The notes beneath the pieces are model-generated. The model ran no database searches, had not been told where the DNA came from, and saw only the letters and a program-made list of their open reading frames with translations. A stretch of DNA of 64,000 nt from Gautieria morchelliformis (Eukaryota > Basidiomycota > Agaricomycetes > Gomphales > Gomphaceae). Below, piece by piece: positions 1 through 64,000 of the stretch. The stretch lies in the NCBI GenBank assembly GCA_015179125.1, contig WHVA01000231.1, forward strand, positions 62,001 to 126,000, read 5' to 3'. Positions within the stretch are counted from its first letter, which is position 1, and every line of letters starts with the position of its first letter. The translations under genes were made by a program, and so were the position numbers.

Positions 1-642
1 TCGTTCTTGGAGGTCTCGTAAACGCTCCTTCTCCCTTCGTTCATCCTCAGCCTCCGGTAGCTCCAAATCTTCATCCTCCCGGGGAGAATCATCCGTCTTG
101 AAGCGTTTTCTGGCCTGCTCCTCTCCGTCACTCTCCCAGTCCCTACCATCTGTCTCCCGCTTGCGGATATGCCTCTCATGTTTCCGTTCCTTTGATTTTC
201 CCTTGTCCTTAGCATCCATGACAGATACGTCCTCCTCTAGAAGGAAACTATACTGTTGTGTGCGGAGCGCTTTGGCGTCCTTTTCGGCTTGCTTGCGAGC
301 TGCACTGGCCTCAGAGTGCTTATGTTTTGACTTTCGTGGCACACGGCTAAATACCTCATTAATAAATCCATGAGCATCCGGCGTATCTGGTAAACCGCCT
401 TGATTGAGAGACTCAAAGAGAGAATCGGGCGTCTTTGCCGTAGAAGCTAACAAGTTCTTGAGTGACGAGGAAGAATAATATAACATATTCTAAATACCTG
501 CGGCGAGAATAAAGCTGACCATGTTGCTGTCAGCAACTTGGAAGAACTAGAGGGAGATGATTAACTACTAAACTTGCTCTGACATACCAAAGAACAAACT
601 CACTTTCAGAGCATTGTCACTAACATATCTCTCGAGCGACAT
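1..642 (-). CDS. DEAH-box splicing helicase, DHX16/Prp2 type, N-terminal part (runs off the left edge)
   Basis: Read on the minus strand from ATG at 642 (MSLERYVSDNALK). Exons are 642-588, 536-498 and 446 to the edge. The two introns (587-537 and 497-447) are each 51 nt, with GTATGT and GTATTT donors and AG acceptors, and the frame is open throughout. The protein shows the DHX16/Prp2 N-terminus: LER-V-D start, a D-SLFESL-GLPDTPDA helical segment, FSRVPRK, a charged YSFLLEED stretch, and a K/R/E-rich linker ending ERLRDLQER. The helicase core would lie beyond the edge. Family role: ATPase that remodels the spliceosome before the first catalytic step. The family assignment rests on N-terminal similarity only, since no DEAH motif is in view. 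This is the only apparently intact host-type gene here. Confidence 0.72.
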
Positions 643-960
643 AATATAGCTGTAGGTACCGCGCGATCCGAACTCGAGCGTCGTCCAGATGAGCGCCAAC
701 CGGAATCGATGTTCTTCTTAATTTGACCATCTCTTCCATCTACTCACCACCACCACCAGCCTCACGGACAGAAACAATAGCACCTCGATTTCATCACTGT
801 CTCTTTAATTCATCTTCAACTCCCTTGAATCTTTCGTAGCACACTCCTTAATTCATAGCACTCGCCGTAATTCGGGGCTCAGCACCATCCCTAAGTCCCC
901 TGACGCACGCACACCCTCGCATCCCTCCACCATCCGACCGGCTCCCGAAATAGAGCGCAT
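643..960. promoter_or_regulatory. intergenic region upstream of the helicase gene
   Basis: No coding signal seen. It lies directly upstream of the helicase ATG and must contain that gene's promoter. I see no convincing TATA box. The stretch is C-rich on the plus strand with short CACCAC runs. Confidence 0.4.
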
Positions 961-1059
961 CATGACTCCCGCGGAAGCGCCCCACCTGGGCGTAAACCTC
1001 AGTGACGCGCCACCCACTCCACCAATTACGCAGCGCCCCGCCATGACAGGCACGAGCAA

Positions 1060-1515
1060 CAACCCCCGCATGAGCCCACCAGGGCCCCGCCACCAGAGCA
1101 CCACCAGCCATCCCCGCGTACCAGACCCAGCTACCCAGCTCCAACTGCCACCAACACACACACAGAGACCAGACCCAGCCACAACCCCCAGCCCCAAGCG
1201 CAGCAGCAACTGCAACCGCAGCCGCAACCAGAGCCGTACCGTCAACCGCGGCAGCAGCCGCAACACCTCATCCAGCAGCAGCCTAACCGTTCGGTAGCAG
1301 ATCTCGATGCGCAAATCGCAGTGCTGATAGCCGAGAAACAACTCCTCTTTGCGCACTCACAGCCTCACACAGCCGAACCCCAATCCCTCATAGCCACAGA
1401 AGAAGCCATCTAGACCGCCAGGCTCGCAGCCATCGAGGCAGCCACAATGGAGAAGAGAAACACTCTCCCCGAAATTGACCCTGGTTTCAAGCTGAGTGCG
1501 CTGAGCATCTGTTGA
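1060..1515 (+). pseudogene. broken Gln/Pro-rich reading frame, unrecognised
   Basis: One plus-strand frame reads as a P/Q-rich tract (QQQLQPQPQPEP and similar) followed by a more ordinary helical stretch (SVADLDAQIAVLIAEKQLL, then RLAAIEAATMEKR). It is broken by TAG at 1411-1413, in a position where CAG would fit, and ends at TGA near 1513. The composition resembles the N-terminus of Ty3-type gag proteins elsewhere in this window, but no capsid or zinc knuckle follows, so the identity is open. Overlapping ORFs on both strands here are composition artefacts of the C-rich tract. Confidence 0.25.
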
Positions 1516-2570
1516 GTCCGCCCCGCCCTCTCATCACACATACCCTGCCCCTCCCATCACCCTAACCCCCTTTCCTACATCAGAAGTGGCGATAGGTCAG
1601 TTTCGCCGTGGGCAAAGGCTATTAATACCCCTGGCAATAGGCTGGTCAGTTGCTGGCTATGTGCCAGCTGTTTCCTGGCAATAGGCCAAACTAGCACCTT
1701 GGTGGTGAATCCATCATTCATGCACTTTGCACATCCCCATCCCAAACATTCTGTACCATGTGATTGGCACAACTGATGCCACCTATGCCCTTTTTTTTTT
1801 TTTTTTAATTCCGTTTATTATACTGCCACCTTGGGGCCAGGCCCTATATAGGCAGTCTCTACCTGGAACGCAGAATAGAGTAATCAAAGTGTTTTACATG
1901 CTATGGTATTGTAGTTACCGAAGTAAGCCAGAGATATGCTGGCACCAACGTAGGATACTTCCTGTTTGTTTACAATGCCTAATCACCTTAGATACATATC
2001 AGTACTGGTCAGTTTCAGTAGGTCTTATATGCCAGATGGAAGTCCAGGAGCCTCGTAATCCTAACACTTATCGACACCTATCGGTGGGGCGAAACATTGT
2101 AGTAATTACTGCTACAAATGCGGAGGGGGGCGGTTCGAACCGGAGGCTCTTCCTTCGCGCCAAATAGGTGCTTGGTTTGGGTTAGTTCCACCTGCGCTAA
2201 CCTGCCCCTACCTATGCCCTTTGCCACAGTGATCCCACTCAGGTGTCAAGATTGGATTTGGGTGTTTGGTATCGTGTGTCAGTGAATCATGGATAGGTGA
2301 ACACAGCAAATGCTTGAAGCCTTGTGCAGTGAAGGATATGGTTTGGTGAAGAGGTCTGAACCTGTAAGGGTGTGTGAGGTGAAGGGTAATCTGAGTAAAG
2401 GACCCTGGTCTACAGTTGAAGTGAAGGCTTGTGTAGCTTGATGATATAATGTGTGAGGCTCAGCGGAAAGGTTGTTTGAGTTTGAACAATTGGTGAATGG
2501 TCTCCTGCAGAGGCCTTCACCAACAGCAGGGGGTGACCCTGAGGGGCAAAGTAGTGGGACACTGACTGTG
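1516..2570. other. no gene recognised
   Basis: About 1 kb without convincing coding sequence. It has a poly-T run near 1792-1806 and an isolated pol III B-box-like GGTTCGAACC near 2133, without an A box or a foldable tRNA. 2279-2570 is open on the minus strand downstream of the integrase relic but no longer resembles integrase. Confidence 0.4.
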
Positions 2571-2785
2571 TCCCACCAAGACTTGGGAACTGGGAGCAGG
2601 GTGAGCTTGCCCATTGGGGGCTGAGGTTGGGCTTTGGTGCGTAGGCAGAGGTTGCAGGATTTTATGTACTAACCGATGTGTCGTGACATCTGCAGCCACC
2701 AGTAGTTTTGTGCCAACGTCTTCCACCTCGTGGCATACCTGGCAACCTGGGTATCATGGTGTTGAGACATGATTCAGCACCGTAG
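2571..2785 (-). pseudogene. Ty3-type integrase zinc-binding domain relic (part 2 of a split element)
   Basis: Minus-strand translation across two frames gives the HHCC integrase zinc finger. HHDTQVARYATRWKTL is followed by YWWLQMSRHIG, an in-frame stop, YIKSCNLCLRTKAQ (the two cysteines), then PVPKSWWDTVSV, which normally precedes the DDE core. The core itself is absent. The missing upstream part is found at 9907-10338: removing the element at 2786-9906 joins KIYIPNVSGL directly to this piece, as in intact Ty3 pol. It is therefore an old element into which the younger one inserted. Confidence 0.75.
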
Positions 2786-3838
2786 TGTCATGACGCGTTT
2801 ATTTCCCACACTCAGAAGCTCAGTTTTCCCATTTTCTCACCCCACCTTCGTGTTCGTTCCGATCACCATTGTCATGTTCGGCAACCAACTCTCGCTGTTC
2901 GCGCCAACTACCATAGCCGCACCGTCAAACGCACGATCGACGTCTTGGGACTGACTCGGCAGTCATCACTGGGCCTACCACCTCCTCAGTGTTCGCTCGG
3001 CTTTGCCCTCGACCTCGACCTCTCCTCCTCTATGTCACTTCTGTTCGGCCTTCCTTGCATTTCGCCGAACGGCTATTCGCCGCTCGCATCATTCGCCAGC
3101 AGGCACACCATCAAAAACGATAGATACCATTCACCCGGCGTGATGGTTCATCATTAACCCCATCGTCTTCTTAAATCCAACCCCATTGGGCATTAATATG
3201 GTCAAAGTATGTTCGCAGGACGTCCCTTCCAAAGATCGTGCGGGATCAACCCAGTAGACCAAGAGTCCGTGCAGGGTAGCATGTATGCGGGTCCCAAGAC
3301 ATGGTTTTGTCCATAAGTGCCTTCGCCACCTTTACCCTCCGTCGTTTCATGTTCTCCCTCTTCTCACATTCTATTGTATGTTTATTTCATCTATGTTGTA
3401 TCATGGCTGCGCACCCCTATCCAACCCTGACTTGTGACGGCCTCTTTCCTATTCGCTGATACCTTACGAGTATTCGATATAAGTAGTTTACATTCGCATG
3501 TATATTCCCCAGTTCAATTATCATACGTCGTGCATCTTGTGCAAACTTGACCTCATTGGGATCATCGTCTTAAGCCTTCTCTTGGAGATTTCTATCTTCG
3601 ACCAGCAAACGACTTAGGCATCACTGGTGAGTTCTCATACTTCATCTTCGTTACCTTAGCCTTCGAACCATTTTCTGTGCTGTTGGCGAAGGGCTCTGAA
3701 GGAGCACCTTCGCCAGCGAAGGGATTGTCGAGACTTAGACAGCCCTTCCGTGAGACCTTGCATGTTACATCGTCAAGAGCCACGGGCTATTTCGCTATGA
3801 CTGTAGATAGGGCGAGCCCCGTTTAGGCAAACCCTCTT
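2786..3838 (+). repeat. 5' LTR of element 1 (3' end deleted)
   Basis: Begins TGTCATGACGCG and matches 8748-9790 almost throughout. It stops at GCAAACCCTCTT, where the 3' LTR continues for another ~112 bp to TTGACA. A TATA-like GATATAAGTA lies at 3476-3485 and is conserved in every copy of this LTR family here, marking the likely U3 promoter. A splice-donor-like CTG/GTGAGT occurs near 3628. Confidence 0.85.
3592..3783 (-). other. conserved 63-codon antisense ORF inside the LTR
   Basis: The same ORF, with ATG and stop preserved, occurs at 3592-3783, 9539-9730 and 40544-40735 in separate LTRs. It encodes a hydrophilic peptide starting MALDDVTCKV with no recognisable domain. It could be chance openness of a young repeat. 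The solo LTR at 59497-60527 has lost the ATG. Confidence 0.3.
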
Positions 3839-3884
3839 TATAATTGAACTACCAGCTACAGTCAAAAGCATTACCCTATTTTTC

Positions 3885-6119
3885 ATGTCATCTACACAAC
3901 AAGAAAATCCTGTTGTCCATAGAACCCGCTCGACAGGTCCAGTTCCCACTCCAGCACCACTCCAGAGGCGAGCAGCTTCCGCCTCGTTCCCTTCGCAAAA
4001 CCCCACAGAGGACATCATCCCTTTCTCTCGCCTCGTCGCCATGTCTGCATCTCGGCCTACACCATACCGCCCGGTCCCCGAACACGCATCACCGCCTCTT
4101 TTCGATGTTCAACGGCAGCTGACTCCAGGCGAACAGCATTTCTCCCCTCAGCGACCACTTTCAGCCAGCACCCCCATACCTAGTCATAGGCCCGGCACCG
4201 ATTCTTTATGCCGCTTATTCACCCCTAATTCGCCCAGCGGTCACCCACAAAACCCTAGCACATTTCAAGAACCTTATCCTTCTAGGCTCCCTCGGATTGC
4301 CGGTGCTTCAGGACTCAGATTACAATCGGCCTTCGCACGACCCCACTTGCCACCTGCTTCGCCTAGTCACACTCCGAACCCTTTTCTCGACGTGCACTAT
4401 GCCCAGTGTCCTCTTAACCCCCGGCCTACATCCCTTCTCAATTCTAGGCATACCACCCCTGTACACGCAGAATCCCGGGCTCGCACACCCGCTTCGCACA
4501 ATTCTTCATCTCATTCACATCACTCACATGTTTCTTCGCACTCTTCGCAGGCTCTTCGCAGTCTTCACCAGTCGGTACATAGTGACCATACTTGAGTCAG
4601 CTCTCAAACTACCCCTCGCGAGGCACCTTTGGCGGACCAGGGACATCACGCTGACCCTGCGCCCGAGCAAAATCTTGGCTATCCCGTTACTGGCGTGCCC
4701 TATTATGACCCGAATGCTTTGCCTTTCGGCAGTGCCCCACCTCTATTCGCAGGACAACCTCACCCATTTTTGGTACAACCTCCCCTGTACCAACCCCCAG
4801 CCCAGATTCCTGCCCCACCTGGCGGGCCTGTGCCCCTTCCATTCGTGGGACAACCTCTCCCCTTCATGGGACAACCTCTCCCCTTCGCGGGACAACCTCC
4901 CCCGCAACAGCCTCCGGCACAGATTCCTGCCCTACTTGGCGGGCCTGCGCCTTTTCCATTCGCGGGACAGCCTCTCCCCTTCGCGGGATGACCTCCCCCG
5001 CAGCAACCTCTGGCACAGATTCCTGCCCCACCCGGCGGGCCTGCACCGCCTCCTCCACCACCTCTCGGGCCACCATTTCCCCATCTCGGAGTACCTCCGA
5101 TCGGGCCTCCTGGACCACCCGGGCCCCCCGGACCTCCTGGACCACCTCCACCCTTTGGTGGAGGGCCTTGGCCGCAACCAGGGTTCCCATGGAACCCCTA
5201 TTATCCCTTTCCTTTTGCCTACCCTCAGCCCGCCCCTGATGGTGATTCCGATGCTGCGAAACCCAACAAATTCACAGGGAAAGAACCTCACCTTCTCCGA
5301 ATGTTCATCGCTAGTTGTATTATGGTCTTCGACAACAAACCCCGAAAGTTCCAGCAGGAGCGACAGCGAGTCTCCTACGCGGCATCCTACCTCAGCGACA
5401 TTGCCTTGATCTGGTGGCAGCCTTTTCTCATTCAGTTCCCAGAACCTCCCATTCGGAGCAACTGGCTTATCTTTGTCGATGAACTTAATCGTCTTTTCGG
5501 TCAGGCCAACATCATCCAGGTGTCCGAGCGAGCTATTCGCAGGCTCAAAATGCTCGACACCCATCGTGTCAATCGCCACATGACCACATTCGCTGAGTTG
5601 TCCTCTTACGTCAAGTGGAACAATGCCGCCCTTTACGACACCTTCTACAACAGCCTCGCCGAGCGCATCAAAGACCACATGCTCTCCTACGAACGTCCCG
5701 AAAGCCTTGACGATCTTAAACGTCAGGCTCTTTGCATCGACAATCGCTACTGGGAGCGCCAAGGCGAAAAGCAGATTACAACCTCTATTCGTCCCCCTTC
5801 TTCTTCCGAACCTTCTGTTACACCACGTGCTAACGCTTGACCCAGACCCCCTGCCGCAGCCAAGCCCGACGAACAGAAAGATCTTTCCGGCATCCTCGAT
5901 GCTACCGGACGTCTTACTGAAGCTGAGAAAGAGCGATGAAAAACCAAAGGCCTTTGCCCTTATTGCGGCGAACCCCCCACACATCACGCAAAGGGGTGCC
6001 GCTTCCAAGAGTCTGCCCCAACCACTGGCAGAGCTATCTTCACTCTCGAAGGCGACCCCCAAGTTGCGATTCTCGAAGAGGTTCCCGAAGATGGCGAAAG
6101 CTCTCCCGCGGAATATTAA
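3885..6119 (+). pseudogene. Ty3-like gag of element 1, interrupted by stop codons
   Basis: A single frame runs from ATG 3885 to TAA 6119 (about 744 codons) with four in-frame TGA codons (4593, 4989, 5838, 5937). The N-terminus is S/P/H-rich. A proline-rich section with repeated GQPLPF units and a collagen-like GPPGPPGPPGPP run follows to about 5150. The capsid (retrotransposon gag family) starts around KPNKFTGKEPHLLRMF and includes YAASYLSDIALIWWQPF and a C-terminal FAELSSYVKWNNAALYDTFY. A zinc knuckle CPYCGEPPTHHAKGC lies near 5959. At least the later stops fit CGA or TGG changed to TGA. Expected role: RNA packaging and particle assembly. Confidence 0.75.
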
Positions 6120-7131
6120 AGCTCGCAACCCCTCTGTGGTGTTAGGAATGGCTCGTTTTAGCCCATCGAACAACGATCTTACCCACTTTGTATGAATCCC
6201 TGTATCTGTTTGCTTTGACTATCCTGCCCCCTTCACCTCTTCCCATCCATGTACACCTTCTCAGTCTCTGATTCTTTCCCCTTTCACCCTAGTTCTCAAA
6301 ATCCTCGCACAAATGTCTCTTTCTCCTCCTGCTTGTAAAAGCACACTAGCCACTACTTGTCTTGTTCGCCGAACACGTACATATCCGTCTCATTCAGAAC
6401 AAACTCTACTTCGATAGATAGTTTTTCCACATACCACTCTCCAGTTACCTTCGACACACATTCCGAACACTCGTCCCCGCTATCCTTGGGTTACGCCCCG
6501 AACACGGCGATTAGACAACTCTATTACACCTTGGATCTTCCTCCAGGTGTTGTTTCCTTCTTTGCCCTTTCCTATCCCGAATCTTCCTGTTTTCACACAG
6601 ACATTCGACATGGACAGCAAACTATTCGCTACCTCAGCAAAAGCCTATCAAGCATCACTCTACCGAGTCCTCCATATCGCTGCTTTATACTCGTCCCCGC
6701 CATCCTTGGGTTACGCCCCAAACACGGTGATTGGACCACTCTATCCCACCTCGGTCCTTCCATCAGGTGTCTCCTCCTTTCTTTGCCCTTTCGTATCCTG
6801 AATCTCCCTGTTTTCGCACAGACATTCACCGTGGACGGCAAACCCGGTACTAGTCCCAAAACACCCCAGCCCATTTTTACCCGTCGGGGCGACGTGTACC
6901 ATAAAGAGGGGGATGAGTGCTTAGGCACTATACAAACCCTCACAAACCCTACATTCGGAGAACTTGGCGATCACATCGCACAAACTTCGTGAACACCACT
7001 CCCAGTTGGATTCACTTATAGCCACTTTCGCGTACTCCCACGCGAAGTCCCCGAAGAGACCCAAGACTTAGCACACAATTTAGCACTCCAAGAGAAACAA
7101 CGCTCCTATGTTCACATAAAATTATCACAGA
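6120..7131 (+). other. decayed region between gag and the antisense gene, with a tandem duplication
   Basis: No intact frame. A segment starting CTCGTCCCCGC at 6471 is repeated diverged at 6691, a period of 220 bp. Each copy encodes a short PAILGLRP-HGDWTTL-like stretch weakly reminiscent of the end of a Ty3 aspartic protease, but I cannot confirm it. No RT motif is present on either strand. Confidence 0.4.
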
Positions 7132-8567
7132 CTATTTCATTAGCTTCCTAAGCATAGCCTGGACCCCCTCTAGTTCTAACACCTCTCCACTTAAATCGTT
7201 CAACTTCCGGGACACACTCCTCATCAGCTCCTCCGACCTCTCCACCAGGTCCTCTATTCTCTCCTCGCCGGCCAGCGTAGACGTTCGGGTGCCTTCGGAG
7301 GTATCTGGGAATCAGCCGAAGATGCGCGGAAGGAGGGCACAACAGGCTTACCAAGGACGCCCTTCGACGAGATCGAGGACGGACCTGTCATCGACCCTTT
7401 TTCCTTCGCCTTTCCCTTACTCTTCCCCTTCAACCTTCGCTCTTTCACCTCCGGCTCTCGACCATCCTTTTCGTCTTTCGCCACATACTCTAAAGGAGGG
7501 ACAAGGACTCCACATGAGTTCGGATGGTGTAGGAGGAATGGAAAAGGAGAAAATGTACCCTCTGCCGTGACACAGCCCTGGCGATCACGAATGCATCGCC
7601 CACACATCTTCCCTGCCTTGCCACTGCAGGTGTGACCATAGCGAAGGCATCGCCCACACTTCACAGGCCTCTTCAGTACCTTGTGCTACGAAGAAGCGCG
7701 CAGTCAGTGGGCAAATTACTTCGACAAAACACTACGCTGCTTACCCCGTTATAAATCAGCCAGCCGAGCAAATACGCATGCTCGGGGTAGCCATGCTTCA
7801 CTACCGACTGTGGAACCTTGTCTGATTCGGTAACCAGTGCATTCGCCCGCCCCTTGTGACGTTGGGCAGGAGTCGGCTCGACTGCGACAATCTCTGGCGA
7901 AGGACTCCGAGTGCGTTCCTTCTGGGCCTTCTTCGGTGTCCGGGTATTTTCGCCTTCGTCTTTGGACGACAGGAACATGGGTCGCCGCTTTGTGCGCACG
8001 GGCTGGACTGTGGCCGATTGTCCAGGTGATCCAGCAATAGGCTCAGCTGCGCGAGCGAAATCTTCGAGAGGACTTCAAGTCAGGAGGCCAGAAAACAAAC
8101 AAGTGTCACATACGTTCAGACTCTCGCATATTGTCCCCCTCAACTCGGGGCTCCTTCATAGCACCCCCCACTACCTCGGGTTCCTTCGATGGACCACGCG
8201 ACGCTATCGGTTCTGGCACCGTGTTCATCCCGGCATCAAGAAATTCTGGGCTAACTAAGAAACCCACACTCCCAAACCACTCTTTCGCTTCCTTCACCTC
8301 CCTCGCCAGGTCGTCCACTTCCGACGGACGTTCAAAGTCGGGATCCGCGATCGCTTCCACATGCAATGTGGTACGCAGCTCGGCCTGTGATGGGGTGGTC
8401 AGCGAAAATCCTTGATAAGGGAGCTCTCCTACCTGAAGCTCTTCAGCCTCGACAGCCCACTGCTCTACTTCTTCGCGCAAGGCTCCCCGAAGGTCAGGAC
8501 GAAACTTCAGCTTGACCCGCGTTCGCTCGATGAGCACAGAGAGAGAGGAGGACTCGTTAGGGGCCAT
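7132..8567 (-). CDS. antisense four-exon gene inside the retroelement: Zn2Cys6-cluster protein
   Basis: Exons on the minus strand: 8567-8114, 8061-7745, 7685-7352 and 7304-7132 (stop TAG). Introns of 52, 59 and 47 nt have GTATGT, GTAAGC and GTAAGC donors, AG acceptors and CTGAC or CTGAT branch-like sites. Phases are consistent and give 425 codons without a stop. Residues 1-151 are acidic and helical (MAPNESSS start). Residues ~267-295 carry C-x2-C-x6-C-x7-C-x2-C-x6-C (KCGRCLRYGHTCSG, then KMCGRCIRDRQGC), the exact spacing of the fungal Zn(II)2Cys6 DNA-binding cluster, with a K-rich stretch further on. The C-terminus (EERIEDLVERSEEL, then VQAMLRKLMK) looks like a coiled coil. The start lies 180 bp from the 3' LTR, so transcription would run antisense from that end. 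Family known: transcription regulators. Function here is inferred only. Confidence 0.72.
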
Positions 8568-8730
8568 GAGGAATCGAATAGTGAAATGAACCCGTCACCT
8601 CACGCCGCAACACCTTTTAAAGCACAGGGCTGAGCCGTGCACGGACCAAGCGGCGAGAGATCGTATCGGGAGCACTATTACATCTTCAGACTCGTCCCCC
8701 ATCCCAGAGCACTATGTCGTTGGACTCCAA

Positions 8731-8747
8731 AGCTAGGAGGGGGGTAC
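8731..8747 (+). promoter_or_regulatory. polypurine tract of element 1
   Basis: AGCTAGGAGGGGGGTAC lies immediately before the 3' LTR, the expected position and composition of the plus-strand primer. Confidence 0.7.
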
Positions 8748-9906
8748 TGTCATGACGCGTTTATTTCCCATACTCAGAAGCTCAGTTTTCCCATTTTCTC
8801 ACCCCACCTTCGTGTTCGTTCCGATCACCATTGTCATGTTCGGCAACCAACTCTCACTGTTCACGCCAACTACCATAGCTGCACCGTCAAACACACGATC
8901 GACGTCTTGGGACTGACTCGGCAGTCATCACTGGGCCTACCACCTCCTCAGTGTTCGCTCGGCTTCGCCCTCGACCTCGACCTCTCCTCCTCTATGTCAC
9001 TTCTGTTCGCCCTTCCTTGCATTTCGCCGCTCGCATCATTCGCCAGCAGGCACACCATCAAAAACGATCGATACCATTCACCCGGCGTGATGGTTCATCA
9101 TTAACCCCATCGTCTTCTTAAATCCAACCCCATTGGGCATTCGTATGGTCAAAGTATGTTCGCAGGATGTCCCTTCCATAGATCGTGCAGGATCAACCCA
9201 GTAGACCAAGAGTCCGTGCAGGGTAGCATGTATGCGGGTCCCAAGACATGGTTTTGTCCATAAGTGCCTTCGCCACCTTTACCCTCCATCGTTTCATGTT
9301 CTCCCTCTTCTCACATTCTATTGTATGTTTATTTCATCTATGTTGTATCATGGCTGCGCACCCCTATCCAACCCTGACTTGTGACGGCCTCTTTCCTATT
9401 CGCTGATACCTTATGAGTATTCAATATAAGTAGTTTACATTCGCATGTATATTCCCCAGTTCAATTATCATACATCGTGCATCTTGTGCAAACTTGACCT
9501 CACTGTGATCATCGTCTTAAGCCTTCTCTTGGAGATTTCTATCTTCGACCAGCAAACGACTTAGGCATCACTGGTGAGTTCTCAAACTTCATCTTCGTTA
9601 CCTTAGCCTTCGAACCATTTTCTGTGCTGTTGGCGAAGGGCTCTGAAGGAGCACCTTCGCCAGCAAAGGGATTGTCGAGACTTAGACAGCCCTTCCGTGA
9701 GACCTTGCACGTTACATCGTCAAGAGCCACGGGCTATTTCGCTACGACTGTAGATAGGGCGAGCCCTGTTTAGGCAAACCCTCTTACCTTGTGAACATTC
9801 ATTGGTTCACCTATTCGCCGAACGGCATACTTATTCACACAAGTTATTTGGGCATTCGCTGTGTTCACTAATACACGATATTAACGCTTGAAAACCGATC
9901 TTGACA
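8748..9906 (+). repeat. 3' LTR of element 1 (complete, 1159 bp)
   Basis: Starts TGTCATGACGCG and ends CCGATCTTGACA, giving short TGTCA/TGACA inverted ends. The boundaries are confirmed by the solo LTR at 59497-60527, which has a perfect 5-bp duplication. The TATA-like ATATAAGTA is at about 9424-9432. It carries the antisense 63-codon ORF at 9539-9730. Confidence 0.88.
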
Positions 9907-10338
9907 TGTAGGCCTGACACATTTGGGATGTAGATCTTGCCCCAGAACTGCAGTAGCCCATTGCTTTCCGACCACTTGGCACTCCATACTGAGCTAGAAT
10001 GCCCCTTCCAAAGTTCCTCTGCAGCCTTCACCACTGACTCCTCATTCTCCAGGTGTTGGAAACCCTGGTTAATATCCCAGAGAATGTCAGAACGCACTGA
10101 GACAGGGCATCGAGTTCCACCCGACTGGACTCAGGCTCTTGGAGCAGTAGGTGATCGCATGCCACTTTCAGCTTCTGGAGACTGCTGGGATAGGACAGCC
10201 CCAGTCACTGTATCAGAGGAGTCAGCTTCAACTTGAAAAGGTGGTTGTTTGGGAACACAAGGATTGGGGCCAAGGTGACCAGCTGCTTGAGCTTGTCGAA
10301 GGCAGCTTGCTCGGTGTCAGCCCATACCCATGGGATAT
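9907..10338 (-). pseudogene. Ty3-type pol relic, RNase H to pre-integrase (part 1 of the split element)
   Basis: Read on the minus strand, 10338 downward encodes FPWVWADTEQAAFDKLKQL, then VTLAPILVFP, EADSSDTVTGAVLSQQ (RT connection and start of RNase H). A deletion follows and jumps to EELWKGHSSS, then WSESNGLLQFWGKIYIPNV, the segment before the HHCC finger. It continues at 2785-2571 on the far side of element 1. It is cut on its 5' side by the LTR at 10339. Several frameshifts and a deletion make it dead. Confidence 0.75.
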
Positions 10339-10526
10339 TGTAAATAACCTGTGTATCTACATGTACATTAGTTATTACATAATCCCTGTGGGCCCCTTAG
10401 GGACCCACTGTATAGTTTATGCGTGGGAACCGGCCAGCGGCGCCCATCACATCTTACTCTTACCTGTCACTACTAGCATTCAGAATACCACTCATTGGTC
10501 AAGTTCTGTTGTGCCCTTGTGATACA
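10339..10526 (+). repeat. 5' LTR of element 2 (short-LTR Ty3 family)
   Basis: The TGTAAATAACC start and the TTGTGATACA end bracket 188 bp that match a second copy at 62790-62986. Each is followed by the same type of gag N-terminus, which identifies them as LTRs. Both copies contain a GGGNCC(C)...ACCCACTGTATAGTT core. Confidence 0.65.
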
Positions 10527-10768
10527 AGGTCTTAAGATCGACATCCTTTACACCTTTTTGAACTATCCTGCGGTTGATCGCCACATGACCAACCGATAGT
10601 GGATTCGAACCAATCTTGAAAAAGATCGCTGCGTCGACGACTAAACATCGTTGAGACCCTCCAGTAGACCTTCTACTGTCGGCTGCGAGCATGATGATTC
10701 CACGCAGTCGAAGACAGACACGAGCAACGAGCTTGAGGTCCACGCCCCAGGCGCAGCCCAGTGACACG

Positions 10769-13236
10769 ATGGCTGATGCTACCCTGGACCAAGAGTCCAG
10801 GATGATAGAGGACGGAGAGATCGTAGATCTCACCGCCCTCGTCCCCTCAGTAGAGGATGAGGAAAACCCCGACCACGTCTCATCGAGCGTGGCCGAGGAA
10901 GAGATGACACCGGGCAACGAACGGGCGCCCCCCCCCCCATTCCTCTCTGCCCAGAGACAAAGGAAAGGGCAGAGAAATCTCGCCGTCGTCAGACCGTAGA
11001 GCAACAACGTCGAGGCGAGCACAAAGCCATGACTCAAACCGACGCTCACGAAGTAGAGCGATGACGATCGTCCCTGAAGGGGGACGACGGCAAAAAAGAC
11101 GAGCCCCAGACGATGGTCAGGACTCGGAATACTCGAGCTCCAGTCACAAGAGCTCAAGGGCTCACGCCATTGACCACGAGACGGCAGAGGCTCTGAACAA
11201 ACAGGTGCAGGCTGCGCTGCACCGAAGCACACTGACGTGCCACAAGCACGATCAGCTGGCATCGCAGCTTGACAATGCCGCCGCCGCCCTAATGGCAATC
11301 GGCAAGGAACTCCACCAGGCGGAGGAGGTCAGGCTGCAAGACGCAGCCACGCTGGAGGATGTCCAGAAAGCCCTCCGCCCACGAGGGGAACACGACACAA
11401 CTTGTCCGAGCTCGTGACAGTCCGCAGCCAACGAACGCAGTCGCGACGTGGAAGACCCACGCCGAAAGGAGCGGGACAAGCAGCGAATGCCACCGCCAGC
11501 CGTCCCGGTCGAACAGGACATAAGGTTTGGGAACGAACCTCAAGAGCAACCGGCTGCCCCAGCGGACAGCTGTAAGACGATCCGACAGATCGTTAGGGAG
11601 CAGGTCGCCTCAGAGCCTGACTCTGAAATGACAACCGAGAGCTTAGAGCTCGAAGTCACACACTGGCAGCGTAAAGAAGCTGCAGCCGCATGCTGCCACA
11701 CACGGGCACTCGAGCTACTAGTGAAGAACGCCGAAGAGACAGTGGCCCACAGCCACACCGCTCAGCTGCCCGACGAGCAGCTCACACAAGCCGTACAAGA
11801 CGCACGGCAGGTGCGCGCAGCCTACAACAGCAGGCTGCGGATCCGCAACGCGGGACTGACCGGGGACACCAGGCACAAAACGCCCCCGGAACCGAGAGCA
11901 CAAAATGCTCCCGATCCCGAGCCCGATCCGGGCCTGGGGCCCATCAGGGCATATAACAGCCTGCCCCACGTGGCGTCACAACCACACGAGCGATCCATGG
12001 CCCCAACGGAAGGCCAGGGAATCCCTGACCAGGCCGACGTCGTACCAATGGAGCCGTACGATGGGATCACACGGATGATCCGCGTGGCATTAGCAGACGC
12101 TGCGGACACAGACCCGGAGAAGTCTGTGCTAGCGAAAGCCGGCATAAAATTGGCTCATCCAGAGCCATATGCCGGGGGATCTGACCTCGAAGAGTTTGAA
12201 ATCTTCGTGGCAGCCATCCTACGATGGCTGAAAATGAATTGCCTCCTAGGGCCAACCAGCATCGATATGCAGGTCGGCTATGTGGGCACTTGCCTCACCG
12301 GCGAAGCCCAGGAGTGGTTCCTTCGAAACGTTGAACACTTCGATCGCCAGGTCTGCAGCTGGACGCTGGAAACCGTGATGCAAGGCCTTCAAAAAAGGTT
12401 CCTGCACACACTGACGTACCATCACGCATCGAATAAGTTTGACGCGGTCATGCAGGGCATGAAAACCGTTCAGGAGATGCTGAACGAGCTCACGAAATAC
12501 GCGGCACGTATGATACAGCCGCCAGATGATTACATGTTCCGGAGACAGTTCATATCGGCGCTGCGTGAAACGCTGCGCAACGAGGTCCTCAAAAAGGGCT
12601 ATAATGCCGAGAGCAGCTCAATAGAGCAACTCTTCGAAATGGCCCGGATGATCGAGGAGGCATCCCGATACAACATGGGGATGCGCCGCGCAGAGAGCGC
12701 AGCAGCAACGGCAAGCACTGCCCGGCTCACAGGGAGCAAGCCGTTGACACAAACGGGCCTGACCAGGCCCAGCCTGTTCTCAAGAAGCAGAACAGGACAA
12801 TGGCTACCGCCATCACGCCCAGCGCAAGCTGGATGCCCGCCTGAAGCTAAACAGCCTCAAGCGTCAGGGTCGTCCCCACGACCTGCCCCACCAATGAAAA
12901 CGTTGGGCCGGCCTAACGATAGGCCCAGCGGCAGCCAAAGCAACACCACGTGCTTTTAATGCGGCCAACCTGGCCACAAGAAGGCAGAGTGCCCCCGGCT
13001 TAGGTCCAGTATAAGGACAGCAGCCGTGAAGCACGACGATGAGGCCGAGGATCTGGAGATGGATCTCGGTCAAAATTCTCTTCAACAGATTGATGAAGAG
13101 GGGGAGGGTGATTCCCAACCCAACGATCTGGAGATGGATCTCGGTCAAAATTCTCTTCAACAGATTGATGAAGAGGGGGAGGGTGATTCCCAACCCAACG
13201 ACACTCCGGACAACGGAGATGCGCCCACTGAAGAGT
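10769..13236 (+). pseudogene. Ty3-type gag of element 2, broken
   Basis: Starts MADATLDQES. The frame shifts in a C homopolymer near 10927-10938, then continues as SRSRAMTIVPEGGRR. It has TGA at 11415 and, from 11448, a 503-codon stretch. That stretch holds a capsid (LAHPEPYAGGSDLEEFEIF, CLTGEAQEWFLRNVEHF, FRRQFISALRETLRNEVLKKG). A zinc knuckle CGQPGHKKAEC at 12960-12992 has its first pair broken by TAA at 12957-12959 (C-F-stop-C). A 75-bp acidic repeat (DLEMDLGQNSLQQIDEEGEG) is duplicated at 13050-13199. The gene is truncated by the LTR at 13238; no pol of this element remains. Confidence 0.75.
13050..13199 (+). repeat. 75-bp tandem duplication in gag
   Basis: Two virtually identical 75-bp copies in frame (25 codons each), adding an acidic DEEGEG segment to the gag C-terminus. 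Confidence 0.9.
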
Positions 13237-13237
13237 G

Positions 13238-13553
13238 TGTCAGGGTTCACGCATTTCCTTCCACAAGTTTCTATTTCCTTCCATGAGTTTCCGTTACCTT
13301 CCGTCAGTTTCCATAACCTTCCGTCACATTCTGTCACATGTCACATTCTGTCACCTTCCGTAACCTTCTACAAGTTTCCGTCTCCCCTATTATGTAAGCC
13401 TTGCCAGCGCTATAAGACTGTAGCCTGTGTGGTGGCGTTTCCTCAGCTTGATCTCTGAGGATACCCACTACACAGTTGGTCATTGTCCTAGTATCGGCTC
13501 TTATCTCCTTGAGTATCTTTGGTTGTGGCTTCGTCATTAGTGTTGCCCTCACA
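13238..13553 (+). repeat. 5' LTR of element 3
   Basis: 316 bp with tandem CCTTCCGTCA/CATTCTGTCA modules in the U3 part and a TATA box CTATAAGAC near 13409. Ends TGCCCTCACA. Confidence 0.88.
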
Positions 13554-13613
13554 GAAGATCAAGCTCATAGGACGACCCCACACACTTTTCTTAACCAGCC
13601 TTCATCTCAGCCT

Positions 13614-14720
13614 ATGGCAGACCAACTCCCAGACGCATACTGGGACTCCCTGGGTGACCATGGGCCATTTCTTCGAGGCCTCCTTTCCAGCCAAGCACAG
13701 CAGCTGCAGCAACTTCAACTGCAGAATCAGGAACTGCACAGTCAGATTGTTAACGTTCACGACCACTTAGCCAATGCTGCCGCCAACGCTGCTGTTGCTG
13801 CTGCTCAAGCCCTTGCGCCCTCAGTACCTCACAGTGTCCCTCCATCTACTCGCTCTATCAAAGCAGTGGAACCGGAGAAGTTCAATGGAGACCGTGCAGA
13901 GACTGAAGGGTTTATCAGGTCTATCAGATTGTCCATCGCTGTCCAGCCGGCATCCTTCCCAGATGAGCGCACAAAGATCCTATATGCTCTTTCCTTCATG
14001 ACAGGAGGCTCTGCGGAGATATGGGCACACAACGAGACACAGGCTGTCATTGATGGCACCTCCTCTATATCCACTCTGGAGGGGTTCATTAAACGTGTGG
14101 AGGAGGCCTTTGGTGACCCAGATCGTGCCAGAACGGCTCGCACTAAACTGCATGACCTTAGGATGGCGTCAGGAATGTCGGCAGATGAATACACGGCTCA
14201 ATTTGAGATCCTGGCAGGCAGGACAGGCTTTAATGATGAGGCACTCGAGGATGCCTATGCTCGTGGCCTTCCAGCAGGTATCCTTGATAAGATCCACGCC
14301 CAGCCCTTTCTTCCATCCAACCTCAAAGCCTGGAAGGAAGCAGCCTGTCAGATTGACCGCAATCATCGCCGTCTGTTAGAGGTCAGGAAGGCACAGACAC
14401 CTCATGTCCCTAATCGCCCTCCTCCTGCCCGTCCTGTTCACACTCCTGCTACGGCTCCTGTTGTCACAGCACCACCCAGTAATGCGACACCTATGGACAT
14501 TGACTCATCCCGCCGCCGCACCGAAACACGGACCTGCTACAACTGTAAGAGACCTGGTCACATTTCACCAGACTGTCCTGAACCTCGCAAGCCACGAATC
14601 CGCGCAAACCTCACGGAGGCGGACATTGCAGCAATTGTCTCTAAATCTGTGGCAGCGGCGATGGAGGAACCCAAACAGAAGGTGGAAGCCCCTGTCCAAG
14701 ATGAAGGAAAGGGTTTTTAG
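13614..14720 (+). CDS. gag of element 3 (intact, 368 aa)
   Basis: The ATG at 13614 (MADQLPDAYWDSL) is the first methionine of the gag domain; the frame is open further upstream into the LTR. An N-terminal Q-rich coiled coil (QAQQLQQLQLQNQELHSQ) precedes the capsid (VEPEKFNGDRAETEGFIRSI, MTGGSAEIWAHNE, FGDPDRARTARTKLHDLRM, YARGLPAGILDKI). The zinc knuckle is CYNCKRPGHISPDC (C-x2-C-x4-H-x4-C). Ends in TAG at 14718, directly after a G GGT TTT heptamer. Role: capsid and RNA binding of the retrotransposon particle. Confidence 0.85.
   Translation: MADQLPDAYWDSLGDHGPFLRGLLSSQAQQLQQLQLQNQELHSQIVNVHDHLANAAANAAVAAAQALAPSVPHSVPPSTRSIKAVEPEKFNGDRAETEGFIRSIRLSIAVQPASFPDERTKILYALSFMTGGSAEIWAHNETQAVIDGTSSISTLEGFIKRVEEAFGDPDRARTARTKLHDLRMASGMSADEYTAQFEILAGRTGFNDEALEDAYARGLPAGILDKIHAQPFLPSNLKAWKEAACQIDRNHRRLLEVRKAQTPHVPNRPPPARPVHTPATAPVVTAPPSNATPMDIDSSRRRTETRTCYNCKRPGHISPDCPEPRKPRIRANLTEADIAAIVSKSVAAAMEEPKQKVEAPVQDEGKGF
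14711..14717 (+). promoter_or_regulatory. -1 ribosomal frameshift heptamer (G GGT TTT)
   Basis: In the gag frame the codons are AAG GGT TTT TAG. G GGT TTT fits the X XXY YYZ slippery rule and sits one codon before the stop. Slipping back one base gives LGQSAVKD and runs directly into the pol frame (its first Met is at 14732). Confidence 0.6.
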
Positions 14721-14731
14721 GCCAGTCAGCG

Positions 14732-17700
14732 GTGAAAGACATGCCCCGCTCGACGAATCGGTTTTCAGTTCTCAAAACATGTACAATAGGGATCACAGGC
14801 GATATGATGCATCCTTCTCCTATCCCTGATCGAACTGAAACCAAACCAGCCATGCCAAAAACCCAACCCATCGCTCCAGTTGCTAATGCAAACCTTCCAG
14901 TCCCTCTATATGTCCGTACTGCTGACCTTCGCCGATGCACCAAAGTACCTCTCAAGGTCCACTCCGTTGACACAGGGCATCCACTTGCAATTGACTCCCT
15001 CCTTGACAGTGGTGCTACAGGGATGTTCATCGATGTGGAGTTTGTAAGGGAACACAGACTTCGGACCCGTCCCCTACCCCGTGCCATCCCCGTCTACAAT
15101 ATTGATGGGACCCCAAATGAGGCTGGCTCAATCAAGGAAGAAGTTGACCTCATTTGCACCTTTGGGGATCATACGGAACGTGCCACATTCTCCATCACGA
15201 GCCTTGGACGACTTGCCATCATTCTTGGTCACACATGGCTTGTTGAACACAACCCAGAAGTTGACTGGCGTACAGGAGATGTGAAGATGACACACTGTCC
15301 CAAGTCATGTGGGGGCAGACCTGTTGTCAGAGGGCCCACAGTCGAAACTGTTCCAGAAGAGAGTGTAGATCAAGAGGAGGTTCCCATACAGCACACCCGC
15401 TCCCTACTTGAGGAAGGAGACAGGACCTTTGTCATCTTTGTGAATGAGAGTCCTGAAATGATTGGCGCAGGCTGGACTGTCTCCCAACAGCTTGCTGAAC
15501 GGGCCAGCAAGTCTGCACCAGTCAGATCCTTCGAGGACCTTGTCCCCAAACCATACCAGGAGTTCAAGGATGTGTTTTCTAAGGAGTCATTTGACCAACT
15601 GCCTCCTCGAAAGCCCTGGGACCATGCAATTGAGCTCACTCCAGGTGCACAACCCTTCAGCACAAAGGTTTACCCAATGTCACCGGTTGAGCAAAGGGAA
15701 CTGGATAACTTCCTTGAGGAGAACCTGAAGAGTCATCGTATCCGTCCTTCCAAGTCACCTATGGCATCTCCAGTCTTCTTTGTGAAGAAAAAGGACGGCA
15801 GTCTTAGATTTGTGCAAGACTACCGGAAGCTCAATGATATAACAATCAAGAATGCCTATCCTTTGCCCCTTGTTCCAGACATCATGAATAAGATTGCTGC
15901 TGGAAGGGCTAAATACTTCACAAAGCTTGACATTCGCTGGGGATATAATAATGTACGCATAAAAGAGGGAGATGAGTGGAAGGCAGCCTTTCGGACAAAT
16001 AGGGGCCTGTATGAACCTCTAGTCATGTTCTTTGGACTCACGAACAGCCCAGCAACCTTCCAGACGATGATGAATGACATCTTCAAGAGTCTCATCGATG
16101 AAGGGGTTGTGGTGGTGTTCATGGATGACATTCTCATCTTCACAGAGTCGCTTGAAGAACATCGTAGGATTGTACGACGTGTCCTTGAAATCCTCCGGGC
16201 CAACAGCCTGTACCTCAAACCTGAAAAATGCCTATTTGAGCAACTAGAGGTGGAGTATCTCGGCCTCATCCTCTCTCAAGGACAGGTTGCCATGGACCCA
16301 GTCAAGGTTGCAGGGGTGCGGGACTGGCCAATACCACGTAACGTCACTGAAGTCAAATCATTCCTTGGTTTCATCAACTTCTACCGTAGATTTGTGGAAG
16401 ACTTCTCACACATTGCAAAGCCCCTCAACCAGTTGACAAAACAGGATGCCCAACGGTCTTGGGATCCAAATGGCCCAGAGCAAGCGTCCTTTGACAAGCT
16501 CAAACTCCTCATCACCTCAACACCGATCCTTGTCCTCCCTGATCAAGACAAACATTTCCGTCTTGAAACAGATGCCTCAGCCTATGCCACAGGAGCAGTA
16601 CTGTCCCAGCTATGTGATGATGGCAAATGGCGGCCTGTGGGGTTTGTCTCCAAAAGCCTCAATGATGCTGAACGCAACTATGCCATCCATGACAAGGAGC
16701 TTCTTTCTGTGATTCGGGGATTAGAGGAATGGCGCCACATCTTAGAGGGAACAAAGCACAAGATTGAGATTCTCAATGACCATCAGAATCTCACCTACTT
16801 CCGCACTGCACAAAACCTGAACCGTCGTCAAGCACGCTGGTCACTCTACCTCTCTCGCTTTGATTTTGAGCTGATCCATCGTCCTGGTCGTCATTCAGCC
16901 AAGCCTGATGCACTCTCACGACGCGTGGATCATAAGCGGGGGGAGGAAGACAACCAAAATCAAGTCTTACTTACCCCTGACTTGTTCCACATCAAGGCGA
17001 ATCCTCCAGAGGCTGGCGCGCAGTTAGTCCCAGGTGAAGGTGATGCTTTCCTCAATCGAGTAAGGAACTGTGTAGACCGGGATGAAAAGGTTGTCAAGGC
17101 TCTCAAAGAACTGGGCTCCTCTGGAAATTTGCGAGGAGAAGAGTGGTCTGAACAGGATGGGCTTGTCCTCTATCACAACAAAGTGTACGTGCCGCTTGAT
17201 GCAAAACTACGACATGACATAGTGAAAGCGCACCATGACATACCTCTCACCGGTCACCCTGGTCGTTGGAGAACCACTGAACTAGTTGCTCGGAGTTACT
17301 GGTGGCCTGGGATGGGACGTTACATTGCAAAATACGTGAAGGCCTGTGACCTGTGCAACCGGACAAAAACCTTCCCTGCTTCTCCCATTGGCAAGCTTCT
17401 ACCAAACCGTATCCCAGACCGTAGATGGCAGGTTATGTCTGTTGACTTGATCGTAGAACTGCCTACCAGTCATGGCTATGATGCTCTCCTTGTTGTCGTC
17501 GATCGCCTCTCAAAGCGTGCACATGTCATTCCCACCACTTCAGATGTAACTTCGGTGGGAGTTGCCCGACTCTTCCGTGATCATGTTTGGAAACTTCATG
17601 GGCTCCCTGAAGAAATCATCAGTGATCGAGGCACACAGTTCATCTCCCAGTTCATGCGTGAACTGAACAAACTTCTTGGTGTCAAAGTCGCTGCCTCTAC

Positions 17701-18316
17701 TGCTTATCACCCCCAAACTGATGGACAGACTGAAAGGGTTAATCAGGAGATTGAGCAATACCTTCGACTATTCGTCAACCAGCGTCAGGATGATTGGTTT
17801 GAATGGATATCCTTGGCGAGTTTGCCTATAACAACCGAATCCATGCCTCAACCCAGACTACACCCTTCATGTTGGACAGTGGCCAACATCCAAGGCTGGG
17901 ACTGGAACCAGTTCTGGAAACTCGACTCGAGGCCCTGGATGAGTTCACAACACGGATGGAAGCGGCCACAAGAGAAGCTCGTTCGGCCCTGTCCAAGGCA
18001 GCAGAGGACATGGCACGCTTCTATGAGTGCACCATAAAGCAGCCCCAGTTTATAAGCTTGGTGACAAGGTCTGGCTCAATGCACAAAACATCACAACCAC
18101 TCGCCCAATGAAGAAGCTAGACCACAAGTGGCTAGGCCCCTACACTTTAATAAGGTGGTCTCACGAAATGCCTATGGTCTAAATCTTCCTACATCCTTTG
18201 GTCGCACACATCCAGTGTTCTCTGTCGTCCTGCTTCGGCCATATGAAGATGACCCAATCCTTGAACGTCATGCCCCTCCACCACCCCCCCCTGTCATACG
18301 GGATGGAGCCGAATAA
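14732..18316 (+). pseudogene. pol of element 3: protease, RT, RNase H, integrase (late frameshifts)
   Basis: 1101 codons are open from 14732 to 18037. Protease LLDSGATGMFID is near residue 91. RT has SPVFFVKKKDGSLRFVQDYR and a FMDD catalytic box near residue 464. The connection and RNase H contain LETDASAYATGAVLSQ. Integrase has its HHCC finger (HHDIPLTGHPGRW to CDLCNRTKTF), then VDLIVELP, ISDRGTQF and TDGQTERVNQEIE, so the DDE triad is intact. A frameshift near 17812 moves the frame to LGEFAYNNRIHASTQTTPF, and another near 18035 to KLGDKVWLNAQNI. TAA at 18314 then interrupts the link to the chromodomain. Coding is otherwise well preserved. Confidence 0.85.
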
Positions 18317-18480
18317 TATGAAGTTGAAAGGATTCTAGACAGCAGGATGTTCCGTGGAAGGTTGGAGTATCTCGTGCGCTGGAAGGGCTATGGAGCTGCC
18401 AACGATCTCTGGCTACCAGCGAAAGATGTCTCTGGGGCAAAGCGACTCGTTAAAGAATTTCACCGGCAGAACCCAGAGGC
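18317..18480 (+). pseudogene. chromodomain at the C-terminus of element 3 integrase
   Basis: After the TAA at 18314 the same frame reads YEVERILDSRMFRGRLEYLV, RWKGYGAANDLWLPAKDV, then RLVKEFHRQNPEAP. This is a chromodomain with its aromatic residues and RWKGY. Known role in chromoviruses: directing integration toward particular chromatin. It is separated from integrase by one codon change. Confidence 0.75.
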
Positions 18481-18733
18481 ACCTCACGTATCTCAGCAGC
18501 CACATATATGTCCCTCCCCTTCCAGAGATTTCAGAACTTCACAGAACCTTCCAGGCAAACTCTCTTCGACTGGACAGCAGGCAGGGCTTCTACTTATGAT
18601 GTCAAGGGTCCAGAACCCCAAAGATAAGCGATATCGGCCTCCGCCTAACCAATTCATTCCGATAAGCTATATATCCCCTCTCCACCTGTGACCGCTCACT
18701 TCCACTGCATCGACCCCACCACATCCATCAACC

Positions 18734-19288
18734 ATGTCCTCGCCTGCCATTGAGCTTGTTGCCCTCCCCAGCTTCACCCAAAACCTCTCTGACCTGCCAA
18801 ACATGTCACGTGTCGATCCCACTCTCCTGCACTTCTCCGGCTTCTCGTCATCCAGAGCAGCCAGTGAAGCCAAGCTACAAAGGATGCTTGACTGCCGTGA
18901 TCTCGATGTCGCATGGTCTTCAAAGTGGTCCGTCAGCTCTGAGGACCTCACATCAGCGGAGAGTCAGGCGCCCACTCGCCCTGCACTCGCATTCCTCAGA
19001 CCCCGACACAGACGAGAGAACACGTACTACGTCGGCGACCCTGTCTTCCTCAATGATGGAACCCCCCCTTGTGGAACCCCCTACACTTTCGAAAGCTGGG
19101 TGGGGCGGCGTTTCCGTAACATGGCAGGAAAGCGAATACGTCGAGCAAGGTTCCGAGGGCCGCACCTGCCCATGGACCCCAATCCCCCTGAGCTCATCAT
19201 TGACCTGCGTTACCAGGAAGGGAAGGGCCAGGAGAGATGGTGGTCCCGCCTGTGGCATACTTGGAAACGATGTCTCAGTGGATGTTGA
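18734..19288 (+). CDS. possible third ORF of element 3 (184 aa, unknown)
   Basis: Open from ATG 18734 to TGA 19288, between the chromodomain and the polypurine tract. The protein starts MSSPAIELVALPSFTQ, has a central YYVGDPVFLNDG, and a basic-aromatic C-terminal half (FESWVGRRFRNMAGKRIRRARF, then RWWSRLWHTWKRC). No family recognised. A second ORF of similar length overlaps it in another frame (18750-19295). I favour this one because its composition is less S/P-skewed, but both could be accidental. Confidence 0.35.
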   Translation: MSSPAIELVALPSFTQNLSDLPNMSRVDPTLLHFSGFSSSRAASEAKLQRMLDCRDLDVAWSSKWSVSSEDLTSAESQAPTRPALAFLRPRHRRENTYYVGDPVFLNDGTPPCGTPYTFESWVGRRFRNMAGKRIRRARFRGPHLPMDPNPPELIIDLRYQEGKGQERWWSRLWHTWKRCLSGC

Positions 19289-19330
19289 GGGCTAGGTGGC
19301 AGCTGTGCTTGTCGGGACGACAAGCATTGA

Positions 19331-19341
19331 GAGGGGGGTGA
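19331..19341 (+). promoter_or_regulatory. polypurine tract of element 3
   Basis: GAGGGGGGTGA sits immediately 5' of the 3' LTR. Confidence 0.6.
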
Positions 19342-19734
19342 TGTCAGGGTTCACGCATTTCCTTCCACAAGTTTCTATTTCCTTCCATGAGTTTCCGTTA
19401 CCTTCCGTCAGTTTCCATAACCTTCCGTCACATTCTGTCACCTTCTGTCACACTCCGTCACATGTCACATTCCGTCACCTTCCGTAACCTTCTACAAGTT
19501 TCCGTCTCCCCTATTATGTAAGCCTTGCCAGCGCTATAAGACTGTCCCGTGTGGTGGCGTTTCCTCAGCTTGATCTCTGAGGATACCCACTACACAGGCA
19601 AGTCCCCATGTATCTATCGTTGGTAGAGTTATAAACTGAGGATACCCACTACACAGTTGGTCATTGTCCTAGTATCGGCTCTTATCTCCTTGAGTATCTT
19701 TGGTTGTGGCTTCGTCATTAGTGTTGCCCTCACA
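19342..19734 (+). repeat. 3' LTR of element 3
   Basis: 393 bp. Differs from the 5' LTR by an additional TGTCAC module and by a ~60-bp duplication that repeats CTGAGGATACCC around 19578-19655. Same termini. Its last ~80 bp are open in frame with the downstream kinase exon. Confidence 0.85.
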
Positions 19735-20584
19735 GGTGCAGATGTTGCAGTATTTCAAATCAACCCAATTGCCTCGCTATTTATAATCCAAGAGGACAAG
19801 AATAATAACATGCTTCGGCAGGGATTGAAAGCCCTTGTCCTGGCTGACTATTTTATGAAAAGCTTTTATCAGCGTGCCAAGCAGCTTAATTTTGACGGCC
19901 TTCCCAGTAAGTATAGAAGTATCAAACTGCGGCAAATATAGTTCACTAATGATTCCTATCAGGAAGGCGAGTCAATGCCAGTGGTGCCTTCCTTGGCATA
20001 ATAAATGCAGAAAAGATTCTTCCTCGTCTAGTCACAGGGCCGGATAATCGCACACTCACACACACACTATTCCTCTCGACACCTCTTCTTTTAGGTGACT
20101 TTCACAAATACTCAGGTTCATTACAGACAGGTCAAAGTGGTAAAACTGGGTTCGGAGCAGTGGTGGATACATTCGCACACCACGTAGTTGTTGATAGCAT
20201 GAATTCGGTCTTCCTATGCGACCTTCAAGGTAAGTATAGCACACGAAGGCCTTTTATAAGACTAAATCATGGTCTAACTAGGGTTCATAACCAACAATGA
20301 ATTCATTCTCTTTGATCCTCAAGCCAGCATGTTAGTGTTCACCATTTACGTTGATTACTATGTCACACTGAACATTTGTCTACAGAACCGCAGACACAAC
20401 TATGAAGACCACATTATACGATCTATCACCTGCCGATGCAATCCAAAGGTTTCTCAGAGAGCATGTGTGTAATGCCTTCTGTAAGGGTCTACAGCTGCCG
20501 TCTACCAACCCGACACAATACGCACCTAAAAGTATATTACCCAATAAACTGTGTAATGGCCCATTGAGACACGGTATGTTATAA
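19735..20584 (+). pseudogene. alpha-kinase (MHCK/eEF2K-type) gene, C-terminal part only
   Basis: Exons 19735-19906, 19963-20229, 20282-20330 and 20386-20584 join in phase. Introns of 56, 52 and 55 nt start GTAAGT, GTAAGT and GTTAGT. Encoded motifs are FYQRAKQLNFDGLP, NASGAFLGIINAEKILPRL, DFHKYSG, FAHHVVV, FLCDLQG and FILFDPQA, then LSPADAIQRFLREHVCNAFCKGLQL. The CDLQG, FDPQ and F-x3-H-x-CN-x2-C set is the end of the alpha-kinase fold, including the zinc-binding CN..C. The N-lobe and any start codon are missing because the LTR of element 3 abuts the first visible exon. Family role: Ser/Thr protein kinase. Not functional as it stands. Confidence 0.7.
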
Positions 20585-21149
20585 TTTTATCAGCGGTGTA
20601 TATTGCACTCACATCCAGCTGGGCCTTAGGATGGGATTAGTGTACCTTTTACTGTTCAGTACTTCTCTCTAGCATTGTGAAAATTATTTAGAAAAAAAAG
20701 AAAAAAAAAAAGCATTTATAATTGTAGTCCGAAGGTGCCTGTTATGATTATTGCTGAACACAGCAGCACAATCATGGATACATTATGTGGAGCATGGTTT
20801 GGAATACTAGCCATATGTTTTCCATCGTCAGCTGGGTATTCAAGGCGCTAAAGGTGTCCTGAGCATGGGCTGTGTACTCCAGATCTACAAAGCGAATGGG
20901 GTCGTCATGTTTTGGAACCCGTTGAACTAAACATAAAACTGTGGTGTTAAACACAATTCTAAAGTTCAATCAGAGATTTGACTTTACAAGCACACGCAAG
21001 CTTCGAAACTATTTTAATGGAGAACCCAATTAAGAAATCATACTCCGGTGAACAATCAGAATCAGTATTGGTACAGGAAGTGTAGCAATAGAGATTTAAC
21101 TGAACACGTTAGTTCTTAGATTGTGCAATACTTTGTGAGGTCAAAGAAT
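20585..21149. other. AT-rich flank, no gene recognised
   Basis: Contains a poly-A-rich run near 20692-20712. No frame longer than 65 codons and no protein similarity noticed. Confidence 0.4.
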
Positions 21150-22294
21150 GTTATTAGGCGTCCAAGGGTCCAGATACTTTAAGGGGGAAAGCTACCTAGA
21201 GTCTTAGGACCGCGGGTCGAGTGAATTAAAGACAACAATAATCCCCAAGACGTGAAAAGATAGTTCTGCGCTTGAACTCTTCCTCAGTTCAAGTATGTCA
21301 CTATTCTTGTGGCTTTTCTGGTTTTCCAACTCAACAAACGTAGGATATTAACTCACTTACCCTGAGTTAGGTTAATATCTGCAGTGCGTTGATTGATCAA
21401 GAAACATCAATTACTCAAAAGGCTATTAACCCACTTAACTCAGAGTTAAGTTAATAATCTATTGTGTGAATTGAATAACTAATAACCAAGTCTATTAGAT
21501 CACTGCTCAGAGTGGCGTCTAATGGTACAAGATTACTAATCAGTTACTCTTAGTAATGTTGCTGTTCGCAGCGCGATTAGTCAGAGCCTGCTGCAATTAA
21601 AATAGAGCACTCTTGTACTTCTCAGAGCCAATCAGAGTTGCTGCAATCTTAGACTGTAGCCAAGTCAGTGAGCCAGTACTTCGGTACAAGGCTGTGTTGA
21701 AGTCACACTTCAGTTACTCAAGGTATGAGTGGTTTGGGTGAAAGATGATTGATTGCTTCACTGCTAAAACTGCAGGCTATTTATACTGCATCTATCTAGC
21801 TTATGTAACTACTGCTAGGAACCTTGTAGAGGCTTCTACTACTGTGAAGAACCTTGTGGAAGCTTAGAGAAGCTTCAGGAAAGGTTTGGAAACTATTGGA
21901 AGGCTGTGGAAGGTTCTATTGCTATATTGGGTTAAAGTCACAGCTCTGTGACAGTAAAGCTAAGAGTATGTAAGAAACTCCCACGCTCATGTGATTATCA
22001 TGTGACGAAGGAAAGTCATGTGACTTCAAGCTGGATTGAGGTCATGTGACTGTGTCATGTGATTGTCAGGTGACCGTAGATAATCAAGTGACTTTGAGGT
22101 CAGGTGATTGTCAGGTGACTGTGGATGATCAGGTGACTTTGAGCTGCATGTGTTAGTCATGTGACCGTGGGGGATTCTTAGCTAAACTATCAAGAGATTG
22201 TTGTATCTTGTGGACCCACTGTGAGTGTAGCATAGAAATATTAATACAACCTTTCTTGAGGACATTTGAAACTAATTAACTACCTAGTAAATGT
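21150..22294 (-). promoter_or_regulatory. LTR-like promoter block on the minus strand: E-box array, heat-shock element, TATA box
   Basis: No coding sequence. Reading minus (from 22294 down) there is an array of 11 TCANGTGA motifs between 22165 and 21987, then a perfect three-unit heat-shock element AGAAGCTTCAGGAAA at 21868-21882 with further GAA/TTC units around it. A TATAAATA box follows at about 21775-21787. This order resembles a retrotransposon U3. LTR boundaries and a target duplication could not be found, so the LTR reading is an inference. Confidence 0.45.
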
Positions 22295-23802
22295 TCATAA
22301 ATAGGTAGCTACTTTGTGGACGATCCCTAACACGTCACCTCCGAGCTCATCCTTGAGCCTTCGAATGATAGCTACATCAACAGGCTGCAAACAATTGAGA
22401 CCGCCATACTCTTCAGGCATAGCGACATTCAGTGCAACCCCTGAAGGATTTTTCTTGTGACGATGGGTACGCACAACATGGTTATTGAAGTTGTCCTTCA
22501 ATGCATCAAGTTCCTGTTTAATGAACATGGGCCAGAGCCACTGAACCAGCTCACTCAAATAAGCACGCATTGGATAAAACTAGCAAACTACGCACTATTG
22601 GTGTGCATTATTGCTATCATAGTTATACGACTCTGCACCCTTCCTCCATATCTCCTTGATATTATCACCCCATTGAAGGTGGACATGAAGCCACCCTCTT
22701 TCTATCGTTGTATTGCGGATACTCTTGAGGAATTGATGAGCTGAGAGCTCTGCCACCGGCAGGTTGGGTGAGAATGCCTCACTGGTAAATGTATTGATTA
22801 AGACAGATAAATATAATCTGTTTAGTGACATACCGAAGTGCGTTGGCAAAGCCATACATCTTTGTAGTCTCCAAACCACAATCAGTGGTTGACTGAATTG
22901 GCATCCCTGTATATAGATGATTCTTGTCATTTATTCAACGAATAACAAACATACCTCCGAGTTCCTCAACGAGACTAAGATAGAGGTACGCAATAACTTC
23001 CCCCAGGCGATTATTTGGTACAACCCACAGCCCTAGCCACTTACCTGACCATACGTCACGTAACACCAGATTGGAAAGCCGATTGCAGTTAGCTTGTCAT
23101 GACGATCACCGCTCCATTCATAGTGAGGACCTAGGACAACGAGTGGGACCCGATGCACCTTCTTTGCTGTAGGATCTCGGTCTGAGAACCCTTCGGGATC
23201 TTGCAGGCGCATCTCCATTTCTACATAGTCTCTGGTCAAAGATTGAGATGGTCATCTAATATAAAGCAGAAATAGAACTGACCGTGTTAAGTGAATGCCA
23301 GTTTGCCTGGAAATGTCCTCTTTGATGAGGCGTGGGCCGTGCCGCCTCGTCAGATCCTTCGCCATTTGGTCCATAACAAGCTGTCGCTTGACAACCTCTG
23401 GTGTCTCAATGGTAGTAAGTTTACTTCCTTGAGTCCCATCTTGGAACGACATCTCGCCACCGAGGTTGGACTAAAGCACGTGCATGTGCGCAGAGTCACT
23501 TCTAAAGTAAAGTACAAGTGAATAGTGGACAAATGAACCTGATGGTAATGTCATGTTCCACCTTGAGCAATTTGCTCAGAGTTATGCGGTTAGTTATACC
23601 ACGCCGATGGTATTCTGTGAGGAAGGCTTGAAGGTGAGGGTCGTTGGCCGACGCTAGGCTCGTAACAAATGTTATCGTGCCCTACAGTTCTAAGTGGAGA
23701 AACTTACGGCAGCTTTTGTGCTGGTTTTTACCAGTGGGGTTGGGATTGTGCAAGCCTGAACTACTGTCGAGGACAGGCTCGTGGTGGTCATCCTCGTCAT
23801 AC
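22295..23802 (-). pseudogene. DDE integrase-core-like gene, decayed
   Basis: Minus strand, several short introns still visible: 54 nt after GKNQHKSC, then after HDITIR, after GIHLTR, after LVEELG, after FANALR and before YELVQWLWP. The exons assemble into a protein typical of Agaricomycete integrase-core genes: KRQLVMDQMAKDLTRRHGPR, YEWSGDRHDKLTAIGFPIW, GKWLGLWVVPNNRLGEVIAY, MPIQSTTDCGLETTKMYGF, AHQFLKSIRNTTIERGW, EYGGLNCLQPVDV. The catalytic residues D (GDRHD), D (TTDCG) and E (TTIERGW) are all kept. Single-base deletions near 23427 and near 23067 break the frame. The stop is at 22295; the true start is uncertain (ATG 23802 or further upstream). Role in the family is unproven; it may derive from a transposase. 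Confidence 0.65.
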
Positions 23803-23991
23803 ATCGCATCAACAAGCACGTGATAAGGAGTACTATACGTACAGATATACAGATCGAAGCCCGCCAATTGCATCCATATTGTATGACTAAAGTTACTAGT
23901 TTGCCTCTGGCATTTATGTTTCGCCATTTGGAACAGACCTGGTACTGCTCGGGCACCATACACGACCTCCTGGTACGTACAATGCAGGTAT

Positions 23992-24156
23992 TGTTGTGAA
24001 TCCGAGTGACCAATCGCCGAGTCGGCACTATCCTCTCTTTACAGTTAGTATTACTAAGCAACTAGTATAGATGCCCAATGCGTGTACGACGGCGCTTCAG
24101 ACACTTCTCTGACGCCGTCTAGGTCCTGATACTGCCTATAGAGGTTGCTCACAATA
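23992..24156 (+). repeat. solo LTR of the copia family at 37820-44055
   Basis: Starts TGTTGTGAATCC and ends GCTCACAATA. It is flanked on both sides by GGTAT (23987-23991 and 24157-24161), a perfect 5-bp duplication. 165 bp long, shorter than the 215-bp LTRs because it has only one copy of the ~50-bp GACGGCGTCAGA module. Confidence 0.88.
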
Positions 24157-24161
24157 GGTAT

Positions 24162-24370
24162 CACGGTCTCGACATCTTTCTGATTATCTACAGGCCCATA
24201 GCTTCTAAACAAGACTTGGTTGATAGGATTTGAGCAGGTGTGAAAGGAGCTACTAATACTCTTGACAGTCTGTCCATTGCACAGGACAGACGCGCGATGT
24301 CGGCGACCGAAATGTGATATGAAATGAAATATGCTGCACTGCGTGAAATCGGCCTGCACGTTCACATGTG
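24162..24370. other. flank between solo LTR and copia element, unrecognised
   Basis: Open on the minus strand (it continues on the far side of the copia element at 28818) but matches nothing I recognise. Possibly the upstream region of the integrase-like gene. Confidence 0.3.
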
Positions 24371-24473
24371 TGTTGTTATCTGTCGATTAGTCAGCTCCCA
24401 GTAGCTACATAGCAGCTGAGTTCGAAGTTGGAATCTTACTCGTTGATTCCACCTTTGAACTCAGGTTCTGACA
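24371..24473 (+). repeat. 5' LTR of the copia element
   Basis: 103 bp, 101 identical to 28715-28817. Ends AGGTTCTGACA. Confidence 0.9.
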
Positions 24474-24474
24474 A

Positions 24475-24486
24475 GTTATGGGCCCC
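24475..24486 (+). promoter_or_regulatory. primer-binding site, initiator tRNA-Met anticodon arm
   Basis: GTTATGGGCCCC two bases after the LTR is complementary to the GGGGCCCAUAAC anticodon stem-loop of fungal initiator tRNA-Met, the half-tRNA priming known for copia elements. The other copia element here has the same sequence in the same place. Confidence 0.65.
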
Positions 24487-24541
24487 GTGCCTTGATCGAA
24501 GGAAAAAGAATCCATCTGAGCCTTAACCACCATCTCCTATC

Positions 24542-27500
24542 ATGTCGGACTCAGAAACCAAAAACCGCGCAAGAGGCACCAAACTCACGAGCACAAACTA
24601 CAACACACGGACGGTTGAGATGCAAGGAAAGTTGATGACCATCAACGCGTGGCGAATAGTCACAGAAGACTCGAAGAAGCCAACCGAAGCAGCGCTAATA
24701 GAAAAGTGGTTAATGAAAAGAGAAGAAGCCGCCGGTATCCTCCTGAAGTCGTTGTCCCACACACAGTACGTCCACATCGAGGGCGTGATGGATGATCCAG
24801 TTGAGATGTGGAAGAAACTGAAAATGGCTCACCGATCCCAAGTGGTGAACAGCCGATTCCATGCAATACAGAAACTGCTGAACATACGAAAGGAGGACCC
24901 TGAGTCCCTTACAGACTACATCACCCGTGTAAACGCCGCAACGAATGATCTCATAGCTCTAGCACCCAGCGCTCTCACCGTCCAGAGCATCGTCGACGAA
25001 ATTGGGATCCATGCAGCTATCGCATGACTCGACCAAACCGAGTACGGCGCGTTCACCTCATCCCTACTCCTGATCAGCACACTCGATCGTACCACCGTCT
25101 CCACTGCCTTCAGGAATGAGGACATGAAGCGCCAAGCAAGCCTAGCATTGTTTGGAGCAGCGCTCACCATAGCCAGAGAAAAGAAGACCATCGTTCCAAC
25201 GTGCTCAGCATGCAGGAAGCGAGGCCACTCTGCAGACCAATGCTGGATCGCGCATCCAGAGCTTCGACCTGCATGACAGAGACAGGACGGCCGGAACGTG
25301 AACCAAGCAAAAGAGAGCATGCCAAACCCAGTGGTGCAAGAACTTGCTGGAAACGCGAGTCTACGATCCCTCCACTCATCACCTATCAGCAGCAACGCTG
25401 ATCTACATTGGAATACTGATACAGGCGCCACTAGCCATATGACGCCACACCGTCATTAGCTTTGAGACTACGAGCCATACTGCGTACCCATTCGACTGGC
25501 GACAAACGAGATAGTGTATTCAGCCGGGAAGGGACGGGTCCTATTTGCGCCGATGATAGATGGAAGAGCAGGGCAAAACATTATTTTCTCGAAAGTCTTA
25601 CATGTACCAGCCCTCCAAAACAACCTGCTCGCTGTCCTACATCTCACTACACATCATGAGTTCCAAGTCAGTATTGTGAGAGACCGCATCTCGTTCTTCC
25701 AAGATGGGAACCTGCGCTTCTATGCCCCAGTACAGAATGGTATGGGTTTCCTGATTGGGAACACTATACCCGACCCAGAACATACCTTTACTGCCTCATC
25801 GTCGCCTCTAGAAGATCGCTCCTTATGGCACCAACACCTCACACACATTGGATCGGCACGTCTGGATAAGCTGTTAGAGAACAACATGGCCCGTGGGATT
25901 CAAATAAAATCAAAGAAAACTCTGCCAGCTATCTGTGAGCCGTGCATCGCTGCAAAACAACACCGTGATCCTTTCCCAAAAAGGACCGATAACCGCACCT
26001 CGAAGCCACTCAACCTTGTTGTATCAGATGTACACGGACCACTGCCAGTTCGCTCAGCGACCGGCCATCGATACTGGATAACATTCACGGATGACCACAC
26101 GAGATACAGATGTGTATATCTCCTGAGAACGAAAGACGAAGCTTTCGATGCATACTGCCCGTACGAAGCCTTTGCTGAAAACCAAACGGGTGAGAGGGTG
26201 AGAAGGTTCAGAGATGACAAAGGTGGGGAGTACATAGGCAAGAAATGGGACGAGCACTTCAAATGTCGAGGTATCATCCATGAGCATACCACAAAAGGTA
26301 CACCACAACAAAACGGGATCTCGGAGCGCACAAACTGTACTCTCATTGAAGGTACAATTGCGCTACTACAACAAGCTCACCTGCCAGCAATGATGTGGGG
26401 GGATGCCCTAAAACTGCTAGTACGCATCGTTAACGCCACCCCAACCTCAGCACTCCCAAACATGACGCCGTATGAAGCTTGGCATGGCCAAAAACCGGAT
26501 CTAGGAATGCTTCAAACCTTTGGATGCACGGCCTACGTCCACGTGCAGAAGGAAGACCGGACCAGATTGCAACCAAGAACCCAAAAGTGTATCTACCTCG
26601 GTTTCAAAACTGGGTACAAGGGCTGGCGCTGCCTTGACCCTGTCATGAAATGCACCATCATCTCTCGGGATGTCATATTCAATGAATCCGAATTCCCAGG
26701 ACTATCCACCTCGAGCTCCACTGACCAAGAATCGCTCCTACCTGCGTTTCCACTCCCGAGAGAAGTCACTGCTCCTCCAGACGTCGCACAAGAACCACAG
26801 GATCCAAACCCTGACCCTGAACCCCTCAACGACGACCACGAAAACCTCCCCATCCCTCAAATCCCTGAACCACCACACTTGCCCATTGACGAGCCCCGCC
26901 GTTCAAGCAGGAACAAAGCCCGAGTTGACTACCGCCAGCTTCATGACCCATTTTTCAGGCCACGCCCACCACCAGACCTCGATTCGGACCCTGACGGGGG
27001 CGCAGCAATAATTGCATCCATCATCGAGGCCCTGGAATTTGTCCACGACGGACCAATCGCTGTCAGCAGCAACACACCATCATCAGGTACCATTGAGATA
27101 GCTCTGAATGCGACGATCAAGGATGACAGAGTCCCAAGAACCTTCGCAGAAGCAATGCGACGATCCAATAGCCAAATATGGAAAGAATCAACAGACACTG
27201 AAATCCAAGTGCTTCTAAACAATGGAACATGGGAACTGGTAAAACTACCACCGGGAGAAAAAGCCATCGGATCAAGATGGGTGTTCCGAATTAAGCTCCA
27301 CTCGAACGGATCCCTGGACAAGTACAAGAGCCGTCTAGTGGCAAAAGGGTATACCCAACGGCCAGGTATTGACTACGATGAGGTTTTTGCTCCCACAGCG
27401 AGATGGGCCACCTTGCATACTATACTGGCGCAAGGAGCACTTCAAGGAGCGCACATCGAGTCAGTAGACATCTCGAATGACTATCTTAATGGAGTACTAG

Positions 27501-28688
27501 GTGACGATGCAAATATATACATGGATCAGCCGGAGGGATACCACCAAGGAGGTGAAGACTGGGTATGTAAACTGAAGAGAGGAATCTATGGTCTCAAACA
27601 AAGCGGAAGACTGTGATACGAGAGGCTTGGGGCCGCACTGGAAAGCATAAGCTTCAAACGTCTCCAATCCGACCCGAGTGTTTACATTTGGGCGAGCGGC
27701 ACCACAAAGATTGTCATCCCTGTTTTCGTTGACGATCTAACCCTAGTATCGAACTCCAAACAGGATCTCGACCGAGTAAAGAACGAACTCGCCAAGATAT
27801 TCAAGTTGAAGGACCTAGGAGAAACGACATCGCTATTGGGAGTGGAAGTAAACTACAACCGCTTGAAAAGGACGCTGAAACTAACTATCGCAAAAACAAT
27901 ACATACAAGACATCCTAAACCGTTTTCACATGATGGAGTGTCGCCCAGTTTCGACACCCATGACTCCCGGCCTGAATTTGAGCTCAGCGATGGGTCCATC
28001 AACCCCAGAAGAAGTCGAAGAAATGCGGAACACACCGTACCTAAATGCAGTCGGCGCACTGAATTATCTCGCTATAGCGACTCGCCCCGACATCGCATAC
28101 GCCGTCGGATGTCTTGCCCGTTTCAACTCGAACCCCGGTCCCGCCCATTGGGCGGCCGTGAAGCACCTGCTGCGTTACTTGAAAGGAACCATGGATCTAG
28201 CACTCACCTTCGCCCCCAACGAGACGTTCCAAACGTGGACGGATGCTGATCACGGCGGGAACTTAGATAACGGCAGGTCGACCTCCGGATTCCTCACAAA
28301 GATCAGGACAGGAGCTATCAGTTAGGCTAGCAAACTGCAAAACATCGTCACCCTCTCCACAACGGAAGCAGAGTTCGTAGCGGCAACCCTAGCCGGAACT
28401 GAAATCATGTGGTTACGGAACCTGTTCGACGAACTCGACTCGAAGATCGAGAAGCCGTCCTACCTCTACATAGACAACCAGTCCGTCTTATCCGTAGCGA
28501 AAAACCCCGAGCACCATGGCCGTATGAAACACCTCGACCTTAGATTCTTCTGGTTACGGGAGAAAGTCGCACAGAAAATAATTCAAGTGAAGTACGTACC
28601 CACGAAGGATATGCCGGCGGACCTCTTAACAAAAGCATTGCCCCGTGAGGCGATGGAGCGGCATAGGCATGCCATGGGACTTTTCTAA
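24542..28688 (+). pseudogene. copia gag-pol polyprotein with six stops and one frameshift
   Basis: Starts MSDSETKNRAR. Order: gag (VEMWKKLKMAHRSQV, zinc knuckle CSACRKRGHSADQC), protease WNTDTGATSHMT, integrase zinc finger (WHQHLTHIG to CEPCIAAKQ), core (VSDVHGPLPV, FRDDKGGEY, NGISERTN; DDE intact), RT (WVFRIKLHSNGSLDKYKSRLV, catalytic FVDDL), RNase H (SASKLQNIVTLSTTEAEFV region). Stops are at 25025, 25274, 25457, 25463, 27614 and 28323. The contexts fit TGG or CGA codons changed by C-to-T or G-to-A. An extra A in a homopolymer near 27893-27900 shifts the frame once. Apart from these defects the sequence is very well preserved. Confidence 0.88.
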
Positions 28689-28714
28689 CTGGGAGATTGC
28701 CTGCGTCAGGGGTG

Positions 28715-28817
28715 TGTCGTTATCTGTCGATTAGTCAGCTCCCAGTAGCTACATAGCAGCTGAGTTCGAAGTTGGAATCTTACTCGTTGATTCCACCTTC
28801 GAACTCAGGTTCTGACA
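28715..28817 (+). repeat. 3' LTR of the copia element
   Basis: Mate of 24371-24473; see that entry for the match. Confidence 0.9.
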
Positions 28818-29115
28818 GTGTGTGGGTCATTTCGCCGTTGTGAATGGATTTAGCGCGTGAGACTCACCTTTGCTCGCGTCGCATCATCCGATATACTTAC
28901 ATATACCAACCGATCCAAACCGAACGTCGCCCCATCTCATTAAGTCTACAGCCATCTGGCGCTCCCTGGATATGCGGTTATCACGAGGAAATATAAACCT
29001 TGATGGACACCGGACGCCACTTGACCTTCAAGGGTTTCGACTGGCGTATGGTGAGGAAGTCGCATACTGACTTGTCAGCCTCAATTTGCGCACTCTAACC
29101 CTTATTGTCTCACAG
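28818..29115 (+). other. upstream part of RPB9-like copy 0, no firm exon
   Basis: A short first exon could start at an ATG near 29001 (MDTGRHLTFKGFDWRM) before a GTGAGG donor, but RPB9 normally has only a few residues here and this part is not shared with the other copies, so it remains unassigned. Confidence 0.25.
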
Positions 29116-29709
29116 GCTTCCCTTCATTCAGAATGTAATAACTTGCTCTATCCACGTGTGCGTCTGCAACCTGCTGCTGCTTATGAGTACCTCATTCACC
29201 TTACGGATGTTCAGGCTGACCCTGCGCGTCGCATTCTTGTATACGCATGTCGCATCTGCCAGTACGACGAGATCGGAGAGAACATGCGTGTCTACAGGAA
29301 TGATCTAGTTACAGTAACAAAGCAACCCCTTCGATGCATTTCAGATTCCTCCTTTTTCTACGGGCTGTATCTAGAGAACAGCCAGGTGTTACTATCGATC
29401 TAGGACATGATCCAACGCTTGTACGGCTATCCGTAGCTTTTCATTGCACCCGTGGCTTACGTTGTCAATTAGCCACACTCCAATATGCGTTGCCCCTCTT
29501 GTGGTCATGATGGGTGTGCACCCTTTTATTGCTTGAGGAGTATGGCCTCACGCCTTCCCAGTGCCGTTTTCTATCAAGACCAATCGAAGCGGAGGGAGAC
29601 GCGTTTGATCCTATTTTACATGTGCTGCAAGTGTGGTCATAGTTTTATGGACCCCGACTTGAAGGAGTATACTGGAACTCAGGGTGGTGTGGCTGCTGAT
29701 CCAAGTTGA
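29116..29709 (+). pseudogene. RPB9-like RNA polymerase II subunit, copy 0
   Basis: Exons follow a ...CTCACAG acceptor: ASLHSECNNLLYPR, then ADPARRILVYACRICQYDEI, ENMRVYRNDLVTVT, EQPGVTIDLGHDPTL, PHSNMRCPSCGHDG, and AVFYQDQSKRRETRLILFY with CCKCGHSFMDPDL. These are the two zinc ribbons of RPB9. Introns of 48-60 nt remain between them, so this is a DNA-level copy, not a retrocopy. Compared with the copy at 54570, six bases are missing, deleting Phe-Cys of the first zinc ribbon. The intron-3 donor has decayed from a probable AGGTAAGC to AAGCAACC. Role of the family: start-site selection and elongation in RNA polymerase II. A functional gene presumably exists elsewhere. Confidence 0.72.
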
Positions 29710-30255
29710 CAGGATGTCCAGGCAGCTCAATGGAGCTTGTCGAAGTTATGATAAGGTCCGTGATTTGATAGGAGTGTTTTATCCCGGGTTGGATGCGGAT
29801 CGACCATAAATTGTATTCCATGCCAAAATACGCCTGTTATTATTCATTACAGTTTCTCATACACAGGGATAAAGCCCTGTGTAAACTTGTCTGTGGAACT
29901 TGAAGGTGGCGACTGGCGTCTTCCAATGAGGGCTGTTTCGACACCCCTGAGAAGAACTAGTAAGCACCAACCTTCAGTATGATGCGAGATGTACTGATAT
30001 CAGTTCAGTCGCGTATACATCAGGCACTCTGTATACGTTCCGGGTGGTCTCAGCGTTTCACTCTCGGCCAAAGCTGGTTTTTTTTTCAGGGAAATCGTGA
30101 GAAAACTCTAGAATGCATAATGCGCTAGGACTCAGGAGCTACAACATGCTAGGGCGCTAGGGCCCGAATATAGTATGAAAAGACTTCTTTCACATCCTTT
30201 GCTTGCAGCACCTCCGCGCGATTTTTGCACTAAATATAAGAAACAACAAGAGGGC
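29710..30255 (+). other. 3' flank of RPB9-like copy 0
   Basis: Shared with 44610-45060 and 51600-52040 on the minus strand. No gene recognised. Contains a poly-T run near 30080-30088 at the position where the other copies have A-rich microsatellites. Confidence 0.5.
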
Positions 30256-31310
30256 GTGATGTGATCCGATCGCGGGTCCGGGGTCAGCCACGGAGAGTTT
30301 TGATAGATCTTGCGCCGCAGGGTCTTTCTGAAGGGAACGTCTCAAGCGGGCTCGAGGTTTCATGTTGTCACCTTAGGCTGACTCCTGCACTCCTTCTGCC
30401 GAGTCGACGGAGGTCGCGGAGCCGTTTCCACGCGCCCCCGGCAGCGTCTTGCGCGGCGCAAACTATCTGCGATTACCGTGCACTATTCAAAGTCACAACG
30501 CCGATTCATGTCAGCGATTTCGGGTTCCACCTTTCCTCTCACCCTCTCGTTGCCTCAGTGCAGTTTGCAAACGTAGGTGAATCTGCCCCGATCATGTTTA
30601 TCGGATCGAGACATTTATGAGCCCGGTTTAGATTTCCTGCGCGAGCAGCGGAGCTGTGGTCGCTACTCACCTGGTTTCGGGTGCGATCTCTCCCTTGGCA
30701 TGTACAGCACACCTGTCGGCGTGGTTTTGGGGCAAATTTCGCCTTATCAACGACCTCAGCGTGGAACCTCACGCGCCCCAACTCTTGGACCGCGCGCGAT
30801 GGCTCTAGCGTCCGCTTTGGCAACCTCCAAGATTTTTGGACCGATCCTGCGCAACGTTCACAAGCACCACAAGTGCGCTCCTGCATGGCTTTTCAAAGAC
30901 GACGTATCGGGCGCGTATATCGTTGTTGGCCGGTGCACCCCGATCATGTTGGAACCTCAAGCGAATCCCACGTGAGGCGTCTCGCGAGCACTGCCTTCGG
31001 TACGGTATCAATGACGGTTGAAGGCCTCTCCAATTGGTGATTCGTTCCGTCGTCGAATTGTTTGGCATTGTCGCGAGCACAGAGAAAAAGTCTAAGCCCT
31101 CAGGAACTGCAGTTATTAAAGTGGAATGATATCCATGACTTACAATGTGTAATCTGTTGGCATTTTGAACTTCTTAGCTTGGTACATATATCACCTACTG
31201 GATCAATGTATACATGGAAGATGCGGTGCTTCAAGAAAGATCAAATATATATACAGAAGCTCCAATATCGTTTGACAGATCCAAGCGGGCACCGGGGCAT
31301 CGTATGACAC
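30256..31310 (+). repeat. stretch X, copy 0 of the duplicated segment
   Basis: GC- and CpG-rich, with overlapping ORFs in several frames and none preserved across the copies (others: 37001-37814 plus 44056-44600, and 50240-51600, both minus). No protein family recognised. It may hold a decayed gene or a promoter. Confidence 0.5.
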
Positions 31311-32198
31311 GACATCTTGAACTACACGTGCGGAGCAACAAGAGCTAAACCCGCACAGACAAACCTACTAAACGGAATGATTGGATAGGACACACGTCGG
31401 GGGCTAAGCATGGAGCGGAATAGGCGATACAGATTAAGAGAACTTCCACTTGTTCCCGCAGTTGGTACAGCTGTCAGACATGCATGAGATTATTCTGATG
31501 TGAGGACAATGGCAGTGAAAAAATACATACGTAACAAAAGTCTAAAAAATCAGGGCAAATATCAGGAGTACCCCAGAGCGAGCGGTTACTAACTCACAGT
31601 CATCGGCTCATCGGCGCTGCGGGTCTGTCGCTGGAAGTAACGAATCTTACGCTGAAGTGGTGAACCCGTGTAGCAGTTCCCACCCCGCTATCCGCGTCTG
31701 TCAAGCGTTGTGCTCTGCCTCCATACGCCCGGCAATGCTCTGTCAGACGCAGATGGTGTGCAGCCAGAAAAACAGTCAAGCAATGCTATCGCATATACAA
31801 TGCTTGGTCTTGCTCAGATGAGCAGTGATGCACTAAAAGGTGACTCCCCGCCGCCGCTTTCTCTGACGTGTTTGGCAAGATACTTATGATTTCTATCAAT
31901 TGGATTTGATTATCATGTTATTCTCTGGCGTATGCTCCTTCTGCTACTCTTTTGACTCTAACCCCACCCTCGAGTAACTACCTTGAATAGAAGCTGGCTG
32001 CTTCCTCTAAGACCCTAATGGTGGGCCAGAACTTGCATATGTCACGAAACCATGACAATGCAACCCGAAAGTTGCGACTGAAGTCCAGATATGTGCAGCG
32101 ACACAGATATATAAGGACATGAGACTAAACTGATAGAATAGGCCGTGACCGTAACAAATTGTCAAAGAAAATTGAAAAGAAAAACTACAGGGGCAAAC
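31311..32198. other. flanking sequence downstream of the first 7-TM gene, no gene
   Basis: Part from about 31800 matches (inverted) the 3' flank of the plus-strand 7-TM copy at 62411-62790, including GGTGACTCCCCG and the AGACCAA preceding the insertion there. No coding sequence. Confidence 0.5.
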
Positions 32199-33807
32199 AT
32201 CAGGAAAAATGGGGGATGTTATGGAATGGTACGTACCCTACATAGGACTTGTAGGCGTGTAGGTTCCCCCCCTATTATAATGTGCTCTGTAGTGCGTGCC
32301 CAATTTTGTAGTGTGCCGTAGGACCACATAGCCGCGGGTGGTATCTACAGTGGGTTACAGTAGTCACACATAATGCCGCATGGTGGCTACGGTGGGCCAC
32401 ATCCCAGGGCATATTTGATTGAGGTGAGATGTAATTAATGCAGGTTCAGGGCTTGGGAGGATTTAGGAGATAAGATAAAGAAATAAAAAGAAGTGCTAAA
32501 GCTATAGGAAGATCTTCAAAGAAACTCATCATTTCGTAGTTAGATACGTATTGGTCTATGTGAGTACGTAGAGGAAAAGTTGGGATGTGTATTCTTTGTC
32601 GAAGGTGCCGCGGATTGCCACAGCTGCTCATGCGAGCTTCGCATGGTCGAAACGCGACTTCACAGTTTCCGGAACGTGGAATGTATAAGCCAAAGCTGAG
32701 CCAGACACAGAGATGACTAGAGCATAGCAGGGACACAGCACAGCCAGGAGCGATGGCAGGCAGAGCTAATAGATGAGCCAGTCGGCGGCAGCAAGCAGAG
32801 CAAAGTAGTCATTATACCCAGTATAAGCACAGGAGCATAGGATAGTATTGACAGAGGTCTGGTAGAGCTCTCTCTGTGAATAATGGTGGAGGAGTTGGTG
32901 GTGGGGAAAACGAGCGGCCTTTGAGACCCGGGCATAAGCGCGGTATTTCTATGGCGTGAACTATTTGGTGCTGTTGGGCACGAAACTTACGTGTCACGTG
33001 ACACATGGGAGAAGAATTTTTCACTAAGTTGGTGACGCCCGTGCGAGCGCAGCAACGCAGTTGGGCACGGTTGTGACAACCGTGCACCAGCCACCCATGG
33101 CATTGAATTCACATGGATGTGTTAAAATTTGATTCTCTAGTCTTGACATATGGGCCTAATGAACAGGCCACAGGTCTAGCAAATCATTGGTTTGTATATG
33201 TATGACGCAAAGCCCACGCAACCCCTCTGCACTGCGTGCATTGCGTGCAACTGACCATCATGCACGTCGCTTTGTCCCTAGAGCACGACACAGTCCGCCT
33301 GTCCCGTGACAATGCAAAAAAGTAGACTCACTCACTGTGACCTTTGATGGCTCAACCAAGTGCCGCTTGGTGGACCTTTGTTCGTGTACGTGCCAATAGT
33401 CCTTCCGCGCAAACTCGCCATGGCTGAGGGAACATTGATATTGAGCATTTGCGAACATTGAAAGAGCTCGCACCATATTTTGCACGCAAAGACCTTGCGT
33501 TGAGTGTTGGTGTGCCGTTTGGCTGTCCCATGAGATACAAATTTTTTGTAACTTGGGGCCAGATGCACACAAGGAGGCCCCAGCCCGTCAAAGTTGGGAA
33601 AGTGGAAGGCTACTAGAGGCATAGACAAGACCGTCCCTGGAGCTAGAAAGCTGTAGGTCTACCTAGTGCGGGCAGCAGCGCCACATAACGATCTGTGGCA
33701 CTACGTGGAACCCAGAGTCAGCTACGTAGTTGACATAGTCTACTAGTAGCGCCGGTGGCGCTGCGTAAATATGGCCAAATTACAAGCCGGAATCGGCCGT
33801 TCCTGAT
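32199..33807. mobile_element. 1.6-kb TIR element of unknown class
   Basis: Inverted ends ATCAGGAA and TTCCTGAT (CATCAGGAA/TTCCTGATG if one flanking base is included). Comparison with the empty site at 47672-47680 shows that this whole segment is an insertion with a 2-4 bp target repeat (AA or AAC/GAAC). No transposase is visible; several short minus-strand ORFs lack similarity. It is inserted at the last codons of the 7-TM gene. Confidence 0.55.
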
Positions 33808-36120
33808 GAACACTCATCAGTACTCTTCGTTTCTTGCCTAATATCCAATACGCTATTGCTGGAGACCACATTCTCATTATCGACAACCTCTCCGTACGCC
33901 TTGGGTTCCCTTGGTGTGACTGGAGACCTTCTGTGGCAGCACATCGAAGTAGCGAGAATGGGGTTGACCCATCTCCAAAACATCAAGGCGTCAAGAAATT
34001 CCTGAGGTAGCAGCTCCAGCTATGGAATTACCACAACAACAATGCCCACCTTGCTCGTGCCAAAGATAAGAAAGGCAACGAGAGGGGCTATGACAGTTGG
34101 AGCTCGTGAAGACGAGTATGGTCACTATAGCATGATGACAGCCAAACTGACTTCCAGCTTGCAGCATGTTGGCCCACACAGGGATGAAAGAGGCTATGAC
34201 ATTTGGAGCTCGTGAGTACTAGAACGGTCACTATAGCATGATGGGGGCCACAACGCACTTGGGGATTCAAGGATGCCCTCCTCAGAGATAACTCTGTGCG
34301 TTAGATTAATGCCACCAGTAAGGACATAGATTCTCTGAGCGTTAAGCATGGTTGCCATATAGGCTCTTTCACGGTGGCAGGTCCGTATGTAGCCGAGCGG
34401 ATATCCATGCAAATGATCAGACACAGGACACAGAGACCGCATATGGGGAAAGGGAACATACACAGCGACCACAATGCGATACGCGGAAAAGATGACAACA
34501 CGAAAGACAACAGAGAGTGGTACTCCAAGTGCCTTCCCTCCATTCCCTCCTGTCCGTTGAAAAAATCGCCAATGACGGTACAGAATGTGGATTATGCATC
34601 CTTTGAAACAGATCAGGGAAGCAACACAGTGAGGGTCAACATACCATCAAATATGGGAGTGACAATCAAGATGGAGACCAATACGGTGTACTGAGAGATA
34701 AGGCTGTGGAGGTCATGGTCGTTTGAAAAGCCTAGATGAAGGGATGGAAAGTGCTCACAAGGTGTTATTATTAAATAACATACAATAAAAACTTTTCTGG
34801 GTGAAAACTAATCTTCCAACTCGAAACTGAAAATAGATTCAAAATCAGAGGAGGCTTAGCCGTAGAAGCAATGAGGTCTGACGATGGGTGGGCTAGTAAC
34901 ACTGAGAGCCGGCAACGAGAACGCCAGTAGAGACATGTAAGGCGCTGCTAGAAGCTGTTGTAGTGAAGAAAGCTTTCATAAATACCAATGATGGGTGACG
35001 ACAAATGAGATCTACCGTAGCTCTCGTCCATCGAATTTGTCTGGGACTACGAGGCCCATGAATAGCAGCTCTGAAATCAAACCACAGCTATGTATATCTG
35101 AATTGTGTACTTGTCATGATGATAGAAGAGCACAGCTACCTGAACAATCAATGCACACATGGCTGTATCTGTCATCGCCTGGGCTCCGGAGACAAGTGCT
35201 GCCTGGTTCAAGCACTCCTGATCGGAGTGAATGAATGGAAGTGTGGTCTCAAAATATTGACTTGCTGGTCGCAAACGGTATAGTCTGCCGTATCCCGTAG
35301 TGAAGTGATGAGACCCAAAATACAACAAGAATTTGACTCACCCGACAGAGAAAGTTACGCTGGAAAAGATCCACGTGAAGCAAAAGTTAAGAAATGTAAG
35401 GTCCCGTTGCGCCGTTTTTGAAAAGATAGAGAAAAGGAGGAGGATGGCAAGTCCAATGTGACCCCCGATTATCTGCAGCGCACGGTATATGGCCTGCTGT
35501 TGCCTCAGCTCTGCAAAAAATCTGGACTAAGCAGATGAAGAGGGCAGCAAGATGAGTGTCATACGTTCATCCGATCGATTCAGACTATCCAGGAGAGCCG
35601 AGGCATTCGGTGTGAGCAGGAGTTGCAAGTTATCAGCACTGTGTCCATCAAAATGGCACAAGGCTATTTGGACTAGCACAGCAAAATGTCAGATGCTTTT
35701 GCAGTGGTAAAGCCAACTGACAAGGTTACGGTTTATTTGATACTGTGTGAAAGCCTGCCCGATGTCAGATTCAGGAACCCCGCACAAGCCCAGAATCGCA
35801 ATACCCAGGATTCCATTGTTTGAGCAGCAGCCACGGACTAGTGTACATGGTTGCTCATGCTGTCTTATACTAGCAGGCGGACACTTCGCCAGTGTTAGCT
35901 CCTATTTTCAGTTGAAATTCCATCGTGACTGAACAGTTCACCTGTATCTCCATTGTCCCATTGGGAAGAGGGGCCGATAATGGAAGGGTGGCAAGAGGGG
36001 CCGGCAATGTCATGTCAAATGCATTGACTCCGGAACGCAGGCATAAGTTCTCCACGCGAGATCCAAAATATTATGCTTACTAGCAGAGATGAAGAGTAGA
36101 CTCAGAGCAATCCCAAGCAT
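33780..36120 (-). pseudogene. 7-TM receptor-like gene, copy 1
   Basis: Minus strand from ATG 36120: signal peptide MLGIALSLLFISA, a short exon MTLPAPLATLPLSAPLPNGTMEIQ, then AELRQQQAIYRALQIIGGHI, LAILLLFSIFSKTAQRD, TFLNFCFTWIFSSVTFSV (TM helices), CLNQAALVSGAQAMTDTAMC, and a cytosolic tail FWRWVNPILATSMCC...VLDIRQETKSTDEC. Exons are separated by ~50-nt introns. The layout resembles Agaricomycete GPCR-like membrane proteins (HIGxPxLLL, FxNFCxTWI, CLxQAAL). The last residues differ from the other copies because the TIR element at 32199-33807 supplies the C-terminus (SGTADSGL instead of LPL or FPL). I cannot reconstruct all exons, so other damage is likely. Confidence 0.5.
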
Positions 36121-36417
36121 TTTCGCGAGCACAGAAAATTTCCAAGTAATAGAATCAGTGATTGACTCCATCCGCCTCAACTGTTCGGTTATAAGAGTGG
36201 GGGTCCACGAACCAAAATTACCCAGCGGGCGGCCAGGGCATGTGAGGCTGAGGAGGAACTGAGGGCCTACATAGTGTGGACTCTGTGGTCGCATCATGAT
36301 ATATACCAACCCCTCCACCTCAGTCCCATCGTGTGCAGCGGTGCCACCTCCCTGGATACGGGTGATTATCACTGGGGTTTATTCCTGGCTGGTGTCGTAT
36401 TGTCCTGTCGACATTAG
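36121..36417 (-). promoter_or_regulatory. upstream region of 7-TM copy 1
   Basis: Conserved in all copies, including TATATACCAACC near 36300 (TTGGTATATA on the gene strand), a plausible TATA box. Confidence 0.4.
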
Positions 36418-36995
36418 TGTTGTAAGTCACGGCGCGCAAGCAGCTATGTATGTGTATGATGAGGGGTCAAGGGAACTAAGGATAAATGTCTTCAAGCACC
36501 AATGAAGGGCTGAAGTGAGTCTGGGGACAAAACAACGAGAACTGTGGCTTCAAACAGCCAGCTAAATGGAGTTTCTTACTGCCTAAAGTTCTATACATGT
36601 TTCCTAGCTATTTAACTAGCTTGGGACGAAGCTATGCTATGAAAGATGTGAATGACGCTTGTGGAGCGAACAGATACCGCCGGTGCATGATGTATGCACC
36701 GGTGCTGGAGTATGTACCTATCTGGGTACTTGTGCCTTGATCTGTGGAGCTCATTCTATATTACTGTGGAGCTAATATGTCATTCAGGAACGATGGAGCG
36801 CAGAAGGCGCTCCATCTCGGATCTGTGCCTCGAGTGGCCCCGGAACCCGGCTCAGGGTTAAAGGGGCCAGCTAGATGCGTGTGCCAATGATGTCACATGC
36901 GCATCTAATGGATCCTGTGCCGGTAAGTCGCATATGCACGAGTGTGAGTGGAATATACTAGGGTAGGGCTTGACATTCCCATCCATAATCTAACA
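36418..36995 (+). repeat. solo LTR of a separate family (578 bp)
   Basis: Starts TGTTGTAAGTC and ends ATAATCTAACA. Flanks ATTAG and GTTAG form a 5-bp duplication with one mismatch. Absent from the equivalent site of the next unit near 50255, which reads straight through. Confidence 0.7.
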
Positions 36996-37000
36996 GTTAG

Positions 37001-37814
37001 TAGTACAGTCGTTGTGGTACGCGACCTATGGCACAACAATTCAACATTCTGCACATTATGTAATGCTCCTTACTCATAACATCTCTCAACAATCGTCACA
37101 CCAATCGATGTCATCAGCTAAGAATCTGTCTAGTTATTGTTCGCTTGATCCGCTCAAGAAGGCCTATAATCTTGCAGATTTGCCTCATTCAAAGGGTGGT
37201 TCTCCAGTTGTCCGCTTGGGACTCCTGTCAAACGGTATCGGTATCTGATCTTTCTGCTATGAAGCACCGCATCTTCCATGTATACGTGATCCAGCAGGTG
37301 ATGTGCCAAGCTAAGAAGTTCAAAATGCCAACAGATTACACAGATAGAGCATTGGATACAGTAAAGAATGTACAGTTGATATACCTGCAAGCTCTTGCGG
37401 GAACTCTCAACCATTTTAATGCACGGATATCATTCCACTCTAATATTAACTGCAGTTAGGCGCAGTCAATCATCTGCTACTTAGAATTTTTCTCTGTGCT
37501 CACGACAATGCCAAACAATTCGACGATAGAACGAATCATCAATTGGGGAGGTGTTCGACCGTCATTCATACTGTACCGAAGGCAGTGCTTGCGAGACCCC
37601 TCACATGGGATTCGCTTGAAGTTCCAGCATGATCGGGGTGCACTGGCCAACAGCGATACGCGCACGATACGTCGTCCAGGCAGGAGCGCTTGTGGTGCTT
37701 GTGAACGTTGCGCAAGTTCGGTCCAAAAATCATGGAGGTTGCCAAAACGGACCCTAGAGCCATCACGCGGTCCGAGAGTTGGGGCATGTGAGGTCCTGCG
37801 CTGAGGTCGTTGAT
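37001..37814 (-). repeat. stretch X of unit 1, left part
   Basis: Minus-strand copy of stretch X, interrupted by the copia element at 37820 and resuming at 44061. It reads GATAAGGC then GAAATTTGCC across the insertion, as in the uninterrupted unit at 51005-51020. Confidence 0.7.
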
Positions 37815-37819
37815 AAGGC

Positions 37820-38034
37820 TATTGTGAGCAACTTCTATGAGCAGCTTAGAACCTGGATGGCGTCAGAAGAAAGTCTGTTATTAAGAAGCCCAACTGTAAA
37901 TACCTGGACGGCGTCAGAAGAAAGTCTGAAGTGCCGTCTTACACGAGTTGGGTAGCTATACTAGTTGCTTAGTAATATTGTCCATAAAGAGAAGGTGGTG
38001 CCAACTCGGCGACTGGTCAATCGGATTCACAACA
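37820..38034 (-). repeat. 3' LTR of the minus-strand copia element
   Basis: 215 bp, nearly identical to 43841-44055. Confidence 0.9.
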
Positions 38035-39310
38035 CTCCCCCGCGATTGAACCATCGTCGAGTCCGAGCTTCAATCGTAGCTTTTGGTGCTGATAGTGGGG
38101 CAGGGATTTGGTTAGGAGATCGGCGACGTTGTCCTTCGTGGATACAGGTGAGACTTCGATAGTTCCCTTGTTGATACATTCTCGAATATAGTGGTATTTG
38201 ACATCGATGTGTTTTGTTCGTTTGTGAAACACGGCGTTTGCGGCGATAGCGCGAGCACCTAGTGAGTCTGAATATATGTCAAGTGGGAGTTCTACCTCGA
38301 AGTCGAGTTGTTGGAGCAGGGAGATGGTCCACTGCGCGTGCTTTGTGCACTCCGTCAACGCCATGTACTCTGCTTCCGTCGATGACAGTGCGACGGTCCT
38401 CTGCTTTTGCGCTGCCCATGCTATGGAGCTTCCTGATAGTATGAACACGTAGCCGGTTGTCGACCGTCAGCCGTCAGTGCCAGCGGCCCAATCTGAGTCG
38501 CTGTAGCTGACGAGTTCAGTGGAATCGTTCCTTCCGTACATCAGGGCGTGCGTTTGCATTGTGAACAGGTAACGGAGGACGTGTTGGGCGGCGAGTAAGT
38601 GGTCTGCCGTGGGATTTGCGCCAAATTGCGAGAGCCGGTTGACCGCGAAGCATATGTCCAGTCTCGAGCCAAGCATGGCGTACATGAGTGATCCCACTAT
38701 TTGTTGATAGTGTGAGGTGACGGTTGAGTCGGAGAACTTTTCGGTGTTGGGTACAAGCTTTGTGCCCGGCGCGAATGGTGTGTACACCGGTCTACACTCC
38801 AGCATATCGTACCTGGTCAGCATGCGTTTGATATAATGGGATTGATCTATGCTTATCGTTCTTTTTGGGCGATCGCGCGTGATGTGGATTCCCAAGAAGT
38901 GGTTTATCTCCCCTAGGTCAGTGATCTTATAGCGCGTCCCAATTTTCGCTTTAAGATCGTTGACAGCTGCAAGGATTCCAATTATCGCTATGTCATCCAC
39001 GTATACGAGCACAATGGTGGGGTGGTCTCCCCCGTCGTCACGTTTGATGAAAATGGATACGTCGCTGGCGATGTTTTTTTGGAATCCTAGGTTGTCGAGC
39101 GTCTCTTGCAGGTGCGCGTGCCATTGCCGTCCCGCTTGTTTTAACCCGTAGATCGCCTTCGACAGTTTGCACACCTTGTTTTCCTTCCCTGGGACTGCAA
39201 AACCTTCCGGTTGGTCCATGTACAGTTCTTCATCCAGGTTGCCATTGAGGTAGGCTGATTTTATGTCGATTTGGTGTACTTCTAGGTCGAACCTCGCTGC
39301 AAGCGCTAGC
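38017..39310 (-). pseudogene. copia pol, RT and RNase H part
   Basis: RT: LALAARFDLEVHQIDIKSAY, LNGNLDEELYMDQPEGF, AIYGLKQAGRQWHAHL, catalytic LVYVDDIAI. RNase H: SSTEAEYMALTE, LDIYSDSLGARAIAAN, HIDVKYHYIRE, KDNVADLLTKSLP. One TGA at 38467-38469 lies before RSTTGYVF, in a spot where CGA fits. Otherwise open. It joins the upstream part at 40912 after removal of the nested element. Confidence 0.88.
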
Positions 39311-39315
39311 AGTAG

Positions 39316-40906
39316 TGTATGATTCATTTATCCTGCGAATCATCCCTCAGCACAAGGCGAATGACTTCCCGAACCAGAGAACGACCTCCTGAACCAGCGA
39401 ATATCTTGCCAAAATATTCATCGCCATACTGCTTTCGCATTCGCTATTCGCATCATTCCTTCCAGCATGCCAGGTGTTGGAGCCCTCATCCATCATAGAA
39501 CCCACCATCTGTTAAACTCCCACTCCATGACAGACCCACATGCTCAGGATGCATTCGGATAGTGTCAGTTGCAGCCTCCATGCAGGCTGGACTCAATGGG
39601 ACTCGTACCACTGCAGCGCAGGACGAATTAGCTTCGCTGAAGTTTTCACTACACAGTTGTCATGACACATTCATTTCTTGAATCAAGCTATCCCTGTTTT
39701 CCCTTGCACCACTCTCCCATGTTCGCTCAGCTTTGCTCCATTCACTCCTTGCTCGATTCACTATTCGCCACATTCGCCAAATGACCATTCGCTACTCACA
39801 TCATTCGCCAGTAGCCATGCCATCGAACACGATCAACATCCTTTACCTGGATTGTTGGTTCATCACTGGTCCTATCATGAAGTGCAAGGAGGTGCAGGCT
39901 GTCATGACTCATTTATTTCTTGTACCCAGCTATCCCTGTTGTCCCTTTCACCACTCTTCCATGTTCGCGTGTCTTCGCTCCATTCACTCCTCGCTCCATT
40001 CGCTATTCGCCACATTCGCCATATGACCATTTGCTACTCGCATCATTCGCCAGCAGGCACGCCATCAAACACAATCGACATCCTTTACCCGGGTTGATGG
40101 TTCATCACTGGTCCCATCATCTTCTCAACTCAACCCCCTTTGGGTGTTCCTATGTCCAGAATGCATTCGCGGGGCATCCTACCCATAGGTCATGTGGGAC
40201 CAACCCAGCAGATGAAGAGTCCGTGCAGGGTGGTGTATATGCAGGTCCCAAGGCGTGTTTTTGTACATAGGGGCCTTCGCCTTCTTTCCTCTCCGTCGTT
40301 TCATGTTCGCACCCCTCTTCCATTCTATTGGATGTCTATTCCATCTATTATGTATCCTGACCACGCACCCCTATCCAACCCTGACTCCAGACCGCCTCTT
40401 TCCTATTTCGCTAGCACCGTATGAGCATTCGGTATAAGTAGTCTACATTCGCATGTATATTCTCCAGTTTAATTATCATACATCCATCTTGTGCAAACTT
40501 GACCTCACTGTGACTATCATCTTGAGCCTTCTCCTGTAGATTTCTATCTTCGACCAGAAGAGGACTTAGGCCTCACTGGTGAGTTCTCATACTTCATCTT
40601 CATTACCTTAGCCTTCGAGTTATTTTCTGTGCTGTCGGAAAAGGGCTCTGAAGGAGCGTCTTCGCCGGCAAAGGGATTGTCGCTACTTAGACAACCCTTC
40701 CATGACACCTTGCACGTTACATCGTCAAGTGCCATGGGCTATTTCACTATGACTGTAGATCAGGGAGAATTCCTTTCGAGTAACCCTCTTACTTCTTAAA
40801 CCTTACCTCTTCGGTACTGTTCGCTGGGCGATTCGCTAGATCGCACACGCTATTCGGGCATTCGCCACTAACATGCGATATTAACACCCAAAATCCAATC
40901 TTGACA
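39316..40906 (+). mobile_element. LTR-family-1 derivative nested in the copia pol
   Basis: Flanked by perfect AGTAG repeats (39311-39315 and 40907-40911). Removing it plus one repeat restores the copia frame (DSLRLL to LALAARFD). It starts TGTATGATTCATTTAT, a decayed LTR head, has 340 bp of unrecognised interior, then a partial LTR head (39658-39899) fused to a complete LTR (39900-40906, TGTCATGACTC to TTGACA). Confidence 0.75.
40544..40735 (-). other. conserved antisense ORF in the nested LTR
   Basis: 63 codons, MALDDVTCKVSWKGCL start. Homologous to the ORFs at 3592-3783 and 9539-9730 with several substitutions, still open. Confidence 0.3.
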
Positions 40907-40911
40907 AGTAG

Positions 40912-43752
40912 CCTCAGGGAGTCGAGCCTGGCGACTGGCGTGAAGGTCTCTTCATAATCAATGCCCAAGGTTTGCAGAAAGCCTTTGGCAGACGAGTCAA
41001 GCCCGGTACCTGGCGATTTTTCCTTGAGTGTCGCACTTCGTTAGGTACACCCATCTGCATTTCACCGTGTGTCTGTCTTTCGGTAGGTTGGTTAGCTCCC
41101 AAGTCCCGTTATCCAGTAAGCACTTTATCTCTTCTGTCATGGCTCGATGCCAGAATTCGGCTTCTGCGGAGGACATCGCGGCCTGATACGATGTTGGGTC
41201 TCCTGTGGGTGTCATATCCGCAGCAGCTAGGAACACCGTAATCGCGTTCGTCCATACCGTGGGTACCCAGCGCTGAGCCCTGTCTAGGCTAGCGTTTGTT
41301 GGGTCGGGGCGCAGGGACCTCCCGACGATGCGTGCAGATCTTCGCGGAGGTACTGGTAGGCATGGTGGAGCCGGTTGTGGGGCGTGGCCTGGGACTGGTG
41401 GTCCTGGAGGCGGCGGTGGACCGTGCGCTGGTGCATGGTCTTCGAGATCTTCGTCGTCGCTCTCTGGCAGGGCCAACTCAACCAGTTCAGGCGTCGGTTG
41501 CGGGGGCTGCGAAAGGTTGGGGTTTGGCTGCACGATCGGGACGGTTGGGGCGCGGAGAGGATATGCGTTTTCCTCAAATGTAACGTCGGTGGATACTAGG
41601 ATTTTGTGTGTAGATGGATCCCACAGCTTGTACCCCTTGGTGGATCCATCATATCCTATGAAAATTAGTTTCTTTGACATTGGGTCGAATTTGGTGCGCT
41701 GCGATGTGGTGTGCGCATAGGCGAGGCAACCAAAGGTTCGGAGATAGCTGAGGTCAGGTGCGCGTCCAAAAAGGCATTCATGTGGGGAGAGGTAATTGCT
41801 TGCACGTGAGGGAGCGCGATTTCTTACATGTACAGCTGTGGCAACGGTGCTCTCCCAGAATCCGTGGGACATGCCGGCACTCTGTAGCATGGCACACGCG
41901 GCTTCCAGGATCGTTCGGTTCGCTCTCTCAGCGACGCCGTTCTGTTGCGGTGTGTGTGGCGCGGTAAGTTCGTGTTTTATTCCGTTCTCTGCGATGTACT
42001 GGATGAATTCCGTCGATAGGAATTCCCCCCCGCGATCCGAGCCTATGGCTCGGAGCGTGCCTTTGTAGTGCGTGGAGATGAGCGCATGGTACTTTTTGAA
42101 ACAATCAAAGGTGTCGGCCTTCATTTGCAAGAAGAATACCCATTTGTAGCGCGTGTAGTCATCCACCAGTACGTAGTGGTAGCTATGGCCCTGGATGGAG
42201 CGTGTTCGCATGGGGCCCGCGAGGTCCATGTGGATTAACTCGAACGGTTGAGTGCGGCAGTGAGTTGAGGATTTGAATTTCCTCCTTGTGGATTTCCTTA
42301 ATAGACAGCCTTCGCATGTCGATAGTGCGCGTCGCGAATTTGGATCAACTTGGTCGTTAATCCGTTTCAAGGATGACCAAGATAGGTGACCGAGGCGAGT
42401 GTGAAGGGTGTCGATGGGATTTCTGTTTGCGCTGAGTGGACGGAGGGCAACACTGAGCTTAGTGCAAGCCAGTAGTCTCGTCCGTCGAGTTGTCCTACCG
42501 CATATTCCACTCTATCTTTGCTGAATATCACTCTAAGGCCTTCAAAGACGACGGAAATTCCTTTTTCTCCGATTCTGAGTATCGAGATGAAGCGGCCTCC
42601 AATGTCCGGTGAGTGGAGCACGTTTTGGAGTTCTATTTTCTTCTCTCTTCCATTTACCCATGTTTTCGTTGCGACTGTACCGATGCCAATGTAAGACACT
42701 GCCTTCTTTTTGTCGGCTAGGAACACGGTGCGAGGGGTTTTGAGCAATTGATACGTGGAGTAATCGGCGATGTCGTGCGTTATGTGGTCGGTGCATCCCG
42801 AGTTGATCATCCACTTACTTGTTCTCGTGATATAGAAGCAAATTGAATCAATTGAGGTGCCGGATGTTACATTGTTAGTGCTATTGGGCGTGTTTGTAGA
42901 GTCTCCCATGATGGCGGCGCTCACGGTGGGTGCTGCTTCTTTCGCGTCACTCTTCTCTTTTCCCTTTGCCTTTCCCTTCCTGTCGCCTGTCCCTCTTTTT
43001 CTCTCTGACTGCGCCTCTTCACAAGATAGGCCGCGCGTCTTGCGCCTGCAGTCCTTTTCCCAATGCCCGGTACCCCCACAGTAATTGCACTTGTCCTTGC
43101 TGGACTTCGACTTCGTACGGATTGCGTTTACGTTCGGTTGTGAGCCCTGTCGCAGTTCTTCGGATAGAATGTGACTTCGAGTGCTCACCCAGTCGATCTT
43201 TGAGAAGTCCGTGATGGTAGCGAGGATCGTCTGTTGTACGATCTCATACGATGCGGGTAGGGCTTGGAGGACGTTGAGGGTATGTAGGGGATCGCTGATT
43301 GCTAGTCCAGCGGCGACAATTCGATTCTTTAGCTCAGACATTTCGTCGATCTGTTGAGTGAGCTGGGTGCCGTGCGAGAACGTCATGGTAGTGTACTTTC
43401 GGTAGTCGACCCATAAGTTCAGACCGGTCCTCGTCCCGTAGGTCATTTTGAGATTGCCCCAATTCTGCTCTAGGGTTTTCGCCATGTCGAGGGACTGGTG
43501 GACTGAGGGTTTGACCGAGACAAGTAGCAGTGAGAGACCTTGGCGAGAACGTTTCTCCCAGTCGTCAAGTCGTCTGCGTTCTTCGTCGGTGGGAATCATG
43601 CTCTGTGAAGGGGCTGTTTCAGTCCCTTCAGTGATGCGCAGTGCGTCGATGAACATCAGCGCGGCCTTCAGTGAGAAGGACCACGTTTCCCAGTTCGTTC
43701 CATCGAACTTCTCGATAGTCGATAGGAGTTTCGAGGTCGTTGCGTCGGCCAT
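40912..43752 (-). pseudogene. copia gag, protease and integrase part
   Basis: From ATG 43752 (MADATTSKLLSTIEKFDGTN): gag with zinc knuckle CNYCGGTGHWEKDC; a protease site reading WMINSGCTDHIT where the family has DSG, so the catalytic Asp is Asn (a G-to-A change). A one-base frameshift lies near 42370-42400 just before LGHLSWSSLKRIND. Integrase has CEGCLLRKSTRR, HMDLAGPMRT, SDRGGEFLS and NGVAERANR (DDE intact). An acidic-proline linker follows, then the RT start NGTWELTNLPKDRHTVKCRW. TGA at 40997-40999 and a one-base insertion just after it precede GIDYEETFTPVARLDSLRLL. Confidence 0.88.
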
Positions 43753-43826
43753 GGTATGGGTGTAGGGTAGTGAGACTCTCGTGCGTTTTGCATCGACGGT
43801 TAGGTTAAAAATAAGTTTTCAGGGAG

Positions 43827-43840
43827 CGGGGCCCATAACC
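43827..43840 (-). promoter_or_regulatory. primer-binding site, initiator tRNA-Met anticodon arm
   Basis: On the minus strand GGTTATGGGCCCCG directly follows the 5' LTR. Same half-tRNA match as at 24475. Confidence 0.65.
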
Positions 43841-44055
43841 TATTGTGAGCAACTTCTATGAGCAGCTTAGAACCTGGACGGCGTCAGAAGAAAGTCTGTT
43901 ATTAAGAAGCCCAACTGTAAATACCTGGACGGCGTCAGAAGAAAGTCTGAAGCGCCGTCTTACACGAGTTGGGTAGCTATACTAGTTGCTTAGTAATATT
44001 GTCCATAAAGAGAAGGTGGTGCCGACTCGGCGACTGGTCAATCGGATTCACAACA
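43841..44055 (-). repeat. 5' LTR of the minus-strand copia element
   Basis: Mate of 37820-38034. Confidence 0.9.
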
Positions 44056-45062
44056 AAGGCGAAATTTGCCCGAGTGGGGTGTTGGGAACCACGCCGACAG
44101 GTGTGCTGTATATGCCAGGGAGCAGCAATTTCAAAGCCCCGCTGCTCGCGCAGGAAATCTAAGCCGGGCTCATAAATATCTCGATCCGACAAACGTGATC
44201 GGGGCAGATTCACCTACGTTCGCAAACTGCACTGAGGCAACGAGAGGGTGAGAGGAAAGGAGGAACTCGAAATGGTTTACATGAATCGGCGTTGTGACTT
44301 TGAATAGTGAAGGGTTATCGCGGATAGTTTGCGCCGCGCAAGACACTGCTGGAGACACATGGAAACGGCTGCGCGACCTCCGTCGACCCGGCTTAAGGAG
44401 TGCAGGAGGCAGCCTGAGGTGACCACATGAAACCTCGAGCCCACTTGGGACGTTCCATCGGAAAGACCCCGCAGCGCAAGATTTATCAAAACTTTCCGTG
44501 GCTGACCCCGGACCCGCGATCATATCACGCTCTCTTGCTGTTTCTTATATTTGGTGCATATATCGTGCAGAGGTGCTGCAAGCAAATAATGTGAAAGAAG
44601 TCTTTGCATACAATATTCGGGCCCTAGCCTGTATAGCACATTGTGCATTCTAGAGTTTTCTCACGATTTCCTTCAAAATAAAATAAAATAAAATAAAATA
44701 AACCAACGCTGGCCGAGAGTGAAAAGCTGAGACCACCCGGAGCGTGTACAGAGTGCCTGATGTATACGCGACTGAACTGATATCAGTACATCTCGAATCA
44801 TACTGAAGGTTGGTGCTTACTAGTTCTTCTCGAGGGTGTCGAAACAGTCCTCATTGGAAGACGCCAGTCGCTACCTTCAAGTTCCACAGGCGTTTTCACA
44901 GGGCTTTATCCCTGAGAAACTGCAATGAATAGTAACAGGCGTATTTTGGCATGGAATACAATTTATGGTCGATCCGCATGCAACCCGGGATAAAACGCCC
45001 CTATCAAATGACGGACCTCATCATAACTTCGACGAGCTCCATTGAGCTCCCTGGAAATCCTG
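44056..45062 (-). repeat. stretch X of unit 1, right part, and RPB9 3' flank
   Basis: Continues stretch X from 37814. Contains an (AAAAT)n microsatellite at about 44677-44700 where unit 2 has a simple A run. No intact gene recognised. Confidence 0.6.
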
Positions 45063-45290
45063 TCAACTTGGACCCGCACCCCCACCACCCTGAGGTCCAG
45101 TATACTCCTTCAAGTCGGGGTCCATAAAACTATGACCACACTTGCAGCACACGTAAAATAGGATCAAATGTGCCTCCCTCCGCTTCGATTGGTCTGGATA
45201 GAAAACGGCACTGGGAAGGCGTGAGGCCATACTCCTCAAGCAATAAAAGGATGCACACTCATCATGACCACAAGAGGGGAAACGCATAGT
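45063..45290 (-). pseudogene. RPB9-like copy in unit 1, C-terminal zinc ribbon only
   Basis: Minus strand: FPSCGHDE...VFYPDQSKRREAHLILFY, CCKCGHSFMDPDLKEY. The first Cys of the ribbon is Phe (FPSC for CPSC). The N-terminal ribbon is absent, replaced by unrelated sequence from about 45350 to 45600. Not functional. Confidence 0.7.
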
Positions 45291-45349
45291 ATTGGAGTGC
45301 GGCTAATTGACAACGTAAGCCAGGGTTGCAATGAAAGGCTACGGACAGC

Positions 45350-45680
45350 CGTACAGAAGATGGAGAGCCTATGACCATAGTGAGACAAGACAATGTTATT
45401 TCTGTGGGATAGGCTGCCGCTATCGCTAGCTGCCTCCCGACCCGCCCAGCGCCCCCACGCCACCAAGGTGCCACCTTGGGAGGGCGTTGGTGTCGCCGCG
45501 TTGCTGACTCGGAGTCTGCATGCCATCAGGGTCCGCATGCATCGCTCCTGGGTACCGCGCATGTCGTGGCATACGGCGCGAGCCAGGACGTGCGCTAGCT
45601 GCAGGTGAGCCGTCCGTCCCTGCCCTCCACCCTCGCTTCAGGCCTTTCAACTCACAGCTGCCATACGGTGGAGAGTAACG
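45350..45680. other. unit-1-specific sequence replacing the RPB9 5' half
   Basis: GC-rich, absent from unit 2 at the corresponding place. Contains an inverted CCACCAAGGTGCCACCTTGG. No gene recognised. Confidence 0.35.
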
Positions 45681-45690
45681 CAACATCGCT

Positions 45691-46365
45691 AGGTGACCTT
45701 AAATCCCCACTCCGACGCTTCAAACTCCACCCACAAGGCTTCGTGTACATGAGTAATTAGAAAAATACCAATTAAGAGATTAAAAAAATTGTTGAGCGTA
45801 AATTTTACTGTTTCTCCCGAGCGCACGAAGAGGACCGACCATTCGCCGACCCTCCCCTCCCTCGCTACGCTCGGGGGTCCCCCGAACCGGGTCGGTTCAG
45901 GTCGGCACGCTAAAGCCTCGTTCGTGCATCGAAAATAGGATATGTGTCGTGAATTTCATGTACCAACAATTAAAATGCCACATTGAGGTATATGAAGAAA
46001 GTAGAGAAAAAGCCAATAGGGCCAGTGAACCATTTACAAAAATAAATGCCAGTCCCAAGAAAGGATTTGGGCTGAGCAAAGCTCGAACCCACGCCCACCC
46101 TCACACAAACTTATCGAGTTAACCACTGAACTAAGCCGACTTCACATGCCGAGGTATCCTTTAAACATTATATATTTAGATCTGAGACGCTTATAGTTAC
46201 AATAAATGTAACATGTTTTAATCTTTCAGAATGTTTCTGACGCATTTTATTGCCATTATATTATGTTTTCCGTTATAAATAAACTTTATTGTGATGTGGA
46301 GAACTTACGCGAGTGTGTGCGTCGGAGTCCGAAGCGTCGCGTCGGGGTGGGGATTTAAGACTTTT
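45691..46365. mobile_element. Mutator-like non-autonomous element with 10-bp target duplication
   Basis: Flanked by CAACATCGCT on both sides (45681-45690 and 46366-46375). The uninterrupted site in unit 2 near 54670 carries it once. Imperfect inverted ends share CTTAAATCCCCAC(T/C)CCGACGC. A 9-10 bp duplication with long TIRs points to the Mutator superfamily. 675 bp, no transposase. Confidence 0.7.
46069..46140 (-). ncRNA. tRNA-like pol III promoter region inside the Mutator-like element
   Basis: On the minus strand it begins GTCGGCTTAGTTCAGTGG, an A box with D-loop, and has GGTTCGAGCTT (B box) about 50 nt later. The acceptor and T stems do not pair fully, so it is a decayed tRNA or the 5' part of a SINE rather than a working tRNA. 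Confidence 0.4.
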
Positions 46366-46375
46366 CAACATCGCT

Positions 46376-47500
46376 CACACGCACCCTACTCACGTTACAC
46401 GTACCCGACAGATCGGCGTCGTGGGCGTGGCTCGGGCCAGTGAGCAGCGTTGGCATCCCCTCGAGTGCGGGCAGCCCCGCGAGCCCAGAGAGCGTGCGGA
46501 GGGAGGAGTCTTGGCACAACTGCCAAGCATCGCAAGCTGGTACTTCTTACATAAAAGTCCAGGGACGTTCCGGGGGGCAATTTGAAGGCACGCCACTGAT
46601 ATATCGAAATTATGTAAAGCCTTCCATTATGTATCTTCCTCTCCTGTCGGACGCCCAGTGCGTGTGTGCGCGGAGGGCGGCTTCGTCTCCGTTTACATTA
46701 TCGTTCTCCCCCACCCGCACCCCCAGGCGGATACGACCACTTCCACTACGGATGACCCTCCTCTTTCGAACCGCCGCCCTCCTGACTGACCCTTGCTCCT
46801 CCAAGCCATGCTCTCCAGCTCCCCCAAGCGAAGATCTCCTTTCCCCCTCGTCGACGTCTGCTCCTACAAGCTCGCACACGCCTACAAGGCCTGCATAGCC
46901 CATGACCCATGTTGAGCGGTGCGTGTCCAACACTGTGGTATATTCCCTTGACTAGCACCCCCCATCTTGCCCGGTTCTTTTGGCCTCGATCCCCCTCCCT
47001 CCTCCAACTGCCGCTAGGCCGACCACGTCCTTCCCTACACCCTGTGGATCACAGACCTGCCTTCATCGCCGAACATCAGATCGACCATGTCGCACATGAC
47101 GATGCCCGCGACCGACGGCGTATGCGTATGCGTATGTTGAGTCTTGCACAAGGTGGGTAGTCGAGTCTGGTGTTGCGTTGCGCGTTTGTTGACTTGTTTT
47201 AAAAATTCTTTCATCCCCCTCGATCGTTCTCTTTCATCTTCTCCCTTCACATGCCCTCTTTCCTGGCTTCTTACCTTCTTTCTTACACTCTGCGCTTCCT
47301 GTCTTTTTATTCTCCCGCCTTTCCTCGTCACCCCTTTCCCTTCCATCTTTCCTGTCCTTCTCTTGTACCCCTTTCTCCCTCTGCGGCCTATTCCTCTCCT
47401 CCCTTCTTCATCCCTTCTTCCTTCTCCTCTGTTCTCTTATATCCCCTTTCCTCTGCCACGCATCTCTCACAATTGACTTGCATCCACAACTCCCACTTCA
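46376..47500 (+). repeat. stretch Y of unit 1
   Basis: Shared with 54590-55690. Contains short plus-strand ORFs not conserved between the copies and a strong polypyrimidine tract at 47200-47470. It may contain a promoter and the start of a decayed gene. No protein recognised. Confidence 0.45.
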
Positions 47501-47661
47501 ACCCCTCCCCCGTGACAATGCAACCCGAAAGTTGCCACTGACGTCCGGATATGTGCGGCGACACAGATATATAAGGAAGAAACACAGAATACAACATGAG
47601 ACTAAGCTGATAGCATATGTTGTGACCGTAACAAATTGTCAAAGCAGATTGAACAGAAAAA

Positions 47662-49928
47662 CTACAGGGGTAAACACTCATCGGTACTCTTCGTTTCTTG
47701 CCTAATATCCAATACGCTATCACCGGAGACCACACCCCCATGATCGACAACCTCTCCGTACGCATTGGATTCCCTTGGTGTGACTGGAGACCTTCTGCGA
47801 CGGCACATCGAAGTAACGAGAATGGGGTTGAACCATCTCCAAAATATCAAGGCGTCAAGAAATGCCTGAGATAGCAGCTCCAGCTATGGAATTACTACAA
47901 CAATAATGCTCACCTTGCTCGTGCCAAAGATAAGAAAAGCAACAAGAGGGGCTATGACAGTTGGAGCTCGTGAGTACTGGTACAGTCGCTATAGCATGAT
48001 GACGGCCAAAACGCACTTCCGGCTTGCAGCATGTCGACCCATACAGGGATGAAAGAAATAAAGTTAGGGCCACTAAGGACAGCGATTCCCTGGGCGTTAA
48101 GCACAGTTGCCACATAGGCTCTTTCATGGTGGCAAGTCCGTATGTAGCCGAGCGGGTATCCATGCAAATGATCAGACACAGGACACAGAGACAGCATATG
48201 AGGAAAGGGAACATACACAGCGACCACAAGGCGATACGCGCAAAAGATGACGACACGAAAGACAACAGAGAGTGGTACTCCAAGTGCCTTCCCTTCAGCC
48301 CGTTGAAAAAACCGCCAACGGCGGTACAGAATGTGGATTATGCATCCTTTGAAACAGATGAGGGAAGCAACCCAGTGACGGTCAACTTACCATCAAATAT
48401 GAGAGTGACAATCAAGATGGAGAGCAATATGGTGTTTTGAGAGATAAGGCTGTGGAGATCGTAGTCGCTTTGCAAGTCTAGATGAAGGCATGGATAGTAC
48501 TCACAAGGTGATGTTCGCGTGAGGGATAGGCCTGTGGAGGTCATAGTCTGATTGCAAAGTCTTGATCAAGGCATGGAAAGTGCTCACAAGGTGGGAATAT
48601 CAGACAACATACAATAAAAATCCATCTGAAAAGCAGCTAGTCTTCCAGCTCGAACCTGAAAATAGATTCAAAATCAGAGGAGGCTTAGCCGTAGAAGCGA
48701 GGTCTGACACCGAGAGCTGGCAACGAGAACGCCAGTAGAGCCACGTAAGGCGCTGCTAGAAGCTGTTGTAGTGAAGAAAGGTCTCATAAATACCAATGAC
48801 AGGTGATTATAAATGAGATCTACCATGGCTTTCGTCCATCGAATTTGTCTGGGACTACGAGGTCCATGAATAGCAGCTCTGAAATCAAACCAAAGCTATG
48901 TGTGTCTCAATTGTGTACTCGTCATGACGATAGAAGAGCACAGCTACCTGAACAATCAATGCACACATGGCTGTATCTGTCATCGCCTGGGCTCCGGAGA
49001 CAAGTGCTGCCTGGGTCAAGCACTCCTGGTCGGAGTGAATGAATGGAAGAGTGATTTCAAAGAATACACTTGGTGGTCCCAAACGGTATAGTCTGCCGTA
49101 TCCCGTAGTGAAGTGATGAGACCCGAAATACGACAAGAATTTGACTCACCCAAGAGAGAAGGTTATGCTGGAAAATATCCACGTGAAGCAAAAGTTAAGA
49201 AATGTAAGCTCCCGTTGCGCCGTTTTCGAAAAGATAGAGAAAAGGAGGAGGATGGGAACTCCAATGTGACCGCCGATTATCTGTAGCGCACGGTAAATGG
49301 CCTGCTGTTGCCTCAGCGCTGCAAAAGATCCAGACTAAGCAGATGAACAGGGCTGCAAGGAAATTAATGAGTTTCACACACGTTCATCTGTTCGATTCAG
49401 ACTATCCATGAAAGCCGAGGCATTCGGTGTGAGCAGGAGTTGCACATTGTCAGCACTGTATCCATCAAAATGGCACAAGGCTACTTGGTCTAGTACAGCA
49501 AAATGTCAGATGCTTCTGCAGTGGTAAAGCCAACTGATAAGGTTACAGTTTATTTGATACTGTGCCAATGCCTGCCACCCCTCGGCGTCAGATTCAGGAA
49601 CCCCGCACAAGCCCGCAATAGCAATACCCAGGATTCCATTGTTTGAGCAGCAGCCACTGCCTGTACAGAGTCGCTCAGGCTGTTTTACACTCGCAGGCGG
49701 ACACTTCGCCAGTGTTAGCTCCTATTTTCAGTGGAACTTCCATAGTGACTGAAGAGTTCACCTGTATCTCCATTGTCCCATTGGGAAGAGGGGCCGACAA
49801 TGGAAGGGTTGCCGGCAATGTCATGTCAAATGCATTGACTGAACGCAGGCATAAGTGCTCCGCGCAAGATCCGATATATTATGCTTACTAGCAGAGATGA
49901 AGAGTAGACTCAGAGAAATCCCGAGCAT
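47662..49928 (-). pseudogene. 7-TM receptor-like gene, copy 2
   Basis: Same exon set as copy 1: ATG 49928 (signal peptide like MLGISLSLLFISA), TM exons, CLTQAALVSGAQAMTDTAMC, tail ending TKSTDECLPL at 47662. This unit has no insertion at the C-terminus and so gives the uninterrupted 3' end. I could not join every exon without breaks; integrity is uncertain, and it may be the best preserved of the copies. Confidence 0.5.
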
Positions 49929-50239
49929 TTTCGCGAGCACAGATAAAATTTCCAAGTAATAAAATCAGTGATTGACTCCATCCGCCTGAACTGTTCGGTT
50001 ATAAGAGTGGGGGTCCACGAACCAAAATTACCCAGCGGGCCACGGCCAGGGCAGGTGGGGCAGGTGAGGCTCAGGAGGAACTGAGGGCCTATGTACAGTC
50101 GTACGTCATTGTGCTCGCGATACCAACCGATTTATACTGTGCTCGCATCTATATATACCAACCGCTCCACCTTCCATCCGGTGCCGTGGCACCTCCCTGG
50201 ATACGGGTGATTATTGGGGCTTAGTCCTGGCTGGTGTCG
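49929..50239 (-). promoter_or_regulatory. upstream region of 7-TM copy 2
   Basis: Matches 36121-36417 and 58800-59068, with the same TTGGTATATATAG on the gene strand near 50150. Confidence 0.4.
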
Positions 50240-52040
50240 TATTGTCCTGTCGACGTCGTTAGTACAGTCGATGTGGTACGCGACCTATGGCACGACAATT
50301 CAACATTCCACACATTGCTCCTTACTCATACCATCTCTCAACAATCGTCACACCAATCAATGTCATCAGCTAAGAATCTGTCTAGTTATTGTTAGCTTGA
50401 TCCGCTCAAGAAGGCCTATATTCTTGCAGATTTTGTGGCCATTCAAAGGGTGGTTCTCCAGTTGTTCGCTTGGGACTCCTGTCAAACGGTATCGCTATTT
50501 GATCTTTCTGCTATGAAGCACCGCATCTTCCATGTATACGTGATCCAGTAGGTGATGTACCAAGCTAAGAAGTTCAAAATGCCAACAGATTACACATTTT
50601 AAGTCACGGATATCATTCCAATTTCAGAACTGCAGTTCAGCCTCAGGTGCAGTCAATCACTCATTCTGCTACTCAGAATTTTTTCCTGTGCTCCCGACAA
50701 TGCCAAACAATTCGACGGTGGAACGAATCATCAATTGGAGAGGCCTTCAACCGTCATTCATACTGTACCGAAGGCAGTGCTTGCGAGAAGCCTCACGGGG
50801 GATTCGCTTGAGGTTCCAGCATGATCGGGGTGCACCGGCCAACAACGATACGCGCCCGATACGTCGTCCAGGCAGGAGCGCGCTTGTGGTGCTTGTGAAC
50901 GTTGCGCAGGTTCGGTCCAAAAATCATGGAGGTTGCCAAAACGGACCCTAGAGCCATCGCGCGGTCCGAGAGTTGGGGCGCGTGAGGTCCCGCGCTGAGG
51001 TCGTTGATAAGGCGAAATTTGCCCGACTGGGGTGTTGGGAACCACGCCGACAGGTGTGCTGTACATGTCAGGGAGGAGATCGCACCCTAAAGCAGGTGAG
51101 TAGCGACCACATGCAGCAACTTCGAAGACCCGCTGCTCACGCAGAAAATCTAAACCGGCCTCATAAATGTCACGATTTGAGAAATCGAACGTGATCGGGG
51201 CAGATTCACCTACGTTCGCAAACTGCACTGAGGCAACGAAAGGGTGAGAGGAAAGGAAGAACTCGAAATGGCTTACATGAATCGGCGTTCTGTGACTTTG
51301 AATAGTGAAGGGTTGTCGCGGATAGTTTGCGCCACACAAGACGCTGCCGGGGGCGCAGGAATTAAACGGCTCCGTGACCTCCGTCGACCCGGCAGAAGGA
51401 GTGCAGGAGGCAGCCTGAGGTGACCACATGAAACATCGAGTCCACTTGGGACGTTCCATCGGAAAGACCCCGCGGCGCATGATTTATCAAAACTTTCCGT
51501 GGCTGACCGTTGACCCCGGACCCACGATCACATCACGCCCTCTTGCGGTTTCTTATATTTGGTGGATAAATCGTGCAGAGGTGCTGCACGCAAAGAATGT
51601 GAAAGAAGTCTTGCATACAATATTCGGGCCCTAGCCTGTATAGGACATTTTGCATTCTAGAGTTTTCTCGCGATTTCCCTAAAAAAAAAACCCCTCACGT
51701 TGGCCGAGAGTGAAACGTTGAGACCACCGGGGACGTATACAGAGTGCCTGATGTATACGCGACTGAACTGATATCAGTAAATCTCGAATCATACTGAAAG
51801 CTTGTGATTACTAGTTCTTCTCGAGGGTGTCGAAACAGCCCTCATTGGATGACGCCAGTCGCTACCTTCAAGTTCCACAGACAAGTTTGCATAGGGCTTT
51901 ATCCCTGAGAACTGCAATGAATAGTAACAGGCGTATTTTGGCATGGAATACAATTTATGGTCGATCCGCATGCAAACCGGGATAAACACTCCTATCAAAT
52001 CACGGACCTTCTCACAACTTCCACGAGTTCCATTGAGCTG
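50240..52040 (-). repeat. stretch X of unit 2 (uninterrupted) and RPB9 3' flank
   Basis: Reference copy without insertions. It includes a 240-codon open frame at 50758-51480 that is broken in the other copies and has no recognisable domain; treated as fortuitous. Confidence 0.55.
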
Positions 52041-52141
52041 CCTGGACATCCTGTCAACTTGGATCTGCACCCCCACCACCCTGGGGTCCAGTATACTCCT
52101 GCAAGTGGGGGTCCATAAAACCATGACCACACTTGCAGCAC

Positions 52142-52695
52142 TAGGGATGCACACCGTGCCGTACATCCACGGCTGTACGGTGCCGTATTACGGCCACGGC
52201 ACCCGTACCGTCAAGGCTCGGTGTGCTGTGCCGACGGTACGGTATACGGTACGGTTTGACACCGTATATACCGTACAAATACGGCCGTGTACAGTATGTA
52301 CGGTATGTATACGGCATGCATCGGTGAACGCCGAAAATGTGTTAGCCGAGCCAAAAACACAGCGCCTGACGGGCGCTACTGCTGGCAGGTACACATCGGG
52401 CATGCCTAATTAGTCTGCATAGGCTGACATAAAGCGCAGCTACCTGTGTAGGCCGCATAGGCGAGCATACTAATATAATACAATGTCATAGTCTACGCGG
52501 ATCGGTCACTAACCGATCTTCCAATAGCCCCACCGTATAGTATTGCCGTCAACCGTAATACGGCCGGTACGGTGCCATACCGTACCGTCAGAGGGGAGAG
52601 GTCTTGACCATACGGACGGCATACGGTCTGCCGTATCCGTCAACCCGCCGTACATTATATGGCCGTGGCCGTAATACGGACGGTGTGCATCCCTA
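52142..52695. mobile_element. hAT-type MITE (554 bp)
   Basis: Perfect 16-bp inverted ends TAGGGATGCACACCGT / ACGGTGTGCATCCCTA, flanked by an exact 8-bp duplication TGCAGCAC (52134-52141 and 52696-52703). Subterminal regions are packed with CCGTAC/GTACGG repeats, as hAT transposase sites often are. No ORF. Confidence 0.92.
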
Positions 52696-52950
52696 TGCAG
52701 CACACGTAAAATAAGATCAAACGTGTCTCCCTCCACTTCGATTGGTCTTGATAGAAAATGGCACTGGGAAGGCGTGAGGCCATACTCCTCAAGCAATAGA
52801 AGGGTGCACACTCATCATGACCACGAGAGGGGCAACACATATTGGAGTGCGGCTAATTCACAACGTAAGCCACGGGTGCAATGAAAAGCTACGACAGCCA
52901 TACAAGCGTCACTGGATCATGTCATATATCGATAGTAACACCTGGCTGTT

Positions 52951-53113
52951 TGTTGATATTCCCGGATTTGCGAGCGGCATCAAGTGACCGCGCAATGCGT
53001 AGCTTACAAATGTGGTAGTTTACATGTATTTGCCCTATCCATTTGTAACCTGCCAGAACACCAAGTCGGTGCTGTCCCCCTCGCTTGCGTCCTCTCTCCC
53101 TGAAATCGCAACA
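52951..53113 (+). repeat. 5' LTR of the gag-only element
   Basis: 163 bp, few differences from 54135-54297. Confidence 0.9.
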
Positions 53114-53159
53114 CAAACAGATCACAACATCTGTCTAGGCGCTGCCTGCCAAAAGTCGC

Positions 53160-53310
53160 ACCTACTGGAAGTGCGCCACGTGTAACGAAAGTGTGCCGAA
53201 CCGACCGTTGACCGTACCCATGCCTAGTGAAAGCACGTCGACTGCGCCTACCGAAAGCGCACTGAATCTGAGCCTACCGAAAGCTCTGCACACACCTACC
53301 GAAAGTGTAC
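53160..53310 (+). repeat. CCGAAAG leader repeats
   Basis: Between the LTR and gag, CTACCGAAAG occurs three times (about 53248, 53275, 53296) with degenerate copies near 53183 and 53225. Could be an RNA structural or packaging element. Confidence 0.5.
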
Positions 53311-53329
53311 CCACCCCATTTTGTCCACC

Positions 53330-54091
53330 ATGCCCGACCCACACTTCGAAAAACTCAACGAGACGAACTACAATGACTGGCGCTACGTAATGGCTGCCCT
53401 ACTGGTCGAGAAGGATCTGTGAGACGTTGTTGATGGCACTGAGACACAACCCACTGGCTCCCCGAACTCAAAAGCTGTCCATGTGTTTACGAAAAAGCAA
53501 CAGCTTGCCCGCGCGAAGATCATCCTTAACATCGACAAATCCCAGCTTCCGCACACACGCTACGATGACCCAAAGGAGATTTGGGAGAGCCTGGAGAAGG
53601 TCCACCGGGCTCGTGGATTTGCCACACGCCTTTCACTCCGCCGTCATTTCCTTTACATGCGCAAGCGCGACGACCAGCCAATGGTCTCATGGATCTCTGA
53701 CGTCAAGAATGCTGCCTTCCAGCTTGAAGCTGCTGGAGTTAGCATCATAGATGAAGATGTCATTCTTGCACTCACCGAAGGGCTCCCAGAATCGTACTCC
53801 ACCTTCATCGTCGCACTCGACAGCATTCCGGCCAACGATCTCACCCTCGACATCGTTATCACTCGCCTATTGAACGAGGAGGTGCGCCAGGTCCAAGCAG
53901 CCAAGTCGGAGACCGAGCAAATGGAGGGCGCACTCGCTGCTGTTGCCAAGAAGAAGAGGCTGGTAGAGGACATTATCTGCTACAACTGCGACGGTAAGGG
54001 CCACTACCAGTCCGACTGTCCTTCTGCGAAGCGTGGCACGGCCAATGTAGCAGATGCTGGAGTAGAGGATGATGAGGGCTTTGCGTTCTAG
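53330..54091 (+). pseudogene. copia-type gag of the gag-only element (one stop)
   Basis: Frame from ATG 53330 (MPDPHFEKLNETNYNDWRYV) to TAG 54091, 253 residues. A single TGA at 53420-53422 lies in EKDL-stop-DVVDG, where TGG fits. It has the UBN2-like gag core (DDPKEIWESLEKVHRA, LPESYSTFIVAL, ITRLLNEEVRQ) and a zinc knuckle CYNCDGKGHYQSDC. It ends 43 bp before the 3' LTR, leaving no room for protease, integrase or RT. A sister copy without the stop may exist. Confidence 0.85.
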
Positions 54092-54134
54092 GCTTCAGGA
54101 ATGTGCCTCGGACTCTCTCCCGCTCGAGGAGGTG

Positions 54135-54297
54135 TGGTGATATTCCCGGATTTGCGAGCAGCATCAAGTGACTGCGCAATGCGTAGCTTACAAATGCGGT
54201 AGTTTACATGTATTTGCCCTATCCGTTTGTAACCTGCCAGAACACCAAGTCGGTGCTGTCCCCCTCGCTTGCGTCCTCTCTCCCCGAAATCGCAACA
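54135..54297 (+). repeat. 3' LTR of the gag-only element
   Basis: Mate of 52951-53113. Confidence 0.9.
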
Positions 54298-54589
54298 CTG
54301 TTCTCTAGATACAGCCTGTAAGAAAGGGAGGAACCCTGAAACGCATCGAAGGGCTTACTATGTTACTGTCACTAGATCATTCCTGTAGACACACATGTTC
54401 TCTCCAATCTCGTCGTACTGGAAGATGCGACATGGGTACACAAGAATGTGACGTGCAGGGTCAGCCTGAACATCCGTAAGGCGAATGAGGTATTCATAAG
54501 CAGCAGCGGGTTGCAGATGCACACGTGGATAGAGCAAGTTATTACATTCTGAACAGAAATGAAGGGAAGCCTGTGAGACGATAAGGGTT

Positions 54590-55690
54590 AGGGTGAGCCG
54601 TCCGTCCCTGCCCTCCACCCTCGCTTCAGGCCTTTCAACTCACAGCTGCCATACGGCGGAGAGTAACGCAACATCGCTCACACGCACCCTACTCACGTAC
54701 CCGACAAATCGGCGTCGTGGGCGTGGCTCGTGCCAGTGAGCAGCGTTGGCATCCCCTCGAGTACGGGCAGCACCGCGAGTCCAGAGCGTAATTCCTCCGC
54801 GCAGCCATTATGGTGTCTTACCCCGCCCCTCTCCTGTCGGACGCCCAGTGCGTGTGTGCGCGGAGGGCGCATCGGTCTTGCTTCGTCTCCATTTACATTA
54901 TCGTTCTCCGCCACCATACCCCCAGGCGGATACGACCACTTCCACTATGGATGACCCTCCTCTTTCGAACGGCCGCCCTCCTGGCTGACCCTTGCTCCCC
55001 CAAGCGACGCTCTCCAGCTCCGCCAAGCGAAGATCTCCTTTCCCCCTCGTCGACATCTGCTCTTACGAGCTTGCACACGCCCACAAGGCCATGACCCATG
55101 CTGAGCGGTGCGTGTCCAGCACTGCGGTATATTCCCTTGACTAGCAACCCCCCATCTTGCCAGGTTCTGGTGGCCTCACTCCCGCTCCCTCCTCCACTGC
55201 CGCTACGTCGACCACGTCCTTCCCTACACCCTGTGGATCGCAGACCTGCCTTCATCGCCGAACGTCAGATCGACTATGTCGCACATGACCATCGGATGCC
55301 CGCGACCGACGGTGGATGCGTATGCGTATGTTGAGTCTTGCACAAGGTGGGTAGTGTCTGGTGTTGCATTGCGTGTTTGTTGACTTATTTTAAAAATTCT
55401 TTCGCCCCCCTCGATCGTCCTCTTTCATCTTCTCCCTTCACACGGCCCTTTTCCTGGCTTCTTACCTTCTTTCTTACACTCTGCGCTTCCTGTCTTTTTA
55501 TTCTCCCGCCTTTCCTCGTCACCCCTTTCCCTTCCATCTTTCCTGTCCTTCTCTTGTACCCCTTTCTCCCTCTGCGGCCTATTCCTCTCCTCCCTTCTTC
55601 ATCCCTTCTTCCTTCTCCTCTGTTCTCTTATATCCCCTTTCCTCTGCCACGCATCTCTCACAATTGACTTGCATCCACAACTCTCACTTC
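54590..55690 (+). repeat. stretch Y of unit 2
   Basis: Copy of 46376-47500 without the Mutator-like element. 55350-55850 is nearly identical to 47160-47660. Confidence 0.5.
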
Positions 55691-55852
55691 AACCCCTCCC
55701 CCGTGACAATGCAACCCGAAAGTTGCCACTGACGTCCGGATATGTGCGGCGACACAGATATATAAGGAAGAAACACAGACTACAACATGAGACTAAGCTG
55801 ATAGCATATGTTGTGACCGTAACAAATTGTCAAAGCAGATTGAACAGAAAAA

Positions 55853-56009
55853 CTACAGGGGTAAACACTCATCGGTACTCTTCGTTTCTTGCCTAATATC
55901 CAATACGCTATCACCGGAGACCACACCCCCATGATCGACAACCTCTCCATACGCATTGGATTCCCTTGGTGTGACTGGAGACCTTCTGCGACGGCACATC
56001 GAAGTAACA
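55853..56009 (-). pseudogene. 7-TM receptor-like gene, C-terminal stub (unit 3)
   Basis: Encodes the tail RRRSPVTPRESNAYGEVVDH to STDECLPL, identical to copy 2. Cut at 56009 by a piece of a family-1 LTR. Confidence 0.7.
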
Positions 56010-56543
56010 TCCTGCAAACGCACCCTGCTCATGTGAACACCAAAAGGGGGTTGGATCGAGAAGCTCATGGAGTTACTGACGAGCCATCATGCCGGGTAGG
56101 GATGACGATCGTGATTTGATGGTGTGCCTGCTGGAGAATGATGCGAGCAGCGAATGGCCGTTTGGCGAAATGCGAGGAAGGGCGAACAGAGATAACGTAG
56201 GGGAGGAGTGGTCGAGGTGGAGGGCGAAGCCGAGCGAACACGGAGGAGGAGTGGCGAAAGGGGAAATGGGGGTAACAAGGTGCAGGAAATACACAAGTCA
56301 TGACAATCCGATTATCAGAACAACACCAAAAGAGGGTTGAGCAGAGGAGGTGACAGGCCCAGCGATGACTGCCAAGTCAGTCCAAAGACGTCGATCATGC
56401 GGTGACGGCGTGGCTATAGTAATTGGCGCGAACAGCGAGAATCAGTTGCCGAACATGGCAATGGTGATCGGAACGAACACGGAGGTGGAGTGGGAATTGG
56501 GAGAACAGAGCATCTGAGTATGAGAAATAAACACGTCATGACA
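56010..56543 (-). repeat. LTR fragment of family 1, minus strand, with a double head
   Basis: Read minus: TGTCATGACGTG at 56543 starts one ~238-bp head, TGTCATGACTTG at 56305 starts a second, which continues into the LTR body and breaks at CAGGATG (56010). Confidence 0.75.
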
Positions 56544-56656
56544 GAAGCATGGCAAGCGATGGAAATAGACTGGGGGGTAGACCTGGGTACGGAGTCCTGT
56601 GGGCAGGGACGAGGGGAGGACAGGGAGGACAGAAGATCCCTCATCCTGCCCATGCC

Positions 56657-57774
56657 CTAGGCAGACGCCTTGGGATTCTCCGTGAAACCAGATCGGCCGT
56701 GGTCAGAGCTACCACAGTTTTTGCATTTGTGCAGGCGACCGTGGGCACAGGGCGAGGCGCATTTCCCTGATTGGAAGGTGTAGCATGTTTGCTTCCCATT
56801 GGAGGAGGTAGATTGCGACGACAACTTTCTCGATGCGGGCTTTGGACTGCCATAGAGGTAGAGGGAAGCCAGTTCTGTGTCCATGATGTGCCATCCCGAA
56901 TAATCACTGTCACGCATTTCAGCGAGGCGCCAATTGTGGAACATGAAGTGATATTGGAGGACAGCTGACCACTCGTAGCGCATGTAGACCTGGTAAAGGA
57001 TGCGGAGGTATTAGGAACAGCCGAGAACTATTTGCTGCGAGGCCGGCACATTGCCTGAGGCTATGATAAAGTATTGCAGTATTTCGAAATAAATGATGAG
57101 TGGATCATACAGGGCACAAAAAGATGGGTAGTCTTTGGGGGAAGCCTCCCTTTCGCGCTGTATAAATTCACCATCGTCAGAGATCTCGAAGGCCTTAGGT
57201 TTAGGGTGTTCTTTAACTGTGGCATCCAGTTTATACAAATGGGAGGGGCGGAACTCGTGTTTCGCGATCGCTAGCCGCAGCGCAGACTCGACATGAGGGA
57301 ATGAGCGGTCGATAGACATACCTGATGTGGGATTTAGCGAGATTGGAGGAATAAAGGATCCTCCTGGAGTGAGGGAGGGGGCGATGGAAGACTGGGTGTG
57401 GGCTGTGGAGGCGGCGGCGGCAGCGAGGGAGGCAGTTGTTGCGGCTGACCTAAAGAACTTTGTTGCTGTGGAGGTGGCAGGGCTTGAGGTTGTTGCAGGA
57501 TAGAAAGAAGTTGTGAGAGGGAATTCTCAAGTGCCGACAAACGCTGATCGGTGGTCGGCATGACCTGCTGGAAGGGCGGGAACGGTGTGCTTCCTGATGG
57601 AGGAGAGGGGTCAGGGGTCGGTGAGACGGTGGCGTTGGGGGAGGGCCGCGCAGGCTGCTTGTCTCTAGAGCACAAGTTTGAAGTGTCGGTCCCGGCAGGC
57701 ACCATATTGGATGAGGCGTCGAGTTGGTAGGACAGGACTACACGATGGAACAATGTGCCACTTCGAAGGGCCAC
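56657..57774 (-). pseudogene. gag-like protein, possibly of a tyrosine-recombinase (DIRS-type) element
   Basis: Minus strand from about 57774: P/Q-rich N-terminus with a leucine-rich SALENSLSQLLSIL. A one-base shift occurs in the proline run near 57360. Then FPHVESALRLAIAKHEFRPS, YPSFCALYDPLIIYFEILQY, a TAA after ASQQIVLGCS where CAA fits, YMRYEWSAVLQYHFMFHNWRL, and a Cys/His-rich end (CYTFQSGKCASPCAHGRLHK, CKNCGSSDHGRSG). The last motif resembles the C-terminal cysteine cluster of basidiomycete YR-retroelement gag proteins; no recombinase is in view, so the class is tentative. Confidence 0.4.
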
Positions 57775-58660
57775 TTCGGATAATCTCTACTCCTGTGAAA
57801 AAGGAAGGAGCTTGAAGCCTTTATGGCTATCGAGCGCCAGATATGTGAGAAGGATGCAAGGAGGTCATGTGGGAGATCAAGGTCTTATATACTAACGGGA
57901 CAATAGGAAGAGTGGGACAATAGTGAGAGTGAGACAATAGGGAGATGGGACAATAGAAGTGTGGACTAAAGACACAGTGGACATAGTCATGTGCCTCATG
58001 CCATAGACCTTGGACAAGGCTAGCTTTGTCCGCTCCAGATTTGGGATTTGTGCGTGATTTGGATTTGGATTTCGGCCGGCGCCGTCGCGGGCCCTAAACT
58101 GGTCGCTCCGGATCTCCCTTTGTGCCTGCAGAAAGTAACCCGGAAACTGAAGTACTCGCTAAAGTGACTCCATACCGTCACTACAGTCTAGTGGCCTGGT
58201 CCAAGGCCAGGCCGCCAACCAGTTATGACATCTTTGCAAGCCGTTGAATCTGGTCAATTCAGTAAAAACTCTAAAAAATACATAGTTCCATCTTTTTTTT
58301 TTATTCTTCAGTGTGTCTCTTCTATATTTTTATATAATTTTGAGTTTCTCTTGATCTATGTTATTTGTTATTTTAAGAGGACACATAAATGTAAATTAAT
58401 GCTTTCATATATGTTACTTTGTATTTTTTAGAGATACATAATAGTGCAGAACCTACCTTCGGCTGACAGACGGGTGAGAGAGCCATCCTGCCATGTCCGG
58501 CACCAGCGTTCTCAAATCCTCTCAAATCCAGTTTCAAAACAGGCTAATCACAGTTAAATCACGATTTTGGGGCATTGTCGGGTGTTCTAAAAAAATTGAA
58601 ATCCTCGGTCAAATCCTCATCAAATCCTAGCCAAATCCTCTACTGTGATCAGCCCTAATA
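57775..58660. other. non-coding stretch with short repeats
   Basis: A degenerate GGGACAATAG repeat at about 57895-57955, a small GGCCTGG/CCAGGCC hairpin at 58190-58212, a very AT-rich part at 58255-58445, and six CAAATCCT units at 58512-58640. The right end (TAGGGCTGATCAC on the minus strand) joins 7-TM flank abruptly, so part may be a MITE whose left end I could not find. Confidence 0.45.
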
Positions 58661-59068
58661 ACTAGACAGATTCTTAGCTGATGACATTGATTGGTGTGAC
58701 GATTGTTGAGAGATGTTATGAGTAAGGAACAATGCGTGGAACGTTGAATTGTCATGCCATAGGTCGGGTACCACACCGACTGTACTACTAATGTCGACAG
58801 GACAATACGACACCAGCCAGGAATAAACACCAGTGATAATTACCCTTATCCAGGGAGGTGGCACCGGATGGAAGGTGGAGCGGTTGGTATATATAGATGC
58901 GAGCACAATGATACACTACTGTACATAGGCCTCAGTTCCTCCTCAGCCTCACCGCAGCCCGCTGGGTAATTTTGGTTTGTGGACCCCCACTCTTATAACC
59001 AAACAGTTCAGGCGGATGGAGTCAATCACTGATTCTATTTCTTGGAAATTTTCTCTGTGCTCGTGAAA
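58661..59068 (+). promoter_or_regulatory. upstream region of 7-TM copy 3
   Basis: Inverted copy of 36121-36417 and 49929-50390, with the TTGGTATATATAGA box at 58886-58899. Confidence 0.4.
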
Positions 59069-62000
59069 ATGCTCGGGATTTCTCTGAGTTTACTCTTCAT
59101 CTCTGCTAGTAAGCATAATATTTTGGATCTTGCACGGAGAACTTATGCCTGCTTTCAGTCAATGCATTTGATATGACATTGCTGGCCCCTCTTGCCACCC
59201 TTCCATTGTCGGCCCCTCTTCCCAATGGGACAATGGAGATACAGGTGAGCTGTTCAGTCACTATGGAAGTTTCACGGAAAATAGGAGCTAACACTGGCGA
59301 AGTGTCTGCCGGAGGCTGGTGGTATAATACAGCATGAGGAATCATGTTTCCGAGTCCATGGGTGCTGCTCAAACAATGGAATCCTGGGTATTGCGATTGT
59401 GGGCTTTTGCAGGGTTCCTGAACCTGACACTGGTGGGTGGCAGGCATTGACACAGTATGAAATAAACTGTAACCTTGTCAGCTGGCTCTACCACTGTGTC
59501 ATGACCTGTCTATTTTCCTTACCCCACTGCCTCTATGTCCCCCCTCATCACTCCCTAGCACCTTCACCAGAGTTCACCTCACCCTTCGACCACTTGTCCT
59601 CTACACCCGCTCTATTCGCTGTTCGCCCCATTCTCCAAACCGCTATTCGCTGCTCACACATTTCGCCAACAGGCACGCCATCAAATGCAATCGATACAAT
59701 TTACCCAGCGTGATGGTTCATCACTAACCCCATCATCTTCTTAATCCAACCCCTTTGGGTTTTCGTATGGCCAAAGTATGTTCGCGGGGCGTTCCTTCCA
59801 GCGGTCGTGTGGAATCAACCCAGTGGACGAAGAGTCCGTGCAGGGTGGCATGTATGCGGGTCCCAAGACATGGTTTCGTACATAAGTGCCTTCGCCACCT
59901 TTACTCTCCGTCGTCTCATGTTCATACTCCTCCCCTACTCTATTGTATGTTTATTCCATCTCCTTAGTATCATGACTGTGCACCCCTATCCAACCCTTAC
60001 TCATGACGGTCTCTTTCCTATTCGCTGATGCCTTACCAGCATTCGATATAAGTAGTTGACATTCGCATGTATATTCCCCAGTTCAATTATCATACGTTGT
60101 CCATCTTGTGCAAATTTGACCTCGCTGTGATCATCGTCTTGAGCCTCCCCTTGGAGATTTCTATCTTCGACCAGCAGAGGACTTAGGCATCACTGGTGAG
60201 TTCTCATACTTCATCTTCGTTACCTTGGCCTTCGAACTATTTTCTGTGCTGTTGGCGAAGGGCTCCGAAGGAGTGCCTTCGCCGGCGAAGGGATTGTCAA
60301 AACTTAGACAGCCCTTCGGTGATACCTTGCACGTTACATCGTCAAGTGTCGCAGGCTATTTCGCTATGACTGTAGATAGGGTGAGCCCTGTTCGGGCAAC
60401 GCTCTTATCTTGTGAACATTCATCGGTTCACGTATTCGCCGAACGGCATACTTATTCGCACAAGTTATTTGGGCATTCGCTGTGTTCACTAATACACGAT
60501 ATTCACGCCTAAAAACCAATCTTGACACACTGCAGCAGCATCTGACATTTTGCTGTACTAGTCCAAGTAGCCTTGTGCCATTTTGACAGACACAGTGCTG
60601 ACAACGTGCAACTCCTGCTCACACCAAAGGCCTCGGCTATCCTGGACAGCCTAAATCAACAAGATGAAGGTATGTGAAACTCATTGATTCCACTTACTGC
60701 CCTCTTCACCTGCTTAGTTCGGATCTTTGGCAGAGCTGAGGCAACAGCAGGCCATATACCATGCGCTGCAGACAATAGGCGGTCACATTGGACTTCCCAT
60801 CCTCCTCCTTTTCTCTATCTTTTCCAAAACATGCAACGGGATCTGACATTTCTTAACTTGTGCTTCACGTGGATATTTTCCAGCATAGCCTACTCTGTCA
60901 GGTGAGTCAAATGCTTGTCATATTTCGCGTCACATCACTTCACTATGTGATACGGCAGACTATACCGTTTGGGACCAGCAAGTCTACTTACTCGACCCAC
61001 ACTTCCATTCATCCACTCCAAACAGGAGTGCTTGAACCAGGCAGCACTTGTCTCTGGCACTCAGGCAATGAATGATACCGCCATGTGTGCATTGATTGTT
61101 CAGGTAGCTGTGTTCTTATATTGTCATGAGGAGTATACATTTCAGACACACATAGCTTTGGTTTGTTTTCAGAGCTCCTATTCATGGGCCTCGTAGTCCC
61201 AGACAAATTCGATAGTCAAGAGCTACGGTAGATCTCATTTGTCATCAGCTGTGACCAGTATTTATGAGCCCTTTCTTCACCACAACAGCTTCTAGCAGCG
61301 CCTTACGTAGCTCTACTAGCCTTCTCGTTGCTGGCTCTCAGTGTCAGACCTCATTGCTTCTATGGCTAAGCCCCACCTTATCTTGAATCTACGTTCAGGT
61401 TCGAGCTTCAAGATTAATTGCCTCTCAGACGAGTTTTTGTTGTATGTTACTTGATACGCCCACCTTGTGAGCACATTCCATGCCTTCATCTAGCCTTTGC
61501 AAACCAACCATGACCTCCACAGCCTTATCTCTCAGTGGTCCGTATTGCTCTCCATCTTGATTGTCACTCTCATATTCGATGGTATGTTGAACCTCACTGT
61601 GTTGCTTCCCTAATCTCTTTCAAAGGATGCATAATCCACATTCTGTACCGTCGTTGGCAATTTTTTCAACGGAGTGGAGGGAAGGCACTTGGAGTACCAC
61701 TCTCTGTTGTCTTTCATGTCATCATCTTCTGTGTGTATCGCATTGTGTTTGCTGTGTATGTTCCCTTTCCCCATATGCTCCTCTGTGTCCTGTGTCTGAT
61801 CATTTGCATGGATATCCGCTCGGCTACATACGGACTTGCCACTGTGAAAGGGCTTATATGGCAACCATGCTTAGCGGTCAGAGAATCTATGTCCTTACTG
61901 GTGGCACTAATGAAATAGGCATTGCTATCTCTGAGGGGGGCATCTTTGAACCCCCAAGTGGGTTGTGGCCCCCATTGCACTTTAGCGACCATTCTAGTAC

Positions 62001-62410
62001 TCACAAGCTCCAAATGTCATAGCCTCTTTCATCCTTGTGTGGGCCGACATGCTACAAGCCGGAAGTGCGTTTTGGCTGTCATCATGCTATAGTGACCGTA
62101 CTAGTACTCATGAGCTCCAACTGTCATAGCCCCTCTCATTGCCTTTCTTATCTTTGGCACAAGCATTGTTGGTCTAGTAATTCCGTGGCTGGAGCTGCTA
62201 TCTCAGGAATTTCTTAACGCCTTGATGTTTTGGAGATGGTTCAACCCCATTCTCGCTATTTCAATGTGCTGTTGCAGAAGGTCTCCAGTCACACCAAGGG
62301 AATCCAACACGCATGGAAAGGTTGTCAATCATGAGAGTGTGGTCTCCAGTGATAAGGCATTGGATATTAGGCAAGAAATGAAGAGTACCGATGAGTGTTT
62401 TCCCCTGTAG
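59069..62410 (+). pseudogene. 7-TM receptor-like gene, copy 3, split by a solo LTR
   Basis: ATG 59069 (MLGISLSLLFISA), intron of 50 nt, then INAFDMTLLAPLATLPLSAP, an exon VPEPDTGGWQALTQYEINCN, then the solo LTR. After it: QLLLTPKASAILDSLNQ, AELRQQQAIYHALQTIGGHI, LPILLLFSIFSK. One base is missing in the run after FSKT relative to copy 1, breaking the frame near 60830. Then CLNQAALVSGTQAMNDTAMC, LLAAPYVALLAFSLLALSV, IIHILYRRWQFFQRSGGKAL, FHVIIFCVYRIVFAVY (TM helices), and a tail ending STDECFPL at 62410. Best view of the seven-helix layout; clearly disabled. Confidence 0.55.
59497..60527 (+). repeat. solo LTR, family 1 (1031 bp)
   Basis: TGTCATGACCTG to CAATCTTGACA with exact CACTG repeats at 59492-59496 and 60528-60532. 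TATA-like GATATAAGTA is at about 60045-60054. Insertion lies inside the 7-TM gene; the empty site is at about 35710. Confidence 0.92.
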
Positions 62411-62789
62411 TTTTTCTTTGCAATTTGCTTTGGCAATTTGTTACGGCCATGGTGTATTCTATCAGTTTAGTCTCATGTCCTTATATATTTGTGTCACCAC
62501 ACATAGCTGGACAGTGGCAACTTTGGTGTTGCATTGTCGATCATGGTTTTGTGACCTATGCAAGTTCTGGCCCACCGTTAGGGTCTTAGAGGAAGCAGCG
62601 AGCTTCTACTCAAGGTAGTTACTAGAGGGTAGAAGAGTCAAAAGAGTAGCAGAGGCAGCATACACCAGAGGATAATATGATAATCAAATCCAATTGATAT
62701 AAATCATAAATATCTTGCCAAACACATCAGGGAAAGTGGTGGTGGGGAGTCACCTTTTAGTGCATCACTGCTCATCTGAGCATGACCAA

Positions 62790-63462
62790 TGTAAATACAG
62801 ATATTTACCTGTATTGCCACGAGGCATACATAATGACTGGTAGCTTACATAGCACCAGTGGGTCCTCACAGACCCACTGTATAGTTCTTGCGTGGGAATC
62901 CCCCGGGATTCCCCAGCTTATCTTTACTTGTAACAGCACTAGAATCACCGCCGTTTGGTTGAGTTCTATTGCCTTGTGATACCACAAGTTCTAAGCCATA
63001 TCTCTTACACTTTTTTGAACTTCCAACAGCTGTTTGCACAGCAAACAGTTGAAGAGTGGTTCCTGCAGCATCTTAGACGAGATTGCTGTGCTGACGATTG
63101 CAAAATCGTCAGAAAACGAACATAGTACAACATACTACAATTGGCTGTGCGCCTGCGATGTACCCACTCAGTTGAATGATCCAATCAAGCAGTTCGTGCA
63201 ACAAAACCCCGGTGCAGCCTAGCGACACCACAGCTGACCCTACCTTGGGCTCAGGGCCCAAGGAAGTAGAAGACGGCGACGTCATAGACTTCACCGCACC
63301 CGTCCTAGCACCAGAGGACGCAGACAACATCAACCACGTGTCTCTGAGCGTGGATTAAGTGGAAGAACAGGACGGGGACAAGTCACGACCCCTGTCCCGC
63401 TCACCCCTGCCTCGTGACAAGGGCAAGGGTCGAGCCAGATCACCCGTCAGCAATGACGAAGG
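62790..63462 (+). pseudogene. second copy of the short-LTR Ty3 element: LTR and gag start
   Basis: LTR 62790-62986 inserted after GACCAA in the 7-TM 3' flank. Near 63200 a gag N-terminus (PSDTTADPTLGSGPKEVEDG, FTAPVLAPEDADN) is homologous to that at 10750-10900, with a stop at 63356. Cut at 63463 by another LTR. Confidence 0.65.
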
Positions 63463-63945
63463 TGTCATGACGTGTTTATTTCCTATACCCAGTAGCTCTG
63501 TCCTCCACTTCATCACTCCACCTCTATGTTCGCTCTGATCGCCCTTCGCCGAGTTTGCCGAATGATTTCCGCTATTCGTGTCATTCGCCATAGCCACGCC
63601 ATCAGAGCACGATCGACGTCCTGTACCTAGCTTGATGGTTCATCACTGGTCCTATCACCTCCTCAGCTCAACCCCCTTTGGATGTTCCTATGGCTGGATT
63701 GTCACGACTTGAAGATTTCTTGCACCCAGCTACCCCTGTTTTCCCTTCCACAACTCCTCCTTGGTGTTCACTTGGCTTCACCCTACCCTTCGATCATGCG
63801 TCCTCTATGATCACTCCAGTCACCCTTTGCCACATTCACCGAACGACCATTCGCTGCTCGCATCATTCGCCAGCAGGCACGCCATCAAACACGATCGACA
63901 TCCTCTACCCGGCGTGATGGTTCATCACTGGCCCCATCATCTTGT
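63463..63945 (+). repeat. LTR of family 1, double head, diverging at the right
   Basis: TGTCATGACGTG at 63463 and TGTCACGACTTG at 63700 start two consecutive ~237-bp heads. The rest leaves LTR similarity after CATCACTGGCCCCATC near 63940. The last ~55 bp of the window are unassigned. Confidence 0.65.
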
Positions 63946-64000
63946 TATTTCGTTATTTCATTGCCTTGCCAAAATGGGAAGGACCAGGATGAGTCTGCGC

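Follow-up and report, generated by a model that had tools for sequence, protein, structure and literature searches.

An intron-rich antisense gene with a six-cysteine cluster in a pol-less LTR element of the fungus Gautieria morchelliformis

Comparison of DNA sequences supports the existence of a real antisense gene of the spliced type, borne by an LTR element and subject to selection, in Gautieria morchelliformis, a truffle-like basidiomycete of the order Gomphales. We analysed a stretch of 64,000 nucleotides (hereafter the window), which sits on a contig of 168,175 bp, and searched the 122-Mb genome for its relatives. The element occupies window positions 2786-9906, with gag on the forward strand, no pol, and the antisense gene running from 8567 down to 7132. 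The gene bears on the role of antisense accessory genes of LTR elements in plants and fungi, and a single genome here offers codon-level selection, a metal-cluster-like exon that is the most constrained of the gene, five introns, and both pol-bearing and pol-less carriers.

Architecture of the element

The 5' LTR (2786-3838, forward strand) starts with TG, its boundary being set by comparison with copies L009 and L019, and the 3' LTR (8748-9906, forward strand) has TGTCA...TGACA ends, as judged from the sequence and from copy comparison. By self-comparison the two LTRs are 96.2% identical across their shared part; the 5' LTR is without the final ~121 bp that the 3' LTR has. A putative target-site duplication is formed by CGTAG in the 5' flank (2781-2785) and TGTAG in the 3' flank (9907-9911), with one mismatch. 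The polypurine tract AGCTAGGAGGGGGGTAC (8731-8747, forward strand) abuts the 3' LTR, and this sequence or a close variant lies directly before the LTR start in 24 of the 30 copies that we aligned. No tRNA was found in a tRNA scan.

The gag gene (3885-6119, forward strand) contains a match to Retrotrans_gag, PF03732, within 5277-5837 and, by eye, a zinc knuckle near its end. With an LTR pair, a polypurine tract and gag but no pol, the element has the make-up of a non-autonomous gag-only LTR element. Non-autonomous elements of the TR-GAG type comprise two LTRs and gag without pol; the G. morchelliformis element resembles them in these respects and in its many copies, and differs in having an antisense accessory gene besides gag.

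Downstream of gag, relics of pol lie on the forward strand, collinear with the pol of relatives. The protease region is represented by a partly duplicated relic at 6473-6804, with 71-77% DNA identity to positions 1356-1572 of the pol-bearing copy L056, and the RNase H/integrase junction by a relic at 6875-6945 that is 83% identical to L055 and 76% to L056; within it, 6876-6927 is 85-88% identical to L045 and L041. A relic of the pol 3' end at 7039-7116 adjoins the stop codon of the antisense gene and is 73% identical to L055 (E 1e-6), with weaker matches to L045 (71%, E 0.006) and L056 (70%, E 0.08). A weaker pol-like stretch occurs at 6123-6269.

The antisense ATG at 8567 is placed 180 bp from the 3' LTR, which begins at 8748, as had been noted from the window itself. 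The distance from the ATG to the LTR start is 173-182 bp in 24 of 30 copies, so the antisense gene and the element travel together; among the other six copies, a match at +13 in L036 is spurious and five have no LTR match.

Structure of the antisense gene

The alignment of 30 copies comprises the window copy and 29 of the 41 others found, 20 of them with long and nine with short flanks; 12 of at least 42 copies lie outside it. The prediction from the window comprised a minus-strand start codon at 8567, three introns of the GT-AG type and 425 open codons up to a stop at 7132, and all are present. The four-exon gene built upon them survives as an open reading but not as a gene structure: we rejected it because the alignment reveals two further introns with conserved splice sites inside the supposed exons 1 and 3. 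Together with an NCBI gene model, the alignment yields a corrected gene of six exons and five introns that encodes 386 amino acids.

On the minus strand, the alignment places exon 1, with the ATG, at 8433-8567, exon 2 at 8114-8384, exon 3 at 7745-8061 and exon 4, which holds the six-cysteine (Cys6) cluster, at 7559-7685. Exon 5 (7352-7489), drawn from the alignment and the NCBI models, encodes a basic, lysine-rich stretch, and exon 6 (7132-7304), also from the alignment, encodes C-terminal helices predicted from the model of protein P0002 and ends with the stop at 7132. The splice dinucleotides of all five introns are conserved in 28-30 of the 30 copies. Intron 1 (8385-8432, GTAGGA..CAG) has a GT donor in 28 copies and an AG acceptor in all 30; for intron 2 (8062-8113) the corresponding counts are 30 for the donor and 29 for the acceptor. 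Intron 3 (7686-7744) is GT..AG in every copy. The donor of intron 4 (7490-7558) is GT in 29 copies and GC in the other, that of intron 5 (7305-7351), the third intron of the original prediction, is GT in 29, and both have AG acceptors in all 30.

In the window copy the two additional introns measure 48 bp and 69 bp, both of them frame-neutral, which is why they escaped the four-exon model; the length of the first (8432-8385) is not a multiple of three in 18 of 30 copies. The NCBI model P0002 (386 aa) equals, by eye, the six-exon form of copy L011 and has introns 1 and 4 removed. A second NCBI model, P0001 (copy L009), has intron 4 removed and keeps intron 1 in frame. The intron 4 donor of the window copy, GTACAT, is weak, and retention of the intron there is therefore possible.

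The gene had also been called intact. This holds for the window and five other copies (L009, L011, L027, L034 and L035), whose reading frames run uninterrupted from the ATG to a stop at codon 375 or later, all splice sites being in place; the remaining 24 of the 30 are not open. Copies L012 (contig C448) and L016 (C479) lie at near-zero tree distance in the gene, yet carry different indels, and are possibly haplotype or assembly duplicates. Contigs C301 and C880 hold another pair of copies with equal score.

Selection on the antisense gene and on gag

Over all pairs of the 30 copies, the first, second and third codon positions had diverged by 0.113, 0.103 and 0.217, respectively, and introns by 0.191. 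The pooled pN/pS of the antisense gene was 0.34 in the true frame, and 0.95, 1.03, 1.10, 0.44 and 1.27 in the control frames; the value of 0.44 belongs to an opposite-strand frame, presumably the register in which third positions coincide. Four of the five control frames thus give 0.95-1.27 where the true frame gives 0.34; with splice sites and cysteines conserved as well, the pattern goes beyond chance. By region, pN/pS was 0.41 for residues 1-105, 0.49 for 106-185, 0.33 for 186-250, 0.14 for 251-292, 0.30 for 293-340 and 0.21 for the C-terminal part, making the Cys6 exon (251-292) the most constrained part of the gene. Each of the 15 pairwise comparisons of the six open copies gave a dN/dS within 0.21-0.39. 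These values, like those pooled over all pairs, are descriptive because pairs share history. The Ka/Ks comparison among copies that the original prediction had proposed as a check thus returns values well below 1.

For gag, the part at 4992-6119 gave a pN/pS of 0.28 (13 copies). The window gag, which does not overlap the antisense gene, has four premature in-frame stops, at 4593, 4989, 5838 and 5937, and premature stops in both genes are mostly TGA. The observation that gag holds stops and the antisense gene none is correct for the window, at four versus zero; set against the remaining stop-prone codons (four stops to 62 such codons in gag, none to 21 in the antisense gene), the difference is not significant (Fisher p = 0.57). 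The different selection on the two genes that had been read from it lacks support, because the examined part of gag is also under purifying selection and both genes gather stops. We consequently rejected the contrast between a dead gag and a live antisense gene, constraint on the two being similar.

The Cys6 cluster and the predicted protein

The cluster, with the spacing C-x2-C-x6-C-x7-C-x2-C-x6-C exactly as claimed, spans residues 251-279 (7572-7658, minus strand). Its cysteines are found in 179 of 180 cells of the 30-copy alignment, and the window protein has no cysteine beyond these six. The Zn2Cys6 spacing C-x2-C-x6-C-x5-12-C-x2-C-x6-8-C occurs in the window protein and in 31 of 55 relatives as annotated. 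The PROSITE-type Zn2Cys6 pattern has basic residues after the second cysteine; these are present in none of the 55 relatives, nor in the window protein. The Zn2Cys6 profile PF00172 gave no match to the whole protein at E<=10, and against exon 4 alone it scored 14.1 bits (E 0.05), below the Pfam cut-off of 21 and ranking behind an unrelated PSI_integrin match (E 0.014). What stands of the zinc-cluster regulator first proposed is its cysteine spacing. Membership of the Zn2Cys6 family was rejected on the sub-threshold exon score and the lack of a whole-protein match, and the protein further departs from the family in its missing basic residues and in the mid-protein position of its cluster.

The full-length model of P0002 has a mean pLDDT of 52, and only its helices are usable. 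They are predicted at residues 24-58 and 66-88 in the N-terminal part and at 342-368 and 375-385 in the C-terminal part of this relative, on either side of the Cys6 exon and the lysine-rich stretch and in keeping with the helical C-terminus originally predicted. Confidence by block is pLDDT 78, 81 and 69 across residues 341-370, falling to 50-52 beyond. In the Cys6 part of the model, residues 252-257 and 270-274 form short helices (pLDDT about 55). A separate model of the 42-residue Cys6 exon (pLDDT 67.5) is without helices and without a structural match.

Pfam, PDB and fold searches returned no accepted match for the antisense protein: PDB sequence searches and NCBIfam gave weak, unrelated matches, and Foldseek and VIA-align, run on poor models, gave none. 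NCBI lists 55 related gene models, and every protein relative listed in our searches (41, 55 and 36) comes from G. morchelliformis, in whose genome the exons have 174 matches. No homologue from outside this species was found in these searches, two of which scored the best 7994 candidates; the method depends on 5-mers in common, and distant relatives may have escaped it.

Pol-bearing relatives and the origin of the gene

The homologue search that the original prediction had proposed as a check found antisense relatives in other copies, next to an LTR of the same family. Five gag copies with no antisense gene listed nearby (L038-L042) were examined, and three of them, L038, L039 and L041, hold pieces of the gene. 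In L041, whose gag is 81% identical in protein, pol lies in the expected place and aligns with another gypsy pol over residues 190-1067, though spread over more than one reading frame. The antisense gene of L041 is represented by a C-terminal piece, which a LINE-like insertion has apparently cut. A weak piece of pol follows the LTR of L038, and no pol match was found in the examined stretches of L039, L040 and L042.

With the RT/RNase H piece of L041 as query, the genome yielded 142 matches, ten of which were examined around the pol end. A homologous N-terminal half of the antisense gene lies between the pol end and the LTR side in nine of these ten pol-bearing copies, eight of the nine with a match to the last ~770 bp of the window LTR at 87-92% identity; L046 has no antisense gene within 5 kb and no LTR beyond a short piece. 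The short antisense forms, in L045 and L047-L054, lack the Cys6 pattern in all nine cases, which suggests either loss of the Cys6 exon or an ancestral short form. The cluster would then be dispensable in, or absent from, this short-form pol-bearing clade.

Two further copies, L055 and L056, combine a pol that matches the chromodomain end with the long antisense gene, its Cys6 exon and an LTR. Their five introns occupy the same positions as in the window gene; one of the six cysteines is changed in each copy, and in L056 the donor of intron 3 reads AT instead of GT. In L057, a further copy, the Cys6 exon is exact and a trace of the pol end is also seen. The pol of L045 carries a chromodomain (PF00385), rve and H2C2 (integrase), and L047-L056 match its chromodomain end. 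The C-terminal chromodomain of integrase that marks chromoviruses is thus found in the relatives, the window copy having pol relics only. In aligned pieces, the DNA of the pol-bearing relatives is about 72-81% identical. Because these relatives carry the gene with the same intron pattern, it is ancestral in the chromovirus lineage, and the window element is, on these alignments, a pol-deleted derivative of a chromodomain-bearing Ty3/gypsy lineage.

The loss of pol is shared. Every one of the 20 long-flank copies has the RNase H/integrase-junction relic, 19 have that of the pol end, and none of the 20 has a match to close-family RT/RNase H or integrase (E<=1e-5, 7.4 kb each). One of them, L023, matches the pol of another gypsy element, which we take as a nested insertion; L010 and L013 have no gag end in the examined stretch, so that their pol-less state is read from that stretch alone. 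Relics common to 19-20 of 20 copies without pol argue that the pol-less form itself was amplified, with the gene under selection.

The low pN/pS could instead be inherited from pol-bearing ancestors in which alone the gene mattered, the gene being a passenger in the pol-less derivative. That 24 of 30 copies are not open and that nine pol-bearing copies have the short form only would fit such a history; however, the six open copies reach a dS of 0.59 with dN/dS still at 0.21-0.39, and at least four of them (the window, L009, L011 and L027) have the common relics of pol loss, so that much of their divergence postdates it. We regard inherited constraint as unlikely, and return to selection within the pol-less lineage.

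Discussion

Our favoured reading, which we hold to be probable though far from secure, is that the element is a pol-less chromovirus derivative with an ancestral antisense accessory gene whose product helps its own element family. Reverse transcription normally rids retroelements of their introns, but not of antisense ones, as these are unspliced in genomic RNA, the logic of antisense-intron reporters. The introns of the G. morchelliformis gene would in this way survive each reverse-transcription cycle. The five conserved introns point to a separate minus-strand mRNA, which may be transcribed from a promoter in the 180-bp leader or in the 3' LTR; across the 150 bp preceding the ATG, divergence is at the level of introns (0.179), and no conserved promoter is visible there. 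The spliced mRNA would encode a protein that is probably nuclear, metal-binding and self-associating and that binds nucleic acid. Such a protein may aid its own family through LTR transcription, import of cDNA or particles, or avoidance of silencing, with pol supplied in trans by chromodomain relatives that have the last ~770 bp of the LTR in common. Help of this kind, with pol from elsewhere, would account for gag and the antisense gene being kept while pol was lost, and their joint retention suggests that the product benefits the element itself.

The nuclear, nucleic-acid-binding role is our best guess, drawn from the antisense accessory proteins of plants; a regulatory role is plausible. 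A more specific proposal, which we put forward tentatively and think unlikely to hold as it stands, is that an antisense Cys6 DNA-binding regulator, its introns hidden from genomic RNA, gets the pol-less element preferentially copied by the machinery of its chromodomain relatives. If true, it would be a fungal counterpart of retroviral antisense regulators.

Alternatively, the protein may counter methylation or heterochromatin on the element rather than act on transcription or import. The TGA-rich stops of both genes are what would be expected if CGA codons were deaminated at their CpG, and the flanks CGTAG and TGTAG differ in a manner consistent with the same process, so the copies may be methylated; the integrase chromodomain of a pol-bearing relative, moreover, suggests chromatin targeting. 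No homology to any known suppressor was found, however, and we consider a purely anti-silencing protein quite unlikely. Nor do we expect the antisense RNA to be the active product, controlling the element through dsRNA or siRNA with coding capacity secondary. Such RNA would complement the 3' portion of genomic RNA, and dsRNA roles of antisense transcripts of LTR elements are proposed in PMC7264820, but its introns would take out part of that complementarity, and codon-position bias, splice-site conservation and near-invariant cysteines call for a protein, making this account very improbable. Recent capture of a host zinc-cluster gene, which the original prediction had raised and which the gene-like exon structure, the Cys6 spacing and the gene capture known for plant LTR elements (PMC7264820) might recommend, we reject as the least probable account, given that all 55 listed protein relatives and the 174 exon matches are from G. 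morchelliformis and that pol-bearing relatives at about 72-81% DNA identity already have the gene and its intron pattern; a very old capture is possible.

The antisense gene has parallels in both plants and fungi. Zhao et al. 2011 reportedly described the fungal one, brtn. It is an antisense extra gene in Boty-like elements of Botrytis cinerea (PMC7264820, PMC8365987, PMC4227169 and PMC5987419), and Boty itself encodes gag and a pol with a CHROMO domain (PMC4227169). On these descriptions, brtn resembles the present gene as an antisense extra gene in a chromodomain-bearing fungal gag-pol element; it differs in its ascomycete host, as against a basidiomycete here.

In plants, the genes known as aORF-3R include gene23 of maize Grande, those of rice RIRE2 and ORF4/TRP28 of Silene Retand (PMC7264820 and PMC11963269). 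As portrayed there, most copies of their families carry them between pol and the 3' LTR in antisense orientation, the position seen in the pol-bearing relatives here and, between pol relics and the 3' LTR, in the window. They are also conserved about as well as the proteins of the element itself, to which the pN/pS of 0.34 for the antisense gene and 0.28 for gag correspond, and their products are suspected to be nuclear or DNA-binding, as may be the case here by analogy. Some carriers of the Retand gene are likewise non-autonomous. The plant proteins are different ones, the Cys6 cluster and five introns belonging to the G. morchelliformis gene, and Retand is described as a non-chromovirus, whereas the relatives here have an integrase chromodomain.

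No Cys6 or zinc-cluster antisense gene of an LTR element appears in the titles or abstract openings among the literature matches listed. The claim that no Zn2Cys6 example had been described is thus uncontradicted among those matches, though the antisense brtn of fungal Boty is known. Antisense accessory genes in plant LTR elements and in fungal Boty are already known; what appears to be new is an antisense accessory gene that is intron-rich, Cys6-bearing, of a basidiomycete, and selected, as its codons suggest, in a pol-less lineage.

Other elements in the window

Two stretches at 39992-40794 and 59646-60527 are LTRs of the same family, 83-88% identical to those of the element, and are perhaps solo LTRs. 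Another gypsy element, with a chromodomain-like pol end by eye, lies at 13235-19735. It has short terminal repeats at 13235-13475 and 19338-19597 (91%), a further identical 100-bp stretch at 13455 and 19636, and, between pol and the 3' repeat, a sense-strand ORF of 184 aa (18734-19288) that may be a sense accessory ORF. Nested or duplicated elements are suggested by several long direct repeats at 33809-38034 and 43840-56008, which reach 1.8 kb and are 85-99% identical. Lastly, a 75-bp tandem duplication (97%) occupies 13045-13194, right after the zinc-knuckle gag-like ORF of another element.
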